45,890 nucleotides of DNA, taken from positions 1-45,890 of the forward strand of contig CACDVW010000007.1 in NCBI GenBank assembly GCA_902556355.1, in the 5' to 3' direction. The position numbers and the translations under genes were made by a program. Below are positions 1 through 45,890 of the stretch, piece by piece (positions within the stretch are counted from its first letter, which is position 1; the number at the start of each line of letters is the position of its first letter). This DNA comes from an uncultured SAR86 cluster bacterium (GTDB lineage: Bacteria > Pseudomonadota > Gammaproteobacteria > Magnimaribacterales > D2472). The notes beneath the pieces are model-generated. The model ran no database searches and had not been told where the DNA came from. It saw only the letters and a program-made list of their open reading frames with translations.

Positions 1-399
1 TGAGTATTCAGATATTTGAGGATCTTCAGCTTCTCTTGGTAGCTCATATTTAGTTTCTTCGACAGCTTGCTTAATGTCTACTAAGGCCTCATCCATATCG
101 TAGCCAACTTCAAATTCAAGGAATATTCTTGCAAAACTTAAAGTGCTTCTTGAGCTAATACTTTTCACTCCAGAAACTGTCATTAGTCTATTTTCAAGTG
201 GCTTTGCTATTAATCTTGATGTATCACTAGGGGATGCTCCATCCAAATAAACAGAAACACTTATAAAGGGTAGTTGGACGTTAGGAGAAGCAGCAATAGA
301 TATTTCTTGTCTTGCATACGATCCGGCAATAATGATCATAAATGCAATCATTAAAGTTGTTTTTGCTTTTGACAAAGCAAAATCTATAACTCTTGTCAT
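1..399 (-). CDS. RND efflux transporter permease, N-terminal part (gene runs off left edge)
   Basis: Reverse-strand open frame from ATG at 399 to the window edge: MTRVIDFALSKAKTTLMIAFMIIIAGSYARQEISIAASPNVQLPFISVSVYLDGASPSDTSRLIAKPLENRL..., typical of RND permease N-termini. ATGA overlap with the adaptor gene stop. Confidence 0.8.
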   Translation of the reverse strand, partial: MTRVIDFALSKAKTTLMIAFMIIIAGSYARQEISIAASPNVQLPFISVSVYLDGASPSDTSRLIAKPLENRLMTVSGVKSISSRSTLSFARIFLEFEVGYDMDEALVDIKQAVEETKYELPREAEDPQISEYS

Positions 400-1265
400 A
401 TTTGGTTTGTAACCACTTGTTGACCATCTTCAACAAACCCTTGACCTTGAACAATAAGATCAAGCGAATCAGGTATGTCAGTAATCCATAATCCTGATTC
501 AGAGTCCTCTAATATTGAGACATTATGAAAAACAACAACACCATCAATAACTGATCGAACTCCAATTTTGCCGTTATCGTTAAGTATTAGAATTGATGGT
601 GAGATTTTGTGTGCTTTTACAAATTTTGTTTTTATTATCATCTCTGCAGTAATGCCATCTCTTACCATCCCATCTTTGTTTTGAATTTGAGATTCAACTT
701 TAAAAGTTCTTGTTGAGGTTGAAGCACTTTTTGAAACGAATGTTAAATCACCTTTAATAACCTCACCAGTAATCAAACTAATAAGAACTTCTTGACCTGT
801 TTCAACTTTATTAATATTAAATTCTGGGACTTCAGCAGAAAATATAATAGGGTTGAGTTGGATTATAGTTGCACAAACCTGTCCTCTTTCAAGAAAATTT
901 CCAGGTTTTACAATTTGTTCAATGAATCCAGAAAAGGGTGCTTTAACCTCTGTTCTGTTTAACTCAACAACACCTAAGCTACAAAGAATAGAATCTTTTT
1001 CAACAAATTGTCCCTGAGTTGAGCCTATTTTTACTACCTCACCTGAGGTCTTTGCTCTTACATTAACTCTAGCTTCAGATTGTGAAGTAGCCTTTAATTT
1101 AATTGTGGGTTGATACTCAACGGCATTACTGGTAGTTACACCCACAGCAAAGAGCTCATTTTTTACATTTTCTGGTTCTTTTTGATCTGTTACAAAAAAA
1201 CCAGACACCATCCAAAGAATTATTGGTATGAGGATATATAAAGATATTCTTATATTCTTAGTCAT
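396..1265 (-). CDS. RND efflux periplasmic adaptor (membrane fusion) protein
   Basis: 289 aa; N-terminal membrane anchor, biotinyl-lipoyl-like segment (VRAKTSGEVVKIGSTQGQFVEKDSILCSL...APFSGFIEQIVKPGNFLERGQ); adjacent to RND permease. Confidence 0.85.
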   Translation of the reverse strand: MTKNIRISLYILIPIILWMVSGFFVTDQKEPENVKNELFAVGVTTSNAVEYQPTIKLKATSQSEARVNVRAKTSGEVVKIGSTQGQFVEKDSILCSLGVVELNRTEVKAPFSGFIEQIVKPGNFLERGQVCATIIQLNPIIFSAEVPEFNINKVETGQEVLISLITGEVIKGDLTFVSKSASTSTRTFKVESQIQNKDGMVRDGITAEMIIKTKFVKAHKISPSILILNDNGKIGVRSVIDGVVVFHNVSILEDSESGLWITDIPDSLDLIVQGQGFVEDGQQVVTNQI

Positions 1266-1326
1266 ATTTAATTATTTTATCATTTTAGTTTAGACAAAAG
1301 TGTTAAACCAATGGTTCAGTTTAATT

Positions 1327-1974
1327 CTATACGTTGTGCTTTTTTCTAAGGCTTTCAAAAAGCTTCTTGTTCATTGGTTTATTTTCAGATCTGTTTGAGT
1401 CAGGAGTTGGAATTTTAAATTCTTTACCATTTAATACATCTTCTTTAAGTTTATTAAAAATCTTTTTAAAAGAAGAAAACAATTCTCTACTATCTTTTTC
1501 ATCTATGAAATTCCAACCTATTTTTTTACCTGTGAAATAAACGATTGGATGGCTCCATGAAAATTCTGCTCTCGGTGCATATGATTTTCTTGCTTCAATA
1601 TATGCCTCTTCTACTGAAGGAAAACCGTTATGACTATTTATTTCAGAACAAGCCTTAAGAAAATCTGTTAGTGTTGGTAAATATGACTGAGCACCTATTA
1701 CATTTTCAGTTGCTTCTGTAATTATTTCTGGAGAAAAAGACTTCAAACTCATTGCCCAAAGTTTTTTACCCTCATTTAGCCTGTCATCAGTACCAAAGAC
1801 TTTATAAAATTGATAGTGATATGCCAATTCGAGTTTAAGGAATAAATTGTCAATGCACTCAATATATTTTTCTTTATTCAAAGTTGATTTCTGACGCCCA
1901 AGAGGAGTCACCTTTTCTTGCTGAAAAGTCTTTTCCATATTTTCCTGGTTCAGTATGTTTTTGATTTTCTTCAT
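1327..1974 (-). CDS. Replication protein P-like (phage lambda P family-like) protein
   Basis: 215 aa; 'KLWAMSLKSFSPEIITEATENVIGAQSYLPTLTDFLKACSE' resembles the conserved region of lambda-P-like replication proteins; located next to a DnaT-domain gene. Start uncertain (a second Met lies 12 codons in). Confidence 0.45.
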   Translation of the reverse strand: MKKIKNILNQENMEKTFQQEKVTPLGRQKSTLNKEKYIECIDNLFLKLELAYHYQFYKVFGTDDRLNEGKKLWAMSLKSFSPEIITEATENVIGAQSYLPTLTDFLKACSEINSHNGFPSVEEAYIEARKSYAPRAEFSWSHPIVYFTGKKIGWNFIDEKDSRELFSSFKKIFNKLKEDVLNGKEFKIPTPDSNRSENKPMNKKLFESLRKKHNV

Positions 1975-2677
1975 CTTTTAAATTTTGGTTATCTGATATA
2001 TGTCTTCTTTTTACATGTTCAATAAATTTAGAGTTCCATGTTGTAAAAGCAGAACCATTCTCTTTCCAGTATAGTATAAATTCTCTTAAATATTTTGAAG
2101 CTGATTCTTTTGAGATATCAGATAATTCAAGGATATCATAAGCATCATTACTTGGAGACCATTCGAAATCTATAGTATGTGGTAGTCCTTTAGTTGAACT
2201 TTGTTCCTTTGCCCATTCTCTTCTAATGTAATCTATAAAAGAAGTGTTCCAGTTATTTCGTTCTTGTCCTCTTTCTGTCCAATATAAAACAAATTCTTTT
2301 ACTTTGCTTGAAATGAAAGTTTTTGGGATTTCACCCATATTTAGAATTTCCAAAGCTTCATTGGATGGTGACCAATTTGAATCGATTTTTAATTTTTTTG
2401 TGTTATTTGCTTGAGCAGCTTTTAAATTGTAATTTTTTTTGTTTGTTATTTCTTGTGAATTTGATATCAGCTTGTAATTTAATAGTTTTTTTAGACATGC
2501 CTCAATAAGCGCATGCTCAATGAAAGGTAATTCTTGCTTTACCAAAGTTTTAAAGAGCTCAGAATCACCGGAATAGGTGATTTTATTTTGTTGGTATAGT
2601 TCAAGTATTATTGCAGCTTCGATTCCTAAGGTTTCAGCAACATCTTTTGAAAAGGAAATTCTATCAAAGTCTTTCAA
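1874..2677 (-). CDS. DnaT-like ssDNA-binding primosomal protein with two tandem DnaT domains
   Basis: 267 aa; two copies of a W-SPSNxAxxIL...EFxLYWxExGxxxxxWNxxFIxxxRR motif (SNWSPSNEALEILNMGEI...FVLYWTERGQERNNWNTSFIDYIRREW and FEWSPSNDAYDILELSDI...FILYWKENGSAFTTWNSKFIEHVKRRH). Confidence 0.7.
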   Translation of the reverse strand: MKDFDRISFSKDVAETLGIEAAIILELYQQNKITYSGDSELFKTLVKQELPFIEHALIEACLKKLLNYKLISNSQEITNKKNYNLKAAQANNTKKLKIDSNWSPSNEALEILNMGEIPKTFISSKVKEFVLYWTERGQERNNWNTSFIDYIRREWAKEQSSTKGLPHTIDFEWSPSNDAYDILELSDISKESASKYLREFILYWKENGSAFTTWNSKFIEHVKRRHISDNQNLKDEENQKHTEPGKYGKDFSARKGDSSWASEINFE

Positions 2678-2681
2678 TAGC

Positions 2682-3731
2682 CTATGAGCTCCTTCTTTTA
2701 GTCACTGCATCGCTCAAACTTTGCAGACATGAAACAGTATCATCCCAACCAATACATGCATCAGTAATGCTCTGACCATATACAAGAGAGTCAGAAATTT
2801 TTTGATTACCCTCAACAAGGTGACTTTCTATCATTACACCTTTGATGTTTTTATTGCCATTTGAAATTTGACTAGAGATATTTTCAATTACAGGCAGTTG
2901 TTGTTTAAATTGTTTTTGACTATTACCATGACTAGCATCAATCATAATTGACTCATTAACTTCAGCTTCTCTAAGCGCAATTAAAGTTTCATTAATAGAA
3001 TCACTATCATAATTTGGCTCTTTACCACCTCTAAGAATAATGTGAGCATCATTATTACCTGCTGTTTTTAACATAGCTATATCAGATTCTTTGGTAGCAC
3101 CAAGGAAAACGTGAGAGTGATTTGCTGCTTGAATTCCATCTATAGCTGCTTTGAGACCACCATTTGTTGCATTTTTTATACCAATAGGGCAAGAAAGTCC
3201 TGATGCCAATTCTCTATGAATTTGACTTTCAGCCGTTCTAGCACCAATAGCTCCCCAAGAAATAATATCAGTAATATATTGGGGAGAAATAGGGTCAAGA
3301 AACTCTGTACCTGCAGGTAGATTTAATTTAGCTAGATCTATTAAAAGTTTCCTAGCCATCTCAACACCTTTACCAATTTTGAAGCTTTCATTGAGGTCAG
3401 GATCGTTTATAAGACCTTTCCATCCAACTGTTGTTCTGGGTTTTTCAAAATAAACCCTCATCACTATTAACAGCTCTTCTTTGAATTTAATATTTTGTTC
3501 GATTAATTTTTTTCCATATTCAATCGCACTCTCAGGATCATGAATAGAACATGGGCCAACAACCACTAATAAGCGATCATCCTTGTCATGCAAAATTTGG
3601 CTAATTTCTTGTCTTGTTCCATATACAAGCTTAGAAATGTCATCATTTATAGGGTGCTTATTCACCAACTCATATGGAGCAGGAACTTTTTGCCTATCAA
3701 TAATCCTGGTATTGTCTGTTGAATAATTCAT
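2682..3731 (-). CDS. aroG: 3-deoxy-7-phosphoheptulonate synthase (DAHP synthase, class I)
   Basis: 349 aa with VVGPCSIHDPESAIEYGKKL, MRVYFEKPRTTVGWKGLINDPDL, IMIDASHGNSQK; paralogue letter (aroF/G/H) not determined. Confidence 0.93.
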   Translation of the reverse strand: MNYSTDNTRIIDRQKVPAPYELVNKHPINDDISKLVYGTRQEISQILHDKDDRLLVVVGPCSIHDPESAIEYGKKLIEQNIKFKEELLIVMRVYFEKPRTTVGWKGLINDPDLNESFKIGKGVEMARKLLIDLAKLNLPAGTEFLDPISPQYITDIISWGAIGARTAESQIHRELASGLSCPIGIKNATNGGLKAAIDGIQAANHSHVFLGATKESDIAMLKTAGNNDAHIILRGGKEPNYDSDSINETLIALREAEVNESIMIDASHGNSQKQFKQQLPVIENISSQISNGNKNIKGVMIESHLVEGNQKISDSLVYGQSITDACIGWDDTVSCLQSLSDAVTKRRSS

Positions 3732-3905
3732 TTTTAATTATTTTTTCTTAATTGCGCATTAATATTAAATGAATGAAATAAAATTAGTAGAGGTTATATG
3801 AATTTTTCTATAAGAATAATTTTTTCATCATTTTCTCTAGAAAATTAAAAAAAGTTAAAAGACACAATATGTTGTATTAATAAGCTCTAAACCTTACACT
3901 ATGTA

Positions 3906-4709
3906 GTGTTTATCATGCAAAATAACACTCAAACACAGTTAGAGTTTCCAACCGTAATGGGTCAGCCATACGAGACTATTCCTGACGATCTTTTTATACC
4001 GCCAAATGCATTAGAACTTTGTCTAGAAACTTTTTCTGGACCAATGGATTTATTGCTATATTTAATAAAGAAAGAAAATATTAATATTCTTGATTTAGAT
4101 GTATCTAAAATCACTGATCAATATATTGAATATATAGACTTGATGGATGCTTTGCAGTTTGAGCTAGCTGCTGAATATTTAGTAATGGCAGCAACATTAG
4201 CTGAAATTAAATCAAGAATGATGTTGCCTCAAGATTTGCATGAAGAAGAGGAAGATGATCCTAAGTCCGCTCTTATAAAAAGACTTCAAGAATATCAAAG
4301 GTATAAGACTGTCTCAGAAAAAATAGCAATTCTACCAAGAGTTGATAGAGATTTTTTTCTTGCGTCGGCTTCGCTTCCGAAAATCGAAGTAGAAAAAAAA
4401 GATATACAAATTACCAAAGATGAACTTGTTGCTATTTTTCATGAAGTTAAAAATAGGCCCGACTTAAAATCTAATCACCAAATAGACTTTGAAGAACTAT
4501 CAACTCAAGAGAGAATACAGATTATTCTTGAGATACTTTCAAAAAGAAATGTTATTAGTTTTTCTAAAACTCTTAGAAAAACTGAAGGCAGGCAAGGGGT
4601 GGTAGTGACCTTGCTCGCATCTTTAGAACTAGCCAAAGATGGGCATCTTGAATTAATACAAAACGAAACTGAAGAGATTTTTTTAAAATCAAAAGGAGCG
4701 ATAAGTTGA
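3906..4709 (+). CDS. scpA: Segregation and condensation protein A
   Basis: LETFSGPMDLLLYLIKKENINILDLDVSKITDQYIEYIDLM...AAEYLVMAATLAEIKSRMMLP; followed by scpB. Start may be 3906 or the Met at 3915. Confidence 0.93.
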   Translation: MFIMQNNTQTQLEFPTVMGQPYETIPDDLFIPPNALELCLETFSGPMDLLLYLIKKENINILDLDVSKITDQYIEYIDLMDALQFELAAEYLVMAATLAEIKSRMMLPQDLHEEEEDDPKSALIKRLQEYQRYKTVSEKIAILPRVDRDFFLASASLPKIEVEKKDIQITKDELVAIFHEVKNRPDLKSNHQIDFEELSTQERIQIILEILSKRNVISFSKTLRKTEGRQGVVVTLLASLELAKDGHLELIQNETEEIFLKSKGAIS

Positions 4710-5275
4710 ACATTAAAATGATTAATACTGTTGAAGCCTTATTATTTGGCTCTGGAAGACCCTTAAGAATATCTGAAATTAGAAGCTTGTTAGAATTTGA
4801 TGGCGTTACAGCCGAGCTATCTGAGATAAAACAGTGTCTTAATGAGTTAGAAACTAGATATATAGATTCATCTCTTGAGGTTGTTGAAATAGCTTCAGGA
4901 TATAGACTTCAAATAAGGCAAGAGTTTAGTCCTGCGTTATCACATCTTTGGAATGAACGTGCTCCAAGAATTTCAAAAGCATTAATGGAAACAATTTCGA
5001 TTATCGCTTACAAGCAACCTGTAACTCGCGGCGATATTGAAGACATTAGAGGAGTGAGTGTCAGCACTCAAAGCATCAGATCTCTTCTTGAGAGGAATTG
5101 GATTAAAGTATCAGGATTTAAAGATGCGCCTGGTAGACCAGCATTGTATTCGACTACTAAAGAGTTCTTAGACGACTTAAATTTAAAAAGATTATCTGAT
5201 TTACCCGAGTTGCCTGATCCTGTGGATAATATTGTTCAGGATGAGGATCGTCAGACTATACCTCAAGCGGTATAA
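4706..5275 (+). CDS. scpB: Segregation and condensation protein B
   Basis: EALLFGSGRPLRISEIRSLL...SKALMETISIIAYKQPVTRGDIEDIRGVSVSTQSIRSLLERNWIKVSGFKDAPGRPALYSTTKEFLDDL. Confidence 0.95.
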   Translation: MNIKMINTVEALLFGSGRPLRISEIRSLLEFDGVTAELSEIKQCLNELETRYIDSSLEVVEIASGYRLQIRQEFSPALSHLWNERAPRISKALMETISIIAYKQPVTRGDIEDIRGVSVSTQSIRSLLERNWIKVSGFKDAPGRPALYSTTKEFLDDLNLKRLSDLPELPDPVDNIVQDEDRQTIPQAV

Positions 5276-5284
5276 AAATCTTTA

Positions 5285-6010
5285 ATGACTGAAAGATTGC
5301 AAAAGTTTCTTGCCAGTGCTGGTATAGGATCGAGAAGAGGTTGCGAGCAGTTAATTAAGGATGGGAGGGTTATTGTAAATGGCAAAGTTGCAGAACTTGG
5401 AACTACTGTTTCAGAAAAGGATATTGTTGAGTTTGATAACAAAATAATACAAGTCAAACAAAGTGAAATAAAACTTATTGCGCTAAATAAGCCTGAGGGT
5501 GTGCTCTCATCTTCTGCAAGAGACAAAAAGATTCCTATTGTTTATGACTATTTACCAAATTCAAGAAATCAAAGAAACTGGATTTCTATCGGTAGGCTTG
5601 ATATTAATACTTCAGGATTAATGTTATTTACTAATGATGGTAATTTTGCAAATTATTGTATGCACCCATCAAATACCATTGATAGAGAATATTTAGTTCG
5701 TGCTAGAGGTGAATTTTCTCAAGATAAAAAAAAATCAATGATTGAAGGCATAACAATTGATGGTGAACTCCATCAATTTACTGATGTTGTTGAAGGGGAA
5801 AGAAATGGTAGCAACCAGTGGTTTTCAGTATGTTTAATAAGTGGAAAAAATAGAGAAGTAAGAAAATTATTTCAATCTTTAGATATGGAGGTAAGCAGAT
5901 TAAAAAGAACTAGATTCGGACCAATCTTCTTACCCTCAACTTTGAAAAAGGGTAAAACTCTGGAATTAAGTGAAAAAGAAATTAACGAATTAAAGAATTA
6001 TGGCAAGTGA
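5285..6010 (+). CDS. rluB: 23S rRNA pseudouridine synthase (RluB family)
   Basis: S4 domain N-terminus (ERLQKFLASAGIGSRRGCEQLIKDGRVIVNG), catalytic GRLDINTSGLMLFTNDG; scpA-scpB-rluB order. Confidence 0.9.
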   Translation: MTERLQKFLASAGIGSRRGCEQLIKDGRVIVNGKVAELGTTVSEKDIVEFDNKIIQVKQSEIKLIALNKPEGVLSSSARDKKIPIVYDYLPNSRNQRNWISIGRLDINTSGLMLFTNDGNFANYCMHPSNTIDREYLVRARGEFSQDKKKSMIEGITIDGELHQFTDVVEGERNGSNQWFSVCLISGKNREVRKLFQSLDMEVSRLKRTRFGPIFLPSTLKKGKTLELSEKEINELKNYGK

Positions 6011-6593
6011 TGTTAAATCAGAAGCTGCTCACAAATTTTTATTAAAAACTTCAAAAAATAAAAAACATCATCGACTTAATAAATTCTTAAAAGAAACAGA
6101 AATAATATCTATAGATTCCAGGCAGAATAAAAACTTATCACTAAAGTTTTTTATCATTAAGACAATCATAGGCCAACAAGTCTCTATAGGGGCAGCTGCA
6201 TCAATATGGAAAAAAACTCAAATACTGCTTAATAATAAAAAAAGAATTTCATTAGGAGATCTTAGTGATTGTGGATTATCAAGACCAAAAGCCAGTTACG
6301 TTAATGAGGTTTTAAGCAATCAATATTTAGACTGTTTTACAAAAAAAGATTTGAAAAAAATGAATCAGGCTGATATTTCAGATTTATTTTTAAAAATTAA
6401 AGGAATAGGGCCATGGACTTTAGGAATAATTCAGATGTTTTATATTGGACAAGAAGACATTTACTTGACTGGTGACTTGGGAATAAAAAAAGCAGGGTTA
6501 GATTTTTTTAAATCAGATAATTATGACGCCATAGACTACTCGCCATACAGGACATATTTGTGCATGTATCTATGGAGAAGTCTTGATAATTAA
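6000..6593 (+). CDS. HhH-GPD DNA glycosylase (3-methyladenine DNA glycosylase II-like)
   Basis: FIIKTIIGQQVSIGAAASIW...LFLKIKGIGPWTLGIIQMFYIGQEDIYLTGDLGIKKA (HhH plus catalytic Asp region). Confidence 0.82.
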   Translation: MASDVKSEAAHKFLLKTSKNKKHHRLNKFLKETEIISIDSRQNKNLSLKFFIIKTIIGQQVSIGAAASIWKKTQILLNNKKRISLGDLSDCGLSRPKASYVNEVLSNQYLDCFTKKDLKKMNQADISDLFLKIKGIGPWTLGIIQMFYIGQEDIYLTGDLGIKKAGLDFFKSDNYDAIDYSPYRTYLCMYLWRSLDN

Positions 6594-7336
6594 TTTGTAA
6601 ATTCTATGTATCTTGTATCTGATTTTGAACTTTCTTTTGATAGCATCCATAAATAATATTTCATAAGTGATGATGGCTCTTTAAGAGTTGAAGCATTTTC
6701 TGCTGGGTAAGCAAATGCTCTCATTGAAGTTCTGGTTGCTCCTGGATCAAAATTAAACACTTTTATATTTGTTATGGGCTCAAGCTCATCATTTAATATC
6801 TCAGCTAAAGATTTCACAGCAGTCTTAGAGATTGCATACGCTCCCCAAAATGCTCTACCTTTCCTTACAACCCCAGAGGAGGTAAATATTACTCTCGGAT
6901 TTTTAGAATCAGCCATTAAAGGAGTGAGATATTTTGTTAACAAATATGTACTAGTTAAGTTTGTATTTATAACTTTGTTCCAGGTCTTTAAATCAAAATC
7001 ATGAATTGATGACATTTTTCCAATTATTGCTGCATTATGAATAATGCCATCTAATATATTTACATTTTCAGAGATAACATTTGCAATGTTCTGTGATTTA
7101 TTTTCATCTAAATCATTCAAATCGCATTGAATAATTAGGGGAGAGGTTTCTGTTGCATCTATAATTTCATCATAGATCTTATCCAAAGCCTTTTCATCGC
7201 GGCCATGAAGAATAATATTTGCCCCATAGGAGCTTAATGTTACTGCTAATTCTCTACCTATTCCTTTAGATGCACCTGTGACTAAAATATTTTTATTGTT
7301 GAGAAAATTTTTTTCAAATGTATTTTTTATTTTCAT
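6590..7336 (-). CDS. Short-chain dehydrogenase/reductase, YciK-like
   Basis: NILVTGASKGIGRELAVTLSSYGANIILHGRDE; IIHNAA; YAISKTAVKSLAEIL; neighbour of gph and ubiG as in other gammaproteobacteria. Confidence 0.85.
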   Translation of the reverse strand: MKIKNTFEKNFLNNKNILVTGASKGIGRELAVTLSSYGANIILHGRDEKALDKIYDEIIDATETSPLIIQCDLNDLDENKSQNIANVISENVNILDGIIHNAAIIGKMSSIHDFDLKTWNKVINTNLTSTYLLTKYLTPLMADSKNPRVIFTSSGVVRKGRAFWGAYAISKTAVKSLAEILNDELEPITNIKVFNFDPGATRTSMRAFAYPAENASTLKEPSSLMKYYLWMLSKESSKSDTRYIEFTN

Positions 7337-7998
7337 AACAATTTTAGAGCGTTGATTATTTCATCTGCCTTGTTAACTATTATTGATTCGGGATATGTCC
7401 CATCTTTATCTAAACTATAGCCATAAAGACAACCAATAGTTTTTGTTCCTGCATTTTTACCAGCGATTAGATCATTTGGGTGATCTCCAACATAAACGCT
7501 TTCTTTAGGATCAACTCCTATTTTTTTGCATGCTAAAAGTATACCTTCTGGACTGGGTTTGCTATTTTGAAGATGATCTGGACATACAAGTGCTTTGCAA
7601 TTTTTAAGCTCATTGAAATAATTAATAAGAGGTTCGGCATAATCGAAAGGTTTATTAGTTACTATTCCATAAGGAATGCTATTTTCATCTAATTGATTTA
7701 ATAATGATGATATACCGGCAAATAGCTTTGATTTATTAGTTAGGTTATTTTTATATTCTATAAGAAACTCATTCCTGTATTTATTAAAGTCTGGATGATC
7801 TCTTGTAATCTCAAATCCAATTTCAGTAAATTTTACAGAACCTTCTGAAACAAAAGATCTTATATGGTCAAACTCTAAAGTAGCTCTTCCATGTCTTTTT
7901 AAAATATTATTTAGAGATAGAACAAAATCAGGAGCAGTATCAATAACCGTTCCATCAAGATCAAATAAAACTAATTTTGAACTAAGGCTTTTTTGCAT
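7333..7998 (-). CDS. gph: Phosphoglycolate phosphatase (HAD family)
   Basis: LVLFDLDGTVIDTAPDF; VTNKPFDYAEPLI; KPSPEGILLACKKIGVDPKESVYVGDHPNDLIAGKNAGTKTIGCLYGY. Confidence 0.87.
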   Translation of the reverse strand: MQKSLSSKLVLFDLDGTVIDTAPDFVLSLNNILKRHGRATLEFDHIRSFVSEGSVKFTEIGFEITRDHPDFNKYRNEFLIEYKNNLTNKSKLFAGISSLLNQLDENSIPYGIVTNKPFDYAEPLINYFNELKNCKALVCPDHLQNSKPSPEGILLACKKIGVDPKESVYVGDHPNDLIAGKNAGTKTIGCLYGYSLDKDGTYPESIIVNKADEIINALKLL

Positions 7999-8674
7999 AC
8001 ATTAAGTAATTAACACCTAAATCATTATTAAGATTAGCTTTATGGGTTATTGGATTGTAAAACATTCCTTTGGTTTCAACTAACTCTGCAGAACTCTCTC
8101 TAATGTATGATCCAAGTGATGAAGGTTTTATGAATTTATCAAATTCATGAGTGCCTTTAGGTAATATGTTGAATATATATTCAGCTCCAACTATTGCAGT
8201 AATCCAAGATCTAGGATTTTTATTTATGGTAGATAAAAATAGATCTCCATTTGGTTTTAAAAGGTTAATACACGTTTTTACCAATAATTTAGGATCAGGA
8301 ACATGCTCTAAAACCTCAAGGCATGTTACAACATCATATTTTTCTGTGCTTTTCTGAATTAGATCTTCAGCCGTGCTTTCTTGATAGTCTATTGATTTAT
8401 TATTTTTTTTTGCATGATGTTTTGCAATTTCAATACCAGGACCAGCAGCATCAATACCTGTAACGATTGCCCCTTTATCATGCAAAGCTTCTGCCAATAT
8501 ACCTCCACCACAGCCCACATCTAGTATTGTTTTACCTTCTAATTCAACTTTTGATGATATGTATTCAGCTCTAAGAGGGTTGATTACATGAAGAGGTTTA
8601 AAGTCTCCAGAGGTATCCCACCATTTCTCTGCAAGATCTGCGAATTTTTGAACTTCTCGTTGGTCTATGTTCAT
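7982..8674 (-). CDS. ubiG: Ubiquinone biosynthesis 3-O-methyltransferase
   Basis: KFADLAEKWWDTSGDFKPLHVINPLRAEYI...ILDVGCGGGILAEALHDKGAIVTGIDAAGPGIEIAKHHA...EVLEHVPDP. Confidence 0.94.
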   Translation of the reverse strand: MNIDQREVQKFADLAEKWWDTSGDFKPLHVINPLRAEYISSKVELEGKTILDVGCGGGILAEALHDKGAIVTGIDAAGPGIEIAKHHAKKNNKSIDYQESTAEDLIQKSTEKYDVVTCLEVLEHVPDPKLLVKTCINLLKPNGDLFLSTINKNPRSWITAIVGAEYIFNILPKGTHEFDKFIKPSSLGSYIRESSAELVETKGMFYNPITHKANLNNDLGVNYLMYAKKP

Positions 8675-8852
8675 GAGAGAATTTTACCCTTAATAGAACT
8701 ATTTAGACATAGGGCAATAAATTAAATATGTGTAGTAAAACTACAATTTGAAAAGTGCTTTAATCATTTAAAATTCGGTATATTTTAATTAAATTGACTT
8801 TTTATTTTTATTACGTTTTACTTCACTACATACACAGTTTAAAAAAATAATA

Positions 8853-9971
8853 GTGATTATTTCAGCATTAAAATCTAATGACCCAAAAGATCACAGGTCA
8901 CCAATCCATCCAGATACCATAAGTGCTTTAACAAGCCTAAAAGTTGAAATAAATTTCGAACGTGGCATTGGAGAGGGTATTAATTCAGACGATAGCGTTT
9001 TCGAAAACCTAGGCCTCAAAAGTTCTTCAAGGTCCGAGTGTCTTGAAAAATCAGACTTGCTAATTACCAATCAACCAATTTCAGCAGAAGAAATATCATC
9101 TATGAAAAAAGGTTCAACATTAATAGGAATGGTCAGTCCATTTTCTAATCAAGAGCTAATAAATGCTTGTGCAGCAAATGACATTAATTTAGTTAGCATG
9201 GAATTTATTCCAAGAATTACCAGAGCTCAAAAAATGGACGTACTCAGCTCTCAAGCTAATCTTGCAGGTTATGCTGCAGTTATTGAATCAGCTAAACATT
9301 TATCCACTGCTCTTCCAATGATGATGACCGCTGCTGGTACTTTAAAGCCCGCAAGAGTTTTTGTAATTGGTGTTGGAGTTGCTGGCCTACAAGCTATTGC
9401 AACAGCAAAAAGGCTTGGCGCAAGAGTAGATGCTTTTGATACAAGAGATGTTGTAGAAGAACAGGTCCAATCTTTAGGAGCTAAATTTGTAAAAATTGAT
9501 CTTGGAGAAACAGGTCAGACAGATCAAGGCTATGCAAAAGAGTTAACACCAGAACAGGTTCAAAAACAAAAAGATCTACAAGCTGATGTTTGTGCTAGGT
9601 CTGACATTGTTATTACAACCGCACAATTATTCGGAAGACCGGCACCAAAATTGATCGATACTGCTACTATAGAAAAAATGAAACCTGGTAGTGTAATTTT
9701 TGATATGGCTGTTGAATCCGGAGGTAATGTTGAGGGGTCTTTAGCCGATGAAGTAGTAATTAAAAATGGTGTAAAAATTATTGGTATTTCCAATTTAGCA
9801 TCTTCGGTTTCAAATCACGCATCTCTAGCACTATCAAATAATTTTAACCATTGGATTACAGATTTTTTTAACAATGAAGATAGCTCAATCAACTTTGATT
9901 TTGATGACGAGATCATAAAAAGCAGTGTCATTGTATTTAATAGTAAAATTTTAAATGAGAGGTTCCAGTAA
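8853..9971 (+). CDS. pntAA: NAD(P) transhydrogenase subunit alpha, soluble domain I protein (GTG start)
   Basis: LTAAGTLKPARVFVIGVGVAGLQAIATAKRLGARVDAFDTR, EQVQSLGAKF, PGSVIFDMAVESGGNVEGS; lacks the membrane part, which follows as a separate gene. Confidence 0.92.
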   Translation: MIISALKSNDPKDHRSPIHPDTISALTSLKVEINFERGIGEGINSDDSVFENLGLKSSSRSECLEKSDLLITNQPISAEEISSMKKGSTLIGMVSPFSNQELINACAANDINLVSMEFIPRITRAQKMDVLSSQANLAGYAAVIESAKHLSTALPMMMTAAGTLKPARVFVIGVGVAGLQAIATAKRLGARVDAFDTRDVVEEQVQSLGAKFVKIDLGETGQTDQGYAKELTPEQVQKQKDLQADVCARSDIVITTAQLFGRPAPKLIDTATIEKMKPGSVIFDMAVESGGNVEGSLADEVVIKNGVKIIGISNLASSVSNHASLALSNNFNHWITDFFNNEDSSINFDFDDEIIKSSVIVFNSKILNERFQ

Positions 9972-10245
9972 CATGGAAATATATGCTTTATTAGGTTTCG
10001 TTCTTATCCTTTCTATTTACTTAGGTTTAGAGCTAATATCAAAAGTGCCAAGTACTCTTCACACTCCTTTAATGTCTGGAGCAAACGCTATTTCAGGTAT
10101 TGCATTGGTGGGAGCTTTAGTCTTGTCAACAGATTCAAATCTTCAAAGTGCAATAGCTTTTTTAGCCGTCCTTTTCGCTTCAATTAATGTATTTGGTGGA
10201 TATCTTGTTACTAATAGAATGCTGAAAATGTTTAAGAAGAAATAG
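9955..10245 (+). CDS. pntAB: NAD(P) transhydrogenase subunit alpha, membrane part
   Basis: 96 aa hydrophobic; LISKVPSTLHTPLMSGANAISGIALVGAL; FGGYLVTNRMLKMFKKK. Confidence 0.92.
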   Translation: MRGSSNMEIYALLGFVLILSIYLGLELISKVPSTLHTPLMSGANAISGIALVGALVLSTDSNLQSAIAFLAVLFASINVFGGYLVTNRMLKMFKKK

Positions 10246-10247
10246 TC

Positions 10248-11627
10248 ATGAGTATTTTTGAAGACATAACTGCAGTACAAAATATCATTTATATCGTTGC
10301 TTCTATTCTTTTTATATCAGGTATTAAAATGCTTGGTAAAGAAGATACAGCCGTTAAAGGTAACTTCTTATCAGCTTTTGCTATGTTTATTGCTGTTTTA
10401 GCAACTATTATCTTTATAGTTGATCCGATTGTATTGCTTGGTGGTATTTTACTTGGGGCTATTATTGGCTCAACAATAGCATTAAAAGTTAAGATGACTT
10501 CTATACCTGAAATGGTAGCTTTATTTAATGGTTTTGGTGGGCTGGCAACATTCTTAATTGCTTGGTCTGAATATAATTCAATTCCAGATAATTATTTCCA
10601 GTATTTATTGGTCATGGTCACAATATATATTGGAGGCGTTACTTTTACAGGGAGCTTGATAGCTTACGGAAAGTTGTCTGAAAAATTAAAAGTAGCTAAA
10701 ACTTCTATTATTACAAAAATTTTTACTACTATTTTTTATGGATCAATATTATTTTTAATTTTTAGTATCTTGCTGCCATTTATGCCTGCAATCGGCTTTA
10801 ATTTCTTTACAGTGCTGCTAGTTATTACTCTCCTTGGTGGTATAGGTTTCGTTTTGCCTATTGGAGGCGGCGATATGCCAGTAGTTATATCTTTGTTAAA
10901 CTCATTTTCAGGAATTGCTGCTGCATTCGCTGGTCTTCTTTTATTAAATAATGTATTAATTGTTGCTGGATCACTTGTCGGTGCAAGTGGACTTATTCTT
11001 ACAGTCATAATGGCAAAAGCAATGAATAGATCTATTAATAATATTCTATTCGTTGGTTACGCTAGCGCATCTAAAGGTTCATCTTCAGAAGAGCAGGGTG
11101 AAGTAAGCCCAATCAATGTTGCTGATGCATTTTTAATTTTAGAAAGCGCGAGTTCAGTATTAATTATTCCTGGTTATGGCATGGCTGTTGCTCAAGCTCA
11201 GCATGTAGTTAGAGAGCTGGGCGAGTTACTTGAAGAAAATGGTACAGAAGTGAAATATGGGATACATCCTGTAGCAGGTAGAATGCCTGGCCATATGAAC
11301 GTCTTATTAGCAGAAGCAAATGTTCCTTATGATGTTTTAGCTGAACCTGACGATGTGAATCCAATTATGGACTCAGTTGATGTAGCTGTAGTTATTGGTG
11401 CCAATGATGTTGTTAATCCTTCTGCTACAGAAGAGCCAGGTAGTCCAATATATGGAATGCCAATAATTGAAGTGCACAACGCAAAGACAGTTTTTGTTTT
11501 AAAAAGGTCAATGTCCTCAGGCTTTGCAGGCGTTCAAAATCCATTGTTTTTTAAACAAAATACTAGAATGCTATTCGGTGATGCAAAAGAGTCAATTGGT
11601 GGCTTAGTTTCTGAATTTAAAGACTAA
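10248..11627 (+). CDS. pntB: NAD(P) transhydrogenase subunit beta
   Basis: GADVMPVV-like region (GGGDMPVVISLLNSFSGIAAAFAGLLL), VIIPGYGMAVAQAQHVVRELGELLEENGTEVKYGIHPVAGRMPGHMNVLLAEANVPYD. Confidence 0.95.
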   Translation: MSIFEDITAVQNIIYIVASILFISGIKMLGKEDTAVKGNFLSAFAMFIAVLATIIFIVDPIVLLGGILLGAIIGSTIALKVKMTSIPEMVALFNGFGGLATFLIAWSEYNSIPDNYFQYLLVMVTIYIGGVTFTGSLIAYGKLSEKLKVAKTSIITKIFTTIFYGSILFLIFSILLPFMPAIGFNFFTVLLVITLLGGIGFVLPIGGGDMPVVISLLNSFSGIAAAFAGLLLLNNVLIVAGSLVGASGLILTVIMAKAMNRSINNILFVGYASASKGSSSEEQGEVSPINVADAFLILESASSVLIIPGYGMAVAQAQHVVRELGELLEENGTEVKYGIHPVAGRMPGHMNVLLAEANVPYDVLAEPDDVNPIMDSVDVAVVIGANDVVNPSATEEPGSPIYGMPIIEVHNAKTVFVLKRSMSSGFAGVQNPLFFKQNTRMLFGDAKESIGGLVSEFKD

Positions 11628-11697
11628 TTACTTCATAAAATATGCTAAAATATACCCTTAATTAGGGACCTTTTTTTACATCAAAAATACATAGCAT

Positions 11698-14244
11698 ATG
11701 AGTGACTTCGCAAAAGAAATAATATCGGTAAATATTGAAGATGAGCTTAAGCAATCATACCTTAGCTATGCTCTTAGCGTTATCCATGGAAGAGCTCTCC
11801 CAGATATAAGGGATGGTCTTAAACCAGTCCACAGACGTATTTTATATGCGATGTATGACCTTAAAAATTCATATAACAAACCTTATAAAAAATCAGCAAG
11901 AGTAGTTGGTGATGTTATTGGTAAATATCATCCTCATGGCGATAGCGCCGTATACGACGCAATGGTAAGAATGGCACAAGATTTTTCAATGAGATATCCA
12001 ATTGTTGAGGGCCAGGGAAATTTTGGTTCTATAGATGGTGATCCGCCTGCTGCAATGAGATATACAGAAGTAAGGATGGCGAAGATCACTGATCAGATGT
12101 ATGGAGATATTGAAAAAGAAACAGTCTCCTATTCGCCAAACTATGATGGTAGTGAATTCATTCCAGATGTTTTACCTACAAAAATTCCAAATCTCTTAGT
12201 AAATGGTTCATCTGGTATCGCTGTGGGTATGGCTACAAATATTCCGCCGCACAATCTTACTGAAGTTCTTAATGCAAGCGTTAACTTAATAAATGACCCC
12301 AAACTTTCAATTGATGATCTTATTAAAGACATCTCTGGTCCGGATTTTCCAACAGGTGGAACAATTGATGGAAAGGCTGGCATATATGAAGCCTATAAGA
12401 CTGGAAGAGGTATTATTCATATCAGATCTAATACTTCCATTGAAGAAGATGAGAAATCAGGCAAACAATCACTCATAATCAATGAAATTCCATTTATGGT
12501 AAATAAAGCTAAGATGCTTGAAAAAATTGCTGAATTAGTCAAAGAGAAAAAGATAGAAGGAATTACAGAAATAAGAGATGAGTCTGATAAGGATGGGTTG
12601 CGAGTCGTTATTGAAGTAAGAAAAGGAGATTCTGTAGAGGTTTTAGAAAATAATCTTTTTGCACAAACTCAATTAGAACAATCATTTGGTATCAATTTTA
12701 CGGTTTTAGTTGATGGGCAGCCGAAGGAAGTAAATCTAAAAGAAATGCTCGAAGCTTTCATCAAGCATCGTAAAGACATTATAACCAAACGTACAAAATA
12801 CGATTTAAAAAAGGCTAAGGATAGAGGTCATATTGTTGAAGGGCTTATGGTAGCTATAGCTAATATTGATGAAGTTATAACAATTATTAAGAAGTCAAAA
12901 GATCCAAAATTAGCAGCTGATGCTCTGTGTAAAAAAGTTTGGAAAGCGGGACCGGTTGAGGCTATTCTTAAAAAAGTTGGCAAAGATGCATGCAAACCAA
13001 AAGGCTTAAGCAAAGATCTTGGCATCAACGGCAAAAAATATAAACTTTCTCCTGATCAAGCAAAAGCAATTTTAGAACTAAGATTGGGAAGACTAACTGG
13101 TTTAGAGCAAGATAATTTAAGTAATGAGTTTTCAGAAATAGTTGCAAAAATTATAGATCTACAAAAGATATTAGATGACAAAGAGACTCTAAAGAATTTG
13201 ATGATAGAAGAGCTTGAAGAGGTAAAAACTAATTTTGGAGATGAAAGAAGAACTTTAATTAATGATACAAGAAGAGGGATAACTAACGAGGATCTTATAC
13301 CTGAGGAGATGAGAGTTTTAACTGTATCAAGAAGTGGATATGCAAAAACTCAACCTCTCGACGAATATAGAGAGCAGAGAAGAGGAGGACAAGGTAAAGC
13401 TGCAGCTGCTGTTAAAGAAGAGGATTTAATTCAGAATCTTTATGTCCTTAGTAGTCATATGCAAATTTTATGTTTTACGACTAAAGGTAAAGTTTTTTGG
13501 TTAAAAGTTTATGAAATTCCTGTGGCCTCTAGAACCTCGAAAGGAAGACCTTTAGTAAACATGTTAAATCTTGATGATGATGAATCGGTAAGTGATATTC
13601 TTCCGGTAAGTGAGTTTTCAGATGATCAGTTTATTTTCATGGCTACTAGAAATGGTACTACTAAAAAGACAAACCTAAGTTTGTTTTCTAAAAAATATAA
13701 ATCAGGTATAAAAGCAATAAATTTAGACGAAGATGACAAGCTTGTTGGTACAGCAATAACCTCAGGAGATAATGAAATTCTATTAGCATCATCATCTGGA
13801 AAATTAATTAGATTTAATGAGTCACATGTTAGACCAATGGGCAGAACTGCAAGAGGCGTTAGAGGTATTAGACTTAAAAAAGATGAAAAACTAATTTCTC
13901 TGATGATAGCTGATCCAGAAAAAACTATATTATGTGTTTCAGAAAATGGATATGGTAAAAAAACTGCTTTGGATGATTTTCCTTCACACAATAGAGGCGG
14001 GCAAGGAGTTATTTCAATGAAAACCAGTGAAAGAAATGGCTCAATGGTTTCGGCAGCATTGGTAGAAGATGAAGATGGAATAATGTTAATTAGTGACAAA
14101 GGAACCATGATTCGAACAAGTGTTTCACAAGTACCTACATTAAGTAGAAATACACAAGGTGTTAAAGTTATTACTCCAAAGGAAGGAGAAAAACTCATCG
14201 AGTGTGTAACAATTCCAAACGAAGATAACGAAGAGGAAGAATAA
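11698..14244 (+). CDS. gyrA: DNA gyrase subunit A
   Basis: [66 protein letters not shown]-terminal GyrA box QRRGGQGK. Confidence 0.97.
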
Positions 14245-15317
14245 TGCGCAAGTGGAATTTCTGCGCTGGGCCTGCTGTCATATCTGAACAGGTACTGTCT
14301 GAAGTAAAAGATGAACTACTAGAATGGGGTGACTCAGGCATGTCTATTATGGAAATGAGTCATAGATCAAAAATCTATGATGGTGTTGCTAAAGACGCAA
14401 AACAAGATTTCATAGATATCTTAAATGTTCCACCATCACATGAAGTTCTTTTTCTTCAGGGTGGAGCAACACATCAATTTTCCATGGTTCCATTAAACTT
14501 TGCTCATAATAATAATGCTGATTATGTTTTATCAGGCTCGTGGTCTAAAAAAGCAATTGCAGAAGCATCTAAATTAACTAAGGTAAACACTATTGCCTCC
14601 TCAGAAAATCATGGCTTTTCATATGCTCCAAGTGAAGAGGATTGGAAATACTCTGAGGACTCTGCATATGTTCATTATTGCCCCAATGAAACCATTCAAG
14701 GAGTTGCAATACATGAAGCTCCAGATATAAACAATCACTTAATTGCTGACATGTCTTCAGTCATATTGAGCGAGCCATTAGATGTATCTAAATTTTCTTT
14801 AATTTATGCAGGAGCACAAAAAAATATTGGACCAGCTGGATTGACTATGGTCATTATTAAAAAGGACTTAATGGAGCTAGAAAATGAAAATTTACCAAAT
14901 ATATTAAGATACTCAAAACATTCTGAATCTGATTCTATGTTGAATACGCCGCCTACCTTTGCATGGTATATGGCAGGTAAAGTTTTCAAGTGGATAAAGC
15001 AATCTGGTGGCTTAGAGTTTTTTAAAGAACAAAATCATTTAAAGGCATCAACTCTTTATAGCTACATAGATAACTCTGCATTCTATTCAAATCCAGTTAA
15101 GGTAGAAAATAGATCTATTATGAACGTTCCTTTTATACTTGCTGATAATGATCTAGATAGCGTATTCTTGAAAGAGTCTGAAGGAAATGGATTTTTAAAC
15201 CTCAAAGGCCATAGATCTGTTGGCGGAATGAGAGCAAGTATATATAATGCAATGCCTTTGGAGGGAATTAACGAGCTTGTAGACTTTATGAAAGTCTTTG
15301 AAGCAAAATATGGCTAA
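14244..15317 (+). CDS. serC: Phosphoserine aminotransferase
   Basis: NFCAGPAVISEQVLSEVKDEL...GMSIMEMSHRSKIYD...FLQGGATHQFSMVP...IYAGAQKNIGPAGLT...GHRSVGGMRASIYNAMP. Confidence 0.96.
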   Translation: MRKWNFCAGPAVISEQVLSEVKDELLEWGDSGMSIMEMSHRSKIYDGVAKDAKQDFIDILNVPPSHEVLFLQGGATHQFSMVPLNFAHNNNADYVLSGSWSKKAIAEASKLTKVNTIASSENHGFSYAPSEEDWKYSEDSAYVHYCPNETIQGVAIHEAPDINNHLIADMSSVILSEPLDVSKFSLIYAGAQKNIGPAGLTMVIIKKDLMELENENLPNILRYSKHSESDSMLNTPPTFAWYMAGKVFKWIKQSGGLEFFKEQNHLKASTLYSYIDNSAFYSNPVKVENRSIMNVPFILADNDLDSVFLKESEGNGFLNLKGHRSVGGMRASIYNAMPLEGINELVDFMKVFEAKYG

Positions 15318-15323
15318 CTAAAA

Positions 15324-16412
15324 ATGTCTAAGGAAAATTTAAAATCTTTAAGGTCAAAAATAGATAAAATTGATAAAGACCTTTTAAAACTTATACAAAA
15401 AAGAGCAGCTCTTGCAGTTAGCATTGGAAAAATTAAATCAAAAATTAGTCCCAACACCTCTTTTTACAAACCAGATAGAGAAGCTACCATTCTTAGGAAC
15501 ATACTTAAAGCAAATGAAAAAGGGGCCCTCTCTAACGAGAAAGTAAGAACTATTTATAAAGAACTTATTTCAGGATGTCTTTCATTAGAAGAGGCTTTAA
15601 GAATTTCCTATTTGGGTCCTGAGGGAACTCATTCAGAAGCTGCAGTTCATGGTCACTTTGGATCTTTAGTTTCCAGAATTCCATCACCAACTATTGATGA
15701 TGTTTTCCATCAAGTTTTAAAAGGAGAAGCGGATATAGGTGTTGTGCCAGTAGAGAATTCTTCTGAAGGAGTAATCAATACAACATTAAATTGTTTAGCA
15801 GACAATGATTCTCTTTCTATAATCGGAGAAATATATCTAGATATTAATCATCAGCTAGCATCTGGTAATAAATTTGATATTAAAGATGCTTTTGCAATCG
15901 CATCTCACCCACAAGCCTTAGGCCAATGTAACAAATGGATAGAAAAAAATATTGGTTCAATCAAACGTTTAGAAATGCCAAGCTCTGCAGTTGCTGCTAA
16001 ATATGCAAAAGAAAACAAGAATATTTTATGCATAGTCAATTCTCTTGCTGTTGAAAAATATAAGCTAAGATTGCAGAAAAAAGATATTCAAGATTATTCA
16101 GATAACAAAACTAGATTTTTAGTTATTGGTCAAAATGATTTAGCTTCAACTGGAAAAGATAAAACTTCATTTTTAATTCAGACCACGAATACACCTGGAG
16201 CTTTAATAAATATTCTTAGACCTTTTGAAAAAAGGAAAATTAATTTAAGTAAGATTGAAACACGACCATCAAGAGGAAATATTAATTCTCATGATTTTTT
16301 CATTGACTGTGAAGGTCATCAAAATGATCAAAAGCTTAGACTGGCAATAAAAGAAGTTAAAACAACCGGTTCTTTGGTACGAATATTAGGATCATATCCA
16401 CAACATGTATGA
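15324..16412 (+). CDS. pheA: Bifunctional chorismate mutase / prephenate dehydratase
   Basis: Chorismate mutase N-terminus (LRSKIDKIDKDLLKLIQKRAALAVSIGKIK), prephenate dehydratase (SYLGPEGTHSEAA, VPVENSSEGVINTTLN), ACT region (NTPGALINILRPFEKRKINLSKIETRPSR). Confidence 0.95.
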   Translation: MSKENLKSLRSKIDKIDKDLLKLIQKRAALAVSIGKIKSKISPNTSFYKPDREATILRNILKANEKGALSNEKVRTIYKELISGCLSLEEALRISYLGPEGTHSEAAVHGHFGSLVSRIPSPTIDDVFHQVLKGEADIGVVPVENSSEGVINTTLNCLADNDSLSIIGEIYLDINHQLASGNKFDIKDAFAIASHPQALGQCNKWIEKNIGSIKRLEMPSSAVAAKYAKENKNILCIVNSLAVEKYKLRLQKKDIQDYSDNKTRFLVIGQNDLASTGKDKTSFLIQTTNTPGALINILRPFEKRKINLSKIETRPSRGNINSHDFFIDCEGHQNDQKLRLAIKEVKTTGSLVRILGSYPQHV

Positions 16413-17500
16413 GTAAACTTTTAAATTATCTCAATGAAGGAATATCTGATCTTCACCCATACGAGCCAGGCCGCTCGATAGATGAGGTCGTTGCAGAATA
16501 TAAGCCTGTTAAAGTTGTAAAACTAGCAAGTAATGAAAATCCGATAGGTCCATCTCCAAAAGCTATTGAAACACTAGCTTTGAGTAATGATTTACATTTA
16601 TATCCTGATGGCGATTCTAAAAAACTTAAATCTTTAATTGCAGATCATGAATCAGTTGGCACTGAAAATATTATTGTTGGTAACGGATCTAATGAAATAT
16701 TAGAACTTGCAGCAAGAGCATTTCTCAACAAAGACGTTAGTGCAATTATGTCTAAGCATGCTTTTGCAGTATATAAAATAGTAACCAAAGCATGCGGATC
16801 AGAAATAATTGAAGTCCCAGCAAAAGACTGGAAGCATGATCTAGATGAATTTCCCTCAGCTACTAAAGAAAATACTAGAGTATGTTTTGTCGCTAATCCA
16901 AACAATCCAACAGGTACATATAACTCACATTCAGAATTTGAATCATTGATGGAAAATATATCCCCGTCAATTTTAGTAATTCTTGATTTAGCATATTTTG
17001 AATACGTTAAGGCTGATGACTATATAAAAATTAATGAACTGCTAGATAAATATCAAAATTTATTAATCACAAAAACATTCTCAAAAATACAAGGTCTCGC
17101 AAGCTTGAGAATTGGTTATGGTCTTGCATGTCAGGATTTGATTGATGTTTTAAATAAAATTAGACAACCTTTTAATTCAAATGCTATTGCTCAGGAGGCA
17201 GCATGCAATGCTATTTTGGATAAAGAACATATTACAAAAAGCATTGAGTTAAATTATTCTCAACGAGAATTTTTATTTAAAGAACTTACCAATTTAGGAA
17301 TGGAGTGCATTCCATCACAAGGAAATTTTATTTCTTTTAAAGGTAATTTTAATGCTCAAGAGTTATTTACTGAGTTGATGAAGCAAGGAGTAATTGTAAG
17401 ACCTGTAGCATTATATGATATGCCTGAATACATCCGTGTAACAGTTGGAACAGAAGATGAAAACTTATATTTCTTAAAAAAACTAAGGGAGCTTACTTGA
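16409..17500 (+). CDS. hisC: Histidinol-phosphate aminotransferase
   Basis: KLASNENPIGPSPKA, NIIVGNGSNEILELAARAFL, FVANPNNPTGTY, ITKTFSKIQGLASLRIGYGLA. Confidence 0.92.
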   Translation: MSKLLNYLNEGISDLHPYEPGRSIDEVVAEYKPVKVVKLASNENPIGPSPKAIETLALSNDLHLYPDGDSKKLKSLIADHESVGTENIIVGNGSNEILELAARAFLNKDVSAIMSKHAFAVYKIVTKACGSEIIEVPAKDWKHDLDEFPSATKENTRVCFVANPNNPTGTYNSHSEFESLMENISPSILVILDLAYFEYVKADDYIKINELLDKYQNLLITKTFSKIQGLASLRIGYGLACQDLIDVLNKIRQPFNSNAIAQEAACNAILDKEHITKSIELNYSQREFLFKELTNLGMECIPSQGNFISFKGNFNAQELFTELMKQGVIVRPVALYDMPEYIRVTVGTEDENLYFLKKLRELT

Positions 17501-18372
17501 TGAGCAACCCAGCTAAGGAAATATTAGTGATTGGTTTAGGCTTAATTGGTTCCTCTCTTGCAAAGGCTGCAAAAAATAAAGGATTAATAGTTCACGGTTT
17601 CGATGAAGATAAAAATAGCCTTGAGGAGGCATTGAACAAAAACATCATAGATAGTTCATTTGAATCTTTAAAAGATATTAATGATAAAAGTTTAGTAGGA
17701 AAGATAGATATATTAATCGTTGCTGTTTCTCCTAGAGCAACTCAGGCTGTGATTTCTGAGTTAAAGAGCTTATGGAATACCGAAATAACAATTACTGAAA
17801 CATCAAGTGTTAAAAATCAACTTAACTTTGACTCACCTAACAACATAATTTTCTCTCATCCTATAGCAGGTTCAGATAAGTCTGGTATTGGCGGTATAGA
17901 TGAAGAACTATTTTTTAATAAAAAGACAATTATTTGTAATCCTTACAATGTAAATGAAGTACATTTGAACAAGATAAAAAATTTCTGGCAGCATGCGCTT
18001 TCAATGAGAGTAAGTGAAATGTCTGTCAAAGAACACGATCTTCTATTTGCTATGACAAGCCATTTACCTCATCTAATCTCATATGCACTTATTGATTCGA
18101 TAAGATTGGCTGAAAAAGACGTAGGTGATAATGCTGGTGGGGGACTTAAAGAATTTATAAGGCTAAGCGGATCAAATCCTGAAATGTGGAAAGATATATT
18201 TGAGCTAAATGAAAAAAATATTATTAAATCATTAGCAAGCTTCCAATTATCAATAAATAATTTATTAGAATTAATAACAAAAATTAAAGAGATACCAAGC
18301 TCATTTTCTCATTCAGACATTCTTAAAAACGAACTAGAAGAAATCAAAAAATATAAAGAAGATACGTTTTGA
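17497..18372 (+). CDS. tyrA: Prephenate dehydrogenase
   Basis: VIGLGLIGSSLAKAAKNKG; FSHPIAGSDKSGIGG; FAMTSHLPHLISYALID; aromatic operon context. Confidence 0.9.
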   Translation: MMSNPAKEILVIGLGLIGSSLAKAAKNKGLIVHGFDEDKNSLEEALNKNIIDSSFESLKDINDKSLVGKIDILIVAVSPRATQAVISELKSLWNTEITITETSSVKNQLNFDSPNNIIFSHPIAGSDKSGIGGIDEELFFNKKTIICNPYNVNEVHLNKIKNFWQHALSMRVSEMSVKEHDLLFAMTSHLPHLISYALIDSIRLAEKDVGDNAGGGLKEFIRLSGSNPEMWKDIFELNEKNIIKSLASFQLSINNLLELITKIKEIPSSFSHSDILKNELEEIKKYKEDTF

Positions 18373-19679
18373 ATTTAGTTGCACAATATACTCCTTCAAT
18401 TTCAGGCGAAGTTTTGTGTCCAGGTGATAAATCAATTTCCCAAAGAGCGGTAATAATAGGTTCGCTTCTAAATGAAGATATTGAAATTAGTGGCTTCTTA
18501 AACGGAGAAGATCCAATATCTACAGCAAATGCTTTAAATGCAATAGGCTCTAGTATCAAAATTAATGGCACATCAGTTTCAATAAAAAAAAGAAATATTC
18601 CTTTCAAAGATCCTTCTGTAAATGTTGATCTTGGAAATTCAGGCACTGGCATGAGATTAATGATGGGCTTAATTTCGAGTCTTGGCATTAAAGCAACTCT
18701 TGTTGGAGATGAATCATTAACAAAGCGCCCGATGTTAAGAGTTGCAAATCCCCTAAATGATATGGGTGCAACAGTAACTTGTAATGAGGGCAAGCCGCCT
18801 GTAAAAATCTTAGATGGATTAATTAAAGATAATTTTTCTTACGAGATGCCTATAGCAAGTGCGCAAGTTAAATCTAGTATTATTCTCGCAGCTCTAGCTG
18901 CAAATAAAAAAGTAACTGTTATCGAAAAACACCCAACCAGAAATCATACAGAAAGAATGATAAGTTGCTTTAATGGAGATATTCACACTGAATCACATCA
19001 CTTGGGTAATAAAATTACACTCATGCCTTCAAAATTAATTCCAACAAAAACATATGAAGTTGCTGGTGACTTTTCATCAGCATCATTTTTAATAGTTGCT
19101 GGTTTAATTGCAAAAGAATCAAATTTACTGATAAAAAATGTTGGACTTAATCCAACAAGATGCGGGTTAATAAGTGTCTTAACGTCGATGGGGGCAAAAA
19201 TAGAAATAAAGAATGAACGTCTTATATCCAATGAAGAGGTTGGGGATATTCATGTTGTCTCATCAGAGTTACATGGTATTGGTATAAGTGGAGATATTAT
19301 TCCAAATATAATTGATGAAATTCCAATCTTAAGTATTGCTGCATCTTTTGCTAAAGGAGAAACATTAATTACTGAGGCAGAAGAGCTGAGAGTTAAGGAA
19401 TCTGATAGGCTTCAAGCAATATCAGATGGATTACAAAAAATAAATATACATCACGAGTTATTTCATGATGGAATCAAAATTATTGGTTCCTCTGAAGATA
19501 TATCTGTAATGGCTGAAATTGACTCTCATGGTGATCATAGAATTGCAATGAGTTTTCTTATTGCTAGCTTAAGATCTAAAAAGGGAATCTATGTTGAGGA
19601 CTGTAAAAATATCTTAACTTCGTTTCCTAATTTTATTGAAGTAATGAGCTCAATAGGTGTTGCAATAAATGAAAGATAA
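18369..19679 (+). CDS. aroA: 3-phosphoshikimate 1-carboxyvinyltransferase (EPSP synthase)
   Basis: CPGDKSISQRAVIIGSL, DLGNSGTGMRLMMGLIS, AELRVKESDRLQAISDGLQ, DSHGDHRIAMSF. Probable TTG start (ORF starts at 18369). Confidence 0.96.
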   Translation: MNLVAQYTPSISGEVLCPGDKSISQRAVIIGSLLNEDIEISGFLNGEDPISTANALNAIGSSIKINGTSVSIKKRNIPFKDPSVNVDLGNSGTGMRLMMGLISSLGIKATLVGDESLTKRPMLRVANPLNDMGATVTCNEGKPPVKILDGLIKDNFSYEMPIASAQVKSSIILAALAANKKVTVIEKHPTRNHTERMISCFNGDIHTESHHLGNKITLMPSKLIPTKTYEVAGDFSSASFLIVAGLIAKESNLLIKNVGLNPTRCGLISVLTSMGAKIEIKNERLISNEEVGDIHVVSSELHGIGISGDIIPNIIDEIPILSIAASFAKGETLITEAEELRVKESDRLQAISDGLQKINIHHELFHDGIKIIGSSEDISVMAEIDSHGDHRIAMSFLIASLRSKKGIYVEDCKNILTSFPNFIEVMSSIGVAINER

Positions 19680-20328
19680 TATCGTTACCATTGATGGGCC
19701 CTCTGCTTCAGGAAAAGGTACTCTTGCAAGAAATATTGCAAAATATTTAGGTTTCGAAATTCTCGATAGTGGCTTGTTATATAGAGTTTATGCTTATTTA
19801 TATGACTGCGGGATTGAACATGATCAAATAACAAAAACTATCAATCAGGATATAACTTTCAAGTCTGATGAGAGTGGAATCATTGTTTTAAAAGAAAAAA
19901 ATAATATTACTGATGAGTTAAGAAAAGAATCTACAGCTAAAGCTGCATCTAAAATTAGTGCACTTCCTGAAACTAGAGAAAACCTGCTTTTACTTCAACG
20001 AGGTTTTTATCTACTAAAAGGACTGGTAGCTGACGGACGAGATATGGGCACAGTAGTATTCCCAAATGCTAAGTTAAAAATTTTTTTAAATGCTTCACCT
20101 GAAATAAGAGCAAAAAGAAGACAATTAGAGTTGCAGAATCGAGGTCAAGAAGTTAATATGCTCGCTCTGATTGAGGACATTAAGCAAAGAGACTTAAAGG
20201 ATAAAACAAGAAAGTTATCTCCTTTAATTCCAGCAGAAGATTCAATTATAATTGATTCGTCTGAAATGACCCCTGAAGAAGTACTGAGTTTTACTAAAAA
20301 ACTCATAAAAAAGGAATTTAATAAATGA
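19669..20328 (+). CDS. cmk: Cytidylate kinase
   Basis: [68 protein letters not shown]. Confidence 0.96.
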
Positions 20329-21632
20329 CAGAATCATTTGCCGCTTTACTTGATGAAAGTTTAAGCACTTTAGATATGCAACCAGGATCAATAGTATCTG
20401 GAGTTGTATTGGATGTAGATAACGACTGGGTAACAGTCCATGTAGGTTTAAAATCAGAAGGGGTGGTACCTCTTGATGAATTCAGAAATAACGAGGGAGA
20501 AGTTAACATATCTGTTGGTGACGAGGTTGAAGTAGCCTTAGAAGCTGTTGAAGACGGATATGGAGAAACAAGAATTTCTCGTGAAAAAGCAAGAAAAATT
20601 ACAACTTGGAAAATGCTTGAAGAAGCATTAGAAACTGGAGAGTTTGTTACAGGTAAAATTCATAACAGGGTTAAAGGTGGGTTTGCTGTAGAGGTAGAGG
20701 TTGTTAAAGCATTTTTACCCGGATCTCTTGTTGATGTCAGACCTGTAAAAGAAGCTCCTGATATAGAAAATACAGTTCAAGAATTTAAAGTAATCAAACT
20801 TGATTACAAAAGAAATAATGTAGTTCTATCTAGAAAAGCTGTCCTAGAGAAAAATAACTCTGCTGTAAAAGTTGAGTTATTAAAGAACCTTGAAGAGGGT
20901 CAAATAGTTAAAGGTGTTGTTAAAAATATTACTGATTATGGAGCTTTTGTAGACCTAGGCGGTTTAGATGGCTTGCTTCATATCACTGATATTTCTTGGT
21001 CAAGAGTAACGAATCCTGCAGAATTCCTTAATCTTGGTGATGAAATAGATGTAAAAATTCTTAGTTTTGATAAAGAAAAACTAAGAGTATCTTTAGGGTT
21101 AAAACAGATTCAGAATGACCCATGGGAAAATGTTGAAAGCAGTTATGCGGTTGGTGGCGTGTACGAGGCATCAGTTTCTAACATTACTGATTATGGATGT
21201 TTCGCACAATTAGAAGAGGGCATTGAAGGTTTAATACATTTATCTGAACTCGATTGGACAAGCAAAAATATCCATCCTTCAAAAGTTGTTGAAATGGATC
21301 AAAAAATTAAAGTTATGATTCTTGAAATAGATCATGATAAAAGAAGAATTTCACTTGGTCTAAAACAAACCAAAGCAAACCCTTGGACTGAATTTGCTAA
21401 TAAATACTCCATCGGCGATAAGGTTGATGGTCAAATAAAATCTATTACTGATTTTGGTATATTTGTTGGTCTTGAGGGCGATATTGATGGATTAATACAC
21501 TTGTCTGATATTTCTGAAGACGAAGATCCAAAAGAAGCACTGGAGCAATATAAGAAGGGCGATAAACTAGATTGTATAGTTTTTGCCGTTGATGCAGAGA
21601 GAGAAAGAATATCTTTGAAGCTGAGTGAGTAA
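20325..21632 (+). CDS. rpsA: 30S ribosomal protein S1 (five-S1-domain form)
   Basis: 435 aa; five S1 modules recognised (e.g. [90 protein letters not shown]); cmk-rpsA-ihfB synteny. Confidence 0.95.
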
Positions 21633-21918
21633 TAAGAAACAACAAACTTTCACTCGTTCAGATATTGAATTAGCTTTAAGCCAAGAGTTTCCAAATTTTA
21701 ATAAATCACAAATCTCATTAGCAATTGATTCTATTTTAGAGTCAATTGTTGATACTGTTGCATTAGATGAAAAGGTTGAAATAAGAGGATTTGGTACTTT
21801 TTCAAAGAAGTATATAAGACCTAGAAAGTTTATTAATCCTAAAACTAAGGAAATATCATATTTAGGCGAGACTGCAACAATGCACTTCAAGCCATCAAAA
21901 TCATTGATAGAAAAGTAA
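21625..21918 (+). CDS. ihfB: Integration host factor subunit beta (GTG start, overlaps rpsA stop)
   Basis: [15 protein letters not shown]...[36 protein letters not shown]...[11 protein letters not shown]. Confidence 0.9.
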
Positions 21919-21941
21919 CTTAAGTTTAACATTTAGAAACT

Positions 21942-22613
21942 ATGTCAAAACCAATCATCGTAGCGGTCGATGAGACTCAACTAAGCTCTTTCAAGCACAT
22001 TGTTGATTCTCTTGATAGTAACTTATGCATGATAAAGGTAGGAAGTGTAAGTTTTAATGCTATAGGGCATGAGGCTCTAACATATGTTGCCTCTAGAGGA
22101 TTTGAAATTTTTTTAGATCTCAAATTACATGACATACCAAATACTGTAAAAAAATCTATTGAGGGATTAATTTCATTACCGATAGGCATGATGACCATTC
22201 ATACTTCCGGTGGTCTAGATATGATGAAAGCTGCTAAGAAAGCTGTCGAAGACACTGATATTAAAATATTTGGTGTTACAGCTTTAACAAGCTTATCAGA
22301 TGAAGATACTAGCACTATTTTCAAAAGAACTGCTTCTAATCAGGTCAATGCAATGCTAGATTTAGCTCAAGAAGCACAAATTGACGGGGTTGTATGCTCA
22401 CCTCATGAACTTGATTTAGTTGTTGAGCGAAAATCATTGCTATCTATAACTCCAGGAATAAGACTTTCTAAATCTGCAGATGATCAAAGTAGGGTGATGA
22501 CCCCAAAAGATGCTATATCAAAAGGAGCAAACTATATTGTGATAGGAAGACCTATCACTAATGCACCAAACATTAGTAAAGCACTTCAAGAAATCCATAA
22601 TTCAATATGGTAG
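21942..22613 (+). CDS. pyrF: Orotidine 5'-phosphate decarboxylase
   Basis: FEIFLDLKLHDIPNTVKKSIEG; MMTIHTSGGLDMM; GVVCSPHE; ITPGIRL...RVMTPKDAISKGANYIVIGRPIT. Confidence 0.95.
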   Translation: MSKPIIVAVDETQLSSFKHIVDSLDSNLCMIKVGSVSFNAIGHEALTYVASRGFEIFLDLKLHDIPNTVKKSIEGLISLPIGMMTIHTSGGLDMMKAAKKAVEDTDIKIFGVTALTSLSDEDTSTIFKRTASNQVNAMLDLAQEAQIDGVVCSPHELDLVVERKSLLSITPGIRLSKSADDQSRVMTPKDAISKGANYIVIGRPITNAPNISKALQEIHNSIW

Positions 22614-24025
22614 ACATAAACATATTAAATAAAATTATGGATGAGACTTCTCAATGTAAAGATGAAGTTTTTAAGCATATATACACAAACAATAATCTAG
22701 AATACAAATCTTCATTAAGGGGATTTAATAGTAAGCTTTTTTCTCTGTTTAAATCTCATTATGACGATCTAAAGGTTTCTCAATCAATTCAATCTTTATT
22801 TAAGGGTGATATTGTTAACGAAACTGAAAATCAGTCAGCATTGCATCATGTTTACAGAGATATATATGCTTCCTCCTCAAATAATTTCGCTTCTGCAGAG
22901 TTAATAGAATCTTGTACTTTAAATATTGAAAAGTGTATAAGACTTCAACAGGACCTAATTAAAAAAGGTATTAAAAACATTGTTACTATAGGTATTGGTG
23001 GTTCTTTTGAGGGACCTAAATTATTAATTGAAACGCTAACTAGTGAGAATCATAGAAACTTTAATCATATTTTCTTAACTGGACCAGATACAGTTGAATT
23101 TGATGAAACTGTAAAACCATTAAATCAAGAGGATACTTTTTTTATTGTTTCTTCTAAGTCATTCAGCACTGATGAAACTCTGCAAAGTATGGCTTTATCA
23201 AAAGTATGGCTGGAAGCCAAATGTAAATTTGAAGATCACTTTATAGCCATAACCTCTCAGCCGGATAAAGCTCAAAATTTTGGCTTCAAAGAAAACATAA
23301 TTGAATTTCCAAATGAGATTGGCGGAAGATATTCAATGTGGTCTCCAATATCACTTCCAGCAATATTAGAACTTGGAGAAAATTTTAAAGATTTCTTGGT
23401 TGGAGGACATGAAGCAGACGATCTTCTGCTCAATGATCATGATTATAACGATTTTATAAATTTATTATCTTTTAGTGATATTTGGTATAACAATTATGAT
23501 AATAAGCACACTAGAGTTCTCCTCTTATATAGCTGGAAAATGAGATTTTTTTCTGATTATGCTCAGCAACTTGAAATGGAGTCTATTGGAAAGCAAGCAA
23601 ATCCTAATTCAATATTTAAAAATACTGGTCAGGTTATTTTTGGAGGTTTTGGTTCTACGGCCCAGCATAGTTATTTTCAATTACTACACCAAGGTACAGC
23701 TTCTGCATGTGCAGATATTTTTACAATTGAATCAAACAAGGGCACAAATAAATTGTTATATGCTCAATCACAGGCACAAGCAGGTCTTTTATCAAATGGA
23801 CCTCATGAAGAACTAGAATTATTTGAGCAAGTAAATGGAAATATTCCTGTAAACCTATTCAAACTAAAAGAATTAAATCCAAAAACTCTTGGGTTTTTAA
23901 TTGCAACTTGGGAGCATAGAACTTATGTGAGTGCAAAAATGCTCCAAATCAATCCTTTTGATCAATACGGTGTAAGTGCTGGAAAAATTTTTGCTAAAAA
24001 ATATTTAGATGAATATGGCGGTTGA
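22607..24025 (+). CDS. pgi: Glucose-6-phosphate isomerase (short, divergent)
   Basis: TIGIGGSFEGPKLLIETL; FIVSSKSFSTDETLQSM; IGGRYSMWSPISLPAI; GGFGSTAQHSYFQLLHQGT. Confidence 0.88.
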   Translation: MVDINILNKIMDETSQCKDEVFKHIYTNNNLEYKSSLRGFNSKLFSLFKSHYDDLKVSQSIQSLFKGDIVNETENQSALHHVYRDIYASSSNNFASAELIESCTLNIEKCIRLQQDLIKKGIKNIVTIGIGGSFEGPKLLIETLTSENHRNFNHIFLTGPDTVEFDETVKPLNQEDTFFIVSSKSFSTDETLQSMALSKVWLEAKCKFEDHFIAITSQPDKAQNFGFKENIIEFPNEIGGRYSMWSPISLPAILELGENFKDFLVGGHEADDLLLNDHDYNDFINLLSFSDIWYNNYDNKHTRVLLLYSWKMRFFSDYAQQLEMESIGKQANPNSIFKNTGQVIFGGFGSTAQHSYFQLLHQGTASACADIFTIESNKGTNKLLYAQSQAQAGLLSNGPHEELELFEQVNGNIPVNLFKLKELNPKTLGFLIATWEHRTYVSAKMLQINPFDQYGVSAGKIFAKKYLDEYGG

Positions 24026-25796
24026 TCTTAAAAAGGTTCCATCAACACCAGGCGTATATAAATTTTTTAGTAAAACTGAAATTATTTATATTGGGAAAGC
24101 TAAAAATTTAAAAAAAAGAGTCTCAAGTTATTTTGGTAACTCATATAAAGACAGAAAAACCTCACAAATAAGATTTTTAACAGATAGGATTGAAACCTTT
24201 ACGACTAAAAATGAAGTTGAGGCGCTGCTCCTAGAACAAACATTAATCAAGGAAAATAAACCTAAGTTTAATATCCTTTTAAGAGATGATAAAACGTACC
24301 CATATATATATTTTTCTCTAGATCATAACTACCCGGGCATTTATTTAAAAAGAACAAAGAAAGCAGTTAATTCAAATTATTATGGGCCCTTTGTTAGTTC
24401 AGGGGCTGTAAAAAAATCTATTAAGGAAATTCAAAAAGTTTTTAAACTCAGAAACTGCAACGACTCTACTTTTTCAAATAGGTCTAGACCATGTATAGAA
24501 TTTCAAATGAAGAGATGTTCTGCACCATGCGTAAAAAATATAAAAAATATTGATTATTTTGAAGACGTAGAATCAGCAAAATCATATTTATCTTCGTCTG
24601 ATTCACAGACTATTAGGCGCTTAAAGAATGATATCCAAAAGGCATCCAATGATTTGGATTTTGAAAAAGCTGCCGATATTAGAGATAAATTAAAAAGAAT
24701 TGAGCTTATTCATGAAGAACAATCTGTAGTTACTATTGCGAGAGATATAGACATATTTTCTATGCATTCAGAAAATAACTATATAGGTATTTCAATAATA
24801 GTAGTTAGAAAAGGAAAAATAAGAGGGACTAAAACCCATTTAGTAAAAAAAGTTTTTTTTGAATCGATCGATATTGTTTATCAAATGGCAATTATAAATT
24901 TTTATGATTCACAATTGGATATTCCTAAAAAAGTTTTATGTACTGATACACTCGAAAGTAAAGAATTAATTTGCAAGGTGCTAAAAAAGAAATTCAATGT
25001 AAATATAAAAATTACTCATAGCCCAAGCAAATCTATTCGCCCCATTTATAACCTATGCAAGCTTAATGCAAAACAAATAATTGAAAATCATTTAAGCAAG
25101 TCCGATAAGTATAACTTTGCATTTGACGACCTAAATAATCATATAGGACAAAAAAAGGACATAAAAAAAATTGAAGCATATGATGTAAGCCATATCTCAG
25201 GAAATCATGCTGTAGCATCATGTGTTGTTTATACAAATGATGGACCTAGCAAGAAAGAGTATAGATCATTCAATATATCAAAAGAATTATCAGGAAATGA
25301 TGTTAGGTCTTTAGAGCATGTGATCCAAAGAAGAATAAAATATTATGAAAATAAAGAAATAAAACCTGATTTAATTCTTATTGATGGAGGTAAAAATCAA
25401 CTTAATTTTTCCCATGCCGCAATTCAAAATTCAGGACATAAAGATATTAAAGTTATATCAATCGTGAAAGGGCTAAATAGAATAAGAGCAACAGAAACAG
25501 TCCTATCAAAAGAAGGGATAATTGAATTCAATAAGGACTCAAAAGGTTATTTATTATTGCAAGAAATAAGAGATGAGTCTCATAGATTTGCTGTTAATGC
25601 TCAAAGAAAAAAGAAGAATGCAAAAAATAGAAAATCACAGCTAGATAATATTGAGGGAATTGGTGAAATTTTAAAGAAGAGATTGCTTATTAATTTTAAA
25701 AGTTTAAAAAATATTAAATCTGCAAATGTAGAAGATTTGATGACTGTAAAAGGTATTAATGCCAAAATAGCACAATTAATTAAAGAAAAACTCTAA
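24009..25796 (+). CDS. uvrC: Excinuclease ABC subunit C
   Basis: GIY-YIG start (STPGVYKFFSKTEIIYIGKAKNLKKRVSSYF); CSAPCVKNI; IEAYDVSHISGNHAVASCVVYTNDGPSKKEYRSFNI; LILIDGGKNQL; HhH C-terminus. Confidence 0.96.
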   Translation: MNMAVDLKKVPSTPGVYKFFSKTEIIYIGKAKNLKKRVSSYFGNSYKDRKTSQIRFLTDRIETFTTKNEVEALLLEQTLIKENKPKFNILLRDDKTYPYIYFSLDHNYPGIYLKRTKKAVNSNYYGPFVSSGAVKKSIKEIQKVFKLRNCNDSTFSNRSRPCIEFQMKRCSAPCVKNIKNIDYFEDVESAKSYLSSSDSQTIRRLKNDIQKASNDLDFEKAADIRDKLKRIELIHEEQSVVTIARDIDIFSMHSENNYIGISIIVVRKGKIRGTKTHLVKKVFFESIDIVYQMAIINFYDSQLDIPKKVLCTDTLESKELICKVLKKKFNVNIKITHSPSKSIRPIYNLCKLNAKQIIENHLSKSDKYNFAFDDLNNHIGQKKDIKKIEAYDVSHISGNHAVASCVVYTNDGPSKKEYRSFNISKELSGNDVRSLEHVIQRRIKYYENKEIKPDLILIDGGKNQLNFSHAAIQNSGHKDIKVISIVKGLNRIRATETVLSKEGIIEFNKDSKGYLLLQEIRDESHRFAVNAQRKKKNAKNRKSQLDNIEGIGEILKKRLLINFKSLKNIKSANVEDLMTVKGINAKIAQLIKEKL

Positions 25797-25799
25797 TAC

Positions 25800-26345
25800 G
25801 TGTCAACATTTATAAACATATTAACTTTATTAAGAATTTTCCTTGCGGCTGTAATATTTTTGCTACTCATTTCACCAGATGGTTATTTATTAGCATTAAT
25901 ATTATTTTTTATAGCTGGCATCACTGATTATTTTGATGGATATCTTGCACGAAAATATAATGCAGTATCTCAAATTGGTGAAGTATTAGACCCTATAGCA
26001 GATAAGATATTAGTATTATTTTTATTTGTTGGTCTTGCCATAAATCTTTCAAGTTATTTGATTGGTTTTATTGCATCAATAATTATTACAAGAGAAATTT
26101 GGGTTGGGGCTCTGAGAGATTTAAACGCAAGGAATCGTAAATCCGATGCAACACAGGTAACTTTTCTTGCAAAAATAAAAACTTCTATTCAGTTATTAAC
26201 TATTTCAATATATCTTTTTGCACTTGCTATGGATCAAATGTTATTAGTTGTAATAGGGGACATATTTCTTGTTATGTCTGCAATTATTACACTTTACACT
26301 GGGTATATTTATACTATTAAGACTTTTCAGGCTTTTAAGACTTAG
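25800..26345 (+). CDS. pgsA: CDP-diacylglycerol-glycerol-3-phosphate 3-phosphatidyltransferase (GTG start)
   Basis: NILTLLRIFLAAVIFLL; AGITDYFDGYLARKYNAVSQIGEVLDPIADKILVL (CDP-alcohol phosphatidyltransferase motif); follows uvrC. Confidence 0.93.
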   Translation: MSTFINILTLLRIFLAAVIFLLLISPDGYLLALILFFIAGITDYFDGYLARKYNAVSQIGEVLDPIADKILVLFLFVGLAINLSSYLIGFIASIIITREIWVGALRDLNARNRKSDATQVTFLAKIKTSIQLLTISIYLFALAMDQMLLVVIGDIFLVMSAIITLYTGYIYTIKTFQAFKT

Positions 26346-27355
26346 TTTTTTTGTAAAACCATATTTACGCCAGAACACATTTTCTTTCTATCAATGACCT
26401 CTTGAAGGTCATCTATATGATCACCCAAATAATTTTGAATCATCGATGATTTTTCTTGTGAACTGCTATTTACTTTAATATGCAAATGTCTAAAAAGATC
26501 TACAAAGTCTGTTCCAAACCACCACTCTCCTGCACGTTTTAAATTAAATTTATCACATAGAAACTCTATAGATTCATTTGTATAAAGATGAGTATGTCCT
26601 GCATTAAGTTGTCTCGGAAATACATCATCATGCATGCTTTCTTGAATTGCTGCAAAGCTAAATAAAGGAACTTGTAAGTATAAATATTCTGCATTTGATT
26701 CACTAAATGCACTGAGTGCACCTATTGGATCCATTAGATGCTCTAAAACTCCTATTAAAGTTAAAACCTCTGTTTCAGTCTTCTTTATAAGTTCATTTAT
26801 TTTATCTAAATTCCTGTATTCAATTTTATTATTAATAAGCATTTTTGAGCCTAAATCAATTAGCATTTTATTTACATCGAACCCAACCCCATTTATATTT
26901 AGGTCTTCACATGCTTTGATAAAATGACCTCCACCACAGCCAATATCTGTCACGCTAAAATCTTTTACATTATTTTTGTTTAGAATTTCAAGCAAAAATT
27001 TAGCTTTTGGTATGTATATGTCATTTACTCTAGAGGAATAATTATTAAGGTAGTTTTTAGAATAATCATCGCCATCAGAATCAGCATACAAGAATTCAGC
27101 AAATTCTCTAGTATCTTCATGCCTTCCATTAAAATGATTACATTTTTTACAAAGAGAATATGGCACTTCATGAATAAATATATCTATTTCATCAAGAGGC
27201 TCATCACAAGTTTTACAATTATTTCTTGGAGGTTGTTTTTTATAAAAATCATTAACAGCTTTTACATGGTTGAGGTGTTTTTCATTTTCTTCAAAAAACG
27301 AGGTCTTATTTCGAATTACTGCGATAGAGGGTTTCGAGAATTTTGTGACTGTCAT
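26342..27355 (-). CDS. SAM-dependent methyltransferase with N-terminal zinc-binding (CxxC...CxxC) segment, sugar C-methyltransferase-like
   Basis: NCKTCDEPLDEIDIFIHEVPYSLCKKCNHF then VTDIGCGGGHFIKACEDLNINGVGFDVNK, LIGVLEHLMDP. Confidence 0.7.
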   Translation of the reverse strand: MTVTKFSKPSIAVIRNKTSFFEENEKHLNHVKAVNDFYKKQPPRNNCKTCDEPLDEIDIFIHEVPYSLCKKCNHFNGRHEDTREFAEFLYADSDGDDYSKNYLNNYSSRVNDIYIPKAKFLLEILNKNNVKDFSVTDIGCGGGHFIKACEDLNINGVGFDVNKMLIDLGSKMLINNKIEYRNLDKINELIKKTETEVLTLIGVLEHLMDPIGALSAFSESNAEYLYLQVPLFSFAAIQESMHDDVFPRQLNAGHTHLYTNESIEFLCDKFNLKRAGEWWFGTDFVDLFRHLHIKVNSSSQEKSSMIQNYLGDHIDDLQEVIDRKKMCSGVNMVLQKN

Positions 27356-27427
27356 TATTTATTTTTATTTTTTAACTAATTATAAAAGAATATACAAACT
27401 AAAAGTATACCTAAACTTTCTATGTTT

Positions 27428-27441
27428 ATATGTATACATAT
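27428..27441. repeat. 14-bp perfect palindrome ATATGTATACATAT upstream of tRNA-Cys
   Basis: Direct reading: ATATGTA|TACATAT is its own reverse complement. Possible operator, but AT-rich context makes chance plausible. Confidence 0.3.
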
Positions 27442-27475
27442 TGATTTAAATATACAATAATTCAAACAATTTATT

Positions 27476-27549
27476 GGCTGGATGGCAGAGTGGTCATGCA
27501 GCGGCCTGCAAAGCCGTTTACGCCGGTTCGATTCCGGCTTCAGCCTCCA
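27476..27549 (+). tRNA. tRNA-Cys (GCA), CCA encoded
   Basis: GGCTGGATGGCAGAGTGGTCATGCAGCGGCCTGCAAAGCCGTTTACGCCGGTTCGATTCCGGCTTCAGCCTCCA; acceptor GGCTGGA/TTCAGCC, anticodon stem GCGGC-CTGCAAA-GCCGT, T-loop GGTTCGATTCC. Confidence 0.96.
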
Positions 27550-27563
27550 TTGAGTAATGTTTT

Positions 27564-28280
27564 ATGTACAAAGATAAAAAAATTCTAGCAATAACTTTAG
27601 CCCGTGGAGGCTCTAAGTCTGTTCCTAAGAAAAATATTAGAGAGATTGCTGGGAAGCCTTTAATTGCATATACAATTGAGCAAGCGCTTCAATCAAAATT
27701 TATAGATGATTATATTGTTTCTACTGACTGTGAAGAAATTGCTTCAGTCTCAAATAAATTTGGAGCTAAAACTCCTTTTTTGAGACCTAAAGAATTTTCT
27801 ACTGACGAAGCTTCATCTCTTTCAGCTATTATTCATGCAATAGAATTTATTGAGAATGAAAAAAAAATAAAATATGATTTTTTCTTAGAACTAATGTGCA
27901 CAAATCCTTTAAAAAATAAACATGATATTGATAATGTTATTAAGAAAGCAGTTTCCAATAATGCTGAAAGCGTTATAGCAGTTCACAAGTTAGATGATCA
28001 TCATCCCGCAAGAATTAAGAAAATAGTTGATGACAAGATTGTAGATTTTTGTGTTGAAGAGCCAAACGAAGCAAGGCGCCAAGATTTAAGGCCGCTAGCT
28101 TATATAAGAAGTGGCTCAATATATTGCATGCGTAGAGACTTTATTATCAATAAAAATAAAAGATATGGTGGGGATGATAGCAGGCCTTATGTATTGCCTC
28201 CTGAAAGAGCAATTAATATTGATACCATGAATGATTTTTTTCTTGCTGAAACTATATTAGCAGACAGCCAAGATGCATAA
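27564..28280 (+). CDS. Acylneuraminate cytidylyltransferase-like (NeuA family)
   Basis: ILAITLARGGSKSVPKKNIREIAGKPLIAYTIEQAL...STDCEEIASVSNKFGAKTPFLRPKEFSTDEASS...RPYVLPPERAINIDTMNDFFLAE. Confidence 0.88.
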   Translation: MYKDKKILAITLARGGSKSVPKKNIREIAGKPLIAYTIEQALQSKFIDDYIVSTDCEEIASVSNKFGAKTPFLRPKEFSTDEASSLSAIIHAIEFIENEKKIKYDFFLELMCTNPLKNKHDIDNVIKKAVSNNAESVIAVHKLDDHHPARIKKIVDDKIVDFCVEEPNEARRQDLRPLAYIRSGSIYCMRRDFIINKNKRYGGDDSRPYVLPPERAINIDTMNDFFLAETILADSQDA

Positions 28281-29229
28281 ATATAAGATTTTATGTATTA
28301 CTCCGATTAAACATATTCCTAATATAGAGGATGCTTTAAGAAAATTAGGTGATTTAACAATTATAGATGACCCTTTGCCTGAAGATCTTAAGCTCATTGA
28401 TAATGATTTTGATATAATTTTTACAAACCCTAACAAGTCTAAGATATATATCGGACCAGAGCTTTTTGAATCATGGAAGTCTCTTAAGTTTGTCTGTACT
28501 GCTTCAACAGGAACAGTTCACATCGACAAAGACTTTATTGAAAAAAGGGGTATTCAGCTAATATCACTCACAAAAGAATACGAGGTGCTTAAAACAATTT
28601 CTTCTACAGCAGAGCTTGCCTTTACGTTAATGATGTCCTCCTTAAGAAATTTAATACCAGCATATCATTCAGTCAAAAAAGAAGAATGGAACTATGAACC
28701 ATTTATAGGTAGACAACTCAATAAATTAAAAATTTGTGTTTTCGGCTATGGAAGACTTGGAACAATGTTTGCTAAATTTTGTCATGCATTTGGGGCTGAT
28801 GTATATGTTTATGATCCATATAAAGAAATACCAAGCGATTATAATGAATTGGTTGATTTATCAAATGATTTAAAGAAGATAGATGTTATATCAATTCATA
28901 TGCATGTTGATCACTCAACAGAAAACTTTTTTGACAAAAACATATTTGATAATTTAAAGCATGATGTATTAATTATTAATACTGCTCGCGGTGAACTAAT
29001 TAACGAAGATCATTTAATTGATTTTTTAGAAAGAAATAGTAAATCTACAATTGCATCGGATGTCTTATCTGGTGAAATATTTGGGTTTAAAAATAGCAAA
29101 CTATACGAATATTCTAAATCATCTTCTCAAGTTTTATTAAGTCCACATATTGGTGGCATGACAATAGATGCTCAAGAAATTGCATATTCTCATGCTGTTA
29201 AACTTTTAAGTATTTATTTAGATAAATAA
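28273..29229 (+). CDS. D-isomer-specific 2-hydroxyacid dehydrogenase family protein
   Basis: ICVFGYGRLGTMFAKFCHAFGADVYVYDPY; LIINTARGELINEDHLIDFLE; LLSPHIGGMT. Confidence 0.85.
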   Translation: MHKYKILCITPIKHIPNIEDALRKLGDLTIIDDPLPEDLKLIDNDFDIIFTNPNKSKIYIGPELFESWKSLKFVCTASTGTVHIDKDFIEKRGIQLISLTKEYEVLKTISSTAELAFTLMMSSLRNLIPAYHSVKKEEWNYEPFIGRQLNKLKICVFGYGRLGTMFAKFCHAFGADVYVYDPYKEIPSDYNELVDLSNDLKKIDVISIHMHVDHSTENFFDKNIFDNLKHDVLIINTARGELINEDHLIDFLERNSKSTIASDVLSGEIFGFKNSKLYEYSKSSSQVLLSPHIGGMTIDAQEIAYSHAVKLLSIYLDK

Positions 29230-30486
29230 TCACCTAATAAGGTAATTTAAACTCTTAAAAGTATGAGCAAAACCATCATCGGTATTAGAGTTTTTGGTTC
29301 TTATGGTTGAGGCCCTAAGAATTGACCCCTGCCCAAATGCAATTCTTAAGAATTGAGTCTTAGAATCAAACATATCTTTTAATGGTGAAATGCTGTTAGA
29401 TCTTTTTGCCCAAACCTCACCCTTATCAATGTATGCAAAAGATGAGAAGTGCACATTATCCATGAAAATTTTATATTTATTTTTTGAGTAAGAATTTTTA
29501 ATGAAATTTTTGTAAGTTAAGTCAACAAATGATATTGCTTCAATTTTGTAACCTTTCTTCTTATTTAACAGATTTAAAATGTCTAATGTGAATTTATCAA
29601 AAGATACTTTTCTTGAAACTGTTCTATTTAAAAAAGTTATGTTTTCTATTTTAGGATCTTCAAATCCATAAAATAACATATCAGCATTTTGTATTTTTGT
29701 ATTTGCCTTCAAATATCTTTGGATATTTTCTTTAACATTTTTAGAATCTCCATAAAAGACAATAGGACAAATTCTATTTTCAACCTTTAACCAAGAAGGA
29801 GTTTCATCAGATTCTTCATTAATTTTTTGTATTAATTGATTGACTGCAGTCGCCCTAAAAGACTCATAATTATTATGTTGATGAAGTCCATGAAAATGAA
29901 ATACTGAAGCAGAAGAGTCATATTTGATTTCAAAACCCATACTCAAAACTTTTTTTGCCCAATCTCTATCTTCAATATTTGTTATTGACTCATCAAAATT
30001 TACTTTATTCCATATTGCTTTTTTTATTATTGAGTTTGCATTATGAAAAAAAGGATCTTTCTTTTGTATTCTATTTTCATTACCAAAAGTCATAAGAAGA
30101 TCTCTAGCATCGTCAGAGCTTGTGCTCCTTAATGGTAACTGCCTACCATAAACCCCAGCAATTTTTTTTGGTTTTATTGATTTAACCATTCTAGATAGCC
30201 AATTCCTATCTTTTGGTATGCAATGTGCAGACAATATAACTATGTATTTTCCTTGGCTAAGTTTAATACCTTGATTGATAGCTTTTCCTGGAAGAAACTC
30301 TTTAATCTTTTTAATTTTGTCTACTTTGAATTCTTTTGCTATTTTTAAAGAAGCATCATCACTTTGATTATCTACATAAATTATTTCAAAATCTTTAAAA
30401 GTTTGCTCATGAATGCTTTTAAGGCAAAGTCCGAGCCAATCTTCTTCGTTTTTACCTCTAATTATTATTGAAACTTTTTTTGGCAT
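29230..30486 (-). CDS. Glycosyltransferase family 2 (GT-A)
   Basis: KVSIIIRGKNEEDWLGLCLKSIHEQTFKDFEIIYVDNQSDDASLKIAKEF; AINQGIKLSQGKYIVILSAHCIPKDRNWL. Confidence 0.82.
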   Translation of the reverse strand: MPKKVSIIIRGKNEEDWLGLCLKSIHEQTFKDFEIIYVDNQSDDASLKIAKEFKVDKIKKIKEFLPGKAINQGIKLSQGKYIVILSAHCIPKDRNWLSRMVKSIKPKKIAGVYGRQLPLRSTSSDDARDLLMTFGNENRIQKKDPFFHNANSIIKKAIWNKVNFDESITNIEDRDWAKKVLSMGFEIKYDSSASVFHFHGLHQHNNYESFRATAVNQLIQKINEESDETPSWLKVENRICPIVFYGDSKNVKENIQRYLKANTKIQNADMLFYGFEDPKIENITFLNRTVSRKVSFDKFTLDILNLLNKKKGYKIEAISFVDLTYKNFIKNSYSKNKYKIFMDNVHFSSFAYIDKGEVWAKRSNSISPLKDMFDSKTQFLRIAFGQGSILRASTIRTKNSNTDDGFAHTFKSLNYLIR

Positions 30487-30575
30487 TGTTAGTTTAAGGT
30501 GTAATTGTTATGTAAATTATACAATTTTTAGATGTAACTTTGATAGAATAGAGCATCTTACTTTTTGGAAAAGCA

Positions 30576-31424
30576 ATGAAGATAGGTATTGTTGGTTATG
30601 GTTTTGTAGGAAAAGCTGTAGATTTCGGGTTTAATAAGAATGTTGAGAAGATTATTGTAGATCCAATATTAAACACATCTATTGGTGATCTAAGACCTCA
30701 TAACCCTGAATTTATTTTTATATGCGTTCCTACACCAATGAGCTCAGATGGCAATCAGGATTCTTCTATTATAGAAAATGTTCTTGATGAAATTAGCAAA
30801 GATTTTGATGAATCAGTTGTTATTGTAAAAAGTACTGTTTTGCCCAGCATAATTGGGAGATTATCAAAATCTCATAACCATTTTGTTTACAACCCAGAAT
30901 TTCTAAGGGAAAAAACAGCAAATGAGGATTTTATTAACTCTCATTCATTAATTCTGGGTGGCGAAACAGATGATCTTAAGAGAGTTGCTAAACTTTATAA
31001 TGATCACTCTAATTGCAAGATTAACGAAGTTCATGAAACAGATGTTGTTTCTGCTTCTTTAGTTAAGTATTCAATAAACACTTTTTTAGCTTCGAAAGTT
31101 ATTTTTTTTAATCAACTTTTTGATATTTATCAGGCTCTTGTTTCAGATACCAAATGGACTGAATTTATAGATATGATTAAATCAGATGCGAGGATTGGTA
31201 ATTCACATATGGATGTTCCTGGCCATGATGGTAGGTTGGGTTTTGGCGGGGCATGCTTTCCAAAAGATACCGCAGCATTATTGTCCCTATCAAAAGATAT
31301 TGATAAAGAGTTTTCATTACTAAAAGAGGTAATTAGTGTTAATAATAATATTAGAATGCAATACAATGATCTTGAAAAAAGAGAAAAAGAACAAGGCGTA
31401 AATTATAAAATTGATTTAGAATAG
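30576..31424 (+). CDS. Short UDP-glucose/GDP-mannose dehydrogenase-family protein lacking the C-terminal nucleotide-sugar domain
   Basis: MKIGIVGYGFVGKAV; FICVPTPMSSDGNQD; VVIVKSTVLPS; YNPEFLREKTANEDF; GRLGFGGACFPKDTAALL (catalytic Cys); ends at 282 aa. Confidence 0.8.
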   Translation: MKIGIVGYGFVGKAVDFGFNKNVEKIIVDPILNTSIGDLRPHNPEFIFICVPTPMSSDGNQDSSIIENVLDEISKDFDESVVIVKSTVLPSIIGRLSKSHNHFVYNPEFLREKTANEDFINSHSLILGGETDDLKRVAKLYNDHSNCKINEVHETDVVSASLVKYSINTFLASKVIFFNQLFDIYQALVSDTKWTEFIDMIKSDARIGNSHMDVPGHDGRLGFGGACFPKDTAALLSLSKDIDKEFSLLKEVISVNNNIRMQYNDLEKREKEQGVNYKIDLE

Positions 31425-31436
31425 CAACTTACTAAT

Positions 31437-31523
31437 GCCCGGGTGGTGGAATTGGTAGACACAAGGGACTTAAAATCCCTCGAAGGCAACTTCGTGCCGG
31501 TTCAAGTCCGGCTCCGGGTACCA
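31437..31523 (+). tRNA. tRNA-Leu (UAA), CCA encoded
   Basis: GCCCGGGTGGTGGAATTGGTAGACACAAGGGACTTAAAATCCCTCGAAGGCAACTTCGTGCCGGTTCAAGTCCGGCTCCGGGTACCA; anticodon stem GGGA-TCCC with TAA anticodon, long variable arm, T-loop GGTTCAAGTCC. Confidence 0.96.
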
Positions 31524-31533
31524 TTAAAAAATT

Positions 31534-32367
31534 ATGAATAAAATTAATAAGATAGAAATTATTGCTGAAATAGGGTGGAATCATATGGGCGATAACTCTT
31601 TAGCAGAAAAAATGATTAAAAGTGCTAAAGAGAATGGTGCCAATACTGTTAAATTTCAGTATTGGGATCCTGCACATCTTAAAGGTGGAGCATGGGATTC
31701 AGATGGAAGAAGAGAGATATATAATAAGGCAGCACTAACGATAGAAAAAGTTGCTGCATTGCAAAAGATGTCTAATGATATTGGTTGTGATTTTTTAATA
31801 AGTGTCTTTGGTACTATTGGCGCTAAATCAATATCAGATATTGGAATTAAAAATATTAAAATCCCTTCTCATGAAACCACCAATAAGAAACTGATAGAAT
31901 TTTGTTCAACTCATTTTGATTACATTTATTTTTCAGCTGGAGCCTCCTCAGAAAATGATGTTATAGAGGCGGTAAAAATTTTAAAAAATGGAAATGCTGA
32001 TTTCAATTTAATGCACTGCGTATCCTCTTATCCATGCGCTGATGAAAATGCAAATTTAAATAGAATTAATTGGCTCAGTGAAATGCATTCAGCTGTTGGC
32101 TACAGTGATCATACACAGAGCACAATAGTTCCAGCTTTTGCTGTACTTAATGGAGCTACAGTTATTGAGAAACATTTTACTATCGATAAAGATTTGCCAG
32201 GAAGAGATAACAAGTTTGCATTAGATTCAAATGAGTTCAACGAGATGTGCAAAAATATACATATCGCATCTGACTCAATTTTAGATAGAGGAAATGGATA
32301 TCAATCTATAGAAGAGGATACAGTCATGAATTATCGCGGAAGATGGGAACCTCAGGATTATAGTTAG
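31534..32367 (+). CDS. NeuB-family nonulosonate synthase-like protein lacking the SAF domain
   Basis: IIAEIGWNHMGDNSLAEKMIKSAKENGANTVKFQYW; MHCVSSYPCADENANLNRINWL; VGYSDHTQSTIVPAFAVLNGATVIEKHFTIDKDLPGRDNKFALDSNEF; ends at 277 aa. Confidence 0.85.
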   Translation: MNKINKIEIIAEIGWNHMGDNSLAEKMIKSAKENGANTVKFQYWDPAHLKGGAWDSDGRREIYNKAALTIEKVAALQKMSNDIGCDFLISVFGTIGAKSISDIGIKNIKIPSHETTNKKLIEFCSTHFDYIYFSAGASSENDVIEAVKILKNGNADFNLMHCVSSYPCADENANLNRINWLSEMHSAVGYSDHTQSTIVPAFAVLNGATVIEKHFTIDKDLPGRDNKFALDSNEFNEMCKNIHIASDSILDRGNGYQSIEEDTVMNYRGRWEPQDYS

Positions 32368-32372
32368 TAGAA

Positions 32373-33164
32373 GTGAGCTCTAAAGATATTCATGTAATTG
32401 TAAGTGGTGGATTCGACCCAATTCATCTAGGCCATCTAAACTTAATTAATGATGCATCTAAGTTAGGCAAAGTAATAGTTATAGTTAATTCTGATGAATT
32501 TTTATTGAACAAAAAAGGTTTTTATTTAATGCCAAGTAATGAAAGAGTTGAAATTATTAAAAATCTTAAAAATGTTGATAGTGTTTTTCTCTCAATTGAT
32601 AAAGATGAGTCAGTCTCTGAATCTATTAAAGCTTTGGCTTCAGACGAATCTCTTAACATTAAGTTTTTTGCTAATGGCGGGGATAGAAAAAATGAGTCAG
32701 ATTTGCCAGAGGCAGATATATGCAAAGAAAATGACATAGAGTTAGTTTTTGGTATTGGCGGCGGTAAAACTCAATCAAGCTCTAATCTTTTTAAAGAGGC
32801 AATCGATGTCTTTAATTTTTATAAAAATTATACAAAAAAACCATGGGGCTCATATTTGAACTTATTAAAGGAGCCTAATTTCCTAGTTAAAAAAATTCTT
32901 ATCGACGCTGATGAAGAGATTTCATATCAATCTCACGATTATAGAGATGAGCATTGGATACTTATTGAAGGGAGCTTAGAAGTTATCAATGGAAGTTCAA
33001 TAAGAGTATTAAAATCAAATGATTATGATTTTATTAAAAGAGGCGCAAAACATAGAATAAAAAATATTGGATCTTGCACTGCATTGATGATAGAAGTTCA
33101 GTTTGGGGAAAAAATAGATGAAAATGATATTAAAAGATATGATGATAAATATGGAAGAGCTTAG
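32373..33164 (+). CDS. Fusion of HIGH-type nucleotidyltransferase and mannose-6-phosphate-isomerase-like cupin (GTG start)
   Basis: N-terminal VIVSGGFDPIHLGHLNLINDASKLG...PSNERVEIIKNLKNVD; C-terminal KPWGSYLNLLKEPNFLVKKILIDADEEISYQSHDYRDEHWILIEGSLEVIN...RGAKHRIKN. Confidence 0.82.
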   Translation: MSSKDIHVIVSGGFDPIHLGHLNLINDASKLGKVIVIVNSDEFLLNKKGFYLMPSNERVEIIKNLKNVDSVFLSIDKDESVSESIKALASDESLNIKFFANGGDRKNESDLPEADICKENDIELVFGIGGGKTQSSSNLFKEAIDVFNFYKNYTKKPWGSYLNLLKEPNFLVKKILIDADEEISYQSHDYRDEHWILIEGSLEVINGSSIRVLKSNDYDFIKRGAKHRIKNIGSCTALMIEVQFGEKIDENDIKRYDDKYGRA

Positions 33165-33183
33165 AGCTAAAAGAGGAGCTTAA

Positions 33184-35341
<2,158 letters not shown>

Positions 35342-35345
<4 letters not shown>

Positions 35346-36220
35346 TTTCAAAAATTTCAATTGGAACGGCTCAGTTTGGCTTAGATTATGGAATATCAAA
35401 CCAAAGAGGAAAAGTTCCATTTTCTGATGCTGAAAATATCATTGAGCTTGCATACTCAAGGGGGATTGATAAATTAGACACTGCTTCTGCTTATGGTAAA
35501 AGTGAAAAAGTATTGGGTGAAATAGGTGTTAAAAATTTCAAAATTACTTCGAAGATTCCAACCATTCCATCTGATGCAACAAATATAAATGATTTTCTTT
35601 TTAGAACAACTGAAAGTTCTCTTGTTGATCTTAAAATTGATAAATTTAACTGCATTTTGGTTCATGACTCCTATCAATTTTTCCAAAAAAAATATCATGA
35701 TGAATATATAAAAGCTCTTGTTGATTTAAAAAGATCAAACTTAACAACAAAAATAGGCTTATCAGTTTATGATCCACTTGATGATCGTATTATGGAGGTT
35801 ATTAATCATATCGATGTAATACAGTCTTCATTTAATATTTTTGATCAAAGATTAAATCAAAAAGATTTAATAAGTATTCTAAATGCTAATAATATTGAAG
35901 TTCATGCAAGATCAATATTTTTGCAAGGATTATTATTAATTAATCGTAGAATGATCCCAAAAAAATTTCAAAAATGGAAAAATAGATTTAATGATTATCA
36001 CTCATGGCTAGATAAAAATAACTATAGCGCACTTAGTGCGTGTTTAAATTTTGTCGTAAATAATAAAAATATTAATGAAGTTATTATAGGAATTGATACC
36101 CCTCAACAATTTATCGAAATTATAGAAAGTCTGAGCAGCGAAATTTTTAACATTCCAAAGAATCTTGAATGCGATGACCATATGCTAATTAACCCCTCAT
36201 ATTGGGATAAAATAATATAA
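35342..36220 (+). CDS. Aldo/keto reductase family protein
   Basis: ISIGTAQFGLDYGISN; GIDKLDTASAYGKSEKVLGEIGVKNFKITSKI; CILVHDSYQF (Asp-Tyr-Lys-His set present). Confidence 0.85.
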
Positions 36221-36221
36221 A

Positions 36222-37106
36222 ATGAATAGAATTGGCGTGATTGGATACAATGAAGGAAATGGCCATCCGTTTTCATTTTCAAGTATTTTCAATGGCTATA
36301 ATGAAAATTATATTGATTCATGTCCCTACAGCACAATTCCTGATTACTTAAAAAAAAATAATTCTAATGATAAATTGTTACAAAATTCAAAAGTAACTCA
36401 TGTCTGGACTCAAGACTTTTCAATCTCACAAAACATAGCTGCTTTTTCAAATATTCCAACCATTGTAAAAAATTTGGATGAGATGATTGGACAGGTTGAT
36501 GCAATAATTTTAGCCAGAGATGATTATGAAAATCACTTTGAAAATATAAGTAAATTTATTACCCAAGAAATTCCTATTTTTATAGATAAACCGCTAGCAA
36601 TTAAAGTAAATGATGCAAAAAATATTCTGTCTAAACAAAAATTCCTTGGCCAAATATATTCTACAAGCGCTCTAGCAAATGATAATAAAATTGTTGATGC
36701 AAAAAATAATTTAAAATCAATTGGAAAAATTAACTCTATTTCTGGTCTTATGCCCGGATCTTGGGAAAAATATTCAGTACATTTATTTGATTCATTGATT
36801 AAAATTTTTGGGAAAGACTTTACTATTGAAGATTATAAAGTTCTTAAATCAGATTCATTAACTATGCTTAAAGGAAAATCCATTGAAGGCTCTGATATAT
36901 CGCTGACATGTCTTGGTGGAGAAAAATGCTCTCCTTTTTTAAATATAATTGGTGAAAAAGGTTTTTTATTCTTTGATTTTCAAGACCCTTATTCAGCATT
37001 CAGAAATACTTTACTAAAGTTTTCTGAAAATATACATGACAAGAATATATTGAGAAATGAAGAAGAAATTATTCATTCTATTTCTTTGATACAAATAGGA
37101 TTATGA
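36222..37106 (+). CDS. Gfo/Idh/MocA-like oxidoreductase
   Basis: MNRIGVIGYNEGNGHPFSF...AIILARDDYENHFENISKFITQEIPIFIDKPLAIKVNDAKNILSKQ; weakly conserved Rossmann loop. Confidence 0.65.
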   Translation: MNRIGVIGYNEGNGHPFSFSSIFNGYNENYIDSCPYSTIPDYLKKNNSNDKLLQNSKVTHVWTQDFSISQNIAAFSNIPTIVKNLDEMIGQVDAIILARDDYENHFENISKFITQEIPIFIDKPLAIKVNDAKNILSKQKFLGQIYSTSALANDNKIVDAKNNLKSIGKINSISGLMPGSWEKYSVHLFDSLIKIFGKDFTIEDYKVLKSDSLTMLKGKSIEGSDISLTCLGGEKCSPFLNIIGEKGFLFFDFQDPYSAFRNTLLKFSENIHDKNILRNEEEIIHSISLIQIGL

Positions 37107-38137
37107 ATATAGGAGTCAGGGTTGAAGCCTCAGACAAAATTGGTAGTGGACATCTTAAAAGATGTATCTCTTTATCTCTAGAAATTAAAGAAAATTTAGA
37201 CGTTGATGTTATATTTTTTTTCTCTGGCGATGATAGATATTTAGACCTCCTCAAAAATCATGATTTAGCTTTCCATAAAATTAAATCAAATACTTTTAAT
37301 TATTTAGACGATGCAAAGATATTAAAATCAATAGCTAAGAAAAATAATATTGAGTTAAGTTTTATAATCGTTGATCATTACAAAATTGATATAAATTGGG
37401 AGAGACAATTATCAGACTCCAAAATAATCGTTTTAGATGATCTTGCAAATAGAAAACATCATGCCGATATTCTTATAGATCAAAACCTCTACAACAATTA
37501 TCAAAAAAGATATCTTGATCTTGTAAATAAAGGATGCATTTTATTATTAGGACCCAAATACGCAATACTAAATTATAAATATAAAAAATTAAGAAAAGAT
37601 CTCATAAGAAAAAATAGATACAAAAATGTTCTTATATCATTTGGTGGAACAGATGAATTTAAATTGACAGAACAGTTATTGGCAAAATTTTCTTCCTGCC
37701 CTGATTTGGACGAATATATATTTCATGCAGTAATTACTAAATCTTTTAAAAATAAACCATTAATAAGATCTTATTCATGTTATGAAAACATCGAAATTTA
37801 TGAAGATTTAGATTGTCTATCTAGCTTAATGTATGAGTGTGATTTTTCAATTGGAGCAGGTGGCACAACCACATGGGAGAGATTCGCAATGAAACTCCCA
37901 GCAATTGTTATTGCAATAGCAGAAAATCAAGTAGAGAGTGCAAATTACCTTAAAAAGAAAGGTTTTATTGACTATATTGGTAAGGCTAAAGACCTCCGTA
38001 AAGATTGGATAGAAAATATTATATCTATCATAAAAGATAAGAAAAACTTAGAAAGCCAATCTAAAAAAATATCCGATATAGTTGATGCTGAGGGCACTAA
38101 AAGAATAATAAATAGCATAATAAATTTAATGTCTTAG
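37103..38137 (+). CDS. pseG: UDP-2,4-diacetamido-2,4,6-trideoxy-beta-L-altropyranose hydrolase
   Basis: MNIGVRVEASDKIGSGHLKRCISLSLEI; VDHYKIDINWE; VLDDLANRKHHADILIDQN; ISFGGTDEF; IGAGGTTTWERFAMKLPAIVIAIAENQ. Confidence 0.92.
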   Translation: MNIGVRVEASDKIGSGHLKRCISLSLEIKENLDVDVIFFFSGDDRYLDLLKNHDLAFHKIKSNTFNYLDDAKILKSIAKKNNIELSFIIVDHYKIDINWERQLSDSKIIVLDDLANRKHHADILIDQNLYNNYQKRYLDLVNKGCILLLGPKYAILNYKYKKLRKDLIRKNRYKNVLISFGGTDEFKLTEQLLAKFSSCPDLDEYIFHAVITKSFKNKPLIRSYSCYENIEIYEDLDCLSSLMYECDFSIGAGGTTTWERFAMKLPAIVIAIAENQVESANYLKKKGFIDYIGKAKDLRKDWIENIISIIKDKKNLESQSKKISDIVDAEGTKRIINSIINLMS

Positions 38138-38186
38138 AAAATTTTTAGAAATATATTTTACATATCATTTATATTATAATTTCCGC

Positions 38187-38759
38187 ATGTCTAGGGTATA
38201 TCTTGAACTTTTAAACGAAGATCATTTTGACGATGAGTATGTTGGCTGGCATAGCCAAAGTCATACTGATTTTTATTCTGGTTCAAAAAGAATTTTTACA
38301 AAAGAGAATCTTTTAGAAGAATTCCATTCAGGCATCAAAAAAAACAATAACTTTCATTATGGTATTTTTTATAAAGAAAATAATAAACTTATTGGAGTTA
38401 TTAAGCTAGGCATAGTAAATTGGGTTCATAAAATATCTGATATGATAGTTTTCATTGGAGATGCTGACTATCTAGGAAAAGGTCTTGCCGTTGATGCGAT
38501 AAATGAAGGCAATGAGAAAGCATTTAATGAGCATAAGTTAAGAAAATTATATGGAGGTATGTACAAAGATAATATTGCTAGCGTAAAAGCATATCTAAAA
38601 ACAGGATGGATAATTGAGGGCATCATGAAGGATCAATATTTACATGAAGATATTTCACAAGATAGGATTCTTGTAGCGTGTTTTAATCCTTCTATTTTTA
38701 AGAGTGAATATCATAGGAAAGGTTTATATTCATTTGAGGATATTTATCAAGCAAATTAA
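38187..38759 (+). CDS. pseH: GNAT acetyltransferase, PseH-like
   Basis: GNAT fold (DADYLGKGLAVDAINEGNEKAFNEHKLRKLYGGMYKDNIASVKAYLKTGWIIEGIMKDQYL) next to pseG. Confidence 0.78.
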   Translation: MSRVYLELLNEDHFDDEYVGWHSQSHTDFYSGSKRIFTKENLLEEFHSGIKKNNNFHYGIFYKENNKLIGVIKLGIVNWVHKISDMIVFIGDADYLGKGLAVDAINEGNEKAFNEHKLRKLYGGMYKDNIASVKAYLKTGWIIEGIMKDQYLHEDISQDRILVACFNPSIFKSEYHRKGLYSFEDIYQAN

Positions 38760-38770
38760 AGGGAAAAATT

Positions 38771-39967
38771 ATGAATAATCAATGGCGTTTTAAAGGCAAT
38801 GAGCTTAAGTATGTAAAGGACGTATTAGACTCAGGAGAAGGTTCTTCTACAACAGGTTCGTATAATAAGGCATTTGAAGAACTTTTTGCATTAAAAAATA
38901 ATGCTAAATATGCTGTTACGTTCAATTCTGGTACTAGTACATTGCATGCAGCTCTTGATGCATTAGGCGTATCTTATGGTGATGAAGTAATCATTCCCCC
39001 AATAACTGTATATAGTAATTTTGCAGTAACAATTGCTGCGAATGCCATACCAGTATTTGCTGACGTAGAAGAGGATACTTTTAATATTTGCCCTAAAGAT
39101 ATTGAAAGAAAGATAACATCAAAAACTAAAGCAATAATGCCAGTTTCCTTATACGGACTATCTTGCGATTTAGATAAAATAATGGCCATTGCTAAAAAAC
39201 ATAATCTTGTTGTTATTAATGATGCAGCAGAAGCTCATGGAGCTACATGGAATAATAAACCGATAAGTGAATATGCGCATGTCACAAGCTATAGCACGGA
39301 AAACAGCAAGCATATCTCAACTGGTGATGGCGGCATTATAACTACCAATGATGAGATGACTGCAAAAAGATGTAGAAAATTTGGAAGCATGGGATATTCT
39401 TTAATGACTGCTGATGAAGGAAGATTAAGGCTTAATAAAGAAGTTTTTCAAGATCCTACATACAAGAGACATGATGGATTTGCTTATAATTACAGAATGC
39501 CAGAGGTAGCAGCTGCAGTAGGATTGGCTCAGACAGAAAAATATGAATTTTTTATTGAATTAAGAGAAAAAATTGGCCAGCATATGAGAGAAATAGCATT
39601 AACAAGTGATTTTTTGATACCACAAAAGAAAATAGATGGTGCTAGAAATACTTACTGGACATTTGCTGCAAGAATGATTAGATCTGATATTAAATGGCAG
39701 GATTTTAGAAAGAAATTTATTGAATTTGGTGGCGAAAGTATTTTTGCTTGCTGGGCATTAACTTATGATGAGCCTATAGTTGCTGAAGGCATTTTTAAAA
39801 AACAGAATCCAGCACTTTATTCAAACATTGAGTACAAAAAATCGGATTATCCAGTCGCCGAAAAAATACAACCTCAATTAATGCAGTTTCCTTTAAATTA
39901 CTCTTCATACGAAGAATCTCAGCCTCAGTTAGATGCGCTAGATAAAACTCTACGTTTCTATGAGTAA
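38771..39967 (+). CDS. DegT/DnrJ/EryC1/StrS family aminotransferase (second, distinct from pseC)
   Basis: YAVTFNSGTSTLHAALDALGVSYGDEVIIPPITVYSNFAVTIAANAIPVFADVEEDTFNICP; VINDAAEAHG; SYSTENSKHISTGDGGIITTND; FAYNYRMPEVAAAVGL. Confidence 0.87.
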   Translation: MNNQWRFKGNELKYVKDVLDSGEGSSTTGSYNKAFEELFALKNNAKYAVTFNSGTSTLHAALDALGVSYGDEVIIPPITVYSNFAVTIAANAIPVFADVEEDTFNICPKDIERKITSKTKAIMPVSLYGLSCDLDKIMAIAKKHNLVVINDAAEAHGATWNNKPISEYAHVTSYSTENSKHISTGDGGIITTNDEMTAKRCRKFGSMGYSLMTADEGRLRLNKEVFQDPTYKRHDGFAYNYRMPEVAAAVGLAQTEKYEFFIELREKIGQHMREIALTSDFLIPQKKIDGARNTYWTFAARMIRSDIKWQDFRKKFIEFGGESIFACWALTYDEPIVAEGIFKKQNPALYSNIEYKKSDYPVAEKIQPQLMQFPLNYSSYEESQPQLDALDKTLRFYE

Positions 39968-39983
39968 CTAATGATTCATAAAA

Positions 39984-40712
39984 ATGAATTATTGTATATT
40001 TGTACAGGCTAGACTATCCTCTTCAAGATCTCCAGGAAAAGTTCTTGCTGACATTGAAGGCAAACCAATGCTTCTTAGACAACTTCAAAGAATTAGACAT
40101 GGAGTCAACGATATTGACGTCATATGCGTTACATCTAATGACAAATCAGATGATCCTATTGAGGAGTTATGCTCGAATAATAACTTTAATTTTTTTAGAG
40201 GTAGTTTAAATAATGTCCTTCAGAGATATATTGATGCGGCAGATGAATTTAATATTAAAAATATTATAAGGATAGGGGGCGATGATCCTTTAGCAGACTA
40301 TAATTCTGTAACTAAATTAATTAGTGAACATAAAGATGAAGATTTCTTGTATACGAGTCATAGATCTGGATGGCCTTATGGAACAGCATCAGAATTAATC
40401 AAAGTAAGTGCACTAAGAAAAATTGCCACTTTAACCTCAGAGGAATTATATAAAGAACATATAATTCCTTTTTTTTGGCACAATCCAAATAGATTTAGTA
40501 TGAAAAAGGTTTTCTCGCCTGAAAGTATATGCAGACCTGAATATTATTTCAGTGTTGACTATGAAGAGGATTTGCAGCTAATTAGAAACATTTTTGCGTT
40601 ATTAAAGAGTAAGGGAGAGTTCTTTAGTCTAAAAGATGTTATTAATCTATGTGATAATCAAAAAGACATTTTAGAAATTAATAAACATTTACATTCAGGA
40701 TTTGATTTTTAG
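39984..40712 (+). CDS. SpsF-type cytidylyltransferase (candidate CMP-pseudaminate synthetase)
   Basis: CIFVQARLSSSRSPGKVLADIEGKPMLLRQLQRI...IRIGGDDPLADYNSV; immediately upstream of pseI. Confidence 0.83.
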   Translation: MNYCIFVQARLSSSRSPGKVLADIEGKPMLLRQLQRIRHGVNDIDVICVTSNDKSDDPIEELCSNNNFNFFRGSLNNVLQRYIDAADEFNIKNIIRIGGDDPLADYNSVTKLISEHKDEDFLYTSHRSGWPYGTASELIKVSALRKIATLTSEELYKEHIIPFFWHNPNRFSMKKVFSPESICRPEYYFSVDYEEDLQLIRNIFALLKSKGEFFSLKDVINLCDNQKDILEINKHLHSGFDF

Positions 40713-41755
40713 TGATTATAAATAATAAAAAGATTGGATTAGATGCGGCGCCGTACATTATTGCTGAAATGTCAGCAAATCATAACAATGATATTGAAAA
40801 TGCAAAAAAATTAATTGAAGCGGCAAAAAAAAATGGAGCTGACGCGATAAAGCTTCAAACATATAAACCAGATACTATTACTCTTAATTCATCACATGAA
40901 GACTTCATTATTAAAGATAATGGCTTATGGCATGGAAGAACCTTATATGATTTATATGAAGAAGCACATATGCCATGGGATTGGCATAAACCTTTATTTG
41001 AATTTGCAAACAAACTTGAATTAACAATTTTCAGTTCTCCTTTTGATAGAACCGCAGTTGATTTACTAGAAGAATTAAATGCTCCGGCATATAAAATTGC
41101 TTCATTTGAAATAGTTGATATTCCGCTTATTCAGTATGTGGCTTCAACAAATAAACCAATAATAATTTCTACAGGTATGGCTAATGAAGAAGAAATATTT
41201 GAAGCTATTGAGGCTGTAAAAAGTTCTGGAACATCAGACATTGCAATTTTGCATTGTGTTAGTTCATATCCAGCTAAACCTTCAGAATATAATCTTAAAA
41301 CTATTGAAGATATGAGAAAGAAGTTTAAAGTTGAGGTCGGAATATCTGATCATACTATAGATAATGTTACTGCGATTTCAAGCATTGCTTTTGGTTGCAC
41401 ATTAATAGAGAAACATTTTACTTTAGACAGAAATGCGGGAGGCCCAGATGATTCTTTTTCAATGGAGCCGAGCCAATTAATGAGTCTTTCTAAAGACACA
41501 AAAAATGCACGCAAGGCAATTGGTAAGATAAATTACAGCCTTAAAGATAACGAAAAAACTAATATAAAATTTAGAAGATCTTTATATTTTGTTAAAGATC
41601 TTTCAAAGGGAGCCATTATTACTAAAGATGATATTGCATCTGTAAGACCTGGATATGGCGTTTTACCAAAACATTACCATGAAATAATTGGTAAAACAGT
41701 TAATAAAGATATATCTAAGCATACCGCTGTAAATTTTGATGATATATCAAATTAA
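40712..41755 (+). CDS. pseI: Pseudaminic acid synthase (NeuB family with C-terminal SAF domain; GTG start)
   Basis: PYIIAEMSANHNNDIENAKKLIEAAKKNGADAIKLQTYKPDTITLNS; FSSPFDRTAVDLLEELNAPAYKIASFEIVDIPLI; SAF region RRSLYFVKDLSKGAIITKDDIASVRPGYGVLPKHY. Confidence 0.94.
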   Translation: MIINNKKIGLDAAPYIIAEMSANHNNDIENAKKLIEAAKKNGADAIKLQTYKPDTITLNSSHEDFIIKDNGLWHGRTLYDLYEEAHMPWDWHKPLFEFANKLELTIFSSPFDRTAVDLLEELNAPAYKIASFEIVDIPLIQYVASTNKPIIISTGMANEEEIFEAIEAVKSSGTSDIAILHCVSSYPAKPSEYNLKTIEDMRKKFKVEVGISDHTIDNVTAISSIAFGCTLIEKHFTLDRNAGGPDDSFSMEPSQLMSLSKDTKNARKAIGKINYSLKDNEKTNIKFRRSLYFVKDLSKGAIITKDDIASVRPGYGVLPKHYHEIIGKTVNKDISKHTAVNFDDISN

Positions 41756-41763
41756 TCTATGCA

Positions 41764-42897
41764 ATGAAGTACTGTAAAAAATGCTTACAGCCTGATACAA
41801 GGCCAAATGAAAAATTTATCAATGGAGTATGTTCAATTTGCAGATATTATGATTCTATTGAAGATATAGATTGGAATTCCAGATATGAGCAACTTCAAGA
41901 TTATTTAAAAAATAGAAAGAAAAAATCTGTTAAAAATTCATTCCAAAAATTTGATTGTATTATTGGAGTAAGTGGAGGAAAAGATAGCACTAGACAAGCT
42001 TTGTGGGTAAGGGACAAATTAAAACTTAATCCATTATTATGGAGTTTGTCTTATCCGCCTGAGCAAATTTGTGATATTGGTACAAAAAATATCTCAAATT
42101 TAATTAATCTTGGTTTTGATTTAGTTGTCTCTAGCCCATCACCAAAAACTTGGAGGAATTTAATTAAAGAATCTTTTTTTAAATTTTCTAACCATATGAG
42201 AACTTCAGAGCTAGCTTTATTTAGTTCAGTGCCTCAAGCAGCATTAGCTTATAAAATTCCAATTATTTTTTGGGGAGAAACACCAATGCAAGTTGGAGAC
42301 TTGAGTGCGGTTGGAGAAGAGGGCTGGGATGGAAACAATATGAAAAATTCAAATACACTCAGTAGCGGACATAAATGGATGATTGATATGGGTTACAAAA
42401 GAGAAAAATTGATTCCATATATATATCCTGACAAAAATCAATTTGAACTACAAGATCTTCAAATTATATACTTAGGATGGTACTTGGGAGATTGGTCGCT
42501 TACAAACAATGCAAAGTATTCAAACTTAAATGGTCTTATAAATAGATCAGAAGACTATGTAAATACTGGTGATATACATGGTACTAGCGCTTTAGATGAT
42601 AACTGGCAAATCATGAATCAAATGATTAAATATTATAAGTTTGGTTTTGGATTTGTAACTGAAATTATTTGTGAAGATATTCAAAGAGGACATATTGATA
42701 GGAAAAGCGGAATTAAATGGATTGAAAAATATGATGGAAAATGCTCCGATGAATATATAAAGTCATTTTGTAAATATATCGATATTTCAGTTGATGAATT
42801 TTGGTGGCAGGTTAGAAAGTCAGCAAATAGAGATTTATTTCTTGTTAAAAATGATGGTCAGATTGTTCCAAAATTTAAAGTTGGAGAGGACCTATGA
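41764..42897 (+). CDS. N-acetyl sugar amidotransferase (WbpG/PseA family), copy 1
   Basis: MKYCKKCLQPDTRP...NGVCSICRYYDSIEDIDWNSRYEQL; PP-loop CIIGVSGGKDSTRQALWVRDKLKLNPLL; adjacent to hisH/hisF-like pair. Confidence 0.88.
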   Translation: MKYCKKCLQPDTRPNEKFINGVCSICRYYDSIEDIDWNSRYEQLQDYLKNRKKKSVKNSFQKFDCIIGVSGGKDSTRQALWVRDKLKLNPLLWSLSYPPEQICDIGTKNISNLINLGFDLVVSSPSPKTWRNLIKESFFKFSNHMRTSELALFSSVPQAALAYKIPIIFWGETPMQVGDLSAVGEEGWDGNNMKNSNTLSSGHKWMIDMGYKREKLIPYIYPDKNQFELQDLQIIYLGWYLGDWSLTNNAKYSNLNGLINRSEDYVNTGDIHGTSALDDNWQIMNQMIKYYKFGFGFVTEIICEDIQRGHIDRKSGIKWIEKYDGKCSDEYIKSFCKYIDISVDEFWWQVRKSANRDLFLVKNDGQIVPKFKVGEDL

Positions 42898-43502
42898 TTT
42901 CTGTAGGCATTGTAGATTATGGTGTTGGGAATATACATTCTTTGAGTAAATCTGTAAGGATTGCGGGTTTTAGACCAGAAATATCATCTAGCAAGGAACT
43001 TCTCAGTAAATCAGATATCATTTTACTTCCAGGGGTTGGGTCATTTTCTTTTGCGATTGAAAATCTCAAAAAGTCAGGACTTGATAGTTTCATAATTAAG
43101 CAATCTAAAATTAATAAACCAATTATAGGCATTTGTCTTGGAATGCAACTTTTATGTAGTAATTCTACTGAAGGAGGCATTAATAAGGGGCTTGGAATTA
43201 TTCCAGGTAAAATTAAAAGAATGAGTAATTCAAAATTTCACATTGGATGGAATAGCATTCAACTTAAAAATAAAAATCATTTTTTAAAGAGATTTAATAA
43301 TCATGAGTTCTTTTTTAATCATGGCTATCAATTTGAAGGAAATCAAAAGTATGTAATTGCCGAAACAGAATTTGAAAAAAGTTTTCCAACCATAATTAAA
43401 AAAAATAATACAATCGGATTCCAATTCCATCCTGAAAAAAGTCAAAAAGCTGGAATTCAATTACTTAAAAAAACAATCAAATCAATTTCAAACATAGAAT
43501 GA
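42894..43502 (+). CDS. hisH: HisH-type glutamine amidotransferase, likely ammonia supplier for sugar amidotransferase
   Basis: GIVDYGVGNIHSLSKSVRIAG; PGVGSF; IIGICLGMQLLCSNS (nucleophile Cys); IGFQFHPEKSQKAG. Located in glycan cluster, not in a his operon. Confidence 0.9.
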   Translation: MISVGIVDYGVGNIHSLSKSVRIAGFRPEISSSKELLSKSDIILLPGVGSFSFAIENLKKSGLDSFIIKQSKINKPIIGICLGMQLLCSNSTEGGINKGLGIIPGKIKRMSNSKFHIGWNSIQLKNKNHFLKRFNNHEFFFNHGYQFEGNQKYVIAETEFEKSFPTIIKKNNTIGFQFHPEKSQKAGIQLLKKTIKSISNIE

Positions 43503-44269
43503 TAAAGAAAAGAATTTCAGCTTCAGTGATAGTCAAATCTAATAGAGTTGTCCAATCTATATCTTATAGAAAGTATTTGCCAATAGGCTCAATAGAGCCT
43601 GTGGTTGAAAATTTAGATAGATGGGGGGTTGATGAAATAATAATTTTTGATATTGATAGAAGTAAAAATAGTCTTGGACCAAATTACGACCTAATTAAAG
43701 CTATTAGCTCTATTCCAATTTCTACGCCTTTAGCTTATGCAGGAGGTATAAATAATTATAAGGATGCTATCAGAGTAATATCATCTGGTTCTGAGAGAGT
43801 TATTGTAGACAATTTATTCTTTAAAAATCCAAAAAATATTAAAAACATATCAAATGCAATTGGATCTCAGGCTCTATTATTAGCATTACCACTTACAATT
43901 AATAAGAATGGTATATTTCACTATAATTACCTAAACAAAAAATCTAAATTATTAGACTTGCATAAAATTTTAGACTTAAAACCTTACTTTTCAGAACTTA
44001 TAATTATCGATTATTTGTCGCAAGGATTTGACTCAAAATTTGATATCGGTTTGTTAGAAATGTTTAATGAGAATGATATAGATCTAGTATGCTATGGCGG
44101 GATTGGTGTCAGTGAATTGTCCTCACAAATATTAGCTAATAAAAATGTTAAGTCAATTGCGTTTGGAAATATTTTAAATTACGGCGAATTAAAATTCCAA
44201 GAAATTAAGAAAAGTATAAAATATTCTAAAAAAAATCTTAGACGCTCAATATTTAGGGAGAAAATATAA
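43499..44269 (+). CDS. HisF-like protein, paralogue associated with sugar amidotransferase
   Basis: TIM-barrel HisF features (KKRISASVIVKSNRVVQS; DEIIIFDIDRSKNSLGPNYDLI; LAYAGGINNYKDAIRVISSGSERVIVDN) but HisF D11/D130 positions not conserved. Confidence 0.85.
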   Translation: MIKKRISASVIVKSNRVVQSISYRKYLPIGSIEPVVENLDRWGVDEIIIFDIDRSKNSLGPNYDLIKAISSIPISTPLAYAGGINNYKDAIRVISSGSERVIVDNLFFKNPKNIKNISNAIGSQALLLALPLTINKNGIFHYNYLNKKSKLLDLHKILDLKPYFSELIIIDYLSQGFDSKFDIGLLEMFNENDIDLVCYGGIGVSELSSQILANKNVKSIAFGNILNYGELKFQEIKKSIKYSKKNLRRSIFREKI

Positions 44270-44270
44270 T

Positions 44271-45491
44271 ATGGAAACATCTTCCCAATGTTCAAGGTGT
44301 TTATACGATACAAGTCATCCTTTGGGTCTAGAAATTAATGAAAAAGGAATTTGTTCAGGATGTTTGATACATGAAGAGAAAGACTATTTAGACTGGGATC
44401 AAAGATGGAATGATTTGCTTGACCTTGTTAAGGATTATAAATGCAAACAAAAAGTTAAATATGATTGCATAGTTCCTGTTTCTGGAGCAAATGACTCTTA
44501 TTTCATTCTTCATATTGTAAAAAATAAACTTAACTTAAATCCCTTAGTCGTAACATATAACAAATACTTTAATACACCCATTGGAATTAAAAATTTAGCA
44601 AATTTAAGAACGAAATTCGATGTAGATGTATTAATTCAAAATATTAATCCTACAATTGTTAAAAAAATAACTAAAACAACTTTATTTGAATTAGGAAGTA
44701 TGTATTGGCCATGCATTGCAGGCCAGACTGTTTTTCCAGTACAAACTTCAATAAGATATAACATACCTTTGATTATCTGGGGAGCTCATCAGGGACTAGA
44801 GCAAGTTGGAATGTTTTCTCATTTACATAATGTTGAGATGACAAGACGATATAGAAAAGACCATGATTTAATGGGTATGGAAGCAGATGACATGCTCAAT
44901 ACATTTAATACTTTATCAGAAGAGGACATGTGTCAATACAGATATCCATCAGACAGCGATCTAAGAAAAGCTGGAACAAGAGGTATCTATCTTGGTAATT
45001 ACATAAGATGGGATCCAAAAGCACAGCATGAGAAAATGATTAAATTATATGGTTATGAATCAGCTTCTTTTAATAGAACATTTGAAACTTATGATCATAT
45101 TGATTGCTATAACTATCTTAATATTCATGATTATCTAAAATACCTCAAAACTGGTTTTTCAAAAGTTACTGATCATGCCTGTAGAGAAATAAGACATGGA
45201 AGACTGACAAAACCACAAGCAAAGTCATTAGTAAGCTATTATGAAAACAGAAATATACAGAATCAAAATCTTTTTTATGATTGGCTTGGAGTAGATGAAA
45301 ACTCTTTTAATTTTATTTTAAGAAAAATTGCTGAAGAGAATAATAGGGACCCAAATAATATTGAAATTAGCCATAGAAAGAAAAACAAAAGTGTTTCTAA
45401 CAATCTAATGAAACTAGATTATAAGATAAATAGCTCTATCAATCGTGATAAAAAAACTCAATATATTACTATCGGAAAAGGGTATCCGTAG
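44271..45491 (+). CDS. N-acetyl sugar amidotransferase-like protein (WbpG/PseA family), copy 2 with altered PP-loop
   Basis: CSRCLYDTSHPLGLEINEKGICSGCLIHEEKDYLDWDQRWNDLL; PP-loop CIVPVSGANDSYFILHIVKNKLNLNPLVV; same architecture as copy 1. Confidence 0.83.
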   Translation: METSSQCSRCLYDTSHPLGLEINEKGICSGCLIHEEKDYLDWDQRWNDLLDLVKDYKCKQKVKYDCIVPVSGANDSYFILHIVKNKLNLNPLVVTYNKYFNTPIGIKNLANLRTKFDVDVLIQNINPTIVKKITKTTLFELGSMYWPCIAGQTVFPVQTSIRYNIPLIIWGAHQGLEQVGMFSHLHNVEMTRRYRKDHDLMGMEADDMLNTFNTLSEEDMCQYRYPSDSDLRKAGTRGIYLGNYIRWDPKAQHEKMIKLYGYESASFNRTFETYDHIDCYNYLNIHDYLKYLKTGFSKVTDHACREIRHGRLTKPQAKSLVSYYENRNIQNQNLFYDWLGVDENSFNFILRKIAEENNRDPNNIEISHRKKNKSVSNNLMKLDYKINSSINRDKKTQYITIGKGYP

Positions 45492-45507
45492 ATCTGGATT
45501 TTCGAAA

Positions 45508-45890
45508 ATGAAAGAGAAATTTAGAGAAATTTATGATGATCAAGATCTTTATGACAATCTTAGATTCGATATTAAATTTACAAGAGTTTTCATAAGATAC
45601 GCTGTAAGAGTTTTTGGAATTAGATATTCAATTCTAATACTTAACTGTGCACTGAGCTTTGTTTCATTTAAGAAGGGTTTTAGTTACCATGCCTATTTAA
45701 TAAGAATTAATATATATAGATTAAAGAATTTCCTATATCTGTTATCTGAGGATTATCAAGAATCATTTCGTATTAAAGAAAAATGGGCACAATACGTAAT
45801 CAAGTATTCTCCAAGCAAAAAGGCTATAGGTAATGCAGAATATTATTCTAAGATAGTATCGGCCGATGATAGCAACCCCGAAGAAGTCTG
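45508..45890 (+). CDS. Hypothetical protein, N-terminal part (runs off right edge)
   Basis: Open frame not in the ORF list: MKEKFREIYDDQDLYDNLRFDIKFTRVFIRYAVRVFGIRYSILILNCALSFVSFKKGFSYHAYLIRINIYRLKNFLYLLSEDYQESFRIKEKWAQYVIKYSPSKKAIGNAEYYSKIVSADDSNPEEV, open to window end. Confidence 0.55.
   Translation, partial: MKEKFREIYDDQDLYDNLRFDIKFTRVFIRYAVRVFGIRYSILILNCALSFVSFKKGFSYHAYLIRINIYRLKNFLYLLSEDYQESFRIKEKWAQYVIKYSPSKKAIGNAEYYSKIVSADDSNPEEV

Follow-up and report, generated by a model that had tools for sequence, protein, structure and literature searches.

A tRNA-Cys and tRNA-Leu locus of SAR86 as the probable left edge of a surface-glycan replacement island

Introduction

SAR86 is among the commonest bacteria of the surface ocean. 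On one SAR86 contig, of which we analysed a stretch of 45,890 nt (the window), the genes uvrC, pgsA, tRNA-Cys(GCA) and tRNA-Leu(UAA) are interrupted by genes for surface glycans, and an earlier note on this DNA had read the arrangement as a recurrent insertion hotspot inside a conserved tRNA array. How can the order of two tRNA genes persist when the neighbouring DNA changes, and where does the variable region end? We compared 63 loci from the SAR86 family with 20 from the rest of the order (83 loci), taking one genome per species, and all comparisons are at the species level. Literature searches, by gene names for the locus and for O-antigen islands of SAR86, turned up nothing specific.

Results

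ARAGORN and Rfam placed both tRNA genes and found no other tRNA in the window, and the Rfam scan found no further element there. Together with the Pfam matches and the E. coli order uvrC-pgsA-glyW-cysT-leuZ, which we verified in NC_000913, they bear out the ancestral order of uvrC, pgsA and the two tRNAs that the earlier note had claimed. Pfam likewise agrees with its account of a methyltransferase gene between pgsA and tRNA-Cys and of four glycan genes between the tRNAs (Table 1). The left flank is conserved, with UvrC sharing 83-91% amino acid identity with its nearest relatives.

Table 1. Features of the window from the conserved left flank into the glycan genes
Feature	Position	Strand	Remarks
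pgi-like (glucose-6-phosphate isomerase)	22607..24025	+	conserved core gene upstream of uvrC, same gene there in relatives; putative assignment to the pgi family
uvrC	24009..25796	+	conserved left flank; PF08459, PF22920, PF01541
pgsA	25800..26345	+	last conserved gene; PF01066, CDP-alcohol phosphatidyltransferase type
methyltransferase	26342..27355	-	cargo between pgsA and tRNA-Cys; PF13489
putative tRNA-Cys promoter region	27433..27475	+	TATACAAT-like element ~20 bp upstream
tRNA-Cys(GCA)	27476..27549	+	only copy found in genome
PseF-like cytidylyltransferase	27564..28280	+	PF02348; starts 14 nt past tRNA-Cys
D-2-hydroxyacid dehydrogenase family	28273..29229	+	PF02826
GT2 glycosyltransferase	29230..30486	-	PF00535
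short UDP-sugar dehydrogenase	30576..31424	+	282 aa; PF03721 + PF00984 only; ends 12 nt before tRNA-Leu
tRNA-Leu(UAA)	31437..31523	+	only UUA/UUG-reading tRNA found; allele differs from congeners'
NeuB-type synthase	31534..32367	+	PF03102; starts 10 nt past tRNA-Leu; 61% to G090
cytidylyltransferase-cupin fusion	32373..33164	+	PF01467 + PF01050
pseB and pseC	33187..35345	+	TIGR03589 525 bits, TIGR03588 516 bits; both above cut-offs
rest of pse-type cluster	35342..41755	+	aldo/keto reductase, GFO/IDH/MocA, PseG-like, PseH-like acetyltransferase, DegT, SpsF-like, PseI
WbuX amidotransferase, HisH-like, HisF-like, second WbuX	41764..45491	+	HisF-like named from synteny and sequence

Class outgroups, like E. 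coli, retain Gly-Cys-Leu behind pgsA. The earlier note had found no tRNA-Gly at the expected place, and tRNA-Gly(GCC) is indeed missing at every one of the 83 order loci; the window's own genome has it on contig C11 (G000:C11:10266-10338), relocated and not lost. We propose that the ancestral gammaproteobacterial array pgsA-tRNA-Gly-Cys-Leu stood at what is now the variable region's left edge, and that tRNA-Gly would have departed before the split of the order's sampled families.

In all 62 loci that carry both tRNAs (46 from the family, 16 from elsewhere in the order), pgsA, tRNA-Cys and tRNA-Leu follow one another on the same strand, while the cargo differs, the pgsA-Cys gap spans about 0 to 15.3 kb and the Cys-Leu gap 16 bp to 11.9 kb. 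Retention of this order with different cargo puts the splitting of the array far beyond chance. The outcomes that would have spoken against the hotspot did not occur: close relatives carry different, not identical, glycan genes, and the two tRNAs do adjoin in this lineage, less than 200 bp apart in 21/46 family loci and 5/16 of the others. Leu has moved away from the locus in G009 and G017, and Cys in G014.

Between uvrC and pgsA the window is 83.6-86.2% identical in nucleotides to its congeners L184, G013 and L229, and in pairwise blastn this homology stops 15-23 bp short of the pgsA stop codon. Beyond it, the homology of note comprises tRNA-Cys with at most 25 bp of leader, and tRNA-Leu; the one exception is a stray 26-bp match to L229. 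In 40 of 60 loci the 45 bp ahead of tRNA-Cys contain a -10-like element, against 9.7 expected from shuffles. A generic promoter scan gave no excess, with fewer matches than in its shuffles, so the putative promoter is proposed only from the element conserved upstream of tRNA-Cys.

The cargo itself is a mixture of the private and the shared. By tblastn over the 83 loci, the methyltransferase has no counterpart in the other 82 and the GT2 glycosyltransferase has no match in other loci, whereas the PseF-like gene is 64% identical to one in a genome of another family (G090). The short UDP-sugar dehydrogenase, which retains the motif GFGGACFPKD and has no C-terminal domain match, has orthologues between both tRNAs in other genera and families of the order; judged by these sequences, it is an old, recurrent resident of the Cys-Leu gap. 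Downstream of tRNA-Leu, in the pse cluster of the earlier note, a candidate pseudaminic acid pathway, PseB, PseC and PseI (TIGR03586, 493 bits) pass the curated NCBIfam cut-offs; PseG and PseH are assigned by general domains only, and the best match of the PseF-like protein, TIGR03584, falls short (156 bits, cut-off 206). Because the PseF-like gene lies between the tRNAs, the genes there belong to the same glycan cluster as the PseB/C/G/H/I genes on the other side of tRNA-Leu.

How far does the variable region reach? It is not confined to 24009-31523, as the earlier note had it, but runs from pgsA through the contig end (45890) and beyond, so that the contig stops inside it. Its right boundary, infC-rplT-pheS-pheT, was found in five relatives from four genera, G021, G013 and the window's own genome, where it lies on contig C17 (G000:C17). 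A pdxH-like gene belongs to this right-hand side as well. In G021, this boundary and uvrC share a contig, and in relatives the region measures 21-40 kb. Faulty assembly, with chimeras formed in metagenome bins or in single-cell data, might mimic such an architecture; a contig break inside the island is a typical break point, and one SAR86 contig (L207) sits in a bin labelled Flavobacteriaceae. However, the same arrangement appears in many independent single-cell assemblies, in the complete chromosome CP097973 and in single-contig genomes, and we regard the chance of an artefact as negligible.

The region shows several traits of a replacement island. It occupies the same position, with pgsA on the left in family loci and most order loci, and its cargo is glycan-related throughout, equivalent functions being carried by different, non-homologous genes. 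No mobile-element genes were found (integrases sought in the island of 14 genomes, transposases in the window ORFs). We therefore consider it likely that the locus is the left edge of a single surface-glycan flexible genomic island of the replacement type. In close pairs, which here are species-level pairs with one genome per species, divergence climbs toward and into the island, and this may reflect homologous exchange. Of the hotspot idea, recurrent change of glycan cargo at a fixed place stands, whereas a series of insertions gives way to one edge of one island.

A tyrosine recombinase, since lost, that inserted cargo site-specifically at tRNA-Cys or tRNA-Leu would fit the role of tRNA genes as classic integration sites, and the cargo often starts 0-20 nt from a tRNA 3' end. 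The window's own genome in fact has, outside the window, an integrase-type element at tRNA-Ser(UGA), and there the expected signature is present: a recombinase (41648-42592) and two exact 41-nt copies of the tRNA. At the island nothing of the kind was seen. A search of both strands up to 30 kb from pgsA in the SAR86-family loci, tolerating as many as 4 mismatches in 25 nt, gave no copies of the tRNA ends, no flanking repeats were found at the island, all PF00589 matches in the 14 genomes lie outside it, and the scanned window ORFs gave no integrase or transposase match. Cargo is also present on either side of tRNA-Cys. As described in PMC10872708, integrase-type tRNA islands and tycheposons likewise associate cargo with tRNAs in streamlined marine bacteria, but the SAR86 locus has neither a recombinase beside the tRNA nor tRNA-fragment repeats bounding the cargo. 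The earlier note's lack of a visible integrase thus holds, and we judge a lost integrase to be very improbable.

A different question is whether the tRNAs mark the crossover points. Among 55 close pairs, the homology anchored in the core ends at the 3' end of pgsA in 22, of tRNA-Cys in 14 and of tRNA-Leu in 2; with nothing but the tRNAs conserved there, a stop at a tRNA end is in part to be expected. One could suppose that the tRNAs and leader act as internal homology arms, so that the pgsA-Cys, Cys-Leu and post-Leu intervals are swapped separately by crossovers within a tRNA. The 16 of 26 close pairs extending past pgsA whose homology ends at a tRNA-Cys or tRNA-Leu 3' end fit this idea, as do the recurrent one-gene contents of ~820 bp (pgsA-Cys) and ~865 bp (Cys-Leu), and in SAR11 the rRNA genes on the flanks of the O-chain cluster have been proposed as such targets (Wilhelm, 2007, as cited in PMC4033161). 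The close pairs, however, are not independent, and an empty pgsA-Cys gap just leaves the end of the tRNA as the nearest boundary to follow. In G013 the exchanged cytidylyltransferase-cupin gene does not adjoin tRNA-Cys, the tRNA-Leu alleles themselves are replaced, which crossovers inside the tRNA would achieve only in part, and SNP peaks in SAR11 fell outside the rRNA genes (PMC4033161). Some cargo genes switch sides of tRNA-Cys (G024/G030, G012/G043, G045/L214), for which replacement of the island would need gene-level moves too. We weighed the strict model of interval-by-interval cassette exchange at the tRNAs and retain it only as a rather doubtful rival.

The tRNA-Leu(UAA) gene, whose codon UUA is the commonest for leucine (318 of 741 leucine codons counted), has an unusual history. 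It is 91-93% identical to the congeners' alleles, against 92-100% (mostly 99-100%) for eleven other tRNAs of the window's genome. Among 146 pairs with uvrC distances up to 40%, 83 have alleles at least 5 nt apart, compared with 1/146 for the control tRNA-Leu(GAG). Mapped on the uvrC tree, its allele classes require 17 changes against a shuffled mean of 19.3, which is almost no signal. The window's allele is 1 nt from that of another SAR86-order family; it has U66 as in its own family, however, and its arm is also present in two other genera of that family, and we have softened the idea of a simple import accordingly.

Allele differences cluster in the variable arm, and between the window and G021/G001 they occur only there; the arm could be evolving fast in place. 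An ordinary hot region would combine such evolution with illegitimate gene gain and loss, the tRNAs staying because they are essential. Decay in place is seen in L205, which has a 162-bp gap where G026 carries the dehydrogenase gene. Fast arm evolution, though, fits poorly with one identical 87-nt allele that recurs in 25 genomes from several genera, when sister species are 5-10 nt apart, and congeners share 95-100% identity in the other tRNAs with a variable arm (three Ser, two Leu, Tyr). Cargo trees also conflict with the core tree, the cytidylyltransferase-cupin tree rejecting two uvrC-defined groups (p-AU 3e-6 and 4e-8). We hold an ordinary hot region to be improbable. The sole-copy tRNA-Leu(UAA) has apparently been exchanged along with the coat cargo rather than being a fixed landmark.

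Discussion

Taken together, these observations suggest a model of glycan-gene turnover to either side of tRNA-Cys and tRNA-Leu. Incoming DNA would most likely replace the content through homologous recombination between the conserved flanks, with crossovers that may sometimes fall within pgsA or at a tRNA, and local gene gain, loss and decay would add to replacement. Because each of the two tRNA genes occurs only once and no UUA/UUG reader besides tRNA-Leu(UAA) was found, a recombinant would be viable only if the new segment brings a working tRNA copy. This need would keep the order while the surrounding DNA changes, and the tRNA-Leu allele would be co-transferred with the cargo. Genes that start 10-14 nt past a tRNA 3' end are, from their spacing, probably co-transcribed with it. 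Selection probably favours an altered surface as recognised by phages or grazers. At 8-18%, divergence between the flanks is high for recombination by RecA, and exchanges may thus pass through closer relatives.

A bolder proposal, which we offer tentatively and with more doubt than confidence, is that tRNA-Leu(UAA), single-copy and probably essential, circulates between SAR86 genera as an allele of the glycan island with a history uncoupled from that of the genome, the tRNA genes serving as homology arms and as promoters for the exchanged glycan genes.

The SAR86 island resembles the replacement flexible genomic islands of aquatic prokaryotes (Lopez-Perez et al., 2014; PMC4033161) in its fixed place and conserved flanks, and in a surface-glycan function carried by unrelated genes over tens of kb without mobile-element machinery. 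In those islands, exchange was shown between strains above 96% ANI with SNP peaks at the borders, whereas our comparison is at the species level only; the SAR86 island differs in enclosing two single-copy tRNAs, one of them with apparent allele exchange. A glycan and phage-defence replacement island at conserved RNA genes, from genera of a streamlined planktonic lineage, shares that association. It belongs to another lineage, with other tRNAs and neighbours, and allele exchange of an RNA gene is not among the features reported in the part of its account considered here; the SAR86 tRNAs, in contrast, derive from an ancestral array and stand at the left edge.

The Pelagibacterales O-chain cluster beside the rRNA operon (PMC11898729; Wilhelm, 2007, cited in PMC4033161) is similarly hypervariable and anchored at RNA genes, and in species Ib.4 it has been relocated next to two tRNAs. 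There the 16S-23S and 5S genes of the rRNA operon bound the island, whereas in SAR86 the tRNA pair lies within it. A hypervariable region with outer-membrane modification genes in one SAR86 single-cell genome (PMC3569297) matches in clade and kind of gene. Its location and tRNAs are not described in the relevant part of that report; the present analysis gives the position of the SAR86 coat locus, both boundaries and its variation over the order.

With its position and two boundary blocks known, the coat locus can be extracted from single-cell and long-read data, from which the rate of coat change under phage pressure could be estimated. If tRNA-Leu(UAA) truly moves together with the coat genes, selection on the surface would, as a by-product, be swapping a core part of translation. 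Such co-travel would also bear on why RNA genes are frequent at or in the islands of streamlined plankton, as with the rRNA genes of SAR11, the tRNA and tmRNA of Methylophilaceae and the tRNAs of SAR86.

Results

The window locus

The window makes up the entire contig C7 of an assembly that totals 1.07 Mb and is 75% complete; the nearest GTDB relatives are SAR86 single-cell genomes. In the pgsA/tRNA-Cys interval there is a single methyltransferase gene, on the minus strand. The tRNA-Cys/tRNA-Leu interval holds genes for a PseF-like cytidylyltransferase, a 2-hydroxyacid dehydrogenase, a GT2 glycosyltransferase and a short UDP-sugar dehydrogenase, and 3' of tRNA-Leu lie those for a NeuB-type synthase, a cytidylyltransferase-cupin fusion, PseB, PseC, other pse-type proteins and PseI. 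A WbuX-HisH-HisF-WbuX set, reaching to the contig end, closes the listed cargo; its arrangement is identical in the related genome G021.

Coordinates of features in the window (C7) and at the tRNA-Ser(UGA) locus of the same genome (C4)
Contig	Feature	Position	Remark
C7	uvrC	24009-25796	confirmed
C7	pgsA	25800-26345	confirmed
C7	tRNA-Cys(GCA)	27476-27549	confirmed
C7	short UDP-sugar dehydrogenase	30576-31424	~282 aa; GFGGACFPKD motif present
C7	tRNA-Leu(UAA)	31437-31523	confirmed
C7	WbuX-HisH-HisF-WbuX	41764-45491	one HisH/HisF-type pair between two amidotransferase (WbuX) genes
C4	integrase-type island	21774-42795	positive control
C4	exact 41-nt copies (two) of the tRNA-Ser 5' part	21774 and 27702	21 and 15 kb upstream
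C4	tyrosine recombinase	41648-42592	beside tRNA-Ser(UGA)
C4	tRNA-Ser(UGA)	42704-42795	

An ancestral tRNA order around variable cargo

The earlier note had read the order uvrC-pgsA-tRNA-Cys-tRNA-Leu as ancestral, correctly: E. coli has uvrC-pgsA-glyW-cysT-leuZ, and 20 of 29 class-level outgroup loci carry tRNA-Gly(GCC) and tRNA-Cys behind pgsA, ~1.5 kb or less from uvrC; tRNA-Leu(UAA) is also present in 14 of these. The tRNA-Gly that it had not found at the expected place is absent from all 83 loci of the SAR86 order; it is relocated, not lost, and lies on contig C11 of the window genome. Across 63 non-redundant family and 20 other-family loci of the order, pgsA, tRNA-Cys and tRNA-Leu follow in this order on a single strand wherever both tRNAs occur. 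Genus g9 (G009, G017, G051, G031, G042) has tRNA-Leu(UAA) ~7.4 kb upstream of uvrC, and G014 has tRNA-Cys 13 kb upstream; island tRNAs have therefore occasionally been relocated across the core block. Separately, uvrC is in pieces (frameshifts or stops, which may be assembly errors or a real loss) in three assemblies (G049:C1:684989-686767, G039:C2:15494-17276, G037:C2:2023-3772), and one SAR86 uvrC locus (L207, CAJPUS010000065.1) sits on a probably mis-binned contig of a bin labelled Flavobacteriaceae.

Comparison of the pgsA-to-tRNA-Leu interval in relatives agrees with the proposed hotspot, in that gap lengths vary while tRNA order is kept. Order-wide, between about 0 and 15.3 kb separate pgsA from tRNA-Cys, and 16 bp to 11.9 kb separate tRNA-Cys from tRNA-Leu; the two tRNAs are at most 200 bp apart in 21 of 46 family loci and more than 600 bp apart in 22. 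One genome, G034, has a Cys-Leu gap of only 149 bp. The right boundary (a pdxH-like gene, infC, rplT, pheS, pheT) is the same in five relatives from four genera, giving islands of ~21-40 kb, and of ~41 kb in G021. In the window genome this block lies on contig C17, where at least 16.7 kb, mostly of glycan-type genes, precede it; from the relatives we infer that C7 and C17 belong to one island, as its left and right part respectively.

An RfaH-like antiterminator gene often comes first after tRNA-Leu (11 loci, mostly 9-21 nt from the tRNA). In ten loci, L062 (G004) and L057 (G005) among them, a run of this NusG paralogue, a MarR_EPS regulator and Wzz directly follows tRNA-Leu, starting 9-21 nt from it. 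These genes mark the start of a polysaccharide operon in relatives, and none of them turned up on C7. It is unusual for an operon to start with an antiterminator that is read out from a tRNA.

Collinear homology with relatives mostly ends at pgsA or the tRNAs. The window shares 83.6-86.2% nucleotide identity in uvrC-pgsA with its three nearest congeners (L184, G013, L229), and alignment stops 15-23 bp before the pgsA stop. Beyond pgsA, the matches are tRNA-Cys with a 6-25 bp leader, the tRNA-Leu gene and a single further 26 bp, to L229. Of 55 close pairs, which are not independent of one another, 22 lose homology at the 3' end of pgsA, 14 at that of tRNA-Cys and 2 at that of tRNA-Leu; in 7 it already breaks off within pgsA/uvrC, and the other 10 have their end point elsewhere in the gaps. 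Part of this pattern follows trivially from the tRNAs being the only conserved elements.

A probably exchanged tRNA-Leu(UAA) allele

Compared with each of the eleven g1/g2 relatives examined, the window tRNA-Leu(UAA) has 6-8 differences in 87 nt, but only 1-2 nt separate it from G074, G077 and G090, which belong to another family. As a control, identity to congeners is mostly 99-100% for eleven other tRNAs of the window genome (with a minimum of 92%, tRNA-Cys against G013) and clearly lower, 76-90%, to the other family; among the tRNAs compared, only tRNA-Leu(UAA) is closer to the other family. Mapped onto the uvrC tree (46 loci), its allele classes require 17 changes against a shuffled mean of 19.3, with as few in 15 of 200 shuffles, and its differences do not track core distance (r = -0.08, pairs up to 40% uvrC distance). 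Within the same distance limit, differences of at least 5 nt occur in 83 of 146 pairs for tRNA-Leu(UAA), in 1 for tRNA-Leu(GAG), a control outside the island, and in 16 for tRNA-Cys, and one identical tRNA-Leu(UAA) allele is common to 25 genomes of several genera. Allele and next gene are associated: class A alleles occur in 10 of the 11 loci whose next gene is RfaH-like and in 15 of the other 35 (Fisher p 0.006, uncorrected for phylogeny).

The best reading of these sequence comparisons is that tRNA-Leu has been exchanged together with the island. Caveats are that the differences cluster in the variable arm, that the window's allele has U66 in common with its own family and that its arm is also present in two further genera of that family, features that point to no particular donor. 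In the 75% complete assembly, tRNA-Leu(UAA) is the only one of 29 tRNAs that reads UUA/UUG, and UUA makes up 318 of 741 leucine codons in 22 window ORFs. Exchange may occasionally extend to tRNA-Cys; the G013 copy (C2:34033-34106) is 92% identical to that of the window, most other congeners being at 99%.

Horizontal exchange of cargo genes

Among the loci compared, the window's best matches for the PseF-like (64%), NeuB-type (61%) and 2-hydroxyacid dehydrogenase (45%) proteins are in G090, whose uvrC is only 37% identical. All three genes follow tRNA-Leu in G090, whereas two of the three precede it in the window. The cytidylyltransferase-cupin gene often sits before tRNA-Cys; its tree rejects two uvrC-defined groups (p-AU 3e-6 and 4e-8), and its similarity exceeds that of uvrC by more than 5 points in 38 of 325 pairs.

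The short UDP-sugar dehydrogenase is an old resident that has switched sides: many genera, other families included, have it between the tRNAs, and several loci have it on the far side of tRNA-Cys. L205 has a Cys-Leu gap of only 162 bp where its sister G026 carries this gene. The gene recurs beside tRNA-Leu across the order; its product gave no match to a C-terminal domain but has the GFGGACFPKD motif.

An integrase-type island rejected at the glycan locus

We rejected an integrase-type island at this locus. The earlier note had seen no integrase, and the integrase-domain matches in 14 genomes all fall outside the island; 25-nt end or middle pieces of either tRNA, allowing up to 4 mismatches, do not recur within 30 kb of pgsA, and the window region has no flanking repeats. 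The same genome provides a positive control at tRNA-Ser(UGA) (table). The tRNA copies there are arranged as if two elements lay in tandem, and similar 41-nt copies lie near tRNA-Ser in G013 and G005.

Discussion

The SAR86 island fits a replacement flexible genomic island (PMC4033161). A replacement island with tRNAs at its flanks and a tmRNA inside is present in Methylophilaceae (PMC10872708), and in SAR11 the rRNA operon is the site of the O-chain cluster (PMC11898729). A hypervariable glycan region has been reported in a SAR86 single cell, its location not given in the passages available (PMC3569297). With literature coverage incomplete and no priority claimed, we regard as new the location and both boundaries of the island across SAR86, the ancestral tRNA pair inside it and the evidence for a single-copy tRNA allele moving with it.

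In the model that we consider most likely, conserved flanks and single-copy tRNAs would enable homologous replacement of the stretch between them. Survival would be limited to recombinants with working tRNAs, and tRNA order would therefore be kept while cargo turns over. Cargo genes commonly begin no more than 20 nt beyond the 3' end of a tRNA (the two spacings in the window are 14 nt and 10 nt), and a -10-like element lies upstream of tRNA-Cys in 40 of 60 loci, against 9.7 expected. This spacing and the conserved element suggest that the tRNA promoters may serve the glycan genes too, through co-transcription of tRNA and glycan genes, and the benefit of the turnover may be phage evasion.
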